DNA of 49,972 nt from a virus, in the IMG/VR virus record IMGVR_UViG_3300034082_001508, positions 1-49,972 of that record; one strand, 5' to 3'. The notes under the pieces are model-generated. The model did no database searches and had not been told where the DNA came from. It worked only from the letters and a program-made list of their open reading frames with translations. Below are positions 1 through 49,972 of the stretch, piece by piece. Position numbers and translations under genes: made by a program. Each line of letters starts with the position of its first letter. Within the stretch, counting starts at the first letter, position 1.

Positions 1-326
1 TAATAATAGACCTCAACAAACTATCTGAGTATGCGGATGTCCCGGTTAACCCATATTGGGAATCATATGTACTTGCGAACCCCCAATACGAAAAAGTATA
101 TGCCTTATGGTCCTATTTAGAATTCCCCAATAATGATTTGTTTGGGGATATTAAAGACCATCCCGGATATATAATACAACAGAAGGTAGTAGAGGACCTC
201 GAATTTATATACTCACACCTACCATCTCAACTAACACTACACTATACTCCCAAATCAACTTTCTTCCCCGATGACCCACCAACTTATACCGTGAGATTAA
301 AACCTAACGCATATCTAATGAGGTAA
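1..326 (+). CDS. 3' part of an unknown protein cut by the window edge
   Basis: The frame beginning at base 3 is open from the left edge to the TAA at 324-326, giving at least 107 residues without a convincing internal start, so the true start lies outside the window. The visible part is aromatic and acidic (for example PYWESYVLANPQYEKVY) and ends ...KPNAYLMR. I do not recognise the family. It is followed immediately by a three-copy tandem repeat, so it is probably the last gene of its transcription unit. Confidence 0.6.
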   Translation, partial: IIDLNKLSEYADVPVNPYWESYVLANPQYEKVYALWSYLEFPNNDLFGDIKDHPGYIIQQKVVEDLEFIYSHLPSQLTLHYTPKSTFFPDDPPTYTVRLKPNAYLMR

Positions 327-398
327 CACTCCCGTTGGTTGGTCTCTGACACTCCCGTTGGTTGGTCTCTGACACTCCCGTTGGTTGGTCTCTGACAC
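327..398. repeat. 23-nt tandem repeat, three perfect copies
   Basis: Three identical head-to-tail copies of a 23-nt unit beginning CACTCCCGTTGGTTGGTCTC occupy 327-349, 350-372 and 373-395, with the first three bases of a fourth copy following. The array starts directly after the stop codon of the preceding gene. Perfect identity implies recent or constrained duplication. It could be an iteron or a simple slippage product. Confidence 0.9.
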
Positions 399-400
399 CA

Positions 401-472
401 TGTCATGTTAATAACTTTGTTGATAACTTTTTACCTTAACTTATTAACAATGTCATACTGTCATGTTGATAA
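401..472. other. Cluster of four TGTTRATAA 9-mers, DnaA-box-like
   Basis: TGTTAATAA (406-414), TGTTGATAA (418-426), the inverted form TTATTAACA (441-449) and TGTTGATAA (464-472) lie within 67 nt, accompanied by TGTCATG/TGTCATA repeats at 401, 451 and 459. The inverse TTATCAACA differs at one position from the bacterial DnaA box TTATNCACA. Together with the neighbouring iteron-like array and AT-rich tract this could be an origin or another protein-binding array; no initiator gene is visible. Confidence 0.4.
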
Positions 473-489
473 GTTTTTTTGGATATGTC

Positions 490-660
490 AAATATACCCC
501 CACTCCCCCCATCTTTTACCGGGGGGTTTTTTTTTAACCCCTCCCCTAAACACCCCCCATACCCCCTCCCTATCCCCCGTGGGGGTATCCCCCCTCCCCT
601 CCCTCCCCCTTATATAACCCAAATAGGGGGGATAATCCTCTCGATGACGTGTATGGGGGA
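490..660. other. C-tract cluster (G-runs on the minus strand)
   Basis: In an otherwise AT-rich genome this stretch carries many runs of 4-6 C on the plus strand, so the minus strand has many closely spaced G-runs able in principle to form G-quadruplexes. It includes a hairpin CCCCC-GT-GGGGG near 573-585. Open frames crossing it are proline-rich artefacts. I see no gene in 327-806 apart from a possible leader peptide at 807. Confidence 0.55.
505..535 (+). terminator. Rho-independent terminator
   Basis: A CCCCCC run at 505-510 can pair with GGGGGG at 521-526 across a short loop and is followed by nine T residues. It would end transcription arriving from the left-edge gene. Confidence 0.6.
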
Positions 661-695
661 AAAAAACTTTATATGAAAATCGTTTTAAAATTTCT

Positions 696-768
696 AAAAA
701 AATTTTTGGAAAAAATCCCCCGGTATAAATGGGGTGGTCAAATAGTGAAAAAAAATTTTTGGAAAAAA
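696..768. repeat. 20-nt A/T direct repeat
   Basis: The same 20-mer AAAAAAATTTTTGGAAAAAA occurs at 696-715 and 749-768. A-tracts phased like this are usually curved DNA and may be easily melted. The pair lies just upstream of the promoter at 770. Confidence 0.7.
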
Positions 769-769
769 A

Positions 770-800
770 TTGATTGTAAAAGGGGAATATCTTATCTTTG
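770..800 (+). promoter_or_regulatory. Bacteroidota-type promoter
   Basis: TTG at 770-772, a 20-nt spacer, then TATCTTTG at 793-800, matching the Bacteroidota vegetative consensus TTG-N19/21-TAnnTTTG. It drives the gene at 859. A 16-codon open frame (807-857, MEKIYSICGNKKPKEK) lies between promoter and gene and may be a leader peptide. Confidence 0.75.
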
Positions 801-858
801 TTGACTATGGAAAAGATATATTCAATTTGTGGGAATAAAAAACCGAAAGAAAAGTAAT

Positions 859-1347
859 ATGATGATAAGTAAATTAAAGATGTTAAAGATTGGGGAGACC
901 TTGAAGGATTTTAAGTGTTTGGTTTCAAGATTTAATGAGGTAAAGGGTGATAGAATATTATTGAGGGAGTTCTGTTTAAGAAATAGAAATCCCATATGGG
1001 ATTTAACGGGTATAAATTATTTCAAGACCGGATTAAAATCTGAGGGATTGATTCGGGATGGGGGTAAGAAAAAGGATGACCATTATATTCAAAGGTCTTT
1101 ATGTATGGAGATTATCTTTAAGGAATTGAATGCTAACCCGGATATGAATGTTGATGAATTTATTGAATTACTTCGTAAGTATTCATCTACAGTTCAATTG
1201 ACGGAAGAGGAACATAAGAAAATAACATTATATACGAGGAATACTGATATTATGAATTATACGGCTTATGGTGATGTTGGTATAATTGTTAAAGGTCTTA
1301 AGGAGATTATTAATTCTACCCCCGCTTATGTAGTTGGGGGTTTGTGA
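859..1347 (+). CDS. Unknown 162-residue protein
   Basis: Hypothetical protein of 162 residues starting MMISKLKMLKIGETLKDF. I chose ATG 859 over an upstream GTG (829) because GTG starts are otherwise not needed here and the 16-codon leader frame ends at 857. The protein is basic at the N-terminus; residues around GGKKKDDHYIQRSLC and DMNVDEFIELLRKYSS look like a mixed alpha/beta or helical fold. No catalytic motif is recognised. It has its own host-type promoter and is followed by a C-rich post-stop element. Confidence 0.6.
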   Translation: MMISKLKMLKIGETLKDFKCLVSRFNEVKGDRILLREFCLRNRNPIWDLTGINYFKTGLKSEGLIRDGGKKKDDHYIQRSLCMEIIFKELNANPDMNVDEFIELLRKYSSTVQLTEEEHKKITLYTRNTDIMNYTAYGDVGIIVKGLKEIINSTPAYVVGGL

Positions 1348-1395
1348 ACCCGAACTCCCTCCGGTCGGGATTCAATCCCCCCGCCCCCTTTTTTT
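1348..1395 (+). repeat. C-rich post-stop element, copy A
   Basis: Begins immediately after TGA: CTCCCTCCGGTCGGG, then ATTCAATCCCCCCGCCCCC and a T-run. Two related copies follow the stops of the genes ending at 2822 and 9171. The C-run plus T-run could terminate transcription by pairing with upstream G-runs. The TTCAA-TCC stretch resembles a tRNA T-arm, but no tRNA can be folded. Confidence 0.5.
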
Positions 1396-1407
1396 ATGAA
1401 AATTAAT

Positions 1408-1415
1408 ATATTTAT
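1408..1415 (+). promoter_or_regulatory. ATATTTAT box 4 nt before a start codon
   Basis: ATATTTAT followed by TAGT and then ATG at 1420. This is the first example of the recurrent box-N4-ATG arrangement (putative late promoter giving a leaderless mRNA), and it decides the start of the next gene. Confidence 0.5.
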
Positions 1416-1419
1416 TAGT

Positions 1420-2013
1420 ATGAAAAATTTGTTAAACGAAGAGATTGGTAAAATTAAAAAAATGATGGGTATATCTCATAAACCAATCAACTTACCTTAT
1501 CACGAACATCTTATTGAAATTTATTCTGATATTCCCACCGAAATTACTGAAAACTCTGAGGTTGATGATAGATATATTGTTATAAATAAAATTAAACATA
1601 ACGATTTTATTCATAGTCCAAAATTATTTTTGAAGTCTATTAGAAAATCATCTCGTGGTGAGATGTTAACCGAATATTCTTTGGAAGAATTGGAGGATAT
1701 GTTAACATTTAAGTTGGATGGTTATGATATTGGTTATGCTTTGAAGAAAGGTGATGGTGATGAGTATAATGAAATTGTGTCTGTTTTCAATAATTCGGGA
1801 ATTAAAGGTATTGGTGATGCGTTAATTAAGTCAGCAATTAAAAATGGTGGTCGTTATTTGGACCATTATGATGGATTTCTAAGTGGTTTTTACTCCAAAC
1901 ACGGGTTTGAGGAGTATAAACGAGATAAATTTGACCCCCAATATGACCCAAACGGTGAATTTAGAGATAAATACGGAGAATCTGATATTATCTATAGAAA
2001 ATACAACACTTAA
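1420..2013 (+). CDS. GNAT-like acetyltransferase domain protein with capsid-targeting-like N-terminus
   Basis: 197 residues starting MKNLLNEEIGKIKKMMG; the LLNE tetrapeptide fits the (I/L)-x-E signature shared by many proteins here. An upstream in-frame ATG at 1396 is less likely because the ATATTTAT box is exactly 4 nt before 1420. The C-terminal half resembles a compact GNAT fold: an IGYAL strand, the segment NNSGIKGIGDALIKSAIK (cofactor-loop-like followed by a helix) and FYSKHGFEEYKRD, the usual closing strand-turn of acetyltransferases. A substrate cannot be inferred. Family assignment is by pattern only. Confidence 0.55.
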   Translation: MKNLLNEEIGKIKKMMGISHKPINLPYHEHLIEIYSDIPTEITENSEVDDRYIVINKIKHNDFIHSPKLFLKSIRKSSRGEMLTEYSLEELEDMLTFKLDGYDIGYALKKGDGDEYNEIVSVFNNSGIKGIGDALIKSAIKNGGRYLDHYDGFLSGFYSKHGFEEYKRDKFDPQYDPNGEFRDKYGESDIIYRKYNT

Positions 2014-2051
2014 TAATTGTTTTTGATGTTAATTTATCTTATTATTTTAAT

Positions 2052-2822
2052 ATGAACGTATTAACAAACACTTTATTGGGGAACGATGTAATCATTGACA
2101 TAATTGAAGGTCAAATGATTCTACATATTCCACATTCAAAAACAGAAATACCATTTTATGATGGATTTAATATGAATTATATTGAAAATGAGACCAAATT
2201 ATTGGTTGATTTTGCTACTGATAAAATTTTTGACATCCCTAATGTCGAATCTCTAACTTTTGAGTATAATAGAATATTTTGTGACGTTGAAAGATTGGAC
2301 GATAATGATGAACCATTATTTAATCTTGGTAGAGGTTTTTTTTATACCAAAACTGATGACGGAAAAGACCTTAGAGTGTTAGATGATATGGTGAAAAAAA
2401 AGATTAAAGAAGAATTTTATGATATTCACCATAATAAATTGAATCAAATGGTTGAATATAGGTTGAATGAGTATGGTTGTGCAGTAATTATTGATTGTCA
2501 TTCGTTTAGTGATATCCCATTTATAACTGATTTAGATAAAAGTGAGGTTAGACCGGACATTTGTTTAGGTGTTGATGATTTTCACACACCAAAATGGTTA
2601 ATTAATCAAATTAAATCATATTTTGAATATCATAATTTATCTGTTAAAATAAATTCCCCGTACTCAGGGACAATAATTCCATTAAAATATTATAATAAAA
2701 ACAAAAATGTTATTGGAATTATGATTGAGGTGAATCGAAAACTTTATATGGATGAATTTATTGTTGATGATAATAAGGTTGATGAATTAAATTCTATTAT
2801 TAAAAAATCTTTATTCATATAA
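2052..2822 (+). CDS. N-formylglutamate amidohydrolase-family enzyme
   Basis: 256 residues. Family landmarks are visible in order: HIPHS near residue 25, a FEYNRIFCDVERL segment, IIDCHSF in the middle, an INSPYSGT loop and GIMIEVNRKLYMDE near the C-terminus, i.e. the His, Asp/His and Glu positions expected of this metal-dependent hydrolase. Known relatives hydrolyse N-formylglutamate; in a phage the substrate may differ, and a wall or peptide amide is possible. It has no signal peptide. It is followed by copy B of the C-rich element. Confidence 0.75.
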   Translation: MNVLTNTLLGNDVIIDIIEGQMILHIPHSKTEIPFYDGFNMNYIENETKLLVDFATDKIFDIPNVESLTFEYNRIFCDVERLDDNDEPLFNLGRGFFYTKTDDGKDLRVLDDMVKKKIKEEFYDIHHNKLNQMVEYRLNEYGCAVIIDCHSFSDIPFITDLDKSEVRPDICLGVDDFHTPKWLINQIKSYFEYHNLSVKINSPYSGTIIPLKYYNKNKNVIGIMIEVNRKLYMDEFIVDDNKVDELNSIIKKSLFI

Positions 2823-2870
2823 CCCGGACTCGTTTCACTCGTATTCAAATCCCCCCGCCCCCTTTTTTTT
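2823..2870 (+). repeat. C-rich post-stop element, copy B
   Basis: Starts right after TAA; contains ATTCAAATCCCCCCGCCCCC followed by eight T residues. It shares its 3' half almost exactly with copy A. Confidence 0.5.
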
Positions 2871-2878
2871 GGATAATA

Positions 2879-2910
2879 TTTGGTGGAATGAAATGTTTGT
2901 ATTATCTTTG
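2879..2910 (+). promoter_or_regulatory. Bacteroidota-type promoter
   Basis: TTTG at 2879-2882, 20-nt spacer, TATCTTTG at 2903-2910. The spacer (ATGAAATGTTTGT core) is nearly identical to that of the promoter at 3444, so the two promoters look duplicated. It places the start of the next gene at 2929, not at upstream in-frame codons. Confidence 0.75.
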
Positions 2911-2928
2911 TTCTTTAAATTTTATAAA

Positions 2929-3441
2929 ATGGTTGATTATCAAACTTACGAAGAATTACCTAAACGGATTCAATACTATGTGAACTCAATAAAAGAAACG
3001 GGTTATGACGATATTAGAAGTTTTCAATTCCCTTGTAAATATTTTGGGGGTAATTCTTTTGGATGTAGTATTTGGATTGATGCTGAAGAAATGGTAAAAG
3101 GTCTCATTCCTTACCGAGGTGTGATTCAAAATATGATAACGAATAGTTTAACAAAAAATATATTCAATATTGGGTATTTGCATATTTCTGTTCATTATAA
3201 AAACAAACAACAGTTGGGTAAGAAATTCCTCCCGGAATTAAAAAAACGATTAAAGGAATCTCTTGCCGGTAAATATATTCATTCTGTTCGTTTTGATGAA
3301 AACTCTCGTAACAATGACCCCGAAGTTTTTGTTGTGTTAAGACGTGATAACGATATTGAAACTTGGGGTATTGTGAAAAATATTCTTGAGGATTTCAAAA
3401 TTGAAAAAGGTTATCCTAATTTGTATGTTAAAATTTCTTAA
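2929..3441 (+). CDS. Unknown 170-residue protein
   Basis: 170 residues starting MVDYQTYEELPKRIQYYV; earlier in-frame starts fall inside the promoter. The sequence contains CKYFGGNSFGCSIWIDAEEM, a basic stretch KKFLPELKKRLKESLAGKY and a C-terminal strand-rich region (VFVVLRRDNDIETWGIV). It has a mixed alpha/beta appearance and no known catalytic motif. It sits alone between two near-identical promoters. Confidence 0.6.
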   Translation: MVDYQTYEELPKRIQYYVNSIKETGYDDIRSFQFPCKYFGGNSFGCSIWIDAEEMVKGLIPYRGVIQNMITNSLTKNIFNIGYLHISVHYKNKQQLGKKFLPELKKRLKESLAGKYIHSVRFDENSRNNDPEVFVVLRRDNDIETWGIVKNILEDFKIEKGYPNLYVKIS

Positions 3442-3443
3442 TA

Positions 3444-3475
3444 TTTGGCCGTATGAAATGTTTGTTATATCTTTG
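3444..3475 (+). promoter_or_regulatory. Bacteroidota-type promoter for the 3493-8502 gene run
   Basis: TTTG at 3444-3447, 20-nt spacer, TATCTTTG at 3468-3475. It likely drives the small gene at 3493 and the paralogous array behind it. Confidence 0.75.
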
Positions 3476-3492
3476 TCGGAAATAAATTGATT

Positions 3493-3639
3493 ATGAGAGA
3501 TAGAATAAAAAAATGGTGGAATAGGACTTGGTCCAATTGGGAGGTTGATACTAAGAGTAAGTGGTATTTTTATATTATACTTAAGAGAACATCCAACGAT
3601 GGTTTAATCCAATTTAAAAAAATAAAAACTGGGGTATGA
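3493..3639 (+). CDS. Small tryptophan-rich protein (48 aa)
   Basis: A 48-codon frame, MRDRIKKWWNRTWSNWEVD..., basic and Trp-rich, starting 18 nt after the promoter -7 box and ending in TGA that overlaps the next ATG by 4 nt (ATGA), a typical translational-coupling geometry. Function unknown; the amphipathic Trp/Lys composition would allow membrane or nucleic-acid contact. Confidence 0.6.
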   Translation: MRDRIKKWWNRTWSNWEVDTKSKWYFYIILKRTSNDGLIQFKKIKTGV

Positions 3640-4163
3640 AAAACATTTATTTAATTCCGACAGATAAACGGACTCGATTACATTATGACCACACCGGTTT
3701 ATTTTTATCTCACCATTATCAGGTAAGTAAGGAGATTAATTCAATTGTTGAAGGCAGATATATCTACATTACATCGGATGAATACATTGGGTTGAATTGG
3801 TATATTGATGGTGGCTGGGTAAGAAAGGGTGTTATTGATGATAAGGATTATTGGTCTGTTAGAAAGGATTATAAAAAAATCGTTATAACCAATGACCCCA
3901 AGTTAATTAAGGATGGCGTTCAGGATATTGGGGACGGTGTGATGGATTGGTTCATTGAGAACCCCACCTGTGAATACTTCAATATTGAACAGTACAATTC
4001 ATATGGGATTGATAATTGGAAGTACTTGGTAACTCTTCCAACGGATAAGATTGACTTTGAAAAGGAGTTATCTAAATGGGGTTACAATAAGGGTAATTCA
4101 ATTGACGTTGAGATTTTGGTTAATGAGATACTTCCAAAATTATTTGAACAATTTAAAAAATAA
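3636..4163 (+). CDS. Divergent member of the MKNIxxLPTDK paralogous family (N-terminal module)
   Basis: 175 residues, start MKNIYLIPTDKRTRL. It contains the family landmarks YITSDEY, KKIVITNDPKLIKDGVQDI, DWFIENPTCEYFNI and a terminal LFEQFKK, but lacks the C-terminal KQETLEEA...KWQQ...YSEEE module. It is the most diverged copy and uses different codons from the 4172-7022 copies, suggesting it was resident before those arrived. This family is common in Bacteroidota phage sequences; function unknown. Confidence 0.65.
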   Translation: MKNIYLIPTDKRTRLHYDHTGLFLSHHYQVSKEINSIVEGRYIYITSDEYIGLNWYIDGGWVRKGVIDDKDYWSVRKDYKKIVITNDPKLIKDGVQDIGDGVMDWFIENPTCEYFNIEQYNSYGIDNWKYLVTLPTDKIDFEKELSKWGYNKGNSIDVEILVNEILPKLFEQFKK

Positions 4164-4171
4164 ATAAGATT

Positions 4172-5017
4172 ATGAAAAACATACACGTATTAGGAACAGA
4201 TAAACCAACTTTTTTACATAAAAGTACAAAAACAGGTATTTTAATGAAATCATCCGCTTGTATTAATGATATGAAACAAGCACAAGGAATGAACATTTAC
4301 ATCACTTCTGATGAAATAGTTACAAAATATTCAAATGGTTTGTATTTTATTGATATTTACACAAACACAAGACATATATTTTCACCGATTTATATTAATA
4401 AAGATACTATTGCTTTTGGAAAATTTCACACATATATGAATGATGGTGGTATGTGTAAAAAAATCATCCTAACAACAGACCAAGACTTAATCAAAAATGG
4501 TGTACAAGCTATTGATGATGAGTTTTTAGAATGGTTTGTTAAAAATCCAAGTTGTGAAAAAATTAGAACTTATTTGACTAAAGTTTTACAAAGTGGTAAT
4601 CCAACATTTTATAAAGATGATTACAGAATAATCATTCCAAAAGAAGAACATAAATGTACTTGTGAAAATGGACACCCATATAACAATCTTTGTTGTAAAA
4701 TACATGGTAAATTCATAAAAGAAGAACCTAAACAAAAATATAAAGACTGTAATGGCAATTTAACAGATTGTACTTGTATAGAAGATACTATTGAAATGAA
4801 ACAAGAAACACTTGAAGAAGTAAGAGATTTATCATATTATAAAGCTAATGCTGAAGAAGATTATTTAGCAGTTCCAATAAGCGTATTGAGATATATTTCT
4901 CAATTAGAGCAACAAGAAAGAAGTTATAGTGAGGAAGATTTAGAAGTAGCTTATTTTGAAGGTAGAGAAGGATTATATTCATTCAATGATTGGTTTGAAC
5001 AATTTAAAAAGAAATAA
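4172..5017 (+). CDS. Two-module MKNIHVLxTDK family protein
   Basis: 281 residues. The N-terminal module carries MKNIHVLGTDKPTFLH, YITSDE, KKIILTTDQDLIKNGVQAI and EWFVKNPSCEKI. A middle insert is Cys-rich (CTCENGHPYNNLCCKIHG, CNGNLTDCTC; about six to eight Cys/His that could bind zinc). The C-terminal module is MKQETLEEV...RSYSEEDLEVAYFEG...DWFEQFKKK. The following paralog starts 4 nt after its stop. Function unknown; recombination among modules is evident. Confidence 0.65.
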   Translation: MKNIHVLGTDKPTFLHKSTKTGILMKSSACINDMKQAQGMNIYITSDEIVTKYSNGLYFIDIYTNTRHIFSPIYINKDTIAFGKFHTYMNDGGMCKKIILTTDQDLIKNGVQAIDDEFLEWFVKNPSCEKIRTYLTKVLQSGNPTFYKDDYRIIIPKEEHKCTCENGHPYNNLCCKIHGKFIKEEPKQKYKDCNGNLTDCTCIEDTIEMKQETLEEVRDLSYYKANAEEDYLAVPISVLRYISQLEQQERSYSEEDLEVAYFEGREGLYSFNDWFEQFKKK

Positions 5018-5021
5018 AATT

Positions 5022-5981
5022 ATGAAAAACATACACATTTTACCAACAGATAAACCAAGTAGGTTATGGATGACTAAATTAGGTAATCTAACAAGATGCC
5101 ACGATATAAAACCTATTAAAGAAGCATTAGGAAATAATGTAAATAACTACATCACTTCTGATGAAGAAATTAAAGAAGGAAATTGGTTTGTAAAACCTAA
5201 ATATTCAAAAGCAATTAAAATTGGATATGAGATTAGTCAAGCTGATTCATCTTTTTTTGGAGGGTATGGTTATGATTGGACTGATTGTAAAAAAATCATC
5301 TTAACAACAGACCAAGACTTAATCAAAGACGGTGTACAAGCTATTGATGATGAGTTTTTAGAATGGTTTGTTAAAAATCCAAGTTGTGAGTTTGTTGAAT
5401 TGAATAGAAACTATAATCGGGGTAATGGAAAATATTATTACAAAATCATCATTCCAAAAGAAGAAGCTAAACAATTATTTACAGACTACCCAATTATTGA
5501 ATTAGGTGATGACGAATTTAAAGAAGCACCAATAAGAGAATGTGAATTACTTTCTTTTGATGATGATGATAATAAGTACTGCTATGTAAAAGTAGGAGGT
5601 ATTGAAAAAGAAATTAAACGTTGTTATATATACCCACAAAAAGGTAGATGCGGTGACGTTAATTGTGTTTCAATTAAAGAAATAAAAGAGTTGTTAAAAG
5701 AAGAACCTAAACAAGATGCTATTGAATATTCATTAAATGCTTTTAAAGTTCCAAAAGAATATTTTGGAAAACAAGAAACACTTGGAGAAGCATTATCTGA
5801 ACATATAAAAGATATAAAATATCCTACTCTAATACAATGTGCTAAATTTGGTGCTAAATGGCAACAACAGAGAAGTTATAGTGAGGAAGAAGTTTTAGAC
5901 TTATTACAAGATTTTGCTAATGACTTATCTGATAATGTAATTAATATTAAATTTTGGTTTGAAAAATTTAAAAACAAATAA
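5022..5981 (+). CDS. Two-module MKNIHILPTDK family protein
   Basis: 319 residues from ATG 5022 (MKNIHILPTDKPSRLW); a longer in-frame reading from 4956 is rejected because it overlaps the upstream gene and the family start is at 5022. Order: YITSDEEIKEGNW, KKIILTTDQDLIKDGVQAI, EWFVKNPSCEFVE, YYKIIIPKEE linker, a central acidic insert with a possible zinc pair, KVPKEYFGKQETLGEA, KWQQQRSYSEEEVLDLL and terminal FWFEKFKNK. Long nucleotide stretches match the flanking paralogs, so the array probably expanded recently. Confidence 0.65.
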   Translation: MKNIHILPTDKPSRLWMTKLGNLTRCHDIKPIKEALGNNVNNYITSDEEIKEGNWFVKPKYSKAIKIGYEISQADSSFFGGYGYDWTDCKKIILTTDQDLIKDGVQAIDDEFLEWFVKNPSCEFVELNRNYNRGNGKYYYKIIIPKEEAKQLFTDYPIIELGDDEFKEAPIRECELLSFDDDDNKYCYVKVGGIEKEIKRCYIYPQKGRCGDVNCVSIKEIKELLKEEPKQDAIEYSLNAFKVPKEYFGKQETLGEALSEHIKDIKYPTLIQCAKFGAKWQQQRSYSEEEVLDLLQDFANDLSDNVINIKFWFEKFKNK

Positions 5982-5982
5982 G

Positions 5983-6207
5983 ATGAAAGAAACACTTGAA
6001 GAAGCTGCTGAAAGAAGATTTCCAAGTAAAACGGAAATGTACGATGTTTTTATTGAAGGCTCTAAATGGCAACAAGAACAAGACAAGAATAAGTATAGTG
6101 AGGAAGATATGCACAATTTAATGGATGAATACCAAAATTGGTTATTTAATACTAATACCGTAGTATTAACTTTTAGAGAATGGTTTGAACAATTTAAAAA
6201 CAAATAA
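5983..6207 (+). CDS. Free-standing C-terminal module of the MKNIHxLPTDK family
   Basis: 74 residues from ATG 5983: MKETLEEAAERRFPSK...GSKWQQEQDKNKYSEEDM...FREWFEQFKNK. It is only the C-terminal module of the neighbours, starting 1 nt after the upstream stop, which shows that the module is an independent unit. It is predicted helical and charged. Function unknown. Confidence 0.6.
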   Translation: MKETLEEAAERRFPSKTEMYDVFIEGSKWQQEQDKNKYSEEDMHNLMDEYQNWLFNTNTVVLTFREWFEQFKNK

Positions 6208-6211
6208 AATT

Positions 6212-7222
6212 ATGAAAAACGTACACGTACTACCAACAGATAAAACGAGTAGGTTAGTTTTAGATGTAAACAATAATTTAGCATTAGCCTTTAATAAATC
6301 TATTGAAGAAAATGCGCTGTATAAAAGAACCATCTACATCACTAATGATGAAGAAATTAAAGAAAATACCAATGTAAAAGACAAATGGGTAATTTCTGAA
6401 TATGGTTTTGTTGTAAAAGCAGATAGGATTGAAAACAATTACCTTATACACTCAACTGGAGGTTCTAATTTTTTACATCATTATAAATTTATAATTATGA
6501 CAACAGACCCTCAACTTATTCAAGATGGTGTACAACCTATTGATGATGAGTTTTTAGAATTTATAGTTAAGAATCCAAGTTGTGAGTGGGTTGAGGTTGA
6601 CAAAAATTGGAATTACCCATTAGATAAAAGTTGGGAATATAAATTAAGAATCATTCCAAAAGAAGAACCTAAACAACTATTTACAAAAGGAGATAAAGTA
6701 TTGTTTACAGGAAAAATGTTAGATGAAAATGTTGTTGATAAAGTAGTAACAGTATTTTATACATTAGGTAGAGGAGAGATAGATGATATGTCAGATATAA
6801 TGGATGAATACACTCACGTTTATAGAGTTTGGAATAAAGATTTAAAACACACTTCAAAAGAAGAACCATTAAGTTTTGAAGAATTTAGAAAAATTGCTTC
6901 TAAAGAATTACTTGAAAAATTTGATACTGATTGTTTAGAATATTCAGAAGATGGAGATTTTGATAATTACTTTTACGCTAATTGTAAATATTGGGAAAGT
7001 AAACTAAAAGAAGAACCTAAACAAGAATTTGGTTATACTACTAAGATGGGTGTTGAGGTTAAGGATGAGATGGTTAGACCACTTATGGTTCCAAAGAAAT
7101 ATTTTGGTGAGGTGGAACATCCGGATTATAGTTCAGTGTTTGATTTTTTATCCGATAAGGATTACTTAACAGACAAACGAGAAGTTATTGAGAAAGAATT
7201 TAAAGAATATTTAAAAAAATAA
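6212..7222 (+). CDS. MKNVHVLPTDK family protein with extended insert
   Basis: 336 residues from ATG 6212 (MKNVHVLPTDKTSRLV). N-terminal landmarks: YITNDEEIKEN, FIIMTTDPQLIQDGVQPI, EFIVKNPSCEWVE, LRIIPKEEPKQLFTKGDKVLF. The last part (KEEPKQEFGYTTKMGVEVKDEM...VPKKYFGEVEHPDY) changes codon style near 7030, as if two sources were joined. It lacks the KWQQ/YSEEE module. Function unknown. Confidence 0.6.
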   Translation: MKNVHVLPTDKTSRLVLDVNNNLALAFNKSIEENALYKRTIYITNDEEIKENTNVKDKWVISEYGFVVKADRIENNYLIHSTGGSNFLHHYKFIIMTTDPQLIQDGVQPIDDEFLEFIVKNPSCEWVEVDKNWNYPLDKSWEYKLRIIPKEEPKQLFTKGDKVLFTGKMLDENVVDKVVTVFYTLGRGEIDDMSDIMDEYTHVYRVWNKDLKHTSKEEPLSFEEFRKIASKELLEKFDTDCLEYSEDGDFDNYFYANCKYWESKLKEEPKQEFGYTTKMGVEVKDEMVRPLMVPKKYFGEVEHPDYSSVFDFLSDKDYLTDKREVIEKEFKEYLKK

Positions 7223-7225
7223 AAT

Positions 7226-7699
7226 ATGAGTAAATGTTATGACAACCCCGAGTTTGACGACCAAGAACCTGAAACACAAAATACATGGAAACAATCTATA
7301 CCAAAAGACAATTTTGACAATGCTTTGGAAAGTTTCAAGGAATCGTTAATTAAGAAGTGTGACCCCACCCTTAGTGAGAAGTTGGAAAAGGTTGTCTCTA
7401 AGGAACCAAGTAAGTTTTGGTCCGAGAGTGATGAGAGGGTTAGAATTAAAGAAGAGAAAAAACTTAGAGAGGCGTTTGATGAAATATACGACTCAATTGA
7501 TTTTAGAGAATTTGACTTTGCGTCGTTTAAGTTGGGAGTTAAATGGGGACAACAACAAGACGAGAATAAGTATAGTGAGGAAGATATGAGAGATGCTCAT
7601 CAAATGGGTGCTATTTTTGCTTATGGAAAAAAGGAAGTAACAAGAGAGGATAGAGTAAAACATTTTGAGGGATGGTTTAATCAAATTAAAAATAAATAA
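7226..7699 (+). CDS. Unknown protein ending in the KWxQQ/YSEEDM module
   Basis: 157 residues. The first half is charged and unrelated to its neighbours (MSKCYDNPEFDDQEPE...). The second half carries the shared C-terminal module: FKLGVKWGQQQDENKYSEEDM...FEGWFNQIKNK, with the same nucleotide core AAGTATAGTGAGGAAGATAT seen near 6093. It is a further shuffled combination. The stop overlaps the next ATG by 1 nt. Confidence 0.6.
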   Translation: MSKCYDNPEFDDQEPETQNTWKQSIPKDNFDNALESFKESLIKKCDPTLSEKLEKVVSKEPSKFWSESDERVRIKEEKKLREAFDEIYDSIDFREFDFASFKLGVKWGQQQDENKYSEEDMRDAHQMGAIFAYGKKEVTREDRVKHFEGWFNQIKNK

Positions 7700-8313
7700 T
7701 GGAGTATTGTGAATTACCTAAGGATTCGTTATTAACGAAACTACCCAATTTTAATTATGTTGGTGAGGATAAGAAGAGATTGAATGTTGTAATTGCCGGT
7801 GGTGCTGTCCGGGATAGTTTATTTGGTGACGATTATAGTGATATCGACATATTTGGTCTTACCAAAGGTGAATTAGATTCATTTGTGGAGATAAATCTGT
7901 CAAAATCACAAGGATATAAGATGGTTTATTTCAACGAGAACCTAAGAACTTACAGAAAAGGGAAGATTAAGGTTCAAATTATCTACCGAGAGTACGAAAA
8001 ACTAACAGATATTATTGATTTGTTTGATTTTACCGTATGTCAGTTTATGTATGACGGTGAAAAGGTCATTTGTAACCCCTCCGGAATACTAGATGTTCAT
8101 CATAAGAGGATTATTATCAACCATTTGGAACCTTTATTTGTTTTTGATTCGTTAAGACGGGTTCAAAAGTACGTTCAGAAGGGATATACTATCTGTAATG
8201 GGGGAATTAAGGACATTTTGGACAAATGTCGGGAATTAACACAGGAACAATACGACGAAAACGTAGAATTTTACCCAAATACTGAGGAATATAGGATAAT
8301 TAGGTTCGATTAA
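7699..8313 (+). CDS. Nucleotidyltransferase-fold protein (CCA-adding/poly(A)-polymerase-like head)
   Basis: 204 residues. The Pol-beta-type signature is clear: VIAGGAVRDSLFGDDYSDIDIF at about residues 31-52, with the GG turn and the metal-binding pair D48/D50, and a possible third carboxylate on the later strand (FDFTVCQFMY). RNA-binding body domains of true CCA enzymes are absent, so this is a short head-only enzyme that could transfer a nucleotide to RNA, a protein or a small molecule. It lies at the end of the paralogous array. Confidence 0.75.
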   Translation: MEYCELPKDSLLTKLPNFNYVGEDKKRLNVVIAGGAVRDSLFGDDYSDIDIFGLTKGELDSFVEINLSKSQGYKMVYFNENLRTYRKGKIKVQIIYREYEKLTDIIDLFDFTVCQFMYDGEKVICNPSGILDVHHKRIIINHLEPLFVFDSLRRVQKYVQKGYTICNGGIKDILDKCRELTQEQYDENVEFYPNTEEYRIIRFD

Positions 8314-8331
8314 AATTAAAAAAAATAAGAT

Positions 8332-8502
8332 ATGAAAACAATTTTGTGGTTTATAGTTAGTCATTTGGTGTTATATGTGTTGGGAAGTTTTATTGCTTGG
8401 GATTTGAACCCTTTGAATTGGTGGTTATTCACCTCATCCTTTGGTAGGGTGTTGTTTGTTATTATTGAATTGTTTTGGATTGGTAATTCTTTGAGTGATT
8501 AA
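8332..8502 (+). CDS. Small two-helix membrane protein (56 aa)
   Basis: MKTILWFIVSHLVLYVLGSF forms one hydrophobic helix, and a second follows around VLFVIIELFWIG. Only 56 codons; start A-rich context AAATAAGATATG. Unknown inner-membrane protein; superinfection or lysis roles are possible but unsupported. Confidence 0.6.
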   Translation: MKTILWFIVSHLVLYVLGSFIAWDLNPLNWWLFTSSFGRVLFVIIELFWIGNSLSD

Positions 8503-8541
8503 CCCTTTTTTATTTCAAAATAATTTATTATACTTGTTACT

Positions 8542-8946
8542 ATGGAAATAGAAGAATCAAAATTAACGACTGAGGAGATTAGACAATTATATGATAATGC
8601 CTTCAAAAGAGAGATTGTGTTACCTGAAACATATAAACTTGTGATATCAAAAATGTGTTCTGAGATTGAAGAGGTTTTGGTTCAGGGTTATGATACTACC
8701 ACGGTATATAATCCAAATAATTTTGAACCGATGAAGAGATTTTTGGTAAATGTTAATATTCGATTTAAACCGGAATGTGCCATTTCTGGAAATAAGAAAA
8801 AATATGAAGAACAATTAAACAATTATTTCACAATGACTTTTGGTAGTCAGATTGATTTTATTAAGTTCAGTGTTCTATCATTCATTATCCCTCCCGAGAA
8901 GAGTAATGAAGATAAATTTTTTGAATTGTTTGGTATAAATAAATAA
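8542..8946 (+). CDS. Unknown 134-residue protein
   Basis: Starts MEIEESKLTTEEIRQLYDNA. Soluble, mixed charge, with a helical N-terminus and strand-like VLVQGYDTTTVY, RFLVNVNIRFKPE and FIKFSVLSFIIPPE segments. No recognisable family. It precedes another small gene by 9 nt. Confidence 0.55.
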   Translation: MEIEESKLTTEEIRQLYDNAFKREIVLPETYKLVISKMCSEIEEVLVQGYDTTTVYNPNNFEPMKRFLVNVNIRFKPECAISGNKKKYEEQLNNYFTMTFGSQIDFIKFSVLSFIIPPEKSNEDKFFELFGINK

Positions 8947-8955
8947 ATAAATATT

Positions 8956-9171
8956 ATGAGTGAATTAGTTAATGTCGGTAAGACAATGAAGGGAACCTAT
9001 CAACAAATTTGTGATGGAGGATTTTTGACCCAATTCCCGGGGTCAGAGTTTAGAAATGAATCCAAGATAACAGGATTCGGTGATGTGTATGTTAAAAGTG
9101 ATTTGGTTCAAACTTTTAATGAATTGAAAGAACAAATGACTGAGGCTAACGGAAGTTTCCCCATTTTGTAA
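8956..9171 (+). CDS. Unknown small protein (71 aa)
   Basis: MSELVNVGKTMKGTYQQICDGG... with a Gly/Phe-rich middle and a helical C-terminus. Function unknown. Its TAA is immediately followed by copy C of the C-rich element. Confidence 0.5.
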   Translation: MSELVNVGKTMKGTYQQICDGGFLTQFPGSEFRNESKITGFGDVYVKSDLVQTFNELKEQMTEANGSFPIL

Positions 9172-9214
9172 CCCATACTCCCTCCGGTCGATTTCAAACC
9201 CCCTCTCCTTTTTT
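9172..9214 (+). repeat. C-rich post-stop element, copy C
   Basis: CTCCCTCCGGTCGATTTCAA followed by ACCCCCTCTCC and a T-run. Its 5' half matches copy A (CTCCCTCCGGTCG) and its 3' half is degenerate. Confidence 0.45.
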
Positions 9215-9225
9215 GGTGTTGGGGG

Positions 9226-9233
9226 ATATTTAT
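9226..9233 (+). promoter_or_regulatory. ATATTTAT box 4 nt before ATG
   Basis: GGGGGATATTTAT, then TTAT and ATG at 9238. The same GGGGGATATTTATTTATATG string recurs at 13403-13422. Confidence 0.55.
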
Positions 9234-9237
9234 TTAT

Positions 9238-9555
9238 ATGGGTAAGAAGAAACAAATCGTGTTTAAGTATTTTGATATAATATATTCCAGTTATAAGAAA
9301 CATGGGAGACGGTCAATAAATATGAAATCACCTCACGTTCTATTTGAATATATGGATGATAATGGTCGTACCGCTTTTGATTATGACACAGAAAGAGAAT
9401 CAATACAATTTGATTATGGTGATTTTTACACCGCCCAAAAAATGTTTGGGGTTTCTATACCTGATTTGGTGGATATCTGTAAAGAATATGTTGCCAATAA
9501 ATTTGATATACCTAAAGCAGCCAATTCAAGTTTTCTTCCTAAAAGATTAAATTAA
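9238..9555 (+). CDS. Small KYFD...KFDIP family protein
   Basis: 105 residues, MGKKKQIVFKYFDIIYSS. It resembles proteins at 11745 and 13138 in an N-terminal (V/I)xKYxD strand and a C-terminal helix-turn VANKFDIPK (compare WFESRYDLPV, WFSEKYNLEV). The middle is acidic and aromatic. Unknown function; expressed from an ATATTTAT box and followed 1 nt later by a capsid-targeting-like gene. Confidence 0.55.
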   Translation: MGKKKQIVFKYFDIIYSSYKKHGRRSINMKSPHVLFEYMDDNGRTAFDYDTERESIQFDYGDFYTAQKMFGVSIPDLVDICKEYVANKFDIPKAANSSFLPKRLN

Positions 9556-9556
9556 T

Positions 9557-9922
9557 ATGAAACTAATAATAACAGAAAATAAATTTAAGAGTTTAATAAA
9601 TCGGGTGGTAGGATATGATTTGTCCGACCATATTGAGATGATTACCAATTGGATTGAATTGGGTTCCGAAGGTCAAAAATTATTTACAGATGGTAGAGAT
9701 GAGCTTAGATGGTTACTTAATAATTTTGGTCCGATGTATTTATTTACAATTGATGATAAAAAGTATCTTGTACAAAATCAAAATAAGGAATATGGTTGGT
9801 TAATTTTAAGTTATGAGAAAAATAGGAGAATTAATGAAGATGATTTTCTAAAAATTCTTGGTATTCGTTCATTGGGAATTGATTTTTTAAATAAAATAAT
9901 CAATGAATTTGTTGAAGAATGA
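9557..9922 (+). CDS. Unknown protein with MKLIITE N-terminus
   Basis: 121 residues, start MKLIITENKFKSLINRVVG. The first seven residues carry the recurrent I-I-T-E motif. The remainder (EMITNWIELGSEGQKLF..., YLFTIDDKKYLVQNQ) looks like a small mixed domain without known motifs. The stop overlaps the next ATG by 4 nt. Candidate internal head or virion protein on the strength of the leader only. Confidence 0.55.
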   Translation: MKLIITENKFKSLINRVVGYDLSDHIEMITNWIELGSEGQKLFTDGRDELRWLLNNFGPMYLFTIDDKKYLVQNQNKEYGWLILSYEKNRRINEDDFLKILGIRSLGIDFLNKIINEFVEE

Positions 9923-10239
9923 AAATACTAATAACTGAGAGACAGAGTAAATTATTAATGGAGAATTTACCGCCAGGAATCCGTAGAAGGTATAATTATA
10001 ATACGATTAAAGACCATTTGGATTTTACCGTTATAGAGTCCATTAGCCCTTGTGATTATTTTGGTTCAAGTTATTTTATTACTGAGATGTGTAATATGAT
10101 TACGAATGATTTAATTGAGGATTTTGAAGATGAAACCCAACAAATTTTGACCTCAAAAGTTAAAGATAATATGTATTATTTTATTGTTGATAATTTTGCG
10201 GACTATCTTCAAGATATTTACGATAAACAATGCCAATAA
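9919..10239 (+). CDS. Unknown protein with MKILITE N-terminus
   Basis: 106 residues, MKILITERQSKLLMENLPPG. Same leader signature as the overlapping upstream gene, which implies a shared destination. The body is acidic with aromatic pairs (CDYFGSSYFITEMC, YYFIVDNFADYLQDIY). Function unknown. Confidence 0.55.
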   Translation: MKILITERQSKLLMENLPPGIRRRYNYNTIKDHLDFTVIESISPCDYFGSSYFITEMCNMITNDLIEDFEDETQQILTSKVKDNMYYFIVDNFADYLQDIYDKQCQ

Positions 10240-10265
10240 CCATATATTTATATTAAACAATTAAA

Positions 10266-10730
10266 ATGAAAAAAATTATAAAATTAACGGAATCTGATTT
10301 AAGAAATATTGTGATGAGAATCATTAACGAACAATTTGATTCTGAATACTACGACATTATTTTGGATTTATATAACGAAGTTGGGCTTGAGGGTATGACT
10401 GATGAAGAAATTAAATATCTGAAAAGTGGTGGTGAGAGCAATGTCCCTGAAAGATTTTTGGGTGGTGATTTAAATATTGATTTTGATGACGAATCGGAAG
10501 GCGATTATGATGGTCTTGATAGATTCAAAGAAATTATGGATGGTTTCAATCATAAGATTGTCGATACCGCTCCGGATGGTAAGTTAAGAGTTGTCTTTAA
10601 AGAAAGACCTGAGATATTAGAGAAACTTAAAGGTGTGGTTTCCGAATCATCAATTGAAGTTAGACAAGGTCATATAATTATTCTTGTTCCTGAGAATTGG
10701 ACTGATGATATCTTTGGAGAAGAAATATAA
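10266..10730 (+). CDS. Acidic protein with MKKIIKLTESDL leader
   Basis: 154 residues. The leader MKKIIKLTESDLRNIVMRI is followed by INE-Q, so two (L/I)-x-E sites are present (LTE at 7-9 and INE near 20-22). The mature part is very acidic (GGDLNIDFDDESEGDYDG) with a C-terminal alpha/beta region. An ATATTTAT box lies at 10244-10251, 14 nt before ATG. Possible scaffold-like or internal head protein; inference. Confidence 0.55.
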   Translation: MKKIIKLTESDLRNIVMRIINEQFDSEYYDIILDLYNEVGLEGMTDEEIKYLKSGGESNVPERFLGGDLNIDFDDESEGDYDGLDRFKEIMDGFNHKIVDTAPDGKLRVVFKERPEILEKLKGVVSESSIEVRQGHIIILVPENWTDDIFGEEI

Positions 10731-10751
10731 ACATACAAATAAATAAAAATT

Positions 10752-11147
10752 ATGAATAGAAGTTTTAGTAAAATTAGACACATACAAGAATCCAACATGA
10801 GATTGGAACAAAGAATGTTATCGGAACAAGTGACACCAACAACCACAAGTGCAGCAACACCTACGATGAACATTACGACAACACCGGCTAAATCTCCAAT
10901 GTTTGGAACACCTGAACAAAGAGCTGCAGCCAAAGCTAAACGAGATACTCAAGCTCAAAAAAATGAGGCAGCATTTGTAAAGGCGGCTCAAGATGCTGGA
11001 ATGACAAGAGAAGAATATTCTGATTGGTTAGATAAAGAAAATAAAAAACCAACTTTAGGTCAAGCTAATCTTAACGATACAGGGAGAAAAGTAAGAAATA
11101 ATAATCCCCCACCTTGTAAAAGAGGTAAATGTACCGGAGAGAATTAA
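10752..11147 (+). CDS. Low-complexity protein with RMLSE-Q leader
   Basis: 131 residues. N-terminal MNRSFSKIRHIQESNMRLEQ ends at RMLSE-QVTP, a good (I/L)-x-E site. A Thr/Ala/Pro-rich linker follows (TPTTTSAATPTMNITTTPAK), then a helical AAAKAKRDTQAQKNEAAF segment and a basic Cys-containing tail (CKRGKCTGEN). Architecture fits a processed, flexible virion protein. Ends just before a strong terminator. Confidence 0.55.
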   Translation: MNRSFSKIRHIQESNMRLEQRMLSEQVTPTTTSAATPTMNITTTPAKSPMFGTPEQRAAAKAKRDTQAQKNEAAFVKAAQDAGMTREEYSDWLDKENKKPTLGQANLNDTGRKVRNNNPPPCKRGKCTGEN

Positions 11148-11161
11148 GATAGTTAAATTAT

Positions 11162-11188
11162 AACCCCACCTTGACAGTGGGGTTTTTT
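11162..11188 (+). terminator. Rho-independent terminator
   Basis: AACCCCAC / GTGGGGTT stem with a short loop and a T-run; it closes the 9238-11147 group. Confidence 0.8.
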
Positions 11189-11201
11189 ATTTGTATCTTT
11201 A
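11171..11201 (+). promoter_or_regulatory. Promoter embedded in the terminator
   Basis: TTG at 11171-11173 lies in the terminator loop; 20 nt further is TATCTTTA (11194-11201), one mismatch from TAnnTTTG. It would start the 11219 unit. Confidence 0.55.
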
Positions 11202-11218
11202 TCTAAAACTTATACATT

Positions 11219-11401
11219 ATGTCAAAACATTATCAGGTAGATTATTATTTAATCTATGAAGGAGGGGGTAAAGCGTCTCAATCAACAACACTAATTATGG
11301 AATCAGACTCTGATTCGGAAGCAATTAGAAAAATTAAAGGTAAGAATAATTTAACATCCAATGTTAAAGAAATTCAAATAATTAAAATAAAAAAATCTTA
11401 A
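11219..11401 (+). CDS. Small unknown protein (60 aa)
   Basis: MSKHYQVDYYLIYEGGGKAS... with an acidic DSDSEAIRKIKGK helix and a KEIQIIKIKKS strand at the end; looks like a compact beta-alpha-beta fold. Four nucleotides before the next gene. Function unknown. Confidence 0.55.
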   Translation: MSKHYQVDYYLIYEGGGKASQSTTLIMESDSDSEAIRKIKGKNNLTSNVKEIQIIKIKKS

Positions 11402-11405
11402 CATT

Positions 11406-11690
11406 ATGTCAGAACAAACACCAAAAACAATTGCTGTATTCGCTACAGAATATTATGAAACATCAATCACCCGAGAACCGGTAGAATTAAACCTTGATGA
11501 CTATCCTGAATTGGAAGGTATGACAACACAAGAAGCTATTGATTATGTTGAATCAAATGCCTGGGAAATGGCCTCATCAAATCCTGATATGTATGAATCA
11601 TTGGGAGAAGAGTTAAATGATATGGATATTCGTAGAGATAAAATCACGAATGAAACCCAAGAAATCAATGCTGTCGATAAAATGTTTTAA
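11406..11690 (+). CDS. Small acidic protein, paralog of the 18939-19280 product
   Basis: 94 residues. The stretch TEYYETSITREPVELNLDDY with PELEGMTTQEAIDYVESNAWEM matches in order the minus-strand protein at 18939 (TEYYTSHNANTPVELDSEKF, PNFKGETEEDFLQYISENLDEW). The two form a paralogous pair on opposite strands. Function unknown; the acidic character suggests a decoy or inhibitor protein, but this is speculation. Confidence 0.55.
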   Translation: MSEQTPKTIAVFATEYYETSITREPVELNLDDYPELEGMTTQEAIDYVESNAWEMASSNPDMYESLGEELNDMDIRRDKITNETQEINAVDKMF

Positions 11691-11697
11691 TAAAAAA

Positions 11698-11730
11698 ATC
11701 CCCAATTATTTTTTAGTTGGGGATTTTTTT
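11698..11730 (+). terminator. Rho-independent terminator
   Basis: AATCCCCAA / TTGGGGATT stem with an A/T loop and a run of seven T. Confidence 0.8.
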
Positions 11731-11732
11731 AT

Positions 11733-11740
11733 TATCTTTG
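11733..11740 (+). promoter_or_regulatory. TATCTTTG box 4 nt before ATG
   Basis: TATCTTTG followed by TCGA and ATG at 11745. No clear TTG at the proper distance because the terminator occupies that position. The 4-nt gap implies a leaderless mRNA. Confidence 0.55.
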
Positions 11741-11744
11741 TCGA

Positions 11745-12005
11745 ATGAAAAAATGGGTGTTCAAATATTTTGATACGTTTTGTTATGGGGAACTAATTGA
11801 GGATGAAAAAGACCCTAATTGGACTAAACCAAATTCGTCTTATGAAGGATTTGGATATTCAATAGATGCAAAATATGTTTTTTACAATCAGTCATTGGAA
11901 AATATCGTTTTTTCTATGTTTTGTGTTGGAAGGACTGATTTTAAAAAATATTTGGGTGAGTGGTTTGAAAGTAGATATGATTTACCGGTATCGTTGGTTT
12001 TGTAA
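11745..12005 (+). CDS. Small KYFD...WFExxYDLPV family protein
   Basis: 86 residues, MKKWVFKYFDTFCYGELIED. It ends with LGEWFESRYDLPVSLVL, the C-terminal signature shared with products at 13138, 17020 and, more weakly, 9238. Mostly beta-strand-like before that helix. Unknown function; paralogous family in this genome. Confidence 0.55.
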   Translation: MKKWVFKYFDTFCYGELIEDEKDPNWTKPNSSYEGFGYSIDAKYVFYNQSLENIVFSMFCVGRTDFKKYLGEWFESRYDLPVSLVL

Positions 12006-12022
12006 TTAAAAAAGTTAGAAAT

Positions 12023-12451
12023 ATGAAAAAAGTATTAGTGTTATTAATGTTAGGGTTTTTAATAGGTTGTCAAGGAATTCCACCGGACAAAGATTTACAT
12101 AGTGAAAAAATTTATCTAAGACAATTGGTAAATCGTAATGTAACGGAAACCCACACATCAGGTATGTTCTTTTTGGTTGCTGGTTCAATGAGTTCTGACA
12201 CTGAAACTTCTACGGTTGTAAAACTTATGGGTGAGGTTAAAGGGGAATATCGGTTTATGCAATTTGATTTTACAAAAGTTAGAATCAGAATTGATAATAA
12301 GGTGACCACTCCGTATATTGTTTTGAATTACAATAATCGTGATGTTGTAGAAACTGATTACCTATTAAAATATCCGTATTATATTGAGAGTATTACCATC
12401 GTATGTCCGGAACAATATCTACCTGAGAAATTATTACCAATTCAAATATAA
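12023..12451 (+). CDS. Predicted lipoprotein
   Basis: 142 residues. MKKVLVLLMLGFLIG-C is a classic lipoprotein signal with lipobox LIGC, cleaved before Cys17. The mature part is beta-rich (FMQFDFTKVRIRIDNKV, TPYIVLNYNNRDVVETDY). Likely anchored in the host envelope; phage lipoproteins often act in superinfection exclusion or lysis, which is inference here. Confidence 0.7.
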   Translation: MKKVLVLLMLGFLIGCQGIPPDKDLHSEKIYLRQLVNRNVTETHTSGMFFLVAGSMSSDTETSTVVKLMGEVKGEYRFMQFDFTKVRIRIDNKVTTPYIVLNYNNRDVVETDYLLKYPYYIESITIVCPEQYLPEKLLPIQI

Positions 12452-12457
12452 AACAAA

Positions 12458-12736
12458 ATGGATGAATTAACAGTCGCGGTAACGTATAGACGAGAAGATA
12501 AAAAAAATTATTTTGATATCGCTTTTCCAAAGGGTCAAGAGTTAATCTCCGTTAAGGAAGCTACGATGATATTGGCGGCCGGGATGTCTTTATTGATTAA
12601 AGCCGGGCATAAAAAAGGTGATGTTAAAGATTATGAAATGTTAGAGATGATAGTTGGTTATTTAAATAGTGAGTTTGTTTCTACTGATTCATTTGAGGAT
12701 GCTACCATTCAACCAAATACATTGAGAGATGAATAA
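12458..12736 (+). CDS. Unknown 92-residue protein
   Basis: MDELTVAVTYRREDKKNYFD, then helices EATMILAAGMSLLIKAG and YEMLEMIVGYLNSEF. The stop overlaps the next gene by 8 nt. No known family. Confidence 0.55.
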   Translation: MDELTVAVTYRREDKKNYFDIAFPKGQELISVKEATMILAAGMSLLIKAGHKKGDVKDYEMLEMIVGYLNSEFVSTDSFEDATIQPNTLRDE

Positions 12737-13145
12737 TTATCAAGTTCATAAAGTAGATGCGACCAGATTTAAGGATTTTATAAAACTTAGGGTACATTTC
12801 CAACAAAAGGTTATGTTTCTTAAAACTTTGATACAACATAATTCTCGATATAAAGGTGGTGATACAATTAAAACTCATTCTTGTAATCAAAATTTATTTG
12901 ACAACAGTAACCAACATTTATTGGATATGTATTATTTCTTTGACGATACATTAGAAAAGAACATTGTTATTATTGAATGTTGTGAAATATTAACTAATTT
13001 AAAATTTATCCCAAAAACGACGGAACCAAATGAAGAGGGTCAATTTGGGACAATAGAATTTGTTCTAGTTAATGAATGTTCGGAAGAAGACATTCAAAAT
13101 TATAAAAATGGACTCGGATGTATAATAGAAATTGTTTATGACTGA
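12729..13145 (+). CDS. Unknown 138-residue protein
   Basis: MNNYQVHKVDATRFKDFIKL; contains a central helical part (HLLDMYYFFDDTLEKNIVIIECCEIL) and an acidic end. Overlaps both neighbours by 8 nt, indicating translational coupling. Function unknown. Confidence 0.55.
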   Translation: MNNYQVHKVDATRFKDFIKLRVHFQQKVMFLKTLIQHNSRYKGGDTIKTHSCNQNLFDNSNQHLLDMYYFFDDTLEKNIVIIECCEILTNLKFIPKTTEPNEEGQFGTIEFVLVNECSEEDIQNYKNGLGCIIEIVYD

Positions 13146-13380
13146 TAAAAAAGAAAAAATCGTTATTAAGTATATGGATTTCGCCTATGGTGATAGAGAA
13201 ACATATGAAAGTGAAAAGTCTATTGGAATTAACGGTGTTTGTGTTTATTACAAAAATCTCAAGCAAGTTGGTTTTATAGGTGAGATTCATTTAAATTTAT
13301 CTAGCCGCTTTGGTGTGGGAAGATATCAACCGACCATGACTAAATGGTTCTCAGAAAAATATAATTTAGAAGTTATCTAA
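13138..13380 (+). CDS. Small KYMD...WFSEKYNL family protein
   Basis: 80 residues from ATG 13138 (MTDKKEKIVIKYMDFAYGD). It ends MTKWFSEKYNLEVI, the same C-terminal helix-turn as the products at 11745 and 17020. Unknown function. Confidence 0.55.
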   Translation: MTDKKEKIVIKYMDFAYGDRETYESEKSIGINGVCVYYKNLKQVGFIGEIHLNLSSRFGVGRYQPTMTKWFSEKYNLEVI

Positions 13381-13407
13381 ACCTCCAGTTTCTTTTTAGA
13401 TTGGGGG

Positions 13408-13415
13408 ATATTTAT
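13408..13415 (+). promoter_or_regulatory. ATATTTAT box 4 nt before ATG
   Basis: GGGGGATATTTAT-TTAT-ATG, identical to the box before 9238. It fixes the start at 13420. Confidence 0.6.
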
Positions 13416-13419
13416 TTAT

Positions 13420-13917
13420 ATGAAACTTATTATAACTGAAAAACAAGAAGAACTATTAAAGGATTATTTGACCGAAGGTGAGAATAAACCAACCAATCCG
13501 GCACTTTGGTCACAATGTTTATCTTGGGCAAGGTCTAAATACAAAGTATGTCCAAGTGCGTATTGTAATGGTGCTGCTGCCAAACGATATAAATCAAAAG
13601 GTGGTGGTTGGAAAAAGAAACCTAAAAACGAATCTGTTAATGAAGACCTCAAAAGATGGTTTAAAGAGAAATGGGTTGATGTGAGTAAGAAAGTTGATGG
13701 GAAACACCCACCTTGTGGAAGAAAGGATGCTGACGGAAAGTCATATCCAAAATGTCGTCCATCAAAAAAGGTTTCATCTGAAACACCAAAGGTGGCTTCC
13801 TCATATGATAAGGATGAGAAGAAATCTATGACCCAACAAAAGAGAAGAGCGGAAAAGAAAGACCCAAAAGTGGGAACCGGAAATAAACCAACAATGACAC
13901 ACTACGAAAAAAAATGA
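13420..13917 (+). CDS. Highly basic DUF5872-like protein with MKLIITE leader
   Basis: 165 residues. Leader MKLIITEKQEELLKDYLTE-G contains two (I/L)-x-E sites. It is followed by a Cys/Gly-rich basic part (WARSKYKVCPSAYCNGAAAK) and, after SVNE-D, the segment DLKRWFKEKWVDVSKKVDGK with CGRKDADGKSYPKC, which I recall as the DUF5872-type domain found in marine phages and large viruses. The tail is very Lys-rich. A DNA-binding internal head protein is plausible. Overlaps the next gene by 4 nt. Confidence 0.65.
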   Translation: MKLIITEKQEELLKDYLTEGENKPTNPALWSQCLSWARSKYKVCPSAYCNGAAAKRYKSKGGGWKKKPKNESVNEDLKRWFKEKWVDVSKKVDGKHPPCGRKDADGKSYPKCRPSKKVSSETPKVASSYDKDEKKSMTQQKRRAEKKDPKVGTGNKPTMTHYEKK

Positions 13918-14285
13918 AAATAATAATATCAGAATCACAATATAACAAACTATTCAATGAATTAGACGATAGTTTCTATGGTTCAGTTGAGGAGACCGAC
14001 TTTGTTGTTGGTGACTTAATAAATGAAGCTGAATATCAGGGACGTAAAGTTCAACTTGGTAAAATTATGCAAGGTGATGTAAAAAAATCGAAAGTGTATG
14101 TTAAGAACGACAAAGGAAAAGTTGTTAAGGTAAATTTTGGTTTTGGTGGAAAATCTGCTCACGGAAAACGAATGGTAATTAAGAAAAATAATCCAGCGAG
14201 AAGAAAATCGTTTAGAGCAAGAATGAATTGTGATAATCCGGGGCCAAGATGGAAAGCGAGATATTGGGCTTGCAGGACGTGGTAG
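13914..14285 (+). CDS. Basic phage protein with RRKSFRARxNCDNPGPRWKARYW motif
   Basis: 123 residues. Leader MKIIISESQYNKLFNELDDS, then DLINE-A near residue 40, an excellent T4-like cleavage site placed directly before the conserved part EYQGRKVQLGKI. The C-terminus NPARRKSFRARMNCDNPG plus RWKARYWACRTW is a strongly basic motif I recognise from many marine myovirus proteins of unknown role. Coupled to the DUF5872-like gene by a 4-nt overlap, so the two basic proteins are made together. Confidence 0.65.
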   Translation: MKIIISESQYNKLFNELDDSFYGSVEETDFVVGDLINEAEYQGRKVQLGKIMQGDVKKSKVYVKNDKGKVVKVNFGFGGKSAHGKRMVIKKNNPARRKSFRARMNCDNPGPRWKARYWACRTW

Positions 14286-14307
14286 TAAAAACAATTGTGA
14301 AAATATA

Positions 14308-14709
14308 ATGAATATAGAAGACGAAATATCAATAAGAATTATTGATAAGTATATGAACACACTTGGTAATAAACTAATAAATAAAATGACTTGTTCTGAT
14401 GTGAAATATAATTTCAGTGTTAGGATTGTTAATTTATATAAGGGTGAGGAGCGTTGGGATTTTTCAGATAGTTGGAGAAATAGTTACGATTATGTTGTTG
14501 TTATTGATTCCGAAATTCCGGTTTCCCGGGTTGTATGTAATGAATATAAGGAAAAATATCTGAAGGATGAAGTTGCGATTAGTTATCCGTTATTGTGGGC
14601 GTTTGTTCCGGTGATGAAAGAAGAATTAAAAAAATATTTAAGTGTTGATTTAGATAGTGTTTCGTTTGGTAAAGCCGGTATACATTTTAATAATTACAAA
14701 AAATTATAA
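14308..14709 (+). CDS. Unknown 133-residue protein
   Basis: Start ATG 14308 (MNIEDEISIRIIDKYMNTLG); the longer in-frame reading overlaps the upstream gene and is rejected. Strand-like segments (YNFSVRIVNLYKG, YDYVVVIDSEIPV) alternate with helices. No recognised motif. Confidence 0.55.
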   Translation: MNIEDEISIRIIDKYMNTLGNKLINKMTCSDVKYNFSVRIVNLYKGEERWDFSDSWRNSYDYVVVIDSEIPVSRVVCNEYKEKYLKDEVAISYPLLWAFVPVMKEELKKYLSVDLDSVSFGKAGIHFNNYKKL

Positions 14710-14736
14710 TAATATACTTATATATAAATCATTATT

Positions 14737-14853
14737 ATGTCTAAATCAAAAAAAATAGGGAAACCTAAAAAAAACAGAGTGAATGTTGTTAAGAAATTAA
14801 AAATAATGAATAAAAACAACGAAATTCTTTCAAGATTAAAATCAGAAATGTAA
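14737..14853 (+). CDS. Small very basic protein (38 aa)
   Basis: MSKSKKIGKPKKNRVNVVKK...SRLKSEM, over one third Lys/Arg. Too short to classify; composition suits nucleic-acid binding. Ends just before a bidirectional terminator. Confidence 0.5.
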   Translation: MSKSKKIGKPKKNRVNVVKKLKIMNKNNEILSRLKSEM

Positions 14854-14858
14854 AAATT

Positions 14859-14886
14859 AACCCCATCCTAATCGGTGGGGTTTTTT
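14859..14886. terminator. Bidirectional terminator
   Basis: AACCCCA / TGGGGTT stem, T-run on the plus side and A-run on the other. It serves the convergent genes ending at 14853 (+) and 14868 (-). Confidence 0.75.
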
Positions 14887-15890
14887 GTTCCATATTTAAT
14901 TATGATTTCAGTTGTTTCTTTTTGTCTTGAACCACTAATATAAGTTCTGGATATTTTAACACCTTCATCTATAACCTCATCAATTTGAGGACCCCACTTA
15001 ATATATATGAGATTGGTTTTTGGGTCGGTATATCCGGCTGCCACAGTTTCTTTAACACCATTCTCAATCACATCATCAATCATTTTGGGAACACTATTGG
15101 TTTCATTTTCTTCCAACCAATCAAGAACACCAACAAGGTCACCATCTTCACCGGGTGTTTTTGTTTCTTTAACACCATTTTTAATCACACCAGCAATTCT
15201 TCCTTTGTGGTGATATACATCATCGTGAGTTTCTATTACACCCTTGTCAATCACTTTATCAACTATATCTCCACCTACATATTGACGTGGGTGAGAAGTT
15301 TTTACACCATTTCCGAGAACCTCATCAATGTCTCCTGTATATTCACGAGATTGTAAGGGTGAAATTATTTTAACACCATTTTGTAGGACATCTTCAGCTA
15401 AAGTAGAACCACCTACAAAGGCAAAAATGGTTTCCTTCACACCATTTTCAAGAGTATCATCAACTGATAAGATTCTTTTATCACCCCAATAATTGGTGTT
15501 CTTTACCCCATTTTCAATAGTATCCTCAACCGACCAATCCGTTTTCATATGAGCCATTTTAGTTTTTTTCACACCATTTTCAAGAGTGTCCTCAAATTGT
15601 TGTTTTCTATCCCGGGCATCTCTAAAGAGTGTAACATAAGTTAACTCTTTATTTATAATATTATCTTCCACCCATTTGGTGATGAGGTGTTGGTTCTGAA
15701 CGCAATCCAACGAAGCGTAAGCAAAAATACTTTTGAAGAAGTTGTAATTATACCATAGAGTTTTATTCTCAGTTAGTTCAATCATCCATTGTTTGGACTC
15801 AGTAAAGATTAACCAAGTGGAACCATTATGGGTATAAGTGTCCACCCCTTTAGTAAATTCATTAATTAATTTATTTATAATTCTTTCCAT
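14868..15890 (-). CDS. 22-residue-repeat protein with variable half-repeats (larger paralog)
   Basis: 340 residues. Residues 1-75 form a domain (MERIINKLINEF..., W-Y-N-Y-N-FFKSIFAY..., LITKWVED) homologous to the N-terminus of the product at 25351. From residue 99 about ten repeats follow with the conserved half [VFI]-E/D-D/E-x-[LI]-x-N-G-V-K-x-T (FEDTLENGVKKT, VEDTIENGVKNT, VDDTLENGVKET, AEDVLQNGVKII, IDEVLGNGVKTS, ...). The following ~10 residues are unrelated in each unit (KMAHMKTDWS, NYWGDKRILS, IFAFVGGSTL). Spacing is 22 residues for the first units, then 22-39. Own promoter with a 4-nt gap to ATG. Function unknown; a modular recognition protein is an attractive inference. Confidence 0.7.
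   Translation of the reverse strand: MERIINKLINEFTKGVDTYTHNGSTWLIFTESKQWMIELTENKTLWYNYNFFKSIFAYASLDCVQNQHLITKWVEDNIINKELTYVTLFRDARDRKQQFEDTLENGVKKTKMAHMKTDWSVEDTIENGVKNTNYWGDKRILSVDDTLENGVKETIFAFVGGSTLAEDVLQNGVKIISPLQSREYTGDIDEVLGNGVKTSHPRQYVGGDIVDKVIDKGVIETHDDVYHHKGRIAGVIKNGVKETKTPGEDGDLVGVLDWLEENETNSVPKMIDDVIENGVKETVAAGYTDPKTNLIYIKWGPQIDEVIDEGVKISRTYISGSRQKETTEIIIKYGTKNPTD
14880..15596 (-). repeat. 66-nt coding repeats of the larger repeat protein
   Basis: On the plus strand the repeats appear as recurring ACACCATTTTCAAG-like segments about 66 nt apart. About 36 nt are conserved and about 30 nt are unique per unit. Later units are longer and more diverged. Confidence 0.7.
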
Positions 15891-15894
15891 AGAA

Positions 15895-15926
15895 CAAAGA
15901 TAATAAAACTATTTCTTATCATCAAA
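15895..15926 (-). promoter_or_regulatory. Promoter with 4-nt gap to ATG
   Basis: Minus-strand TTTG (15926-15923), 20-nt spacer, TATCTTTG (15902-15895), then four bases and ATG at 15890. A full Bacteroidota consensus predicting a leaderless mRNA. Confidence 0.75.
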
Positions 15927-15946
15927 TAATAAATTATATTTTTTAA

Positions 15947-16243
15947 ATGAAGAGATTGGTTATAGTAAGAAAAGTTTTTGAGATATTATATCCTGATTTA
16001 ACGGTAATTGTTCGATATAATAAAAAACGATATGTTGAAATAATATTGAAAAATGTTAAACAAATGTCTGTCGATGGCACAACTTATAAAGTTATATTAT
16101 TAATTCCCGGTAAAGATAGTTTGGTTTTAGAAGATTTTGTATCTAAGTTATTTGCATATTGTTCCATAATAAATGAGGATAATTGTATTATAAAATATTT
16201 GGATAAAAAAGGTTCTCGACAAATAACAAAAAAATTAGAATAG
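15947..16243 (+). CDS. Unknown 98-residue protein
   Basis: MKRLVIVRKVFEILYPDLTV; beta-rich, basic, with a hydrophobic middle (KVILLIPGKDSLVLEDFVSKL). Divergent from the repeat protein. No known family. Confidence 0.5.
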   Translation: MKRLVIVRKVFEILYPDLTVIVRYNKKRYVEIILKNVKQMSVDGTTYKVILLIPGKDSLVLEDFVSKLFAYCSIINEDNCIIKYLDKKGSRQITKKLE

Positions 16244-16282
16244 GTTATTGATTGGTAAATAAGTTTTATTTATGATTATCAC

Positions 16283-16465
16283 ATGGAAGAAATTAAAATC
16301 ACAAGAACTATTAAGTTCGCGGACAAAAAATGTATTATGAAACCTATGGATGGTGAGACCGGTTTGACTGAAACTTGGAACACCCACCCAAATGTTGATA
16401 ATCCAAGGGATGTGTTTATGAAACACGAAGGAACCACGTATTATTTAGTTTCGTCTAAAGAATAA
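16283..16465 (+). CDS. Unknown small protein (60 aa)
   Basis: MEEIKITRTIKFADKKCIMK...; ends VFMKHEGTTYYLVSSKE. Short beta-rich protein, followed 4 nt later by a terminator. Function unknown. Confidence 0.5.
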   Translation: MEEIKITRTIKFADKKCIMKPMDGETGLTETWNTHPNVDNPRDVFMKHEGTTYYLVSSKE

Positions 16466-16469
16466 TTTT

Positions 16470-16497
16470 AACCCCCAGTTAATTTTGGGGGTTTTTT
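16470..16497 (+). terminator. Rho-independent terminator
   Basis: AACCCCCA / TGGGGGTT stem and TTTTTT. Confidence 0.85.
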
Positions 16498-16511
16498 AAT
16501 TTAATGTAATT

Positions 16512-17006
16512 ATGAAATTTATTATTTGTTTATTGTTTTGTTGTCTTGGGTATTCCCAATTACCAACAAATATTGTTATTGGGGATTCTCAAACTCCATA
16601 TGTTGATTTAAATTCAAAAAAAGTTGTGAAAGTTGTTGGTCTATGGAAAAAAGGTATTCGCGTCCCAGAGCTTACCAAAATGATTAAGAGACATAATGTC
16701 TCACCAATAATTCAAAATGTTTTTTTGTGTATTGGAACCAACGACCTTTATTATAGAAATGGTGTTGAGAAATTATTTAATTCCATTTGTGTTACATTCC
16801 CAAATGCGAAGATTTACGTCATCCAAGGTTCTTGGGGTTGGGGAAATCTTAGACACACCAGATATGGTAAAGTTAAAAAATATTACAAACGATACGAGGA
16901 ATTGGGTGGAACCATAATTGAACCTCCAATTGGAAAAGGTGACCCCCACCATAACTCTCCGGTGTATAAGAAAATTGGGGAAGTCATTGATAATATGTTA
17001 TTGTAA
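16512..17006 (+). CDS. Secreted SGNH/GDSL-like hydrolase
   Basis: 164 residues. Signal peptide MKFIICLLFCCLGYSQ is cleaved after YSQ. Block I is NIVIGDSQTPY (nucleophile Ser in GDS), block III CIGTNDLYY (Gly-x-Asn-Asp), block V GDPHHNSPVYKKIG (Asp-x-x-His). Members hydrolyse esters, often acetyl groups on glycans, so an exported esterase modifying host surface or wall polysaccharide is likely. Shorter than typical SGNH enzymes (about 200 residues). Confidence 0.7.
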   Translation: MKFIICLLFCCLGYSQLPTNIVIGDSQTPYVDLNSKKVVKVVGLWKKGIRVPELTKMIKRHNVSPIIQNVFLCIGTNDLYYRNGVEKLFNSICVTFPNAKIYVIQGSWGWGNLRHTRYGKVKKYYKRYEELGGTIIEPPIGKGDPHHNSPVYKKIGEVIDNMLL

Positions 17007-17007
17007 T

Positions 17008-17015
17008 ATATTTAT
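17008..17015 (+). promoter_or_regulatory. ATATTTAT box 4 nt before ATG
   Basis: ATATTTAT-TGAT-ATG(17020). It overlaps the end of the hydrolase region and selects 17020 over upstream in-frame starts inside the preceding gene. Confidence 0.6.
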
Positions 17016-17019
17016 TGAT

Positions 17020-17406
17020 ATGAAAATAATAATAACGGAGAGTAAATTAAATCAGGCGGTCATTGATTACCTGAACAAAACATACGACACCAATAACATT
17101 GGTTGGGAATATGGTATTGATGATTGGGGTAATGAAGTGGATTACGCAATAAAGTTTTATCAAGGTGATTATGATGAAGACGATACCTTATTTAGATGGT
17201 ATGGTGAAGATTATTGGGGTAGTGAAGAATCTGAAAGTTATTCGGATAAACTTTGTCAAGAAAAAAAAGATAAATCACCAATATTATACTTTGAAGATGA
17301 TGTTATTTTAAGAACTTTGAACGGGTATTTCGGTAATAATTGGAAACAACCATTTATTGAATGGTTTTGGGATAAATTCCATGTTCCTGTCAAAACAATA
17401 GAGTAG
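17020..17406 (+). CDS. Protein with MKIIITE leader and WFWDKFHVPV tail
   Basis: 128 residues, MKIIITESKLNQAVIDYLNK. The middle is acidic and aromatic (GDYDEDDTLFRWYGEDYWG). It ends FIEWFWDKFHVPVKTIE, the C-terminal signature of the 11745/13138 family, thus linking the leader class to that family. Unknown function. Confidence 0.6.
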   Translation: MKIIITESKLNQAVIDYLNKTYDTNNIGWEYGIDDWGNEVDYAIKFYQGDYDEDDTLFRWYGEDYWGSEESESYSDKLCQEKKDKSPILYFEDDVILRTLNGYFGNNWKQPFIEWFWDKFHVPVKTIE

Positions 17407-17502
17407 TGGAAAATATTTAACAAAACACCCTTTTTAGTGGAAAAAAACGTCTATTTTAAAGATTTTTTTAATTTTTAATGGAAAATACCTTACATTTGTA
17501 AT

Positions 17503-17664
17503 ATGATATACCTTATTCTTTATTTTAATATTGGTCTTATACTCTCATTACTTTTTTTTATACTGATGAGTATTTCAGAACAAGACATAACTTTTAACGA
17601 CATTCTTGTTGTTATATTTTTATGGCCTTTAGTAATTTATTATATAATCACCGAACACTTTTAA
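17503..17664 (+). CDS. Small two-helix membrane protein (53 aa)
   Basis: MIYLILYFNIGLILSLLFFI is a membrane segment; a second is ILVVIFLWPLVIYYIIT. TACATTTG (17491-17498) 4 nt before ATG is a weak promoter box. It lies in a 399-nt gap (17407-17805) otherwise holding only the hairpin unit described next. Confidence 0.5.
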   Translation: MIYLILYFNIGLILSLLFFILMSISEQDITFNDILVVIFLWPLVIYYIITEHF

Positions 17665-17673
17665 AAATTTGAG

Positions 17674-17783
17674 ATATTTATAAAAACTAGTATATTATTT
17701 TACTAGTTTTTATATTAAATAATTCATTATTAATAGTTTAAAAATATCAAGACCCAAATTCCCTCCTTACCGGAGGGTTTTTT
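17674..17783 (+). ncRNA. Candidate small RNA: box, perfect hairpin, terminator
   Basis: ATATTTAT at 17674-17681 runs into a perfect 12-bp inverted repeat (17681-17692 with 17701-17712, 8-nt loop) and ends at a CCCTCC/GGAGGG terminator (17761-17783). No start codon gives a plausible protein. It may be a ~100-nt RNA, or merely two successive terminators behind the 17503 gene. Confidence 0.35.
17761..17783 (+). terminator. Rho-independent terminator
   Basis: CCCTCC / GGAGGG stem, short loop and TTTTTT. Confidence 0.75.
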
Positions 17784-17793
17784 ATTTATACAG

Positions 17794-17801
17794 ATATTTA
17801 T
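17794..17801 (+). promoter_or_regulatory. ATATTTAT box 4 nt before ATG
   Basis: CAG-ATATTTAT-AATT-ATG(17806). Confidence 0.6.
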
Positions 17802-17805
17802 AATT

Positions 17806-18924
17806 ATGAAAATTAGAATTAAAGAATCTCAATATACTAAATTGAATGAAGCCGTAGGTGTTCCAACTAACATTGTTTCAGTTGCACAACAATTATTTGA
17901 CAAAATGATGATGGAGCTTAAACCAACATCTGATTTACAAACTCAATTTAAAAAAACAATTATATTAAAAGGTGATTTCCAAATTAACGATTATAAATTT
18001 AAGAAGATAAAATTATCCTTCAACATTGAAGATATTAATGATTATAGTTTTGATGGGGTTAAAAAACCTAAAGTATTGGTAAATGGTATGACCCACCACG
18101 GGAAGGTTGAGATAAACGCTAAATTTAATTATGAAAGAACTCAAGACATAAATAATGTGGTGTTATCAATCACTTTTGCCGTTGATTATGGTGTAACCAC
18201 TCAGGACGTTATTGATGAGTTTAATAAAGAAAGAGTTGTTATGGTTTCAAGTTTGGCTCACGAACTAAAACACGCATATGATGAATCTGTTAACCCAATA
18301 GTTAAAACACCTGAAAGAGTTGAATATCATATTGGTTCTCAAAGAAGGTTCGGAAATATACCCCCATTAAATAAATTGTTAAATTATATGTATTTTGCTC
18401 ACACCACAGAAAACTTGGTAAGAGCAACTGAGTTATATGCCGCCTTAGAAGAGAGTGGGATTACAAAGAAAGATTTTTATAAGTTCATAACAAACCACAG
18501 AGTCTATGTTGCGTATAAAGAGGGTTCCGAATTAACTTATGAAGGGTTGAGGGAAGAATTAAAATTAATTATCCCCCAAATAAAACAAACTTTTGATGAT
18601 AATGATATGGATTATCCGGATAATGTAACCGACGATGAAATGGTTGATTTAACATTACAACAATATTTTAAAACACTATTACAGTGGAGAGGAGGATTAA
18701 TGAAAGATTTTTTAACTAACGACTTTATGGAAAATATGTTTGGATTCAGAGGTGCAAAACAAAGGTATTTTGATAAATATTTAAATAAAATAACTAGATT
18801 TGGTACTGATTATGAAAAATTCTTTAGATATGAAATTAATCAAACAAGAAACATTTGTCTTAAGATGATGAAAAAACTAAGTAAAATATATTCCTTAATA
18901 AAAGATGAAAACCCCCAACAATAA
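17806..18924 (+). CDS. HELKH zinc-metallopeptidase-like protein with leader
   Basis: 372 residues. The leader MKIRIKESQYTKLNE-AVG has an LNE-A site at about residue 15. The zinc-binding motif SSLAHELKHAYDE has H152, E153 and H156; a downstream HTTENLVRATELYAAL supplies a probable third ligand and a family-like helix. The C-terminal 150 residues are helical. Likely a gluzincin-type protease; the leader suggests it is packaged or acts on head assembly, which is inference. Confidence 0.65.
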   Translation: MKIRIKESQYTKLNEAVGVPTNIVSVAQQLFDKMMMELKPTSDLQTQFKKTIILKGDFQINDYKFKKIKLSFNIEDINDYSFDGVKKPKVLVNGMTHHGKVEINAKFNYERTQDINNVVLSITFAVDYGVTTQDVIDEFNKERVVMVSSLAHELKHAYDESVNPIVKTPERVEYHIGSQRRFGNIPPLNKLLNYMYFAHTTENLVRATELYAALEESGITKKDFYKFITNHRVYVAYKEGSELTYEGLREELKLIIPQIKQTFDDNDMDYPDNVTDDEMVDLTLQQYFKTLLQWRGGLMKDFLTNDFMENMFGFRGAKQRYFDKYLNKITRFGTDYEKFFRYEINQTRNICLKMMKKLSKIYSLIKDENPQQ

Positions 18925-18940
18925 TTGGGGGTTTTTTTTT
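18909..18940. terminator. Bidirectional terminator
   Basis: AAACCCCCAA / TTGGGGGTTT stem with flanking A- and T-runs between convergent genes ending at 18924 (+) and 18939 (-). Confidence 0.85.
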
Positions 18941-19280
18941 AGATTGAGATTGAATCTATGGTTTTAAAATTACCATTTTTGTAATTATCTTGAGGTGTTG
19001 GTTCTCCTACTTGTAGTTCACCTTCAAAATAGTTTTGATAAGAACCCCAATATTCTTCCATTGACCCGTTTTTTAATTCATACAATGCGTCTTGTGTTTC
19101 CTCATCAAACGATGGTTCGCCTTCTCCGTCAACCCATTCATCCAAATTTTCAGAGATGTATTGTAAAAAGTCTTCTTCTGTTTCTCCCTTGAAGTTAGGG
19201 AATTTTTCGCTATCCAACTCTACCGGAGTGTTTGCGTTGTGGGAGGTGTAATACTCCGTTTTTCTAAAATGTGATTTCAT
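18939..19280 (-). CDS. Acidic small protein, paralog of the 11406-11690 product
   Basis: 113 residues, MKSHFRKTEYYTSHNANTPV. The TEYY...PVEL...F/Y-P-x-F/L-x-G...W pattern matches the protein at 11406. The C-terminal half is acidic (GEGEPSFDEETQDALYEL). First of three collinear minus-strand acidic genes (18939-20155). Unknown function. Confidence 0.55.
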   Translation of the reverse strand: MKSHFRKTEYYTSHNANTPVELDSEKFPNFKGETEEDFLQYISENLDEWVDGEGEPSFDEETQDALYELKNGSMEEYWGSYQNYFEGELQVGEPTPQDNYKNGNFKTIDSISI

Positions 19281-19299
19281 AATTGTTTTTTATAATGGT

Positions 19300-19824
19300 T
19301 TAATTTTCTTCTACACTTCTTTCATCCATCACCTCACGATAACCTTCATATAAAGAATCTCGAAGTTCGTATAGACCGTCATACATTTCATCCATATAAT
19401 CATCGTCCTGAAACATTTTATCATATTCAAACTCTTCATAATTTTCAATATCATCGTAGTTCTCAGCATATACAAATGCTCCAAGTGGGTCGTAACCTTC
19501 GTCTTCATAAGTACCATATATTACAACATCTCCACCAATAACCTCAACTATCTTTTGAAAATACTCTGTCGGGACTGACCAAGCAGTTTCAAGAATCAAA
19601 TCTATCGTTTCTCGATATTCTAAATCTTCACACTCAATCTCTAAAAATGTTGACCCAACATTTAACAACATCCAATCTTTATCAATCTCTTTAAAGTCGG
19701 TTCCGTATAATGTGTTGACGTGATTTAATAGGTCGTCAGATTTTTCAAATAACTCAACAAATTTTTTGTGTGTTTCTTCGTTAAGGCCGCCAACCTTAAC
19801 ATAACTTGTCATTGTGTTTGCCAT
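19300..19824 (-). CDS. Acidic 174-residue protein, DUF1281-like pattern
   Basis: MANTMTSYVKVGGLNEETHK...; NVGSTFLEIE, an ETAWSVPTEYFQKIVEVI helix and YEDEGYDPLGAFVYAEN. The Trp-x-x-Pro-helix and Glu-Asp-Glu-Gly-turn arrangement reminds me of the Api92/DUF1281 ferredoxin-like phage domain, but I cannot confirm it. The C-terminal 40 residues are strongly acidic. Confidence 0.5.
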   Translation of the reverse strand: MANTMTSYVKVGGLNEETHKKFVELFEKSDDLLNHVNTLYGTDFKEIDKDWMLLNVGSTFLEIECEDLEYRETIDLILETAWSVPTEYFQKIVEVIGGDVVIYGTYEDEGYDPLGAFVYAENYDDIENYEEFEYDKMFQDDDYMDEMYDGLYELRDSLYEGYREVMDERSVEEN

Positions 19825-19828
19825 CGTA

Positions 19829-20155
19829 TTAAGATTTAAATTTTTCTCCTTTTATTTTAACCCATTCCAAATCACCATCCAAGATTAATACATCACTATG
19901 TGATGGGACATCTTTAGTGTTTTCTTCGGTGTGTTCATTATCATCACCAACAGATTCAATAACCTTAACGAAATCAGTTCCTTTCTCATCGATTGTAATT
20001 TTCCATTCACCGTCGTAAAAAAATGACCCTTTGGTTCCTGAGGGAGTTTTGAATTTAATAGGTTCCCTGTCGGCTGAGTAAGCCTCAACCTCATCAATAA
20101 TTTGTCCGTCAATTTCTATCAAATCATCGGATGCTCCGTAAATTCTTGTAATCAT
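19829..20155 (-). CDS. Unknown acidic protein (108 aa)
   Basis: MITRIYGASDDLIEIDGQII...; a beta-rich N-terminal part (IKFKTPSGTKGSFFYDGEWK) and an acidic end with a DLEWVKIKGEKFKS strand. First gene of the minus-strand group, 4 nt upstream of the next. Function unknown. Confidence 0.5.
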   Translation of the reverse strand: MITRIYGASDDLIEIDGQIIDEVEAYSADREPIKFKTPSGTKGSFFYDGEWKITIDEKGTDFVKVIESVGDDNEHTEENTKDVPSHSDVLILDGDLEWVKIKGEKFKS

Positions 20156-20242
20156 ATTATCGTTTTTTATTTAAGTATAAATAAAAAAATAAATAAAAAC
20201 AATACCACCGGAAGTAAAACTATGATTTTACATAATTTGTTG

Positions 20243-20250
20243 ATATTTAT
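20243..20250 (+). promoter_or_regulatory. ATATTTAT box upstream of the GIY-YIG gene
   Basis: G-ATATTTAT 15 nt before ATG 20266; same box, but wider spacing than in the 4-nt class. Confidence 0.4.
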
Positions 20251-20265
20251 AATAAAAGATAAGTT

Positions 20266-21165
20266 ATGAATACATTTATTTATGGGTTAGTCAGTAAAGA
20301 ATCACCTAATGAAATTAGATATATTGGGAAATCGGATAATCCTTCTTATAGATTGAAAAGACATATATATTTAACAAAATACTCGGTTAAAAAAAATAAA
20401 AATTTAACACATAAAGATTATTGGATAATTAAAAACAATTATGATATTGATTTTATTATCCTTGAAGAGTGTGATAATTTATTATGGAGTGAAAAAGAAA
20501 AAGAATATATCTTAAAACACACAAATTTGACAAACACTTCGTCGGGTGGGTTAGGTGGTTGTGGAATAACTTATAAAATGACTTATGATGAAACTAAATC
20601 TTGGATTCAAAAAAATTTAAAAATTAAATCAAAATCAGATTGGTATCGTCAAATTAAAACACTTAAATTGCCTGATTATATTTGTAAATATCCCGACCAA
20701 TCCTACGAAAAAAGAGGTTGGATTAGTTGGATTGATTTTTTGGGGTCAAATAATAAATTTGATAATGATGTTACCTATATTTCATATGATGAGGCAAAAT
20801 TTAAATTACGTAATTTTAAATTTAAATGTTCCGAAGATTATCGGAAACATCATAGAAATGGGTTAATCCCGTTTGATGTTCCGTTAAAACCTTTCAGATA
20901 TTATGGTAAAAGGGGGTGGGTTAGTTGGTCAAATTATTTGAGTAATAATAAGGTTACCAATATTGATAAAAAATTTGTTTCTTTTGATGAATTTATTAAA
21001 ATAGTTAAAAAACTTGACATTAAAAGTGGTTATCAGTATAAAAAAATAGATAAAACGATTAGAGATAAATATTGTCTTCCCTCAGTCCCATCAACACAAT
21101 ACAAAAATGAGGGTTGGAATGGTTGGGGGTTTAAAGTAAAAAAGTCCGGAAAACCGGACTTTTAA
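20266..21165 (+). CDS. GIY-YIG endonuclease with three PHINT-type repeats
   Basis: 299 residues. The GIY-YIG domain is N-terminal (FIYGLVSK...IRYIGKSDNPSYRLKRH, with ILEECDNLLWSEKEKEYI carrying the catalytic Glu). Three repeats of the phage-integrase-repeat type follow: MTYDETKSWIQ...GWISWIDFLG, ISYDEAKFKLR...GWVSWSNYL and VSFDEFIKIVK...GWNGWGF. These are likely DNA-target-reading modules. Probably a free-standing homing endonuclease. It ends inside its own terminator hairpin. Confidence 0.75.
   Translation: MNTFIYGLVSKESPNEIRYIGKSDNPSYRLKRHIYLTKYSVKKNKNLTHKDYWIIKNNYDIDFIILEECDNLLWSEKEKEYILKHTNLTNTSSGGLGGCGITYKMTYDETKSWIQKNLKIKSKSDWYRQIKTLKLPDYICKYPDQSYEKRGWISWIDFLGSNNKFDNDVTYISYDEAKFKLRNFKFKCSEDYRKHHRNGLIPFDVPLKPFRYYGKRGWVSWSNYLSNNKVTNIDKKFVSFDEFIKIVKKLDIKSGYQYKKIDKTIRDKYCLPSVPSTQYKNEGWNGWGFKVKKSGKPDF
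21142..21165 (+). terminator. Terminator overlapping a coding end
   Basis: AAGTCCGG-AAAA-CCGGACTT followed by T-rich sequence. The stem encodes the last residues (KSGKPDF) of the endonuclease. Confidence 0.75.
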
Positions 21166-21166
21166 T

Positions 21167-21904
21167 TTATTTATTGTAAATTTCTTTTGAATAGTAATCT
21201 TCAAAACCTTCCATCATTTGACTGATTGAGGGACTATTTTCTAAACCAATAATGTTATCAATTAATCCAATTTCTTTTGATTCTTCAGAGTTAAACCATT
21301 TATCTCGTCTTGAAATTTCATAAATCTCATCAAAAGTTTTATCACAATTTTGAGATAATATTTTGAATAACATATAGTTATATTTTTCGGCTTCCATATG
21401 ACTTATACGAGTATCTTGGATATTCCCCGATGTCCCATAACTTACAAAATGAGTCATAACTTTAGAAAAAATTAATGAATTTCTTTTACCTTTAGCTCCC
21501 GAAGACAATAATATTGAACCCATAGATGCACACATTCCAAGATTAGTTGTTGAAACATCTGCTTTAACATAATTCATAACATCTCTTATACCAAGTCCCA
21601 TCATCACTGACCCACCAGGACTATTTAAGTAAAGACTAATATCTTTTTTATCTGTGGTGTCTAAAAAAATTAATTGTGCTTGGATAATATCACCCATTCT
21701 ATCATCTACAGGTCCTGATGCCCAAACAATTCTATCAAGAATTAATCTTGAAAAAATATCCATCTGAGTTGCTCTCATTTCTCGTTCTTCCAAAATATAC
21801 GGGGTTAATGAATTTTCCATATGTTTTTGGTAGTAATCTAAATTAAGTCCTGAAATACCTCTGTCGCTCATTGCGAACTTTTTAAAATCGTTTCCGTAAT
21901 TCAT
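21167..21904 (-). CDS. clpP: ClpP-like serine protease
   Basis: 245 residues. Peptidase S14 landmarks: ISLYLNSPGGSVMMGLGIRD, GMCASMGSILLSSG with nucleophile S127, RNSLIFSKVMTHFVS with H152 and ISRRDKWFNSEESKEIGLID with D201, so the triad is intact. About 40 residues longer at the N-terminus than bacterial ClpP. It may assemble with host ClpX, or serve as a head-maturation protease as S14 enzymes do in some phages. A small gene overlaps its start by 1 nt. Confidence 0.85.
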   Translation of the reverse strand: MNYGNDFKKFAMSDRGISGLNLDYYQKHMENSLTPYILEEREMRATQMDIFSRLILDRIVWASGPVDDRMGDIIQAQLIFLDTTDKKDISLYLNSPGGSVMMGLGIRDVMNYVKADVSTTNLGMCASMGSILLSSGAKGKRNSLIFSKVMTHFVSYGTSGNIQDTRISHMEAEKYNYMLFKILSQNCDKTFDEIYEISRRDKWFNSEESKEIGLIDNIIGLENSPSISQMMEGFEDYYSKEIYNK

Positions 21905-22128
21905 TATGCTTTTTGTTTGGTTGGAACTAACGTTAATGCTTTTGCCACGGCAGCATCTTTTGATTTTAATCCTTTCTCAACAAGTTTCCCTGATTTGAAG
22001 ATACAATAATCATAAGACATCGTGTATCCGTGTTTTTTTGTTGTGTCCGGTTTAGACATGATTTTAACATAAATGTCATAAAGACCTGCTTTAACAACAT
22101 ATTTCCCTTTCGTGTTTAATTTTCCCAT
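21904..22128 (-). CDS. Small basic protein upstream of clpP
   Basis: 74 residues from ATG 22128 (MGKLNTKGKYVVKAGLYDIY). The longer in-frame start at 22161 lies inside the promoter -7 box and cannot be transcribed from it. Lys-rich, beta-rich; ends KALTLVPTKQKA. Co-transcribed with clpP, the ATG of which overlaps its stop; it could modulate the protease, without direct evidence. Confidence 0.55.
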   Translation of the reverse strand: MGKLNTKGKYVVKAGLYDIYVKIMSKPDTTKKHGYTMSYDYCIFKSGKLVEKGLKSKDAAVAKALTLVPTKQKA

Positions 22129-22158
22129 TTTTAAATGTTTTAGATTATTATTATTCGA

Positions 22159-22189
22159 CAAAGATATACAAAAAATCTTATTACAACAA
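22159..22189 (-). promoter_or_regulatory. Promoter for the clpP pair
   Basis: Minus-strand TTG (22189-22187), 20-nt spacer, TATCTTTG (22166-22159). It decides the start at 22128. Confidence 0.7.
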
Positions 22190-22212
22190 CTTTTTATTAA
22201 AAATATTTTTCT

Positions 22213-22220
22213 TATATTTG
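22213..22220 (+). promoter_or_regulatory. TATATTTG box
   Basis: TATATTTG 7 nt before ATG 22228, back to back with the clpP promoter. The upstream TTG is not obvious. Confidence 0.5.
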
Positions 22221-22227
22221 TATTGTT

Positions 22228-22458
22228 ATGGAACAGAAAAAGTTTGAAAGAATATTATATGGTTTATTTCCCAATCTTAAAATTATAGATTATAAATTAT
22301 GGGAAAGATATGAAGTTGATGAAAATGGTGAATTTATAAAACCAAATTCTCCTGCAATATTTGTTGAGGTGACTGGTGAAATTGAACCGGGTGTTAATAT
22401 TGGTGAGCATATAACTCGTATGACGGGGTTAGAAGTTATTATAGATAAATTTAATTAA
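22228..22458 (+). CDS. Unknown small protein (76 aa)
   Basis: MEQKKFERILYGLFPNLKII...; ends EHITRMTGLEVIIDKFN. Appears as an alpha/beta fold. Its neighbour starts from its own promoter at 22463. Function unknown. Confidence 0.5.
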   Translation: MEQKKFERILYGLFPNLKIIDYKLWERYEVDENGEFIKPNSPAIFVEVTGEIEPGVNIGEHITRMTGLEVIIDKFN

Positions 22459-22462
22459 AAAA

Positions 22463-22493
22463 TTGTGAGATTAAAATAAATATTATATCTTTG
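22463..22493 (+). promoter_or_regulatory. Bacteroidota-type promoter of the 22513-31239 run
   Basis: TTG at 22463-22465, 20-nt spacer, TATCTTTG at 22486-22493. A full consensus; the tightly packed genes that follow have few other promoters until 29 kb. Confidence 0.75.
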
Positions 22494-22512
22494 CTGAATA
22501 AAATTAAAAAAT

Positions 22513-22716
22513 ATGGGTAACACAAAAATAACAATTGAGCTTAGTGATAAGCAACAAGAAAAATACGATAAATGGATTTTAACCATTAAAAGTTTATATG
22601 GTAAATACGGAAATATGACTTGGTCGGTTTCCGACTGTGGTATTGGACAAACAATTAAAGTCTATAATGACTTAACTAAATTAACCTTAGATTTAACTGA
22701 CGTAGATGAGTGGTAA
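22513..22716 (+). CDS. Unknown small protein (67 aa)
   Basis: MGNTKITIELSDKQQEKYDK...; ends LTLDLTDVDEW. Strand-helix start typical of small DNA-mimic or regulator folds, but no family is recognised. Overlaps the next gene by 11 nt. Confidence 0.5.
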   Translation: MGNTKITIELSDKQQEKYDKWILTIKSLYGKYGNMTWSVSDCGIGQTIKVYNDLTKLTLDLTDVDEW

Positions 22717-22873
22717 AAAGAATAGTTTTAACGATATGATTATTGGACATTCAATGAAACACGACAAGTCCCACAATTGTCATATGATATCACCCGAGAA
22801 AAGAGGTGGTCTGTGGGAAACAAAAGAAGAAACTAAATGTATTGGTAGAAAACAATTTGAAAACAACAATTAA
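22706..22873 (+). CDS. Small His/Cys-containing protein (55 aa)
   Basis: MSGKKNSFNDMIIGHSMKHD...; basic with scattered His and Cys (HSMKHDKSHNCHM, TKCIG) that could bind metal. Sits exactly between two genes with an 11-nt overlap upstream and 1 nt downstream, supporting it as real. Confidence 0.45.
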   Translation: MSGKKNSFNDMIIGHSMKHDKSHNCHMISPEKRGGLWETKEETKCIGRKQFENNN

Positions 22874-22874
22874 A

Positions 22875-23078
22875 ATGGAACAAACAGAATTAGAATTTGT
22901 GTGCTTTATGAGAGGTACATCCGGGTCGTTTAGAACGAATTTATTTCAAACAATTTTTAGTGCTGATATTGAAAATTTAACTAAATTGTCGTTAGGATTT
23001 CCTAACGAGGTTGAAGTGGTTTATAGATATAGAAACGAAGAGGGTTATTGGCAAAAATTATTAAAAAAATTAGAATAA
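22875..23078 (+). CDS. Unknown small protein (67 aa)
   Basis: Start ATG 22875 (MEQTELEFVCFMRGTSGSFR), chosen because the longer frame overlaps the previous gene completely. Ends EEGYWQKLLKKLE. Function unknown. Confidence 0.5.
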   Translation: MEQTELEFVCFMRGTSGSFRTNLFQTIFSADIENLTKLSLGFPNEVEVVYRYRNEEGYWQKLLKKLE

Positions 23079-23079
23079 G

Positions 23080-23256
23080 ATGAAAAAATCAGTAATATTC
23101 TTAATTTTTGGGTTCATGGGGTCATTATTAGGTATATATTTGGAATGTATCACTATTGTTACGATAGGTGTGGTAATTCAATTATATTCCATAATTGTAA
23201 AACTTAGAGAAAATGATATGGGATTAAAAAGAAAAACAATAGAAGATAAATTATGA
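23080..23256 (+). CDS. Small membrane protein (58 aa)
   Basis: MKKSVIFLIFGFMGSLLGIY plus a second hydrophobic stretch IVTIGVVIQLYSIIV, then a basic tail. The stop overlaps the next ATG by 4 nt, so it is coupled to a secreted protein. Confidence 0.55.
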   Translation: MKKSVIFLIFGFMGSLLGIYLECITIVTIGVVIQLYSIIVKLRENDMGLKRKTIEDKL

Positions 23257-23687
23257 AAAAAATACTATTAATGTTCCTAATTGGAACGATGACGATGTTC
23301 TCACAAACAATAAAAGTGAGAGGTGTAACATTATCTTACGATAAGGTTAAAAAAATAATGACTTTAACTACAACGCCCAAAATTATGTATACCAACGATA
23401 TTGATATGGATGTGAAGATTGAGATACATAAAGAGTTTGCTCTTAAAATGACGATTGGTGGTGTTAATTATTCTGTAACTGAAGCATTTTTTGAACATTC
23501 AGGTCACGTAAGAGAAATGGGTTGGTCATTTATAACATATAAATCAGGTGGGTGTAAGGAGATTAAGAAAAATTATGTTTTTCAATTTACGAGTGTTGAA
23601 CCGGGTGAGTATATTTTGACAGTAAGTAACGTATGTAACGATAAATATGTAACTAACGAACAAACAATGTCAATTCAAATTAATTAA
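23253..23687 (+). CDS. Secreted protein with signal peptide
   Basis: 144 residues. MKKILLMFLIGTMTMFSQ is a signal peptide, with cleavage after FSQ. The mature protein is beta-rich with two Cys (SGGCKEI, SNVCNDK) that could form a disulfide in the periplasm. Unknown role at the host envelope. Confidence 0.6.
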   Translation: MKKILLMFLIGTMTMFSQTIKVRGVTLSYDKVKKIMTLTTTPKIMYTNDIDMDVKIEIHKEFALKMTIGGVNYSVTEAFFEHSGHVREMGWSFITYKSGGCKEIKKNYVFQFTSVEPGEYILTVSNVCNDKYVTNEQTMSIQIN

Positions 23688-23688
23688 G

Positions 23689-24351
23689 ATGGATAACGCA
23701 ATTTACGAATATATAAAAAATGGGATAACCATTAATGGTGACCCGGTTGGTGGATATCAAGTATTCACAATCCCAACCCAACATTTTAAAATTGATTCTT
23801 TACATCAATTAACTCCGGAAACTTTTGAAAGGGAAATTCAAAAACAAAAAGAACACGATGAATTAACTTCCGAGATATTCAAAGAAGTTCAAAAAGAAAT
23901 TGACCAAGAGATTGTAAACCAATTACGTGGTGGTGAACCTAATCCTGATATCATTCCGATGAATACAAACGATAGATTGTATAAGAATTATTTGGTTTAT
24001 GTTATTGAGGGTGTTAAAAACGGATTTGATAGGATAAAAGGTTATTTAGATGGATGTTTAGTTGAGTTTGATGGGTATTATGAACATTTCACAAACCCAT
24101 CTTTTCAATACGGATTTAGACCCTTAACACAAGAAGAGTTCATTAATAAGTTATTATTTGATGATGACTTCTACCAAAAGTGGGGTGAGAATTGTTGTAA
24201 GGAATTGACTTACGAGGAAAGATATAAAATATGGTTCAGTAAAAACTATGAAACCGGATTTGAATATGACGACGAAAAAATGATTACTATTATTGACTTT
24301 GATAACTCATATTGGACACCAACACCAAAAAGAAAATTAAAATGGAATTAA
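23689..24351 (+). CDS. Unknown protein sharing the LTQEEF...KWG module with thymidylate synthase
   Basis: 220 residues. Residues about 146-166 read LTQEEFINKLLFDDDFYQKWG, almost the same as an insertion in this phage's thymidylate synthase, and are followed by ELTYEERYKIWFSKN, which also has a counterpart there. The N-terminal part has a long helical Glu/Lys section. The stop overlaps the next gene by 10 nt. Function unknown. Confidence 0.55.
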   Translation: MDNAIYEYIKNGITINGDPVGGYQVFTIPTQHFKIDSLHQLTPETFEREIQKQKEHDELTSEIFKEVQKEIDQEIVNQLRGGEPNPDIIPMNTNDRLYKNYLVYVIEGVKNGFDRIKGYLDGCLVEFDGYYEHFTNPSFQYGFRPLTQEEFINKLLFDDDFYQKWGENCCKELTYEERYKIWFSKNYETGFEYDDEKMITIIDFDNSYWTPTPKRKLKWN

Positions 24352-24929
24352 GTGTGATGGAAAGGTATGTAGCATTCATCTGTAATGAACTACCAAAAAC
24401 GAGAAGAGTATTATTAAATCCCCCACCTCCAATGGAGAACGGAGAGTATGGATATAAGAGAATGAGTAAAATCGGACCTCACGTTTATATGTCTGTGGAA
24501 ATTGAGATTGTTGAAAAATACACTCGTTCTGCTAAGTTATGTGTCAAATTTGAGGATTATCAAATGAACGATATATTCTATATGTCCCGTCATAAGGGGC
24601 CGGATAAACTATTGGAGGAAATTGACAAGAAGATTGATAAGATTGTTAATAGAACTTTGATTGATGATGGAAGACAGGAGTGGGTGAGAGAACAATATAA
24701 AATCAAGAGTGATGATTTCAAAAGTAAATTTAAGTTATTACTACCGGAAATTGATTTGTTTAGTAATTTGTATAAGAGATACGAACTTAATTGGATGAAG
24801 GAGAATCCCCCATTTTCAGGTCCATATACTGATGTGTGTTTAACTAAACAAGAATTTATTGATAAGTTAAGAGACGACAAGGAGTTTAACAAAGTGTGGG
24901 GTGGTAACAGAGAAAATATTTTAGAATAA
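24342..24929 (+). CDS. Unknown protein ending in the LTxxEF...WG module
   Basis: 195 residues from ATG 24342 (MELSVMERYVAFICNELPKT). The C-terminal CLTKQEFIDKLRDDKEFNKV-WGG repeats the module of the previous gene and of thymidylate synthase. Middle region: KLLEEIDKKIDKIVNRTLID, helical. Unknown function. Confidence 0.55.
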   Translation: MELSVMERYVAFICNELPKTRRVLLNPPPPMENGEYGYKRMSKIGPHVYMSVEIEIVEKYTRSAKLCVKFEDYQMNDIFYMSRHKGPDKLLEEIDKKIDKIVNRTLIDDGRQEWVREQYKIKSDDFKSKFKLLLPEIDLFSNLYKRYELNWMKENPPFSGPYTDVCLTKQEFIDKLRDDKEFNKVWGGNRENILE

Positions 24930-25120
24930 TGTATATTATAGTTTGGAGAAATAGTCACCGGGAACCTTTTTTAGATACGGATTCTCGTAGTTTTTTGGAG
25001 TCGTATTATAGTTACGAGGAGGCTAAGGCTGCTGCCGAAGAAATTGTTAAAAACGAAAATGAGGGGGAACAAAGTCCCTGGTATTTTGATTATAAAATTT
25101 ATGAAGAATCAAATGGATAA
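24929..25120 (+). CDS. Unknown small protein (63 aa)
   Basis: MYIIVWRNSHREPFLDTDSR...; SYYSYEEAKAAAEEIVKNE is a helix preceding WYFDYKIYEES. The strand-helix-strand pattern resembles the small protein at 27898 (KTKEEAEQN...YYVDILKYE). Overlaps both neighbours. Confidence 0.5.
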   Translation: MYIIVWRNSHREPFLDTDSRSFLESYYSYEEAKAAAEEIVKNENEGEQSPWYFDYKIYEESNG

Positions 25121-25358
25121 AGAAAAATTTATTGAAAAAGTAATTGAAAATGTTAAACACCTAACGGGAAAAATTATTGAATTTATACCTATGGAATTTA
25201 ACGTTGGTATGTTTATAATAATTGATGGTGTTTCTAAGGGTTTAACTAATTCAGTTTTACGTGATTATAAAAACACTATCGATTATTATGAAATAGATAT
25301 TATCACGGATTTTAGTAATATGATTATTAAAGAATTTAATTTGAAATCAAATGACTAA
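25113..25358 (+). CDS. Unknown small protein (81 aa)
   Basis: Start ATG 25113 (MDKEKFIEKVIENVKHLTGK). Alpha/beta pattern with VGMFIIIDGVSKGLTN in the middle. Overlaps the repeat-protein gene by 8 nt, so it may be translated together with it. Confidence 0.5.
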   Translation: MDKEKFIEKVIENVKHLTGKIIEFIPMEFNVGMFIIIDGVSKGLTNSVLRDYKNTIDYYEIDIITDFSNMIIKEFNLKSND

Positions 25359-25956
25359 ATTAGAGAATCTTTGTATTAAGTGGTTGAATGAAAATTTTAA
25401 CCCTATGGAACCATTCATTATGGAAGAATACCCTGATTATATTTTTCATATGAAAGATGGGAAATGTATTTTACAATACAATAAAAAAAATGGGTATGTT
25501 TATGTGAGTTATAGAGAAATTTGGAAATTTTTTGAATCCTATTTTAGTATGTCTAACCAACAAATTAAGGACATTACAAAGATATGGGTGGAGGAATACT
25601 ACAAAGTGGGGGTAACAACAACTAAATTACATGAGAGAATTGGAAGAAGAATGGTGGAGGAACACTACAAAATGGGGGTGACAACAACTTTTGGTTTGGA
25701 TAGATTGAATTACAGTAAGGTGGAGGAACACTACAAAATGGGGGTAACAACAACTGGATTAATCCATCAACACCACCTAAGTCAGGTGGAGGAACACTAC
25801 AAAATGAGGGTAACAACAACACTATCTGATTTTGGTAACGCAACTCTACCGGTGGAGAAACAATACAAAGAAATTCAAACAACCAACAACCAATTACAAT
25901 TTTACTCTGAAAAGGATGTTGAAGAATTATATGAACAAAAAACAAATGGAAAATAA
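25351..25956 (+). CDS. 22-residue-repeat protein (smaller paralog, perfect 66-nt period)
   Basis: 201 residues. Residues 1-79 are homologous to the N-terminus of the product at 14868 (compare W-K-FFESYF...DITKIWVEE with NFFKSIF...LITKWVED). From V80 the units start at V80, V102, V124, V146, V168 and V190, exactly 22 residues apart. The conserved half is VEEHYKMGVTTT, with variants YYKVGVTTT and HYKMRVTTT, and a decayed unit VEKQYKEIQTTN. Variable halves FGLDRLNYSK, GLIHQHHLSQ and LSDFGNATLP show no resemblance. Function unknown. Conserved halves are homogeneous within this gene but differ from the other paralog, implying concerted evolution. Confidence 0.7.
   Translation: MTKLENLCIKWLNENFNPMEPFIMEEYPDYIFHMKDGKCILQYNKKNGYVYVSYREIWKFFESYFSMSNQQIKDITKIWVEEYYKVGVTTTKLHERIGRRMVEEHYKMGVTTTFGLDRLNYSKVEEHYKMGVTTTGLIHQHHLSQVEEHYKMRVTTTLSDFGNATLPVEKQYKEIQTTNNQLQFYSEKDVEELYEQKTNGK
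25588..25956 (+). repeat. 66-nt in-frame repeats, 36 conserved + 30 variable
   Basis: Near-identical 36-nt segments (GTGGAGGAACACTACAAAAT core) begin at 25588, 25654, 25720 and 25786, with a decayed copy at 25852 and a partial one at 25918. The 30 nt between them are unique. The geometry mimics a CRISPR array, but the frame is open throughout. Confidence 0.85.
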
Positions 25957-26347
25957 ATACGAAGACAGAACGATTAAACTAAATGAATTATCTGAAGGTG
26001 ATGAGTTTATTGGTAAATGGTCTCCCACAAAAATTAGATACTTAAAAAATTTAGGTGGGGATAGACATTTATTAAAGGATGTTGAAACCGGACGAGAATG
26101 GGAAGTTCCTCACGGAAGATTTCCTTCGTTTAAGAAAATAACAACATTCATAAATGAACCAATTGAAACTATTTTGGAAAAACCTGACCTTAATAGTTGG
26201 AAATATTATTCAAAATTACTATCTTTATCGGAAAAGATATATTTGGAGATGTTTGGTGAGCCAAAATCTCACACAGAATGGGCGGATAGTATCAATAAAA
26301 TAGGGAGAATAAACAGATTAATAATAAAACACGCAAATGGCAACTAA
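25946..26347 (+). CDS. Unknown 133-residue protein
   Basis: Start ATG 25946 (MENKYEDRTIKLNELSEGDE), overlapping the repeat gene by 11 nt. The first half is SH3-like (FIGKWSPTKIRYLKNL, HLLKDVETGREWEV), the second helical (YYSKLLSLSEKIYLEMF). No enzyme motif. Confidence 0.55.
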   Translation: MENKYEDRTIKLNELSEGDEFIGKWSPTKIRYLKNLGGDRHLLKDVETGREWEVPHGRFPSFKKITTFINEPIETILEKPDLNSWKYYSKLLSLSEKIYLEMFGEPKSHTEWADSINKIGRINRLIIKHANGN

Positions 26348-26654
26348 AAAAGAAAAAAAAGTTAGAGAAAAGATTGATTTGGACCACGATACCCTTATGG
26401 ATTTATGGGATAATGTTAATTATAAAGGTGATAGTCACGAATTAAACGGTGAGAAATATACTCACGTAGATAAAATAAACACATCTGATAAGTCAGATGG
26501 TGATTCTTGGGATTATATTGTACAAAGAAAATCTGATGGAAAACATTTCAAATTTAATGTTTGGGATGCAGGTTCACATAATGGTTATGTCTTTGAAGAT
26601 AAGTTCTTAGAAGAAGTATTTCCTAAAACAGTTACAACAACCAAATATAAATAA
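26337..26654 (+). CDS. Unknown 105-residue protein
   Basis: MATKKEKKVREKIDLDHDTL...; a basic start then a beta-rich acidic domain (DYIVQRKSDGKHFKFNVWDAG). Reminiscent of small phage PAS/Tudor-like domains, not assignable. Overlaps upstream by 11 nt. Confidence 0.5.
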   Translation: MATKKEKKVREKIDLDHDTLMDLWDNVNYKGDSHELNGEKYTHVDKINTSDKSDGDSWDYIVQRKSDGKHFKFNVWDAGSHNGYVFEDKFLEEVFPKTVTTTKYK

Positions 26655-26655
26655 A

Positions 26656-27159
26656 ATGGCGAAATACGATAATAAAAACAGAAAACCCCATTTAGGGTTA
26701 CTAAATTTTGAAGGGGATACATTCAGAGCATACAAACTTGGTGTCTCTGATTACGTAATTGTGGATGACCAACACGAGATAATTGAGATGACCAACACAA
26801 AAGGTATCATCTACATTATGAATGGTGGTAAATCTTTAACAACAAGTTATGGTAGAACATATACCATTCCAAATGAACATAAAGATGCGAGACCAACTGA
26901 CGAAAAGTTAAGAATTTTCTTGGGATTGGATTCTTTAGAAGATGAGGAAGATGATTTGGAACTTTGGGAATCAGTTCAGTACAGAATGGATGAAGAAGGA
27001 TTTGACTATTGTTTTGAAAGTTATAGTCATTGGGATGAAATCAAAGATGAAGAGTTCCACCGATTAAGATTGGGATTCTTACAATCTATGGAAGACCTTA
27101 GAAATTATATTAATAAAAAAGTTGAAGAAGGTAGAGAAAAAGAATTGGATGGAGAATAA
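26656..27159 (+). CDS. Unknown 167-residue protein
   Basis: MAKYDNKNRKPHLGLLNFEG...; beta-rich first half (YKLGVSDYVIVDDQHEIIEM), acidic helical second half (DSLEDEEDDLELWES). No recognised family. Overlaps the next gene by 11 nt. Confidence 0.5.
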   Translation: MAKYDNKNRKPHLGLLNFEGDTFRAYKLGVSDYVIVDDQHEIIEMTNTKGIIYIMNGGKSLTTSYGRTYTIPNEHKDARPTDEKLRIFLGLDSLEDEEDDLELWESVQYRMDEEGFDYCFESYSHWDEIKDEEFHRLRLGFLQSMEDLRNYINKKVEEGREKELDGE

Positions 27160-27442
27160 CAATCATAAATACAATACAAGAATCCCCCCAGAAATGAAGG
27201 GAAAATATAAACAACTTGATGAGGTTTATAATGATTGGAATGATTTTTTTGACAAATATGCTGATGGTAAAAGACAAAATAATGGAATAATCTCATATTT
27301 TTTGGGGTCATCAAATGAAGTTACGTTATTTTGGTTTGAAGGTGAAGAATTTCCATTTGCTTACGTTTTTAGTAGTGGGATTTATGAAATTAATGGTGAA
27401 TATAAACGAGGATATAGATTTTATTTAAAAGATGGAGAGTAA
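27149..27442 (+). CDS. Unknown 97-residue protein
   Basis: Start ATG 27149 (MENNNHKYNTRIPPEMKGKY). Aromatic-rich (ISYFLGSSNEVTLFWFEGEE, FPFAYVFSSGIYE), beta-sheet-like. Unknown. Confidence 0.5.
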   Translation: MENNNHKYNTRIPPEMKGKYKQLDEVYNDWNDFFDKYADGKRQNNGIISYFLGSSNEVTLFWFEGEEFPFAYVFSSGIYEINGEYKRGYRFYLKDGE

Positions 27443-27734
27443 AGAATATAATTTTAGATGTACCTATAAGAAAGGTGAACATCGTTGTAACGGAAGTCAC
27501 CTTTTTGAATTGAACGATTCTATTTTACCGTTACTATCATATTATATGATTTTCAGAGGTAACTTAACTATTGATAAGGAAATGGTGTTATCTGAAATGA
27601 AAGAGTTTGAAACTTATCTTGATGAATTATACCTTGATAATGAAAGTAAAGGTGGTGAAATATTTATACATTTCACCACAATTGATATACAAGCCGAATT
27701 AATACATTCCTTTGTGGATAAAAAATATGAATAA
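27432..27734 (+). CDS. Unknown 100-residue protein
   Basis: MESKEYNFRCTYKKGEHRCN...; an N-terminal Cys/His pair (C-x9-C region) and a helical acidic remainder ending SFVDKKYE. Overlaps both neighbours by 8-11 nt. Confidence 0.5.
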   Translation: MESKEYNFRCTYKKGEHRCNGSHLFELNDSILPLLSYYMIFRGNLTIDKEMVLSEMKEFETYLDELYLDNESKGGEIFIHFTTIDIQAELIHSFVDKKYE

Positions 27735-27873
27735 ACCGGAAATAATTGACGATGAATTATGGGACCATTACAGTGGGTTACCAAATCCAATGTGGTATCA
27801 ACGTAATAAAGAATTAGAGGATGAAGAAGAAGATACAAGTGATAGTGATGATACTGAAGTTACTACTGAATAA
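27727..27873 (+). CDS. Small acidic protein (48 aa)
   Basis: MNKPEIIDDELWDHYSGLPN, then ELEDEEEDTSDSDDTEVTTE, an extremely acidic tail. Overlaps upstream by 8 nt. Could be a DNA-mimic or regulator; no evidence beyond charge. Confidence 0.5.
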   Translation: MNKPEIIDDELWDHYSGLPNPMWYQRNKELEDEEEDTSDSDDTEVTTE

Positions 27874-27897
27874 AATAAAACGAAAAAGAAAAAGTAT

Positions 27898-28071
27898 ATG
27901 GGACTTATAAATAATCTTTATGCTGTGTATGAAAAATCACCGGCACACGGGAGCAAAGAACATAATGTAATTTTGGCTCCTTTCAAAACTAAAGAAGAGG
28001 CAGAACAAAACAGAATTAAATACGGTTATAACACCGATAATTATTACGTAGATATTTTGAAATATGAATAA
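27898..28071 (+). CDS. Small unknown protein (57 aa)
   Basis: MGLINNLYAVYEKSPAHGSK..., APFKTKEEAEQNRIKYG, YYVDILKYE: strand-helix-strand. Overlaps the thymidylate synthase start by 8 nt, so the two are translationally coupled. Confidence 0.55.
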   Translation: MGLINNLYAVYEKSPAHGSKEHNVILAPFKTKEEAEQNRIKYGYNTDNYYVDILKYE

Positions 28072-29212
28072 ACTAGATAAACAATACACAGACCTTCTCC
28101 AAGACATTCTTGACAACGGAGTAACAAAACAAGACAGAACAGGTACAGGGACAATCTCAGTATTCGGAAGACAAATACGTCACGATATGAAAGATGGTTT
28201 TCCTCTTTTGACTACAAAGAAAATGCCATTCAAAACAATCGTAACAGAACTTCTTTGGTTCTTACGAGGAGATACCAACATTAAGTTTTTGGTTGATAAT
28301 AATTGTCATATTTGGGATGGTGATTGCTACAAATCTTATAAACAAAGTATTTTAGAATCCTTTGATAGATTATCAAATGACCCCGTAATAGATGCGATGC
28401 CACCTAGAATATTAACACAAGAAGAATTCACCAACAAAATCAAAACAGATGATGAGTTTGCTAAGAAGTGGGGTGAGTTAGGTCCTGTGTACGGTAAGCA
28501 ATGGAGAAAGTGGGGTTATGATAGTGATAAATGGAGAGAAGACTATAACAAATTACAATTTGGTTCTAAAGAAGAAATTGAACACCTTAGTAAAAAAGGT
28601 ATAGACCAAATCACAAACCTAATCAACGACCTTAAAACAAATCCAGACTCAAGACGATTGATGGTTAATGCTTGGAATGTTGGAGAATTAGACCAAATGG
28701 TTCTTCCACCTTGTCATTATGGATTTCAAGTTTATACAAGAGAGTTGAGTTTAGATGATAGAAAAGATATTTGGAATAAAAACAATTTCAGTCAAGATAT
28801 GTCGTGGCATAATATGGAAGAACACGATATTATGGATTTACTAAACGATAATGACATCCCAAAACGAGCAATCTCTTTAATGTTTAATATGAGGTCAAAT
28901 GATGTTCCATTAGGGCTTCCATTTAATATATCATCTTATGGTTTATTATTAGAAATTATTGGGAAAATGGTTAATATGATACCTGACGAATTAATTACTA
29001 ATTTAGGTGATGCTCATATCTATAAAAACCAAGTAGATGGTGTTAAAGAACAATTAACAAGGAAACCATTTGAATTACCTAAATTAGTTATGTCTAACCA
29101 AATTAATTTTAATGAAAGTGTTGCTGAATTTTTGAATAGTTGTCTAATAACTGATTTTATTGTTGAAAATTATCAATCACATCCAACCATAAAAATGCCA
29201 TTATCTAACTAG
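28064..29212 (+). CDS. thyA: Thymidylate synthase (ThyA type) with two insertions
   Basis: 382 residues against about 264 in the usual enzyme. Conserved parts: DRTGTGTISVFGRQIRHDM, LLWFLRGDTNIKFL, GPVYGKQWRKWG, DSRRLMVNAWNVGEL, catalytic Cys in LPPCHYGFQVY (C217), SNDVPLGLPFNISSYGLL and GDAHIYKNQ. It converts dUMP to dTMP with methylene-tetrahydrofolate for phage DNA synthesis. Extra segments at about 90-137 (ending ILTQEEFTNKIKTDDEF-AKKWG) and 228-270 carry a module shared with the 23689 and 24342 proteins. A GIY-YIG gene follows directly. Confidence 0.93.
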   Translation: MNKLDKQYTDLLQDILDNGVTKQDRTGTGTISVFGRQIRHDMKDGFPLLTTKKMPFKTIVTELLWFLRGDTNIKFLVDNNCHIWDGDCYKSYKQSILESFDRLSNDPVIDAMPPRILTQEEFTNKIKTDDEFAKKWGELGPVYGKQWRKWGYDSDKWREDYNKLQFGSKEEIEHLSKKGIDQITNLINDLKTNPDSRRLMVNAWNVGELDQMVLPPCHYGFQVYTRELSLDDRKDIWNKNNFSQDMSWHNMEEHDIMDLLNDNDIPKRAISLMFNMRSNDVPLGLPFNISSYGLLLEIIGKMVNMIPDELITNLGDAHIYKNQVDGVKEQLTRKPFELPKLVMSNQINFNESVAEFLNSCLITDFIVENYQSHPTIKMPLSN

Positions 29213-29230
29213 TTTTTTCATAATTTTATG

Positions 29231-29238
29231 ATATTTAT
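29231..29238 (+). promoter_or_regulatory. ATATTTAT box upstream of the GIY-YIG gene
   Basis: ATG-ATATTTAT 30 nt before ATG 29269. Confidence 0.35.
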
Positions 29239-29268
29239 ATTAAAGAGTAATCCTTAAACTAAATCAAT

Positions 29269-30099
29269 ATGAAAAAGTTTTTAATCTATGAAATAAAAAA
29301 CAATATAAATGGTAAATCTTATATTGGACAATATAGTGGTGAGTCATTTGAAAAGTATTTTGGAAGTGGAAAATTAATTAAGTTATCAATAAAAAAATAT
29401 GGGTTAGAAAATTTTTCTAAAACAATTTTAGAAGAGTGCTTTAATAAAAATGAATTGAATGAAAAAGAAATTTTTTGGATAGATAAATTAAAAACTATTG
29501 AAAATGGTTATAATTTGACTGAAGGTGGAACAGGGGGTGATTTGTCTGAATTTATAAAGTATGGTGAGAATTGGGTTGAAAAACAAAGAATCTCCACAAA
29601 AAAATATTGGGACAATCTAACTGAAGATGAAAGAAAAAAAAGAAGTGAAATTGTTTCAGGTGAAAAAAATGGGATGTATGGTAAAGATGGATTTTGGAAG
29701 GGTAAAAAAATACCAATAGATATTATTAAAAAGTCATTGGAGAATAGAAGAAGTTACGATAAAGAACAAAACCCAAATTGGAAAGGTGGTGTTACATATG
29801 TTTATTGTGAATGTGGTAAAAGAATAGGTTATGGTCACATTCATTGTAACAAATGTAGACCTAGAACTAAAAACAATAATCCATTTTATGGGAAACAACA
29901 TTCCGAAGAGACTAAAAAAAAATTAAGTGAAAAAAGGAAAGGGGTAAAACCAACAAATATGAAACCGGTAATGATTGATAATATTATTTATGAAAGTTTG
30001 GCGGAAGCGTCAAATATACTTAAAATTCCAATGGTTACAATTCGTTGGAGAGTGAAAAGTAATAATGAAAAATTTAATAATTACCAATATAAAGAATAA
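29269..30099 (+). CDS. GIY-YIG homing endonuclease (NUMOD type) next to thymidylate synthase
   Basis: 276 residues. The N-terminal catalytic domain has LIYEIKNNINGKSYIGQYSG (GIY/YIG strands) and ILEECFNKNELNEKEIFWID (catalytic Glu region). A zinc-finger-like CECGKRIGYGHIHCNKC, NUMOD3-type NNPFYGKQHSEETKKKLSEK and a C-terminal helix-turn-helix-like part (SLAEASNILKIPMVTIRWRV) follow. Position after thyA parallels the td intron endonuclease of T4, although the synthase here is uninterrupted. Confidence 0.8.
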   Translation: MKKFLIYEIKNNINGKSYIGQYSGESFEKYFGSGKLIKLSIKKYGLENFSKTILEECFNKNELNEKEIFWIDKLKTIENGYNLTEGGTGGDLSEFIKYGENWVEKQRISTKKYWDNLTEDERKKRSEIVSGEKNGMYGKDGFWKGKKIPIDIIKKSLENRRSYDKEQNPNWKGGVTYVYCECGKRIGYGHIHCNKCRPRTKNNNPFYGKQHSEETKKKLSEKRKGVKPTNMKPVMIDNIIYESLAEASNILKIPMVTIRWRVKSNNEKFNNYQYKE

Positions 30100-30102
30100 A
30101 AA

Positions 30103-30339
30103 ATGTTAATACATATTCAGACACAGGAATTGGAAAAAGAATTCATAAATCCGGTTAAAAATGGGTTTGTGTCTCATCCGGCGATTGATTACCAAACAAA
30201 TGCCATCCACGCACAATACGAAGGAAAAGATGTGATAATCTTTAACTTCAAAAAGTATGGGTGGTTAAACGATAATAGATTTAACACCTACAACCTATCA
30301 TTAGGACCGGCAGGTATAACAATTGAAATAATATTATGA
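30103..30339 (+). CDS. Unknown small protein (78 aa)
   Basis: MLIHIQTQELEKEFINPVKN...; VIIFNFKKYGWLNDN and LGPAGITIEIIL suggest a small beta fold. Overlaps the next gene by 4 nt. Confidence 0.5.
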   Translation: MLIHIQTQELEKEFINPVKNGFVSHPAIDYQTNAIHAQYEGKDVIIFNFKKYGWLNDNRFNTYNLSLGPAGITIEIIL

Positions 30340-30539
30340 CTATAACACAAATAACGACATCGACTTTTGAATATAATGATGAAAAATATAGTGTATGTAC
30401 CCGAAGATTTATAGATTTTAATGATTTTCAAAATTACTTGGAAAGAAATCGTAAATTAGGTAAAACAAAATTATTCATTCATTCCATATTTACATTACCT
30501 GAACAAACAGAAATTTGGATTAAATACCAACTAATATAA
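30336..30539 (+). CDS. Unknown small protein (67 aa)
   Basis: MTITQITTSTFEYNDEKYSV...; SIFTLPEQTEIWIKYQLI at the end. Beta-rich, no motif. Part of an overlapping small-gene run. Confidence 0.5.
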   Translation: MTITQITTSTFEYNDEKYSVCTRRFIDFNDFQNYLERNRKLGKTKLFIHSIFTLPEQTEIWIKYQLI

Positions 30540-30544
30540 ATATT

Positions 30545-30748
30545 ATGAAAAGTCCATTAACCGGAAAAGAAATGAAATTAATGTCGGAACCATCCACATT
30601 AAATTACAGAGGAAAACAATACAATGTGAATCACCACTTCTACCTATGTGAATTAACAAACGAACAATTCACAACAACAGAGTTAGATGAACAAAATTTA
30701 GACGAATTATATAAACAAGTAGAAAATGAACGAAGCAACAGAATTTGA
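30545..30748 (+). CDS. YgiT/MqsA N-domain-like small protein
   Basis: 67 residues: MKSPLTGKEMKLMSEPSTLN, YNVNHHFYLCELTNEQFTTT, ELDEQNLDELYKQVENE. The layout matches the N-terminal zinc-finger-like domain of Bacteroidota MqsA/HigA-type antitoxins (S/C-P-x-T-G-K-E..., then a second C-E-x-x-x-x-x-F-T-T-T-E-L-D knuckle). The DNA-binding half is missing and most zinc Cys are lost, so it is not expected to act as a complete antitoxin. Confidence 0.5.
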   Translation: MKSPLTGKEMKLMSEPSTLNYRGKQYNVNHHFYLCELTNEQFTTTELDEQNLDELYKQVENERSNRI

Positions 30749-30917
30749 GATGATGAGGTCACTCCATACATTATGGATGAAAGGTTTGATAACTTGGGAC
30801 CAAGTTGAGGAATTATTAGTGGCAAGTATCCAATTAGAACTAACATTCTTAAATAAGGATGAATTTACGGCAGAAACATTAGATGGAAAAACAAAATATA
30901 GACTCGGAGAACAATAA
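30726..30917 (+). CDS. Unknown small protein (63 aa)
   Basis: MNEATEFEMMRSLHTLWMKG...; two helices (WDQVEELLVASIQLELTFL). Overlaps both neighbours by 23-35 nt. It may partner the preceding MqsA-like protein, but this rests on position only. Confidence 0.45.
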   Translation: MNEATEFEMMRSLHTLWMKGLITWDQVEELLVASIQLELTFLNKDEFTAETLDGKTKYRLGEQ

Positions 30918-31239
30918 TTACTTTAAGAAAAATAAAGTAAAAATTAATAAAATTGTTAAGGAATATAAGAGTGCAACACCAAAAGAAATTTGGGTGGGTG
31001 TAAGAGATAATTTTACCTTTGGGTTCTTAGGTGCTACCTTAGTTGTTTTCATCTCTACACGTACCGATATTGCGGTATTCTTAGATTATTTAGTATATTA
31101 TTTCTTTATGGGTAAGATTGTTAATAGAACAAAATATGTGACTGATTTGGGTAAATTAATTGTGTTTCCATTACCATCTGCTTTAGGAGCGTTCACCGGA
31201 TACAAATTAAGTTATATTTTATTACACTTTATTAAATAA
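30883..31239 (+). CDS. Membrane protein (118 aa)
   Basis: A charged 45-residue cytoplasmic start (MEKQNIDSENNNYFKKNKVK), then hydrophobic segments FGFLGATLVVFIST, IAVFLDYLVYYFFMG and LIVFPLPSALGAFTGYKLSY. Two or three membrane passes. Last gene of the 22513 run, followed by a terminator. Confidence 0.6.
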   Translation: MEKQNIDSENNNYFKKNKVKINKIVKEYKSATPKEIWVGVRDNFTFGFLGATLVVFISTRTDIAVFLDYLVYYFFMGKIVNRTKYVTDLGKLIVFPLPSALGAFTGYKLSYILLHFIK

Positions 31240-31240
31240 A

Positions 31241-31264
31241 AAAACCGACATATGTCGGTTTTGT
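31241..31264. terminator. Bidirectional terminator
   Basis: AAAACCGACA-TA-TGTCGGTTTT between convergent genes ending at 31239 (+) and 31269 (-). Confidence 0.85.
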
Positions 31265-31268
31265 TGTT

Positions 31269-31871
31269 TTAAGCGATTTCTGATTTATTGATTGGGTGTG
31301 GTTTTGGGGAATGACCGGAAACATATCCTTGAGTTACTTTACGTAATAAATCTTTAGTACCCCATTTTGAATTTATAACTGCATCGGATAATTGAGATAA
31401 ACCTACATCATTTTTTAGTCCATCGATAATATTATAATATCCGTATTTATCTCTACCATTTTTAAGAGTTTTACAGGTTGCTTCAATACCTTCTTCCGGA
31501 GTTGAATAATTTTTAACACCTACGGAAGTATTACTAATATTTGTTGCTCCAGGCATTTTCATAGTAGTATTGAATGGGTTGTTTTTTGCTTTACCACCTT
31601 CAGCTTGTCTCCAAGCGTACATAAATAACATATTATTTTTAGTTGGTTCAGCACCTAAACATTTTAAAACTGATTTATAAAAATCGTCATCAGTTGTTGT
31701 TATGTTATTTGAAGTGTTATCGTCATCATCATTAAACTTGCCTGTTTTTAACATATTGGATATTTTATCGGTTAATCCTTTAAAAATATCATCGGCCCCC
31801 TGTTCATTAATATTATATAATAATTTAATGTGGTTTTTATCTTCTTCTGTTATTAAAATTTTCTTAGACAT
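31269..31871 (-). CDS. Lysozyme-like wall hydrolase with LITE leader
   Basis: 200 residues. The leader MSKKILITEEDKNHIKLLYN ends INE-QGAD, the (I/L)-x-E-Q site type. The core FMYAWRQAEGGKAKNNPFNT, SVGVKNYSTPEEGIEATCKT and YYNIIDGLKNDVGLSQLS matches the phage lysozyme-like (glycosidase) pattern with the catalytic Glu in AEGG. An acidic linker separates the two parts. A virion-packaged peptidoglycan hydrolase for entry is a good hypothesis; it is distinct from the GH19 endolysin at 37728. Confidence 0.65.
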   Translation of the reverse strand: MSKKILITEEDKNHIKLLYNINEQGADDIFKGLTDKISNMLKTGKFNDDDDNTSNNITTTDDDFYKSVLKCLGAEPTKNNMLFMYAWRQAEGGKAKNNPFNTTMKMPGATNISNTSVGVKNYSTPEEGIEATCKTLKNGRDKYGYYNIIDGLKNDVGLSQLSDAVINSKWGTKDLLRKVTQGYVSGHSPKPHPINKSEIA

Positions 31872-31910
31872 ATAAAATTTAGTTTATTATAAATACTAAC
31901 AAATTTTAAT

Positions 31911-31918
31911 ATATTTAT
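31911..31918 (+). promoter_or_regulatory. ATATTTAT box 4 nt before ATG
   Basis: ATATTTAT-AAAT-ATG(31923), between divergent genes. Confidence 0.55.
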
Positions 31919-31922
31919 AAAT

Positions 31923-32312
31923 ATGAAAGTAATAGTTAAACATATTGATTCTGATGTTCCAAAAGAGAATTATAAATTCTTTAATGACTTCATCAAATAC
32001 TTACAAAAACTGTATCCATTAAAAAATGATATAACGATTAAGTTTGTTGGTGAAAGAGTTGGTAATATGACAACAGGTCAAAGAAATGATAAAGATGAGT
32101 TATTAATTTTATCTAAGGGTAGAATGAATAGGGACATTTTAAGAACACTTGCCCACGAATGGGTTCACGAATATCAAAGAACAATTTTAAAACGTAATCA
32201 AGGTCCTGATATTGGTGGTAAGAATGAAGATGAAGCGAATTCTGAATCCGGAGCAATTATTAAAAAATATGAAAAGAAATATCCAAAAGACGAAAAAAAG
32301 ATGTATAAATAA
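31923..32312 (+). CDS. Small HEWVH metallopeptidase-like protein
   Basis: 129 residues. Zinc motif TLAHEWVHEYQRTIL with H78, E79 and H82; a downstream EDEANSESGAI supplies a plausible third ligand Glu, giving a minimal gluzincin. The N-terminus (MKVIVKHIDSD) lacks the I-x-E leader, although the gene has the same 4-nt ATATTTAT box. Substrate unknown. Confidence 0.65.
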   Translation: MKVIVKHIDSDVPKENYKFFNDFIKYLQKLYPLKNDITIKFVGERVGNMTTGQRNDKDELLILSKGRMNRDILRTLAHEWVHEYQRTILKRNQGPDIGGKNEDEANSESGAIIKKYEKKYPKDEKKMYK

Positions 32313-32340
32313 AAAAAGGGACAATTAAGTCCCTTTTTAA
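32313..32340. terminator. Bidirectional terminator
   Basis: AAAAGGGAC / GTCCCTTTT stem between convergent genes ending at 32312 (+) and 32341 (-). Confidence 0.85.
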
Positions 32341-32769
32341 TTATTCAGAAATTTCAATAACTTCTAAATCAAATATAAGATTTTTACCGGCTAACGGATG
32401 ATTTGCGTCTAATGTGACAGTTTCATCATTCACGGCAACGACTTGAACATTAACGGGCCCTTGAGGTCCCATACCTTGTAAAGATTCACCAACTTGAATT
32501 CCTTCAGGAACATTAGTTTTTGGAACTTCATTGATAAATTCAGGTTTTGGCTCACCGTAAGCGTCTTCCACAGAAATCTCAACAGTTTTTTTATCACCTT
32601 CAGACATATCAATTAATCCTGATTCAAATCCTTTAATAAGTTGTCCTAAACCTAGTTCAACTTCTAATGGTTCTCTACCTTCAGCGATTGATGTATCAAA
32701 AATTGTTCCGTCTTCTAATCTACCTGTGTAATGTACTTTTACTTTACTTGTTGTTTCTACTTTTTTCAT
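32341..32769 (-). CDS. FKBP-type peptidyl-prolyl isomerase, SlyD-like
   Basis: 142 residues. FKBP landmarks: VKVHYTGRLEDGTIFDTS, PLEVELGLGQLIKGFE, VEISVEDAYGEP, the insert-in-flap chaperone domain (EFINEVPKTNVPEGIQVGES...LDANHPLAGK) and FDLEVIEI. The metal-binding His-rich tail of SlyD is absent. It catalyses proline isomerisation and helps folding; unusual in a phage. It fits functionally with the phage DnaK at 42400. Confidence 0.92.
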   Translation of the reverse strand: MKKVETTSKVKVHYTGRLEDGTIFDTSIAEGREPLEVELGLGQLIKGFESGLIDMSEGDKKTVEISVEDAYGEPKPEFINEVPKTNVPEGIQVGESLQGMGPQGPVNVQVVAVNDETVTLDANHPLAGKNLIFDLEVIEISE

Positions 32770-32889
32770 AAAATTAAATGTTTTAGATAATTATAAGATT
32801 AATAAAAATAAAAATCAAACCATATTGATTAAAAAACAAAATATTACTATAATTATTAGTAATTAACCCCCTAAAACTTTTATATTATT

Positions 32890-33084
32890 ATGTCAAACGA
32901 AGAACACGTTGAGGAAATGTACTATTTCGCACATATTTCAGGAGTATTCAGAGAATTCTCAAATGAAGTAACTAAAATTAGAAATAATGACCCAAAAATT
33001 AATTTTTCTACGGTCGTCCAGGAAGTGTTTGAAAGTTTTACGACAGAAGGTTTAATTCAATCTGATTTACATTTATTTATTTAA
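32890..33084 (+). CDS. Unknown small protein (64 aa)
   Basis: MSNEEHVEEMYYFAHISGVF...; helical, acidic, ends GLIQSDLHLFI. Convergent and overlapping 8 nt with the minus-strand gene at 33077; an inverted repeat TTAACAT/ATGTTAA (33081-33108) spans their junction. Confidence 0.5.
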   Translation: MSNEEHVEEMYYFAHISGVFREFSNEVTKIRNNDPKINFSTVVQEVFESFTTEGLIQSDLHLFI

Positions 33085-33346
33085 CATCGATTGAGTGACT
33101 TATGTTAATATTTTCTCTAAGTCCCGTATATTTCCAACTCTCCATCACTAAAAGAATTAATCCATCAGGGAAAAAATCTTCACATAATTCAGGGTCGGTT
33201 GTAAGTAATTTACAATCGATTGTGAAACATTTATTATTGGTTGAGTATTTGATAAAATTAATAACAACTTGGCTACCTTCACCAAATAAGGTTTCCATCT
33301 CATCTTTTCGTAAATTGTTTATGTAAAATTGAACTGACCTTTTCAT
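33077..33346 (-). CDS. Unknown small protein (89 aa)
   Basis: Start ATG 33346 (MKRSVQFYINNLRKDEMETL); the longer upstream reading is A/T-rich non-coding sequence. Beta-rich middle (VVINFIKYSTNNKCFTIDCK), ends INISHSIDVK. Function unknown. Confidence 0.5.
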   Translation of the reverse strand: MKRSVQFYINNLRKDEMETLFGEGSQVVINFIKYSTNNKCFTIDCKLLTTDPELCEDFFPDGLILLVMESWKYTGLRENINISHSIDVK

Positions 33347-33432
33347 ATTGTTAAATATAAGATTAAATAATGGTAATTTCAATTGAAAATTTGATTTAAC
33401 CAAATTAATGATTTATTCTTAAAGAAAAAACT

Positions 33433-33693
33433 ATGTATTTAAATGTAATTTTAACAATTTTCGTGATTGTCCAAGTGGTGACAATAGTATTAATTTATAA
33501 ATGGTGGAAAAAATATGGAAGAAAACTTTTCACATCATTTACTGAAATAAAAAAAAGTTTTCCATCTCAAATGATGAATTCTGTTAGTAAAGATGGTATT
33601 AAAAACCCTAATTTATTCGCAAATATCCCGGACATGAGTGAAATGATGAAACAATTAGAGTCTATGACTAAAAATATGGGTAAATTCAAATAA
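33433..33693 (+). CDS. Single-pass membrane protein (86 aa)
   Basis: MYLNVILTIFVIVQVVTIVL is an N-terminal membrane helix, followed by WWKKYGRK and a soluble amphipathic tail with Met-rich helices (MSEMMKQLESMTKNM). N-out/C-in topology by the positive-inside rule. The stop overlaps the next ATG by 1 nt. Confidence 0.6.
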   Translation: MYLNVILTIFVIVQVVTIVLIYKWWKKYGRKLFTSFTEIKKSFPSQMMNSVSKDGIKNPNLFANIPDMSEMMKQLESMTKNMGKFK

Positions 33694-33905
33694 TGGACGT
33701 ATATCAAATTCACCAGGAGTTCAATTGGGTTAATAAGGTCTTATTTTCATCCCAAACTGATAAACATATAGAATGTTGTATTAATTTATTCAATAATTTT
33801 ATGAATAAATGGAGTTTTGAGATGACTCAAGATTTAAAAATAAATTTTAATCGAGATTTTAATGAAAATTATTTGTCTCATAAAGAAAAATTACTATCTT
33901 TGTAA
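33693..33905 (+). CDS. Unknown small protein (70 aa)
   Basis: MDVYQIHQEFNWVNKVLFSS..., helical and aromatic. Its 3' end contains the promoter of the next gene. Function unknown. Confidence 0.5.
   Translation: MDVYQIHQEFNWVNKVLFSSQTDKHIECCINLFNNFMNKWSFEMTQDLKINFNRDFNENYLSHKEKLLSL
33872..33902 (+). promoter_or_regulatory. Bacteroidota-type promoter
   Basis: TTTG at 33872-33875, 19-nt spacer, TATCTTTG at 33895-33902. It lies in the end of the previous gene and places the next start at 33919. Confidence 0.75.
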
Positions 33906-33918
33906 AAAAATATTAGAA

Positions 33919-34566
33919 ATGGAACCAGAAAAAGACATATTCGACGAATGGGCGGAAAAATCTGAAAAAAAATCGTGGATTGTACGAAAAATACAGTTTA
34001 TTCCGTTGTGGTGGAATCACGATGGTAGATATTACCACAAATACATCAAACAAGGTGTGAAGAACCTAATTTATTGGTTCCCAATTATATGGAAAGACCG
34101 AAATTGGGATAGTCATTATATCTTTGAGATTATGAAACATAAATTATCAGGACAAGCTGAATATATTGGTCGTAGAGACTTACATACTCGAGCTCAAGAA
34201 GATGTAAAAAGAATGAAATTGTGCGTAAAATTGATGGGGTTAGTTCAAGATGAATTTTATTCAGGCGAATACACTGACTATCATAATACAAAACATTGGT
34301 TTGAACCCGTACCGGGAAAAGAAGGGTATAGTTCTTGGGAATCACGATTATTAGAAGAAAACTTCGATGACTACTTTAAAAAATATCCACGAATTTATAA
34401 AAGAGTCTTAAATGGTGAAGGTATTTTTTCATTAGAAGACCACGATAACGTCAGTACCGATAAAAAACAAAGAATTGCTATGAATATCGGACATATTAAC
34501 CACGATAGAGCTCGAAAATTGTTATTCAATATTATGAGTGATAATATTGAAAAATGGTGGGATTGA
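33919..34566 (+). CDS. Conserved phage protein of unknown function (215 aa)
   Basis: Start ATG 33919 (MEPEKDIFDEWAEKSEKKSW). It has features I associate with a widespread Bacteroidota-phage family: IIWKDRNWDSHYIFEIMKHK, RRDLHTRAQEDVKRMKLCVK, FKKYPRIYKRVLNGEGIF and INHDRARKLLFNIMSDNIEK-WWD. The many conserved His/Asp/Arg suggest an enzyme or nucleic-acid-binding role, but none is established. Driven by its own promoter. Confidence 0.65.
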   Translation: MEPEKDIFDEWAEKSEKKSWIVRKIQFIPLWWNHDGRYYHKYIKQGVKNLIYWFPIIWKDRNWDSHYIFEIMKHKLSGQAEYIGRRDLHTRAQEDVKRMKLCVKLMGLVQDEFYSGEYTDYHNTKHWFEPVPGKEGYSSWESRLLEENFDDYFKKYPRIYKRVLNGEGIFSLEDHDNVSTDKKQRIAMNIGHINHDRARKLLFNIMSDNIEKWWD

Positions 34567-34634
34567 GCGAAAACACAAAAGGACATTCAACAAGACACAA
34601 GGCTAAAGAATGGCCACTAACAAATAAAGAAAAT

Positions 34635-34871
34635 ATGAAAAATTATGTGGTAGGGATTTTAAGTTTGTTTGAAAACGACTTACAATTATTTAAAGTTGAA
34701 GCTGAAGACAAATATGAAGCTTTGAAAAAAGGAATGGTAGATTATACTTCGGAAGAGTATAAACAAGATGAAATTGAATTTCAAAATGGTGACGTATGTC
34801 CCCCAAATTTTAAATCATTAACTGATTACTATTCCGTAGGAGAATTAATGACAAATGTTATAGAAATCTAA
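34635..34871 (+). CDS. Unknown small protein (78 aa)
   Basis: MKNYVVGILSLFENDLQLFK, VEAEDKYEALKKGMVDYTSE...; a strand-helix protein ending MTNVIEI. ATG 34635 sits in an A-rich context. A 5' extension to 34554 (27 more residues, overlapping the previous gene by 13 nt) cannot be excluded. Confidence 0.5.
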   Translation: MKNYVVGILSLFENDLQLFKVEAEDKYEALKKGMVDYTSEEYKQDEIEFQNGDVCPPNFKSLTDYYSVGELMTNVIEI

Positions 34872-34881
34872 GATTTTTTAT

Positions 34882-34889
34882 TATCTTTG
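34882..34889 (+). promoter_or_regulatory. TATCTTTG box
   Basis: Clear -7 box 17 nt before ATG 34907; the -33 TTG is not evident. Confidence 0.5.
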
Positions 34890-34906
34890 TAAAAAAAATA
34901 GAAATT

Positions 34907-35599
34907 ATGAAAGTGACTTTTTTATCTGATACGCACAATAAACACAAACAAGTGACGGCCGATTTACCGGGAGGTGATTTGTTAGTTCATAGTGGAGACA
35001 TTTCTTCTATGGGTTACGAACACGAAATCAGAGAGTTCTGTAAGTGGTTTAACAACATAGAAGGTTACACTCACAAGGTATTTATTGCTGGAAATCACGA
35101 TTGGGGTTTTCAAGACAACGTTGATAAGGTAAAAGAAATATTAGATTTCTACTCCGGAATCACATATCTTCAGGATAGTGAATTGGTAATCAAAGTTGGT
35201 GATGAGAGAGAAGTAAAAATCTATGGTAGCCCTTGGCAACCTTGGTTTTACGATTGGGCATTTAATTTACCTAAAAATGGTTTTGGGTTAGCTAGTAAAT
35301 GGGAAGGAATCCCTGATGATACCGACATCTTACTTACCCACGGACCAGCATTTGGAATATTAGATACTGTTGATGGTAGAAGACACGACAACTTAGGTTG
35401 TGAGTTATTAGTTGAAAGATTAGAGAGATTGAATGTTAAACTTCATAATGTTGGTCACATCCATACCGGATATGGTTACGTTAGAAAAGGAGATACCCAC
35501 CACTTTAATTCTGCGGTGTTAGATGAGAGATACATCTACACTCAAAAACCAATGACTATTGATTGGAATCCGGAAACAAACGAAGTTGAGTTTGTGTAA
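34907..35599 (+). CDS. Calcineurin-like metallophosphoesterase
   Basis: 230 residues. All five motif blocks are present: FLSDTHNKH (D-x-H), LVHSGDISS (GD), FIAGNHDWG (GNHD), LLTHGPAFG (H) and NVGHIHTGYGY (GHxH). A dinuclear metal phosphoesterase; close families hydrolyse cyclic phosphates or phosphodiesters, consistent with an RNA-repair or nucleotide-signal role. No signal peptide, so cytoplasmic. Confidence 0.88.
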   Translation: MKVTFLSDTHNKHKQVTADLPGGDLLVHSGDISSMGYEHEIREFCKWFNNIEGYTHKVFIAGNHDWGFQDNVDKVKEILDFYSGITYLQDSELVIKVGDEREVKIYGSPWQPWFYDWAFNLPKNGFGLASKWEGIPDDTDILLTHGPAFGILDTVDGRRHDNLGCELLVERLERLNVKLHNVGHIHTGYGYVRKGDTHHFNSAVLDERYIYTQKPMTIDWNPETNEVEFV

Positions 35600-35602
35600 T
35601 AA

Positions 35603-35632
35603 TAAAACCCCTACTGAAGAGTGGGGGTTTTA
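35603..35632. terminator. Bidirectional terminator
   Basis: AAAACCCC-TAC / GTGGGGGTTTT stem between convergent genes ending at 35599 (+) and 35630 (-). Confidence 0.8.
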
Positions 35633-35938
35633 TTTTGTTTTAATTGATATTGTGTTACCAGTGACGTATTCTATTGTATATTCGTCCGGTGTTAAATAAT
35701 ACGTTTTATAATAGTATTCTTGAATTAATTCTTTTAATTTTTCATCCATTTCATACCCATCATCAAATTTATGTCTTTGGTATTTTTGTATTAAATCATA
35801 AAATTCATCACTAACACATCTTGTTCTTTGTTTCCATTGGCCAACAATTCGTTTATAAACGTGAAATGTTACTTGAGTTGGACAGGTTTCGTATCTACCA
35901 ATTTTTTCATATTGGTCTTCAGTAATAATTATTTTCAT
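35630..35938 (-). CDS. Unknown protein with MKIIITE leader
   Basis: 102 residues, MKIIITEDQYEKIGRYETC. The body is basic and aromatic with a Tyr-rich C-terminus (LIQEYYYKTYYLTPDEYTIE). It directly follows the gene at 35940 with a 1-nt gap. Leader class again suggests virion targeting. Confidence 0.55.
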   Translation of the reverse strand: MKIIITEDQYEKIGRYETCPTQVTFHVYKRIVGQWKQRTRCVSDEFYDLIQKYQRHKFDDGYEMDEKLKELIQEYYYKTYYLTPDEYTIEYVTGNTISIKTK

Positions 35939-35939
35939 A

Positions 35940-36176
35940 TTACAAATTTTGCCAAACCACTTGTGGTATTTTAGTCCATACTTCGTCAGAACCTTCTTTT
36001 TTTAAGTGCGGTAATGTTTTGATATATTTATGAATAAATTTTGGACCTCTTTCAATTCTTTTAATCATAGATTCCCGTCTATATAATTGGTCAGGTTTAT
36101 AATGGTCTTGTTCAGAAATAACTCTTCTAATAATGTTGGTTAAATCTGATTCGGTTAATCTTACTATTTTTTTCAT
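35940..36176 (-). CDS. Small protein with MKKIVRLTESDL leader
   Basis: 78 residues. MKKIVRLTESDLTNIIRRV is followed by ISE-QDH, the same two-site leader as the product at 10266. Short basic mature part (YRRESMIKRIERGPKFIHKY). Expressed from a 4-nt ATATTTAT box. Confidence 0.6.
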   Translation of the reverse strand: MKKIVRLTESDLTNIIRRVISEQDHYKPDQLYRRESMIKRIERGPKFIHKYIKTLPHLKKEGSDEVWTKIPQVVWQNL

Positions 36177-36180
36177 AATG

Positions 36181-36188
36181 ATAAATAT
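36181..36188 (-). promoter_or_regulatory. ATATTTAT box 4 nt before ATG (minus strand)
   Basis: On the minus strand ATATTTAT-CATT-ATG(36176), the only minus-strand example of the exact arrangement. Confidence 0.6.
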
Positions 36189-36200
36189 TAACTAAAATAA

Positions 36201-36231
36201 AAAACCCCACATTTACGGTGGGGGTTTTTAT
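36201..36231 (-). terminator. Rho-independent terminator
   Basis: AACCCCAC / GTGGGGGTT stem with flanking A/T runs. It ends the minus-strand gene at 36231. Confidence 0.75.
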
Positions 36232-36419
36232 TATCCATTCATAATCTGTTGTAATTGACCCATAATTCTTTGTTGTTGTTCTAAAAGTTTGTTTATTTTA
36301 GATTGTTGTTCTTGGTTTAGGTCAATATTCTCCCCTTTAATTGAGGCGATTTCATTAGCAATTCTATCGAAACCATACGTTAGATTGTTGTACTGTTGGG
36401 CTTTTTGTTCTTCGTTCAT
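36231..36419 (-). CDS. Small coiled-coil protein (62 aa)
   Basis: MNEEQKAQQYNNLTYGFDRI...; residues 20-60 form a Gln/Lys/Leu-rich heptad helix (INKLLEQQQRIMGQLQQIM), a likely oligomerising coiled coil. CTATTTAT lies 9 nt before ATG. Function unknown. Confidence 0.55.
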   Translation of the reverse strand: MNEEQKAQQYNNLTYGFDRIANEIASIKGENIDLNQEQQSKINKLLEQQQRIMGQLQQIMNG

Positions 36420-36481
36420 ATTTTAATTATAAATAGATTAATAAAAAAGTAAAACATATTGACTTTTTATCTCAATATAGT

Positions 36482-36489
36482 ATATTTAT
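36482..36489 (+). promoter_or_regulatory. ATATTTAT box of a mini-unit
   Basis: ATATTTAT with a 5-nt gap to ATG 36495, followed within 60 nt by a terminator. Confidence 0.5.
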
Positions 36490-36494
36490 TACCA

Positions 36495-36545
36495 ATGAAC
36501 CGATATGAATTATACACGCCGAACAATTATATTACTGAAAAGTAA
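36495..36545 (+). CDS. Mini-gene for a 16-residue peptide
   Basis: MNRYELYTPNNYITEK and TAA, with box 5 nt upstream and terminator overlapping the stop. The end YITEK resembles the I-x-E leader signature. Either a free peptide, or a small transcript with incidental coding. Confidence 0.4.
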   Translation: MNRYELYTPNNYITEK

Positions 36546-36575
36546 GTCCCTATTTTATTTTAGGGACTTTTTTTT
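36544..36575 (+). terminator. Rho-independent terminator
   Basis: AAGTCCCTA / TAGGGACTT perfect stem and eight T residues. Confidence 0.85.
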
Positions 36576-36612
36576 GCCCATATGTTAAAAATTAAAATTA
36601 AATATAAAAACC

Positions 36613-37443
36613 ATGAAAAACACAAAAACTTACCACGAGTTGGTACAAAAATTAAGAACGTTCTTCGTAAATAAGAACTTTATTGAGGTTCCGACCCAAT
36701 CAAGATTATCTATTTTAGCTGCTTGTGAAAACCCACACTCAGTAAAAACCTTTGAATATGGGGGTGAAATTTGGCCATTACCACAAACCGGGCAAATGTG
36801 GTTAGAATTGGAATTATTGAAGAATCCTGAATGGGATGGAGTGTTCTGTATTTCAACATCATATAGAGAAGAGAAAAATCCAATCCCGGGTCGTCACGAA
36901 TTAATCTTTCCCATGTTTGAATTTGAATCAAAGGGCGGTATGCTTCATTTACTCGTATTAGAACGTGAATTATTACAATATTTAGGTTTCTCAGAACCAG
37001 TTCCCGTAGATTACGAACAAGTTTGTAAAGAATATGGAGATGTTTCTATTTTAGAAGATGAACACGAATCGAGAATGTGGAAAGAAAAAAGTGAGGTTAT
37101 ATCATTACAAAACTTTCCAATTAGAACAAACCCATTTTGGAATATGAAACACGATTCAGATAACATCTTCAATAAGGTTGACGTAATCCTTTTTGGTCAA
37201 GAAACTATTGGTTCTGCTGAAAGAAGTTGTGATGTTGAAAAGATGCGAGAGATGTTCTATACAATTGAAGGTGGTGGTTACTCTCAGAAATTATTTGAAT
37301 TATTTGGAAAAGATAGAGTTGAGAAAGAATTAAAAGAATTCTTATCTTTGGACTTTTTCCCAAGATTCGGAGCCGGAATTGGTTTAACAAGATTGGCAAG
37401 AGCTTATGAATTAAATCAAAAAGTTTTGGAAGTTATAGAATAA
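36613..37443 (+). CDS. Stand-alone class II aminoacyl-tRNA synthetase-like catalytic core (AspRS/AsnRS type)
   Basis: 276 residues. Motif 1: FFVNKNFIEVPTQS. Motif 2: FCISTSYREEKNPIPGRHEL with FPMFEFE, where the Arg-Glu pair and RHE fit ATP binding. Motif 3: FGAGIGLTRLARAYE. The N-terminal OB-fold anticodon domain of AspRS/AsnRS is absent, as in asparagine-synthetase-like paralogs. It probably activates an amino acid by adenylation and transfers it to an unknown acceptor (amide synthesis, peptide or RNA). Confidence 0.8.
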   Translation: MKNTKTYHELVQKLRTFFVNKNFIEVPTQSRLSILAACENPHSVKTFEYGGEIWPLPQTGQMWLELELLKNPEWDGVFCISTSYREEKNPIPGRHELIFPMFEFESKGGMLHLLVLERELLQYLGFSEPVPVDYEQVCKEYGDVSILEDEHESRMWKEKSEVISLQNFPIRTNPFWNMKHDSDNIFNKVDVILFGQETIGSAERSCDVEKMREMFYTIEGGGYSQKLFELFGKDRVEKELKEFLSLDFFPRFGAGIGLTRLARAYELNQKVLEVIE

Positions 37444-37456
37444 TTTATTACCTTTG
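37425..37456 (+). promoter_or_regulatory. Promoter with 4-nt gap to ATG
   Basis: TTTG at 37425-37428 in the end of the synthetase-like gene, 20-nt spacer, TACCTTTG at 37449-37456, then TCCT and ATG 37461. Confidence 0.7.
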
Positions 37457-37460
37457 TCCT

Positions 37461-37643
37461 ATGAGTAAAGTGGTAAAAGAATTAGGAAAAAAGTGGGAAC
37501 AGATTTATGATGACCCCGATGAAACAGTTATTTGGAGATATGATACTTCAAAAAGTAAATTTGGACCTTATGAGGTCGAAATAAAATACAAACGACCAGT
37601 GGTTAGAACCAAGAAAGTCACAAGAAAGGTTACTGTAAAGTAA
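37461..37643 (+). CDS. Small basic protein (60 aa)
   Basis: MSKVVKELGKKWEQIYDDPD..., ending VVRTKKVTRKVTVK, whose codons form part of the terminator. Beta-rich, strongly basic C-terminus. Monocistronic. Function unknown. Confidence 0.55.
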   Translation: MSKVVKELGKKWEQIYDDPDETVIWRYDTSKSKFGPYEVEIKYKRPVVRTKKVTRKVTVK

Positions 37644-37650
37644 CCTTTTT
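37626..37650 (+). terminator. Terminator overlapping a coding end
   Basis: AAGGTTACT-GTAA-AGTAACCTT then TTT. Confidence 0.8.
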
Positions 37651-37680
37651 CGTTTTTAATACTAACAAATACACAAATAA

Positions 37681-37719
37681 ATTTTACAATATTTATTATA
37701 ATATAAACAATTGTAAAAT
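37681..37719. promoter_or_regulatory. Inverted repeat around an ATATTTAT box before the endolysin
   Basis: ATTTTACAAT (37681-37690) and its perfect inverse ATTGTAAAAT (37710-37719) enclose ATATTTAT (37689-37696). This could be an operator or an mRNA hairpin timing endolysin expression. Confidence 0.5.
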
Positions 37720-37727
37720 TAAAAATT

Positions 37728-38546
37728 ATGTTATTAAAAATAGGGTCGACAGGTGATGACGTAAAAAAACTACAAACAAAACTAGGGGCAACACCTGATG
37801 GAACTTTTGGTCCTGGTACAGATAAATTGGTGAAAGAATGGCAAGCCAAAAATGGATTAACCGCTGACGGACTTGTTGGTGATGGAACTTGGATAAAAAT
37901 GTTTGGTTCGGTAATTAAAGAAGATGTTATAATACCTTCTTCAGGGAATTTAAAATTGGAAAAATTAAAAGGACATATCCCGGATTCCGTTATTACTCAA
38001 ATTCCTGAAGTTGCTTCTAAATTTGGTATTACTAGTAATTTAAGACTGGCTCACTTCTTGTCACAGGCTAGTCACGAATCAGGGGGTTTTAAAGCGGTTC
38101 AAGAAAATGTGAATTATTCGTCGGATGGTCTTAAAAAAATATTCCCAAAATATTTCCCTGGTAACTTATCAGAATCTTACGCTAGAAATCCTGAAAAAAT
38201 CGCATCTCGTGTTTATGGTGGTAGAATGGGTAATGGTGATGAAGCATCAAAAGAAGGTTATAAATTTCGTGGAAGAGGATTTTTACAAACCACAGGTAAA
38301 GAAAACTACACAAAATTTACAAAATTTATTGGTGAAGATTGTGTTAGTAATCCAGACCTTGTGGCGACAAAATATCCATTGGCATCTGCGGCATTTTTCT
38401 TTACATCAAACAGTCTTTGGTCTATTTGTGATAAAGGAGCGACAACTGATGTTGTGACTCAATTAACTAAGAGAATAAATGGTGGGACAATAGGGTTAGA
38501 CCAACGAATTAAAGAGTTTAATGAATTTTATAACTTATTGAAGTAA
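37728..38546 (+). CDS. Endolysin: peptidoglycan-binding domain + GH19 chitinase-like lysozyme
   Basis: 272 residues. Residues 1-60 are a PG_binding_1 domain (LKIGSTGDDVKKLQTKLGAT, PDGTFGPGTDKLVKEWQAKN). From about residue 80 a GH19 domain follows: LAHFLSQASHESGGFKAVQE (catalytic Glu in HESGGF), YKFRGRGFLQTTGKENYTKF and a WSICDKGA/RINGG C-terminal part. It cleaves glycan strands of peptidoglycan; with no signal peptide it needs a holin. A candidate membrane protein follows 10 nt later. Confidence 0.88.
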   Translation: MLLKIGSTGDDVKKLQTKLGATPDGTFGPGTDKLVKEWQAKNGLTADGLVGDGTWIKMFGSVIKEDVIIPSSGNLKLEKLKGHIPDSVITQIPEVASKFGITSNLRLAHFLSQASHESGGFKAVQENVNYSSDGLKKIFPKYFPGNLSESYARNPEKIASRVYGGRMGNGDEASKEGYKFRGRGFLQTTGKENYTKFTKFIGEDCVSNPDLVATKYPLASAAFFFTSNSLWSICDKGATTDVVTQLTKRINGGTIGLDQRIKEFNEFYNLLK

Positions 38547-38556
38547 CTTACTTATT

Positions 38557-38832
38557 ATGGAAAAAAAAGAAAATACGGGAGGAATAACGGATACTTTTTT
38601 TAATAAATTAAAGGAACAATCATTTACCATTATATTATTGGTGGGGATTATGTATTATCAAAATATGACCTTTAACAATCAACTTGTTGAGTATAAAAAA
38701 ATGATTGATGATAAAGAAACATTAATTTTAAAACTCACTGACGACGAAAGACAGAGATTAATTGAAAGAACTGAATATTTATTAGAACAACGTGATAAGT
38801 ATGTTGAGGAATTAATAAATAATAATAAATAA
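38557..38832 (+). CDS. Single-pass membrane coiled-coil protein next to the endolysin
   Basis: 91 residues. A short charged N-terminus, membrane helix SFTIILLVGIMYYQNMTF, then a long charged coiled coil (YKKMIDDKETLILKLTDDER...). Position and topology suit a holin- or spanin-like lysis component; not proven. Confidence 0.6.
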   Translation: MEKKENTGGITDTFFNKLKEQSFTIILLVGIMYYQNMTFNNQLVEYKKMIDDKETLILKLTDDERQRLIERTEYLLEQRDKYVEELINNNK

Positions 38833-38835
38833 AAA

Positions 38836-39273
38836 ATGAATAAGAAATTAATTAATGAAGATATTGCAAATATGAAATATCTTTTTGGGTATAAGGCTGG
38901 TAGAGTTATTTCAGAACAAGATTTTGATTATACTACCGACGATTATTTGGATACTGAAATAGATGAAAGTGGTTTACCTGAAAGATTAGTGAAACATATG
39001 GATAGTGATAAGATTGTTGGAACCCACAAACACGGAATAGGTTTTACCCCAAATCGTCACGGAGAAGAATTAGGTTTTGACATCCATTTAACAGATATAC
39101 CACACGAAACTAAATTTGGTGGTGTTGAAGTTGGTGATTTTGATGAAGAAATGGAAGAAGGTTATGGATACGACGATGTTGATGAAACTAACCCTGATGA
39201 TTTTGAAGACGATACTTTTGGGGATTTTGATTTAAGTAAATTAGGTCTTGATGACGAAGATGAAGAATATTAA
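38836..39273 (+). CDS. Acidic protein with two-site leader (LINE...ISEQ)
   Basis: 145 residues. MNKKLINEDIANMKYLFGYK continues to RVISE-QDFD, giving LINE and VISE sites. The mature part is highly acidic, ending in DFDLSKLGLDDEDEEY, with a His-rich middle (GTHKHGIGFTPNRHGEE). Resembles acidic scaffold or internal head proteins in charge and processing pattern. Confidence 0.6.
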   Translation: MNKKLINEDIANMKYLFGYKAGRVISEQDFDYTTDDYLDTEIDESGLPERLVKHMDSDKIVGTHKHGIGFTPNRHGEELGFDIHLTDIPHETKFGGVEVGDFDEEMEEGYGYDDVDETNPDDFEDDTFGDFDLSKLGLDDEDEEY

Positions 39274-39276
39274 TAT

Positions 39277-39306
39277 AAAAACCCCCAATTAAGGGGGTTT
39301 TTAATT
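39277..39306. terminator. Bidirectional terminator
   Basis: AAAACCCCC-AATTAA-GGGGGTTTT between convergent genes ending at 39273 (+) and 39307 (-). Confidence 0.85.
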
Positions 39307-40005
39307 TTAAGATAAGTCCTTCGACATATTGATTGCTGCTTGTAAAGCTTCAGGATTATTCTCAATTACTTTATGACCTCGTTTAGTATAAGGCATTACA
39401 TAAGATATTCCGGATTTTACCATCCATTTTTTATCTAAGTCATCACTTTCATCAAATAATTTGTCGTATTTTTGTTTCCAGCCAACCCATTCCCACTCTT
39501 CGTAGTCCTCTTCTTTTGGTTTATAAGATGGGTCAAATAATCTATCACCAATTTTAAATGTTTGTCCCCCTCTGTGGGTGTATCCGTGATATCCGGCAAT
39601 AAATTGTTGGTCGGGATACATATCATTGTATTCAATAATTGTTGCAACTCCGTGGGGGTATTCATCATTCACCACCATATTGTTTTGATAATACCACCAA
39701 CCTATCTCAATATCTCCAATATATTCACCCGTCTTTGATAAAAATGAATTAGGTAATTCATGTTCATTTTCATCCCCAAATGTATGATTTTTAATGATTC
39801 CACCAGTATATTTTTGAATTTTATAAACGCATTCGGGATTAACAACCCATCCGGCAGATGTTCTAACTGGTGTAATTCTTGAAACAAGTTTTGTAAAACC
39901 CAAATTTAAGTGAATTTTGTTTAATTTATCTTTTCCGGTGTATTCTGGATATTTTTCAAACTTTAATCTAAGTTTTCCGATGTAAGGTGTTGTGTTTTTT
40001 ATCAT
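39307..40005 (-). CDS. Unknown 232-residue protein
   Basis: Start ATG 40005 (MIKNTTPYIGKLRLKFEKYP). Contains GYHGYTHRGGQTFKIGDRLF-DPSY, an acidic Trp-rich stretch (KEEDYEEWEWVGWKQKYDKL) and a C-terminal helix. The longer in-frame start (40053) overlaps the opposite promoter. No known family; beta-rich with many aromatics. Confidence 0.55.
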   Translation of the reverse strand: MIKNTTPYIGKLRLKFEKYPEYTGKDKLNKIHLNLGFTKLVSRITPVRTSAGWVVNPECVYKIQKYTGGIIKNHTFGDENEHELPNSFLSKTGEYIGDIEIGWWYYQNNMVVNDEYPHGVATIIEYNDMYPDQQFIAGYHGYTHRGGQTFKIGDRLFDPSYKPKEEDYEEWEWVGWKQKYDKLFDESDDLDKKWMVKSGISYVMPYTKRGHKVIENNPEALQAAINMSKDLS

Positions 40006-40020
40006 AATTTTATATATTTG
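39990..40020 (+). promoter_or_regulatory. Bacteroidota-type promoter
   Basis: TTG at 39990-39992, 20-nt spacer, TATATTTG at 40013-40020. It lies upstream of a second, ATATTTAT-type box, so the 40055 gene may be read in two phases. Confidence 0.6.
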
Positions 40021-40042
40021 CCTAATGATACGAAAATTTAAA

Positions 40043-40050
40043 GTATTTAT
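40043..40050 (+). promoter_or_regulatory. GTATTTAT box 4 nt before ATG
   Basis: GTATTTAT-CAAT-ATG(40055), one mismatch from ATATTTAT. It fixes the start at 40055. Confidence 0.55.
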
Positions 40051-40054
40051 CAAT

Positions 40055-40513
40055 ATGAAATTAATTATTACAGAATCTCAGTATAAAAAAATAATAAAAG
40101 AGGATACCCAAATAGAATATAATAGTGAATTCTTAGATGGTGTTACGGTTGTTGTTGTATTTGAAGATGACCCATTATATGAACAAGTTAAAGAATACTT
40201 TGAGGAATATGGTTTTGGGTTTATGGTTCCCGGTAGTGATTTAATTATTATTGATGGGCAAATATTGGAAGGACAACCAGACGCTAAAAGTATATTAAAA
40301 TTTATTGAAGCTCACGAGGTTACTCACGTATTATTATCTCACGATGGTCCAAGAGATGCGAAAGATGAGTTGGAAGCTGATTTAGGTGCTTACCTATTAT
40401 TACAACATAAAGGATATTACGAATCTGTTCGTACATTATTAGACCATTTCCAAGAAAGACACGGAGTTGAGTTTGATGAGAGTATGTTGGACGATATAAA
40501 AGAAAGAATGTAA
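40055..40513 (+). CDS. HEVTH metallopeptidase-like protein with MKLIITE leader
   Basis: 152 residues. Leader MKLIITESQYKKIIKE-D. Zinc motif FIEAHEVTHVLLSHDG with H87, E88 and H91, and a third ligand in KDELEADLGAYLLL (about E107), the typical gluzincin/ImmA-like spacing. Third HExxH protein in the window. Packaging with the head or a maturation role is inferred from the leader. Confidence 0.68.
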   Translation: MKLIITESQYKKIIKEDTQIEYNSEFLDGVTVVVVFEDDPLYEQVKEYFEEYGFGFMVPGSDLIIIDGQILEGQPDAKSILKFIEAHEVTHVLLSHDGPRDAKDELEADLGAYLLLQHKGYYESVRTLLDHFQERHGVEFDESMLDDIKERM

Positions 40514-40514
40514 T

Positions 40515-41096
40515 ATGAAATTAATAATAACAGAAAAACAATATAGATTATTAGAGGATATCCAATCAATTCCTTTATCTAACCCAACATCATCAGTTTG
40601 TAAATCATTTTATAATAGATTTAAAAAAGAATTTCCAAATACTCCGGAATATATCTTAAAGGAATTTGTTACAAATGTTATATGTGGTAATGAAGAGAGT
40701 TATAAAACTGTGATGGGACAATATCATGGAGACCCAATACCTTTTTTAGGTAAAAAGATTTATGAGTATCTAAAAGGTCCTTGGAAATTACGGATAATTA
40801 ATGTTAATCCTGAAGATTTTGTTGAAAATAATATAAACGCATTCATTGAAAGAGAATTTGGTGAAGTGGATGCTTATTTTGTTAAGGACGATAAAGAAAG
40901 AATGGAAACACAAAAAGAACTAGCCATCTCAACAGGTAAAAACGAACCGATAATTGTACTTAAAGATAATCAAGGTAAGTATGAAATAGTTGAAGGATGG
41001 CATAGAACAATGTCCATATTAAAACTTGGTGATAATGGTGAGGATTTTAAAAATTGGAACAAAGTGAAGTTAAGAGCATTTGTTTCAGAAAAATAA
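40515..41096 (+). CDS. ParB-like nuclease-domain protein with MKLIITE leader
   Basis: 193 residues. Leader MKLIITEKQYRLLEDIQ. The C-terminal third has the ParB/sulfiredoxin-like pattern: GKNEPIIVLKDNQGKYEIVE followed by GWHRTMSILKLG (the conserved G-x-H-R element). The N-terminal two-thirds are helical. ParB-like folds bind NTP or act on DNA; here possibly a DNA-associated packaged protein. Follows the metallopeptidase gene by 1 nt and converges with 41085, overlapping by 12 nt. Confidence 0.65.
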   Translation: MKLIITEKQYRLLEDIQSIPLSNPTSSVCKSFYNRFKKEFPNTPEYILKEFVTNVICGNEESYKTVMGQYHGDPIPFLGKKIYEYLKGPWKLRIINVNPEDFVENNINAFIEREFGEVDAYFVKDDKERMETQKELAISTGKNEPIIVLKDNQGKYEIVEGWHRTMSILKLGDNGEDFKNWNKVKLRAFVSEK

Positions 41097-41444
41097 TCTC
41101 TCAATATTTTTTTTACCTTCAATATTAGCAGAATGAACTTTAATTTTAGGTAACTCAAGAGAATTCATTCTACAATACCCTATTAACCATAATCCCGCAT
41201 CATATCCGGTTCTATCTTTTATGGTATCATAATTAATATTTGTTTGGTTCTCCGGTAAATAATGATTTTGAGATAAATCATGGTCAAACGATATTACTTC
41301 AGGTAATCCGTGTTTTAAAATAGTATCAATAAATTCTAAATAGTCCTTAACTATTACCCATTCATTATTATTTTCATAAATTGGGTCAATAGTGTTTCTA
41401 AATACATCGTAAGGTTTTCGGTTATCGTCTAAAAATAATTTCAT
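41085..41444 (-). CDS. cREC-like (cyclic-phosphate-processing receiver) domain protein
   Basis: 119 residues from ATG 41444 (MKLFLDDNRKPYDVFRNTID). Receiver-like layout: acidic FLDDNRKP, WVIVKDYLEFIDTILK, PEVISFDHDLS with a central Asp, YDAGLWLIGYC and IKVHSANIEGKKNIERL. This matches the cREC family linked by comparative genomics to RNA repair and 2',3'-cyclic phosphate processing; function in phage unproven. Promoter with 4-nt gap selects this start. Confidence 0.65.
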   Translation of the reverse strand: MKLFLDDNRKPYDVFRNTIDPIYENNNEWVIVKDYLEFIDTILKHGLPEVISFDHDLSQNHYLPENQTNINYDTIKDRTGYDAGLWLIGYCRMNSLELPKIKVHSANIEGKKNIERLFF

Positions 41445-41448
41445 ACTG

Positions 41449-41478
41449 CAAAGATAATACATTTTTTGAATTTACCAA
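41449..41478 (-). promoter_or_regulatory. Promoter with 4-nt gap to ATG
   Basis: Minus-strand TTG (41478-41476), 19-nt spacer, TATCTTTG (41456-41449), four bases, ATG 41444. Confidence 0.7.
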
Positions 41479-41527
41479 TTTTATTATAAAAAACTTTATA
41501 TAAAGTAGGATTTTACCGATTTTACAG

Positions 41528-41535
41528 ATATTTAT
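41528..41535 (+). promoter_or_regulatory. ATATTTAT box 5 nt before ATG
   Basis: CAG-ATATTTAT-ATAAT-ATG(41541). Confidence 0.5.
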
Positions 41536-41540
41536 ATAAT

Positions 41541-41693
41541 ATGAAAGAACTAAAAAAACCTGAAGAAAAAAAAGTTAAAATATCAATAACTTTAAGTCCT
41601 GATTTAGATAAACGAATGGAGGACGAATTAACCAATAAATCAAGATTGATTGAAAAATTATTAAGAGAATATTATGGAAACAAAGATTTGTAG
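41541..41693 (+). CDS. Ribbon-helix-helix (CopG/Arc-like) DNA-binding protein (50 aa)
   Basis: MKELKKPEEKKVKISITLSP, DLDKRMEDELTNKSRLIEKL, LREYYGNKDL. The VKISITLS strand, helix, NKSRLIEKLL helix is the classic RHH fold. A small repressor likely controlling itself and the HNH gene it overlaps by 20 nt. Too short for most gene finders. Confidence 0.7.
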   Translation: MKELKKPEEKKVKISITLSPDLDKRMEDELTNKSRLIEKLLREYYGNKDL

Positions 41694-42270
41694 TAAATGT
41701 AAGGTTGAAAAGGATTTTTGTGTGTTTATAAATTCTAAAAGAACTAAAGATGGTAAGACGAGTATTTGTAAAAAATGTAATTCTGAAAGAGGAAAAATTT
41801 ACAACTTAAATAACCCTCAAAAACACAAAGAAAGAAGTAAAAGATGGTCTGAAAATAATCCGGACAAAGTAAAGGATAAAAGTAAAAGATGGGCAGAAAA
41901 TAATCCGGAAAAAATAAAGAAAAAAAGAAGGGTTTATGAAAGTAAAAGAAAACAAAATGACCCTGTATTCAAAATAAAATCAAATTATTCATCATTATTA
42001 TCTCGCTCATTCAAAATTAAAGGAGTTAAAAAACCAGGAAAAACAATAGAATTATTAGGGTGTTCTATTGATTTTTTTATAATTCATTTAACTAAACAAT
42101 TTACGGACGGAATGAGTTTGGATAATTACGGAAAATGGCATATTGACCATATAGTACCTTTATCATCGGCAGGTAATGATTTACATAAATTAAAAAAATT
42201 ATGTCATTACACTAATCTACAACCTCTTTGGGCAATTGATAATATAATGAAACGAGATAAAATCTTATAG
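41674..42270 (+). CDS. HNH homing endonuclease
   Basis: 198 residues. An N-terminal zinc ribbon (CSKCKVEKDF...CKKC), a Lys-rich repeat linker (ERSKRWSENNPDKVKDKSKR) and a C-terminal HNH domain: KWHIDHIVPLSSAGNDLHKL, CHYTNLQPLWAIDNIMKRDK. A free-standing mobile endonuclease, probably repressed by the overlapping RHH protein. Confidence 0.82.
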   Translation: METKICSKCKVEKDFCVFINSKRTKDGKTSICKKCNSERGKIYNLNNPQKHKERSKRWSENNPDKVKDKSKRWAENNPEKIKKKRRVYESKRKQNDPVFKIKSNYSSLLSRSFKIKGVKKPGKTIELLGCSIDFFIIHLTKQFTDGMSLDNYGKWHIDHIVPLSSAGNDLHKLKKLCHYTNLQPLWAIDNIMKRDKIL

Positions 42271-42272
42271 TA

Positions 42273-42357
42273 TGACAATTTGTCAGTAAAGTATGTTATT
42301 GTGTCAGGTTAATTACTTTGGCACGATTTTGATAAAAAAATGTTTGTGCTTGACACA
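42273..42357 (+). promoter_or_regulatory. dnaK control region with TGACA/TGTCA inverted repeats
   Basis: TGACAATTTGTCA (42273-42285, perfect 6-bp arms), then TGTGTCA (42300-42306) and its inverse TGACACA (42351-42357), with TTTGGCACG between. No TAnnTTTG box. This resembles regulated heat-shock promoters of flavobacterial hosts more than phage promoters elsewhere in the window. Confidence 0.4.
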
Positions 42358-42399
42358 TTCAAAATAAACATATATACTTAAACAAAACTTATTAAAACT

Positions 42400-44268
42400 A
42401 TGGGAAAAATTTTAGGCGTGGATTTAGGAACCACAAATTCTTGTTGTTCAATTATGGAGGGTGGAGACCCAATAATTATTGCCAATTCTGAAGGTAAAAG
42501 AACAACACCATCAATCATTGCTTTTTTAGAAGGCGGTGAAAGAAAAGTTGGTGACCCAGCAAAAAGACAAGCGGTTACCAATCCAACAAAAACTATCCAC
42601 TCAATTAAACGATTTATGGGACTTACCTATGATGAGAGTAAAAAAGAACTTAAAAATGTTCCTTACTCAGTAATTAATGAAGGGTCTCAACCAAGAGTTC
42701 AAATTGATGATAGACAATACTCACCACAAGAATTATCCGCAATTATCTTACAAAAGATGAAACAAACTGCGGAAGATTATGTTGGTGAAACAATTACAGA
42801 TGCGGTTATCACCGTACCAGCTTATTTTAACGATGCCCAACGTCAGGCAACTATTGAAGCGGGACAAATCGCCGGATTAAATGTGTTAAGGATAATTTCG
42901 GAACCAACCGCGGCTGCTCTTGCGTATGGACTTGATAAAAAGGGGGATAGTAAAATTGTTGTGTTTGACTGCGGAGGTGGAACTCACGACGTGTCTATTC
43001 TTGACTTAGGTGGTGGAGTATTTGAGGTATTATCTACCGATGGAGACACTCACTTAGGAGGGGACGACTTTGACAGAGTCATTATTGATTACTTGATTGA
43101 AGAATTTAAGAATGATAATGTCGGTATAGACATCTCAAAAGACGCTATGGCATTACAAAGGTTAAGAGAAGGTGCTGAGAAAGCGAAGGTTGAATTATCT
43201 TCATCTCCTCAGACAGAAATCAACTTACCTTATTTAAGTGCCGACGCTACCGGACCAAAACACTTGGTTAAAACTTTATCGAGAGCTAAGTTTGAACAAC
43301 TTGCTTCTGATTTAATTAAAAGAACAATTGACCCTTGTAAAACGGCATTGAAAAATGCGAAACTTAAGGTTTCCGACATTGATGAGGTTATCCTTGTTGG
43401 TGGAACAACAAGAATCCCGGCAATACAAGAGGCGGTTAAGAAGTTCTTTGGTAAAGAACCATCAAAAGGTGTTAATCCGGATGAAGTAGTTGCGTTAGGA
43501 GCAGCTATTCAAGGAGGTGTATTGGCTGGTGATGTGAAAGATGTATTGTTATTAGACGTAACACCACTTTCATTAGGTATTGAAACAATGGGTGGTATTT
43601 TAACACGACTTATTGAGGCAAATACTACAATCCCAACCAAAAAGTCACAAGTTTTCTCAACGGCCATTGATAATCAACCTTCTGTAGAGATTCACGTTTT
43701 ACAAGGGGAGAGACCGATGGCTAAAGACAACAGAACGATGGGTAGATTCCATTTAGATGGATTACCACCGTCTATGAGAGGAACTCCGAAAATACAAGTA
43801 ACTTTTGATATTGATGCAAATGGTATCATCAATGTTTCTGCGGTTGATGAAGCAACAAACAAAACACAATCAATTAGAATTGAGGGTTCAACGGGATTAT
43901 CTCAAGAAGACATTGAAAGAATGAAAACTGAAGCTGAAGAAAACGCTGAAGCAGACAAAAAGGTTAAAGAGGATGTGGATACGTTAAACTCTGCAGACAA
44001 CCTGATATTCCAAACAGGTAAATCTTTAACGGATTTAGAGGATAAGATTTCTGAAGAACAAAAAACAGAAATAACAACTCTTCTTGATACCTTGAAAGAA
44101 TCGCATTCTAATAAAGATGTGGAAAATGTTAAAACGATTATGGAAGAACTTACTCAAAAGTTCCAAACCATTACTCAGGAATTATACAATAGTGTAAATG
44201 AGAGTGAGACACCGGAATCAGATATTAACGCTTCGGACGTAGAGTTTGAAGAGGTTAAACCTGATTAA
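42400..44268 (+). CDS. dnaK: Full-length Hsp70 chaperone DnaK
   Basis: 622 residues, close to the bacterial length (about 630). ATPase domain: [71 protein letters not shown] (His where most DnaK have Phe) and [16 protein letters not shown]. Linker [17 protein letters not shown], substrate domain [12 protein letters not shown]...; C-terminus ends [10 protein letters not shown] as in DnaK. No DnaJ or GrpE nearby, so it must use host co-chaperones. It folds phage or stressed host proteins; acquisition from the host is likely. Confidence 0.97.
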
Positions 44269-44289
44269 CATTTTACAATAATGTTTTTT

Positions 44290-44321
44290 TAATCCCAATA
44301 ATTTTTTTATTGGGATTTTTT
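44290..44321 (+). terminator. Rho-independent terminator of dnaK
   Basis: AATCCCAATAA / TTATTGGGATT stem and T-run. Confidence 0.85.
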
Positions 44322-44324
44322 GTT

Positions 44325-44332
44325 TATCTTTG
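44325..44332 (+). promoter_or_regulatory. TATCTTTG box
   Basis: -7 box immediately after the dnaK terminator, 18 nt before ATG 44351; the -33 region is occupied by the terminator T-run. Confidence 0.5.
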
Positions 44333-44350
44333 TCCCATAAATTAAATATT

Positions 44351-44572
44351 ATGAATGTAGTAGAATTTTTAGATTGGATTGTTGCGATGAATTTCCAACA
44401 TTATAAAACAGAATCATTTCCTGATTATACACCGGATGGTTCATCTCATTTTTACATACTTGGAAGTCCGGAAAGATTTACAAGTCAGGAATTAAAGAAT
44501 ATTTACACAGGTGAAATGAACGATGAATTACGTGACAGATGGAATTGGGCGTTAACTGATAAAAATAAGTAA
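44351..44572 (+). CDS. Unknown small protein (73 aa)
   Basis: Start ATG 44351 (MNVVEFLDWIVAMNFQHYKT), preferred to an upstream TTG inside the promoter. Contains YTPDGSSHFYILGSPERFTS and a helical acidic end. First gene of the 44351-48584 run. Unknown function. Confidence 0.5.
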   Translation: MNVVEFLDWIVAMNFQHYKTESFPDYTPDGSSHFYILGSPERFTSQELKNIYTGEMNDELRDRWNWALTDKNK

Positions 44573-44575
44573 GAG

Positions 44576-45166
44576 ATGAAAGGTAAATTAGAAAAAATAG
44601 GCGATAAGTGGTTCATAAGGTATACGAGGTATGAAGGTGGTGGGTCTTTTAGATTACCATTACATCCAAATTTTGTGGAAATGACGGATTTTGTTTATAT
44701 TAAGAATGAGAGATTTTACGATGGTGATGAAATTGACTTTATTGATGTGTTAGTCAATCCTATGGGAAGAGATGTTGACCCAAATAATTTAGGTCAAAAT
44801 CATTCTCTTTGTAAATGGTATGCCAGACCCTATTTAGATGAAAAAGATGAACAAAAACAACATCTAATTGATATGATGAAGGGTGATGAAGAATTGGGGT
44901 TATATAAACAAATCGACCAAAATAACCTTGTCACGAAAGGTAGCACTGCTTTAGTTAAAGAAATTAAACTTGAGGATATCTTTAACGATGAGAAAAGAGA
45001 AGGGGCTAAAAGAGTAATTCATCAACATAAAGTTTTGAAAGGTTTGTATTTAATCAACCCAGCTCATTTAATAATGACAAGTGATGGTTATGGTGAATTT
45101 CCGGATGGTTTTAAATTAACAGAAAAAGGTATTCAATACATTATTGAACAATTAAATAAAGAATAA
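44576..45166 (+). CDS. Conserved unknown protein (196 aa)
   Basis: MKGKLEKIGDKWFIRYTRYE, GGSFRLPLHPNFVEM... a beta-rich start of a type I have seen in many Flavobacterium-phage proteins, then a helical C-terminus (LTEKGIQYIIEQLNKE). Function unknown. Confidence 0.55.
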   Translation: MKGKLEKIGDKWFIRYTRYEGGGSFRLPLHPNFVEMTDFVYIKNERFYDGDEIDFIDVLVNPMGRDVDPNNLGQNHSLCKWYARPYLDEKDEQKQHLIDMMKGDEELGLYKQIDQNNLVTKGSTALVKEIKLEDIFNDEKREGAKRVIHQHKVLKGLYLINPAHLIMTSDGYGEFPDGFKLTEKGIQYIIEQLNKE

Positions 45167-45178
45167 AAAATATTTCAT

Positions 45179-45439
45179 ATGGAAGAAATTAACAACTATT
45201 GGTTTTGTGAGATTGGTCCACTACACGAGGGAGAAAGTATTGGTGATTGGCCGTTAAGGTCTATAGTAAAAGATAAATTTGAAGAATTAACAGGCAGAGA
45301 TGCCCTAACCTGTTCTTCCGGGTGGGGATTACCATATGAAATTAAGGAGATAAATTCTTTAATTAGAATTTTACATATTACAGACCCTTCAGGGGAGAAG
45401 TTAAGAAAAATAAAAGACATATTGTATGAAAGAAAATAA
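45179..45439 (+). CDS. Unknown small protein (86 aa)
   Basis: MEEINNYWFCEIGPLHEGES..., GDWPLRSIVKDKFEELTGRD, ending EKLRKIKDILYERK. Alpha/beta. No family. Confidence 0.5.
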   Translation: MEEINNYWFCEIGPLHEGESIGDWPLRSIVKDKFEELTGRDALTCSSGWGLPYEIKEINSLIRILHITDPSGEKLRKIKDILYERK

Positions 45440-45449
45440 AAAATAAAAA

Positions 45450-45866
45450 ATGGGTGATTATAACAAACCAAGAGTGTATAATTCAGAAATCTTAAAAGAT
45501 ATGATATCAAAAATTACACCGGAAGAGTTAAAGTTGGTTGAAAATGAAATGTTGGGTATGGTTGAAGAGCCCTATACCAATAAAGAAATTAGAACTTGGT
45601 GGTTAAATCAAACTGAGGAAAAAAGACGAGATATGGTTCGTGAATATTTCAAAGGTGGAAATAGTGAAAACATCAACACATTATACGGTATAATGCCGGA
45701 AGAAATGGAGGAAATGTATAACATTAATGTTGATGTTGTTATAATGGATTGGGAAGAAATTTTATTTGATTTTATAGATTTTTACCCGTGTCAATTACCC
45801 AACGAATTATTTGAATGGTTGGAGGAAAATTACGAAATACCAAAGAAAAAAAATGGAAAAGATTAA
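45450..45866 (+). CDS. Unknown 138-residue protein
   Basis: MGDYNKPRVYNSEILKDMIS...; helical, acidic (ITPEELKLVENEMLGMVEEP), ends LFEWLEENYEIPKKKNGKD. The stop overlaps the HAD gene start by 14 nt. Confidence 0.55.
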   Translation: MGDYNKPRVYNSEILKDMISKITPEELKLVENEMLGMVEEPYTNKEIRTWWLNQTEEKRRDMVREYFKGGNSENINTLYGIMPEEMEEMYNINVDVVIMDWEEILFDFIDFYPCQLPNELFEWLEENYEIPKKKNGKD

Positions 45867-46353
45867 AATAATATTCCTTGATATTGATGGGGTACTTAAT
45901 GTGTGTTATCCTGAACATGACGAATTCGGACGTATATTCCATCCAAATTTTGTTGATAACCTTAAACGAGTTATCGATGAAACAGATGCCAAGATTGTAA
46001 TATCTTCCACTTGGAGATATGCGGGGTTAGAAAGAATGAAAGATTTATGGGAAAAGAGAAACTTACCTGGTGAGGTGATTGATATTACACCGGATTGTAA
46101 TGACTTATTCAACGAGGGTTTATTTGAGTGGTTGGACCAAATTGAAAGAGGTCACGAAGTGGAATATTGGTTGGATGAACACCCTGAAGTGGAACAATAT
46201 GTTATCTTTGATGATGACAATGATTTCTTACAACACCAACGAGGGAATTTTGTTAGAACGGGAAATAACATCAATCATCCGGACTCATTAGATATCGGAT
46301 ATGGATTAACAAATGAATGTGCAAATAAAGCAATAAGAATATTAAAATCGTAA
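45853..46353 (+). CDS. HAD-superfamily phosphatase, RNA-repair type (copy 1)
   Basis: 166 residues from ATG 45853 (MEKIKIIFLDIDGVLNVCYP); the longer frame overlaps the upstream gene. HAD motif I DIDGVLN, motif II IVISSTWRY, motif IV YVIFDDDNDF. The small-HAD layout matches the HAD domain of Swiss-army-knife RNA repair proteins. Likely removes a phosphate from RNA ends or nucleotides. Homologous to the protein at 47997. Confidence 0.75.
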   Translation: MEKIKIIFLDIDGVLNVCYPEHDEFGRIFHPNFVDNLKRVIDETDAKIVISSTWRYAGLERMKDLWEKRNLPGEVIDITPDCNDLFNEGLFEWLDQIERGHEVEYWLDEHPEVEQYVIFDDDNDFLQHQRGNFVRTGNNINHPDSLDIGYGLTNECANKAIRILKS

Positions 46354-46356
46354 TAG

Positions 46357-46539
46357 ATGAAAACAGTATTAAGAATAGTAAGTAGAGAAGGTAGTGAATA
46401 TATTGATATTCCAAACCCATATAATATGACACCGAGAAAAGACGACCATTTTGTATGGAAAGAAGAAAGTTATATGGTTTCTTGGGTTGAGTTTGATTTT
46501 GACACAAATACTCTCTATATTGTATCTGTAACAAGTTAA
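46357..46539 (+). CDS. Unknown small protein (60 aa)
   Basis: MKTVLRIVSREGSEYIDIPN...; all-beta pattern with DDHFVWKEESYMVSWVEFDF, resembling a small SH3-like barrel. Unknown. Confidence 0.5.
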   Translation: MKTVLRIVSREGSEYIDIPNPYNMTPRKDDHFVWKEESYMVSWVEFDFDTNTLYIVSVTS

Positions 46540-46542
46540 GAG

Positions 46543-46800
46543 ATGGAAACATACACAAAAGGAAACGTAATAGTTGAGGAGATTAAAGTTGGTGATATTC
46601 ATTATGAATATGAGTTGGGGGTAGGGATTAAATGTGAGGTAACAACATTACCAACATTAAATGAAACCGGTCAATACATTTGGGAAAGTAAGAATTTGAA
46701 GACGGATAATGTTATCCAATATTTGGTTGACCCAAAATATGCTCATTACTCGGCAAATCTATATGATTATGAAGCATATAAAGTTAATCACTATATATAA
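46543..46800 (+). CDS. Unknown small protein (85 aa)
   Basis: METYTKGNVIVEEIKVGDIH...; beta-rich with KVGDIHYEYELGVGIKCEV. A following 27-codon frame (46801-46884, MSVIPNKIKQYVLNNKHYAK) begins at the very next base and may also be translated. Confidence 0.5.
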   Translation: METYTKGNVIVEEIKVGDIHYEYELGVGIKCEVTTLPTLNETGQYIWESKNLKTDNVIQYLVDPKYAHYSANLYDYEAYKVNHYI

Positions 46801-46852
46801 ATGTCCGTTATTCCGAACAAAATAAAACAATACGTATTAAATAACAAACATT

Positions 46853-47011
46853 ATGCAAAACACATTTACAATAGACGAGATTAGAAAGTATATCCTATCA
46901 CAGGATAGTTTGGGAGATGTCCTTTACAATTTAAGTGCTTCAAAAATACTTGAGGCAAATGAATCGGAAGAGGAAGAAGATGATGAGGACGATTTTGATT
47001 TTACAATATAA
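46853..47011 (+). CDS. Small acidic-tailed protein (52 aa)
   Basis: MQNTFTIDEIRKYILSQDSL, GDVLYNLSASKILEANESEE, then EEDDEDDFDFTI. Helical start and acidic tail. The stop overlaps the next ATG by 1 nt, supporting it as real. Confidence 0.5.
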   Translation: MQNTFTIDEIRKYILSQDSLGDVLYNLSASKILEANESEEEEDDEDDFDFTI

Positions 47012-47301
47012 TGGTAAATTTTGAAAATATACAAGAAGGGTGGGTTAAATTCTCACGAATACCTTGTGTGGAAGGATGTGTTGATGTTTGGTATGGTGAT
47101 TGTGCTTATAATCCAAATAGTGAAATTGAACCTCGTTGGAGCCTAAACTCATTCACAACATTTATTAGATTAAATGGTGAAGGAGAATGGTTTCCAAACG
47201 GATACAGAAGAGGGATTAAAGGGTTTGTTGGTGAAATGGCTGAAGTATACACATCACAAGAAATTTGGGACGAAATAAGTAAATTTAATGATGAAAAATA
47301 A
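47011..47301 (+). CDS. Unknown 96-residue protein
   Basis: MVNFENIQEGWVKFSRIPCV...; Trp/Gly-rich (GEGEWFPNGYRRGIKGFVGE), likely beta. Overlaps the next gene by 11 nt. Confidence 0.5.
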   Translation: MVNFENIQEGWVKFSRIPCVEGCVDVWYGDCAYNPNSEIEPRWSLNSFTTFIRLNGEGEWFPNGYRRGIKGFVGEMAEVYTSQEIWDEISKFNDEK

Positions 47302-47626
47302 AGAAACACTTGAAGAGGTATTTGATAAAATAGATGATAAATTATGTAGATACTCAACAGAAGAATCAGAATATTGGAATCACTATAAAATTGGTGTTTT
47401 AGATGGTTTAAAGTGGCAACAAGAGAACTCTAATGTTGATGTTTTAGAATTTGAAATATCTACTCTAAAATCACTTATACAAGATATGGACTCAACCATT
47501 AAAAGTAAGTATAGTGAGGAAGAGGTTGTATCATTTATACATAAATTCATAAAAGAACATCAACCTCAATTACCTTATTTAATAGGAGGAATAAATATGT
47601 GGTTTCAACAATATAAGAAGAAGTAA
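47291..47626 (+). CDS. KETLEEV...KWQQ...YSEEE module protein
   Basis: 111 residues from ATG 47291 (MKNKETLEEVFDKIDDKLCR). A distant further copy of the C-terminal module of the 4172-7699 array: GVLDGLKWQQENSN, KSKYSEEEVVSFIHKF and terminal WFQQYKKK. It shows the module spread far from the array. Confidence 0.6.
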   Translation: MKNKETLEEVFDKIDDKLCRYSTEESEYWNHYKIGVLDGLKWQQENSNVDVLEFEISTLKSLIQDMDSTIKSKYSEEEVVSFIHKFIKEHQPQLPYLIGGINMWFQQYKKK

Positions 47627-47629
47627 ATT

Positions 47630-48028
47630 ATGAAAGGGATTATAAAAGTTAGAAGTTTTGATTCATTAAAAAAATTGAATTACAAACGAGCAAAAGGGAA
47701 GAGTATAAATATTAAATCGTTGAATACCTCAACTAGTCGGACAATCGTAACCTTAGAAAAATTGGGTCTTTTAACACCAGAGTTATTGTGGGAATTAATT
47801 GAAAGAAGAAAATATCTCTATATTGAGGAAAGAAAATTGGAATGGATTATGAGGTCAAGAGAAAAAAACTTACCTTTGTTCTCGGAAGACGTAAATGATT
47901 ATGTTAATATGCTGGCAAACACACATATAGCAATTTTAAGGGTTCCGTATGAAATACAAGATAAGTATAAAAATTACGTTTGGAAAAAAGATATAGATGG
48001 AAACAAAGAAAGTAATATTCCTGGATAA
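47630..48028 (+). CDS. Unknown 132-residue protein
   Basis: MKGIIKVRSFDSLKKLNYKR, AKGKSINIKSLNTSTSRTIV, then helices (LTPELLWELIERRKYLYIEE). The basic N-terminus may bind nucleic acid. Overlaps the HAD gene by 32 nt. Confidence 0.5.
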   Translation: MKGIIKVRSFDSLKKLNYKRAKGKSINIKSLNTSTSRTIVTLEKLGLLTPELLWELIERRKYLYIEERKLEWIMRSREKNLPLFSEDVNDYVNMLANTHIAILRVPYEIQDKYKNYVWKKDIDGNKESNIPG

Positions 48029-48584
48029 TGACGGGGTTATCTGTCTCTCAAATAATTGGGGTGGACGAGCAAAAAAATGGGATAAGTTTAAAAAACTTAA
48101 TCCTGAGGTGACCACCGATATGGATGCCCCGGCTGATGTTAGATTTGATGATTTTGATAAAAAGGCAATCAAGGTATTGAATCAGGTATTGGAAGAAACC
48201 GGAGCAGAATTAGTTGTGTCTTCAGATTGGAGATTATACGCCAATTTAGAAGAACTATGTGATTATTACCTTTCACAAGGAATCATCAAAAAACCAATCG
48301 ATGTTACCAAACGATACATCGGTTGTGATAAACCTGACGATTTTGAGTGGGTTAAAAGAACAATGATTGAACAACAAAGATGTATCGAAGTTAGACAATA
48401 TCTAACAGACCATCCCGAAGTTACGCGTTGGGCTTGTATCGATGATTTACAATTAGGTGAAACAGATACTCAAGATAGAGAACAAAAGTGGGGATTATCC
48501 AATTTCGTTCATACACCGAGAGAAAGTGAAGGAATCAAACAATCAGGGGTTAAAGAAAAATTATTACAATTCCTGAATGACTGA
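47997..48584 (+). CDS. HAD-superfamily phosphatase, RNA-repair type (copy 2)
   Basis: 195 residues, METKKVIFLDNDGVICLSNN. Motif I DNDGVI, motif II LVVSSDWRLY, motif IV WACIDDLQL, with a C-terminal NFVHTPRESEGI part. Homologous to the 45853 product but 29 residues longer. Two HAD genes within 2.5 kb suggest division of labour in end-phosphate removal; substrate unproven. Confidence 0.75.
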   Translation: METKKVIFLDNDGVICLSNNWGGRAKKWDKFKKLNPEVTTDMDAPADVRFDDFDKKAIKVLNQVLEETGAELVVSSDWRLYANLEELCDYYLSQGIIKKPIDVTKRYIGCDKPDDFEWVKRTMIEQQRCIEVRQYLTDHPEVTRWACIDDLQLGETDTQDREQKWGLSNFVHTPRESEGIKQSGVKEKLLQFLND

Positions 48585-48591
48585 TATTTAT
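48584..48591 (+). promoter_or_regulatory. ATATTTAT box 4 nt before ATG
   Basis: CTG-ATATTTAT-CAGT-ATG(48596); the TGA of the previous gene overlaps it. Confidence 0.55.
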
Positions 48592-48595
48592 CAGT

Positions 48596-49105
48596 ATGAT
48601 TCAATACTTCACAGAAATTCTTAAAACATTTTCAACAGCCCAACGTATTTGGGCTTTGATTATTTTATGTGTATCCGTCTTTTTTATAACATTCGGTTCA
48701 GACATAATCGACGCGTTAAAACCGGACCCCACACAACAAATTTTGGTTATTGAGAGACAAAAAAAAATGATTACATCTCTTAACACCCAATTGGATAGTT
48801 TGTCCTTTAGAGTTGATGATTTGACTCAGGAAGTGATTAACGGACAATCAGAATGTTCCCATAAAAGGATTCAAAGAGAGAAAGAAATAATTTCTCAAAT
48901 TGATGAGTTAGAAAATATGTTGAGAGGTAGTGTTAGACCTCATCAAATGATTAGAAATCATGGTACGGGTTCTTCAAATTCTAATGTAACGTTAGATACT
49001 GTTAGAATTGTACGTGATGAACCAAGATATGTTGAGGATGATAATTCCGAAAAAATAATTAAAGGTCTGTGCGACCTTAAAAATAAGATTAGAAATAAGA
49101 AATAA
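48596..49105 (+). CDS. Single-pass membrane protein with periplasmic coiled coil
   Basis: 169 residues. Membrane helix RIWALIILCVSVFFITFG near residues 17-35, then a long coiled coil (LVIERQKKMITSLNTQLDSL ... QREKEIISQIDELENML). Topology resembles spanin or virion-anchoring proteins. Late-type box upstream. Function unknown. Confidence 0.55.
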   Translation: MIQYFTEILKTFSTAQRIWALIILCVSVFFITFGSDIIDALKPDPTQQILVIERQKKMITSLNTQLDSLSFRVDDLTQEVINGQSECSHKRIQREKEIISQIDELENMLRGSVRPHQMIRNHGTGSSNSNVTLDTVRIVRDEPRYVEDDNSEKIIKGLCDLKNKIRNKK

Positions 49106-49134
49106 AAAACCCCCTCGTTAAAGGGGGTTTTCAT
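49105..49134. terminator. Bidirectional terminator
   Basis: AAACCCCC / GGGGGTTT stem between convergent genes ending at 49105 (+) and 49118 (-). Confidence 0.85.
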
Positions 49135-49408
49135 TTGATTCTTCTTTTTTCTCTTTTTGAATTTGACTAACAATGTATCCAGCAATTGCGAATTCCAAAG
49201 ATGCCCACATAATAACATCAGACATTCCCAATGTTTCGTACTTTTTAATTAAAAAGAAAACCATACCAATTTGTCCAACACTAAAAGCAATTCCTGACTC
49301 TATTCTTTTTTTGGAGAAAAAAGAGTCTGAATTACCATATTGTTTTCCAATCTCGGTGATGAACCATTTGATGTTGGTCCATCCGAAAAAATACTTTTTA
49401 TTTTTCAT
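49118..49408 (-). CDS. Two-helix membrane protein, holin candidate (96 aa)
   Basis: A soluble N-terminus (MKNKKYFFGWTNIKWFITEI), then helices GIAFSVGQIGMVFFLIKKY and VIMWASLEFAIAGYIVSQI and a charged KEKKEESNENPL tail. Size, two helices and charged ends fit a class II holin; it is opposite the other membrane protein at 48596. No direct proof. Confidence 0.55.
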   Translation of the reverse strand: MKNKKYFFGWTNIKWFITEIGKQYGNSDSFFSKKRIESGIAFSVGQIGMVFFLIKKYETLGMSDVIMWASLEFAIAGYIVSQIQKEKKEESNENPL

Positions 49409-49447
49409 AATAATGTTTATTATAAGTATTTACTTTCATAAAATAAA

Positions 49448-49477
49448 AAAGGGGATAGTAGCGAAACTTCCCCTTTA
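49448..49477 (-). terminator. Hairpin between minus-strand genes
   Basis: AAAGGGGA / TCCCCTTT stem with flanking A/T runs. It lies in the 118-nt gap before the last gene. A second stem CCCC-AATGGT-GGGG (49512-49525) follows. Confidence 0.6.
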
Positions 49478-49526
49478 TTTTGTTACCATCACTGATAACG
49501 GTCCTAAACGTCCCCAATGGTGGGGT

Positions 49527-49972
49527 TTATTTTTCCTTAACTAAGATTAAACATCTTTTAAGGTATTCTTTCGCTCTTGATGAGGGGTCTTTGTGTGCCA
49601 ATACTTTTTCAATATCTTTAACAAGTTCTTCCCCGTGTTCGTTTTCTTTGTATAATTCGATTACTTTATCCATTGCTTTGTGACATTCATTATTTGTTTC
49701 ATCAAAATAATTTTTGTTTCTAAAAGTATTGATATGGTTCATTAAGTTATATGCCAAATGTTCTCCTTTATCTTCAATACCATTATGTAATCTTAATGTT
49801 CTCAATACGTCCAAAGTATCAACCATTCCGTTAATACCACCATCACGTTTTAGAACGCTTGATGTGTAGTTATTAAATTTATCGGATGGACCAATCATTG
49901 TGTCTAAAGGAATTATATTACCGGCAACACATCTTGGTTTTTGGTCTTGTTCTTTTTCCGAATCTTGTTCAA
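49527..49972 (-). CDS. 3' part of an unknown protein cut by the right window edge
   Basis: The frame stays open from the right edge (…EQDSEKEQDQKPRCVAGNII…) through MIGPSDKFNNYTSSVLKRDG to the stop at 49527, about 148 codons, so the start is outside. Helical and charged (LRTLRLHNGIEDKGEHLAYN; KDIEKVLAHKDPSSRAKEYL). A possible start at 49898 is internal. Function unknown. Confidence 0.6.
   Translation of the reverse strand, partial: EQDSEKEQDQKPRCVAGNIIPLDTMIGPSDKFNNYTSSVLKRDGGINGMVDTLDVLRTLRLHNGIEDKGEHLAYNLMNHINTFRNKNYFDETNNECHKAMDKVIELYKENEHGEELVKDIEKVLAHKDPSSRAKEYLKRCLILVKEK

Follow-up and report, generated by a model that had tools for sequence, protein, structure and literature searches.

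The stretch of viral DNA analysed here (the window; 49,972 nucleotides, positions 1 to 49,972 of IMG/VR record IMGVR_UViG_3300034082_001508) carries a run of adjacent genes that share parts in differing combinations, raising the question of what the exchanged unit is and where the parts come from.

A tandem array built from two modules

Profile searches of the window proteins showed that seven genes, all on the + strand and named here by their first position, draw on two modules, one N-terminal (M1) and one C-terminal (M2). Gene 3636 (3636-4163) is a resident-style copy in which M1 (residues 1-138) is followed by a tail ending LFEQFKK. Gene 4172 (4172-5017) encodes a 281-aa protein with M1, a Cys-rich middle, and M2; gene 5022 (5022-5981) encodes a 319-aa protein with M1, a middle, and M2; gene 5983 (5983-6207) encodes 74 aa of M2 alone; and gene 6212 (6212-7222) encodes a 336-aa protein with M1 and a middle. 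M2 was unrecognised in the products of genes 3636 and 6212. Gene 7226 (7226-7699) has an unrelated first half with M2 behind it at about 7451-7696 and, like gene 3636, is resident in style according to the codon data, and a far-off M2-only copy of 111 aa lies at 47291-47626. The first-pass annotation had described just such an array, including the composition of these five single-module genes, and the profile searches it called for bore it out. The third gene is likewise real, although its ATG start lies at 5022 and not, as first stated, at 5025; our alignments of its product used window positions 5025-5978 and therefore the protein minus its first Met.

Within the modules, conserved frameworks (FR) are interleaved with hypervariable segments (V), the boundaries being set from profile columns. 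M1 has four frameworks (FR1 to FR4) and three variable segments (V1 to V3), and M2 has three frameworks and two variable segments (V4 and V5). In gene 5022 the order is FR1 (MKNIHILPTDKPSRL, 5022-5066), V1 (5067-5138), FR2 (..YITSDEEIKEGN, 5139-5183), V2 (5184-5288), FR3 (KKIILTTDQDLIKDGVQAIDDEFLEWFVKNPSCE, 5289-5390, a DNA block of ~100 bp), V3 (5391-5438), and FR4 (YKIIIPKEEAKQ, 5439-5477), followed by an exchangeable middle (5478-5768), homologous to the middle in locus L002, and by M2, placed by profile match at 5769-5978. The variable segments are 10 to 56 aa long and fall into 85, 99, and 95 allele clusters for V1, V2, and V3, respectively (Chao1 estimates, 207, 367, and 390). Their pN/pS of 0.23 to 0.37 shows that they evolve under purifying selection. 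The amino acid bias of trimmed V segments is mild (N, 1.35-fold; G, 1.27-fold; Y, 1.22-fold), with no strong paratope signature. Records carry 1 to 9 copies of M1, and the frames are mostly open.

Unrelated phages swap individual cassettes

The sequence sets comprised 77 nonredundant sequences from 115 M1 matches (set A1) and 76 sequences, as against 92 listed (set A2). We grouped genomes into lineages (at least 85% identity over at least 700 bp) and scored as mosaic any cross-lineage pair that shared one V segment at 70% identity or more and had another under 40%. Among 8,244 cross-lineage pairs from 87 lineages, M1 gave 61 mosaic pairs and only 1 pair that matched in all three V segments, an outcome at odds with the full-length homology without breakpoints that would have refuted the modular reading; 22 of the 61 share their V segment at 90% or more. 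For M2, 9,172 pairs yielded 31 mosaics and none that shared both V segments. When variable segments were shuffled, 0 of 21,048 comparisons reached 70% identity (maximum, 0.53). Stretches of one genome that do not overlap were merged into a single lineage, which lowered the M1 mosaic count from 62 to 61; the linkage test, the M2 mosaic count, and the codon controls all predate that merge, and the V-segment and M1 codon counts cover the loci other than five from annotated phage records (L085 to L089).

Linkage located the breaks. The two halves of a single V segment stayed linked in 106 of 129 cases, whereas V segments on opposite sides of FR2 were linked in 4 of 42 and those on opposite sides of FR3 in 4 of 41. 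Thus, breaks fall in the frameworks, and unrelated phages trade hypervariable cassettes one at a time. The exchange unit is the short cassette between frameworks and not the whole module, a point that the first reading had missed.

Pairwise nucleotide maps made the breakpoints of recombination visible in the window itself, whose genes are pieced together from stretches shared with different partner phages. V1 of gene 4172 is 79% like that of L101 and its V2 is 87% like that of L065, while V3 resembles neither; high DNA identity to L065 is confined to about 4286-4545. At the protein level, gene 5022 and L098 are 100% identical in V1 but 17% in V2 and 24% in V3, and the DNA from FR1 through V1 to FR2 is about 95 to 97% identical to L098 over 5042-5160; from FR3 to the middle the partner is L002 (about 85 to 97% over most of 5286-5700), and the stretch 5695-5775 is 97.5% identical to L006/L058. 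Gene 5983 has a V5 100% identical to that of L062 but a V4 at 12% (DNA, 92% over 6071-6210). V3 of gene 6212 is 94% like those of L112 and L075, the remaining V segments being unlike, and its positions 6855-7026 are 97.7% identical to L006/L058. The FR3 block at 4457-4557 recurs in many loci at 88 to 97% DNA identity with flanks that are otherwise unrelated. DNA comparison also showed that the gene-to-gene junction, from the end of M2 to the next M1 start (6167-6256), is conserved, with 89% identity to L098/L099 over 91 bp and 90% to L026 over 80 bp.

DNA is shared with window positions 4100-7300 by 161 of 172 retrieved loci (E ≤ 1e-8), a figure biased upward because most loci were retrieved with one of these array proteins; 33 share any DNA with the remainder of the window. 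In 1,200 sampled cross-lineage pairs, the longest exact match was short (median, 27 bp; 95%, 47 bp), reaching at least 55 bp in 20 pairs and at least 127 bp in none. Framework homology being this short, homologous exchange must tolerate mismatches.

V2 cassettes may also cross into a second protein family (MTHKLI..EIKEGDW-V2-KKIIAHLPLNNSPILEGVDLL), although the evidence is thin. This family has the EIKEGDW-V2-KKII layout and some V2 cassettes in common with M1 but differs in its N terminus, C terminus, and remaining frameworks. We collected it by motif extraction, since profile iteration drifted into M1, and obtained 42 open frames, 30 of which yielded a V2. Eight of 3,660 cross-family V2 pairs reached 0.5 or more, compared with none in shuffles; with L178 and L203 duplicating the L028 and L066 contigs, the independent pairs number six. 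V2 of gene 3636 itself resembles the second-family V2 of L204 (0.60) and L191 (0.52).

Framework DNA and the origin of the array

A changed codon style had been reported for the array. From 4172 to about 7030, G-ending codons account for 29/327 (8.9%) of six NNA/NNG choices, compared with 15.3 to 33.5% elsewhere in this phage (230 same-sized sliding windows, 26 other genes), and the style returns to the resident type near 7030, inside gene 6212. The claim therefore holds for the pooled array but not for the flanking copies, genes 3636 (24/49 G ending) and 7226 (24/65), nor gene by gene, as a per-gene G-test of codon usage did not set the array genes apart (G/df of 1.0 to 2.0 versus 0.8 to 1.8 in other genes). 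Recent acquisition, which had been proposed as well, is supported by codons at identical framework residues, since array genes share 0.834 to 0.845 of these with other phages, whereas the resident copy 3636 shares 0.525.

This framework codon identity exceeds that of control genes at matched protein identity, at 0.839 versus 0.661 for 80 to 90% (16 control pairs) and 0.812 versus 0.632 for 70 to 80% (39 pairs). Rare codons hold their positions in the frameworks (Ile ATC, 91% and 87%, versus 6% in variable columns; Asp GAC, 92% versus 11%; Lys AAG, 86% versus 13%), and the M2 frameworks show the same position-specific freezing as those of M1. The frameworks are thus conserved as DNA, silent positions included, across phages with unrelated flanks.

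The array had also been called expanding. Framework codon identity between paralogues at the same locus was 0.808 (36 pairs), compared with 0.817 for copies in other phages (6,036 pairs), and paralogues were closer to one another than to outside copies in only 6 of 14 loci. We therefore reject growth by local duplication; the array looks as if it was assembled from imported parts.

Relatives, setting, and predicted structure

Profiles from Pfam, NCBIfam, and PADLOC left the family without a usable name. The PHROG family phrog_15656 was matched by 64 of the 77 M1 sequences (E ≤ 0.01), a partial match within M1 whose best stretch in the window protein spans FR2 into FR3. A search of isolated phages with one of the window proteins returned nothing at 1e-5, and a member nearer the consensus matched weakly (best E, 1e-3). 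Distant M1 relatives do occur in isolated Bacteroidota phages (phi14:2 gp006, phi40:1 gp027, phi17:2 gp143, and DAC23_96), with the pattern LPTE..QHLYITSDDEIKEGD..KIIATTD and hhalign probabilities against A1 of 95.2 to 97.6% in the three tested, but their FR3 differs (in Cellulophaga phages, ..PSPSQAFIKKYCELGGIDEVLVEY). Profile comparison revealed no M2 in the two isolate relatives tested; kinship of M2 with the isolates' C-terminal SWSKEEV..WVEENL segment and with the TAVEWL..QYYKETY family, suggested by visual inspection, received hhalign probabilities of about 1% or less and is not claimed here. The phi40:1 and phi14:2 relatives sit amid replication and metabolism genes, outside the structural region, and lack the mass spectrometry label that structural genes of the same records carry; the listed stretch around the phi17:2 relative contains no gene so labelled.

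We found no tail domain fused to family members, nor a fold match or fused domain that would name a target. Among 84 members scanned with PADLOC, there was no convincing defence or antidefence match over the protein; the best was PDC-M64B in two members (9.2e-8), which in L038, the sole matcher among nine rescanned members, covers just 26 residues of the middle. A dedicated recombinase as a common factor was rejected, since among 25 records RecA-type genes turned up in 8 (5 of them above the cutoff) and ERF in 1.

The M1 model (pLDDT, 86.3; pTM, 0.81) is alpha/beta, and its framework strands and helix are predicted confidently; V2 of gene 5022 holds the model's lowest-confidence stretch, the C-terminal end aside. 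M2 of gene 5022 is predicted to be helical (pLDDT, about 73 to 82). Foldseek searches of the PDB with the full-length and M1-only models returned nothing below E 0.001. The full-length model gave a Z score of 2.3 to 2.5 against the LexA/CI C-terminal (S24) fold (root mean square deviation, 3.9 to 5.1), whereas M1 alone gave no row with Z of 2 or more. The best structural rows for M2 (PRC2 subunits; Z up to 5.7) were discarded, as such scores are, by the tool's own account, common for helical parts.

A proposed repertoire of exchangeable loops and its alternatives

The reading that we favour, and hold about as readily as we doubt it, is that the array genes are drawn from a gene pool common to Bacteroidota phages, in which cassettes are seen to be shuffled, and that their products would be small nonvirion scaffolds whose swapped loops bind varying host or defence targets. 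M1 would be an alpha/beta scaffold bearing three exchangeable loop or hairpin segments, followed by a swappable middle and then by the helical M2, with two more exchangeable segments, perhaps as a common adaptor. Framework DNA (about 45 to 105 bp) would supply recombination homology when phages share a host cell; exchange would keep the frameworks uniform while selection maintained a large pool of alternative cassettes. We read the family as putative intracellular scaffolds that carry swappable binding loops, the targets most likely being host or defence factors; it is the layout that suggests a binding role.

Could the frameworks simply be selfish, mobile through easily recombining ends, with the V segments as hitchhiking remnants of older genes and their diversity unselected? 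Frameworks across unrelated phages and the range of M1 copy number fit this account, as does the proximity of GIY-YIG endonucleases to family genes (5 kb or less in 6 of 22 cases, with 2.3 expected; P = 0.015), a lead only, given incomplete family coordinates and records selected for carrying the family. The low pN/pS of V alleles, the mostly open frames, and the fact that cassettes are kept whole speak against it, and we consider it rather unlikely. Selection on DNA or RNA, for a regulatory or recombination site within the gene, could similarly explain the low synonymous divergence in place of recent exchange, silent positions being frozen in every framework; however, the freezing extends over all frameworks and not a single site, and resident gene 3636 encodes the protein pattern in ordinary codons, so the framework DNA sequence is not required for the gene's existence. 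This explanation appears improbable.

Equally improbable, in our judgment, is that these proteins belong to the virion, binding receptors or associating with the tail, and exchange loops that set host range. Their layout is the same in kind as that of T-even gp38, as far as the sources cited below describe it, but no fused tail domain was found, several copies per genome are possible, and the phi40:1 and phi14:2 relatives lie unlabelled outside the structural region. Misjoining of short reads from co-occurring phages at conserved frameworks merits attention because the records with mosaics are all, or nearly all, contigs from metagenomes and framework DNA recurs within samples. Against such an artefact, which we regard as very improbable, stand the shortness of exact matches across lineages, the shift of codon style across the array, the identical array in L001 (zero differences over window 618-12204), and the sharing of arrays as one lineage by contigs from different samples (e.g., L017/L018/L020 and L035/L037/L039). 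Finally, hypervariable segments within a fixed scaffold recall a diversity-generating retroelement, in which targeted mutagenesis and not exchange would make the V segments. The purifying selection on V, together with the failure to find a reverse transcriptase in any of 25 records (possibly fragments) or in the window, argues against this, as do whole V alleles common to unrelated phages and the varying V lengths, and we give it hardly any credence.

If loops of intracellular scaffolds are indeed what is being exchanged, Bacteroidota phages could, more tentatively, possess a combinatorial repertoire of intracellular binders, with frameworks as recombination handles and cassettes swapped across phages and two scaffold families; this would resemble variable-region assembly and be sustained by an arms race with host defences. 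An abundant, nameless family of small proteins is in any case a live record of gene exchange among phages that otherwise share little. Because the cassette boundaries are precise, the family is a natural system in which to measure short-homology phage recombination in the wild, and its variable loops form a short list of candidates to test against host and defence proteins.

Comparison with known systems

Searches of open-licence PMC papers turned up no description of this family or of framework-type shuffling in nonstructural phage proteins. The T-even gp38 adhesin, as portrayed in two reports (PMC12529663, PMC6851490), is a small phage protein with hypervariable segments between conserved motifs and specificity in its hypervariable loops. 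M1 and M2 show the same alternation, but the frameworks are not glycine rich and the M1 model is alpha/beta, whereas gp38, a virion component at the tip of the tail fibre, has glycine-rich motifs that form a polyglycine sandwich. The M1-M2 family also differs from gp38 so described in that tandem paralogues are possible, distant relatives lack a virion label, and exchange spans unrelated phages and perhaps another family. Smug et al. (2023; PMC10684548) treat fragments at least 70% identical in otherwise unrelated phage proteins as ongoing shuffling and report recent mosaicism that spans distinct taxonomic families or lifestyles for receptor-binding proteins only. Our proteins likewise share fragments at least 70% identical in otherwise unrelated proteins; in contrast to the mosaics portrayed there, the units are cassettes of 10 to 56 aa within domains, and the family is small and probably nonstructural. 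If the binding interpretation is true, the family would provide an intracellular counterpart to host-range loop exchange, which that survey reports between distant phages for receptor-binding proteins only.

Module make-up of the gene array

The window (49,972 bases of phage DNA) carries array genes 3636, 4172, 5022, 5983, 6212 and 7226, named by start coordinate, in head-to-tail order, and an additional family copy away from the array at 47291. Two profiles account for all of these genes: the N-terminal module M1 (~150 residues, spanning MKNIHVLPTDKPSRL to YKIIIPKEEPKQ) and the C-terminal module M2 (~80 residues, with the motifs QETLEEAA, GAKWQQERMYSEEE and WFEQFKKK). The first-pass annotation had divided the genes between two such modules, and the profiles bore out its assignment for every gene; its start for the third gene needed correction to the ATG at 5022. 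Across 175 sequences (the window plus 174 related viral loci), complete open frames had the M1-M2 make-up in 82 cases, M2 only in 59 and M1 only in 33, with a few repeat-type frames besides, such as locus L035, where a single 518-residue open frame (2380-3936) holds three tandem M1 modules.

Cassette exchange within M1 and M2

Codon-by-codon alignment resolved M1 into four frameworks (FR1-FR4) interleaved with three hypervariable segments (V1-V3), whose mean cross-lineage identity, 0.19-0.21, is near the unrelated level. After stretches of one genome were merged, 61 of 8,244 cross-lineage pairs had one V segment in common at ≥70% and another below 40%, 22 of them sharing their V at ≥90%, and just 1 of the 8,244 had all three in common; none of 21,048 comparisons of shuffled V segments reached the ≥70% sharing level. 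M2 behaved similarly, with one V segment in common and the other unlike in 31 of 9,172 pairs and both in common in none. We are highly confident that the cassette shuffling is real.

Of 129 cases in which one half of a V segment was shared, 106 also shared the other half; the closest half beyond FR2 was also shared in 4 of 42 and that beyond FR3 in 4 of 41. The recombination breaks lie inside the frameworks, and the patchwork of the window genes gives a direct view of them. Gene 5022 is ~95-97% identical in DNA to locus L098 over FR1-V1-FR2 and mostly 85-97% identical to L002 from FR3 through its middle part. V1 of gene 4172 is 79% like that of L101 and its V2 87% like that of L065, V3 of gene 6212 is 94% like those of L112 and L075, bases 6855-7026 of the same gene have 97.7% DNA identity to L006/L058, and the V5 segments of gene 5983 and L062 are identical. 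Exchange is probably driven by homology in the frameworks.

Framework codon identity at identical residues was 0.839 in pairs with 80-90% protein identity, versus 0.661 for the controls, 16 pairs taken from other genes in these phages, and 0.812 versus 0.632 (39 control pairs) in the 70-80% class. Rare framework codons occupy fixed positions, the codon style of the array departs from that of the remaining phage genes, and paralogues within one locus are no closer to each other than to copies elsewhere. Frequent exchange through a shared pool is the simplest account of such uniform frameworks. Framework codon identity is 0.834-0.845 for genes 4172, 5022 and 6212 and only 0.525 for the resident copy 3636; the simplest account is that a block from 4172 to ~7030 was imported and now lies between the resident copies 3636 and 7226.

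V segments and frameworks are all coding and constrained, since pN/pS was 0.23-0.37 for matched V alleles and 0.25-0.56 for frameworks. V1, V2 and V3 formed 85, 99 and 95 allele clusters, against Chao1 estimates of 207-390, and the cassette pool is therefore far from fully sampled. No reverse transcriptase was found in the window or in 25 large virus records. Comparison of M1 V2 with the V2 of a second family (MTHKLI..HLPLNNSPILEG) gave 8 of 3,660 values ≥0.5, and none after shuffling. Two of the 8 come from contigs already represented, which reduces the independent pairs to six; two of these reach ≥0.7 and two involve window gene 3636 (0.60 and 0.52). V2 exchange between the families is suggested, not firmly established.

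Distribution, structure and genome location

A search of viral contigs with one window protein gave 286 related stretches (80 retained), and one with the M1 alignment gave 447 matches (80 retained, representing 79 loci). All 25 large records, which were selected for carrying the family, had 1-9 M1 matches each. A scan of prokaryotes covered 84,980 species, each represented by one genome, and at its sensitivity just 4 loci gave a match, on contigs of Flavobacteriales, Flavobacterium and Cloacimonadota MAGs. Isolated Cellulophaga and Bacteroides phages carry distant M1 relatives, and a Leptolyngbya phage has one weak match. The host of the window phage is therefore likely a member of the Bacteroidota.

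The M1 model (pLDDT 86.3, pTM 0.81) matched no solved structure. In model-based comparison, the nearest structural relatives are four uncharacterised proteins from uncultured phages. From our comparison of the secondary-structure string with the segment boundaries, we would assign most core strands and the main helix to the frameworks, and hairpins and loops to V1 and V2. The M1 relatives of phages phi40:1 and phi14:2 lie in replication/metabolism regions and lack the mass-spectrometry label that structural genes of the same phages carry; phi17:2 is of little help because labelled genes are absent throughout its listed 45-kb stretch. We consider it probable that the M1-M2 protein is not a virion component.

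Other features of the window and neighbouring loci

Twelve open frames start with a similar tag (MK-[IL]-[IL]-I-T/S-E..Q or variants, for example MKKIIKLTESDL), after which their sequences seem unrelated: 9557, 9919, 10266, 13420, 13914, 17020, 17806, 38836, 40055 and 40515 on the plus strand, and 31871 and 35938 on the minus strand. The tag resembles the capsid-targeting leader peptides of T4-like phages, which are cut by a prohead protease. Repeat proteins with short units are encoded at 14868-15890 (minus strand; ..DDTLENGVK..; similar DNA in L002) and 25351-25956 (plus strand; VEEHYKMGVTTT; similar DNA in L046 and L098). Among many host-like genes (2052, 21167, 28064, 32341, 36613 and 42400), N-formylglutamate amidohydrolase, ClpP and a class II tRNA-synthetase-like protein have Pfam support, and thymidylate synthase, an FKBP-type isomerase and DnaK were assigned by eye only. 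Among the 25 large records, GIY-YIG endonucleases are found at most 5 kb from a family gene in 6 of 22 cases, versus 2.3 expected (P = 0.015). Two further small families, MTKEFVPYKQAL.. and TAVEWL..QYYKETY, occur near arrays (e.g., L066:8215-8607 and L112:1785-2015), the first in 22 of 88 lineages and the second in 21. In L069 and L081, M1 is fused to an AEQYYSETF-type C-terminus, and several families may therefore share parts.

Proposed function and comparison with known systems

We propose that M1-M2 proteins act as intracellular scaffolds carrying exchangeable loops, with M2 as a shared adaptor. The loops would most likely bind host or defence factors; a matching of these putative binding loops to host or defence targets is a tentative suggestion, in which our confidence is fairly low.

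A literature search found no published description of the M1-M2 family. The T-even gp38 adhesins have a layout of conserved motifs and hypervariable segments in common with it, but they are glycine-rich virion tips. Receptor-binding proteins are the only class for which a survey of domain mosaicism in phages describes recent exchange between distinct families or lifestyles (PMC10684548). In the M1-M2 family, the same sort of process reaches small, probably non-structural proteins and acts on cassettes of 10-56 residues within a single domain.
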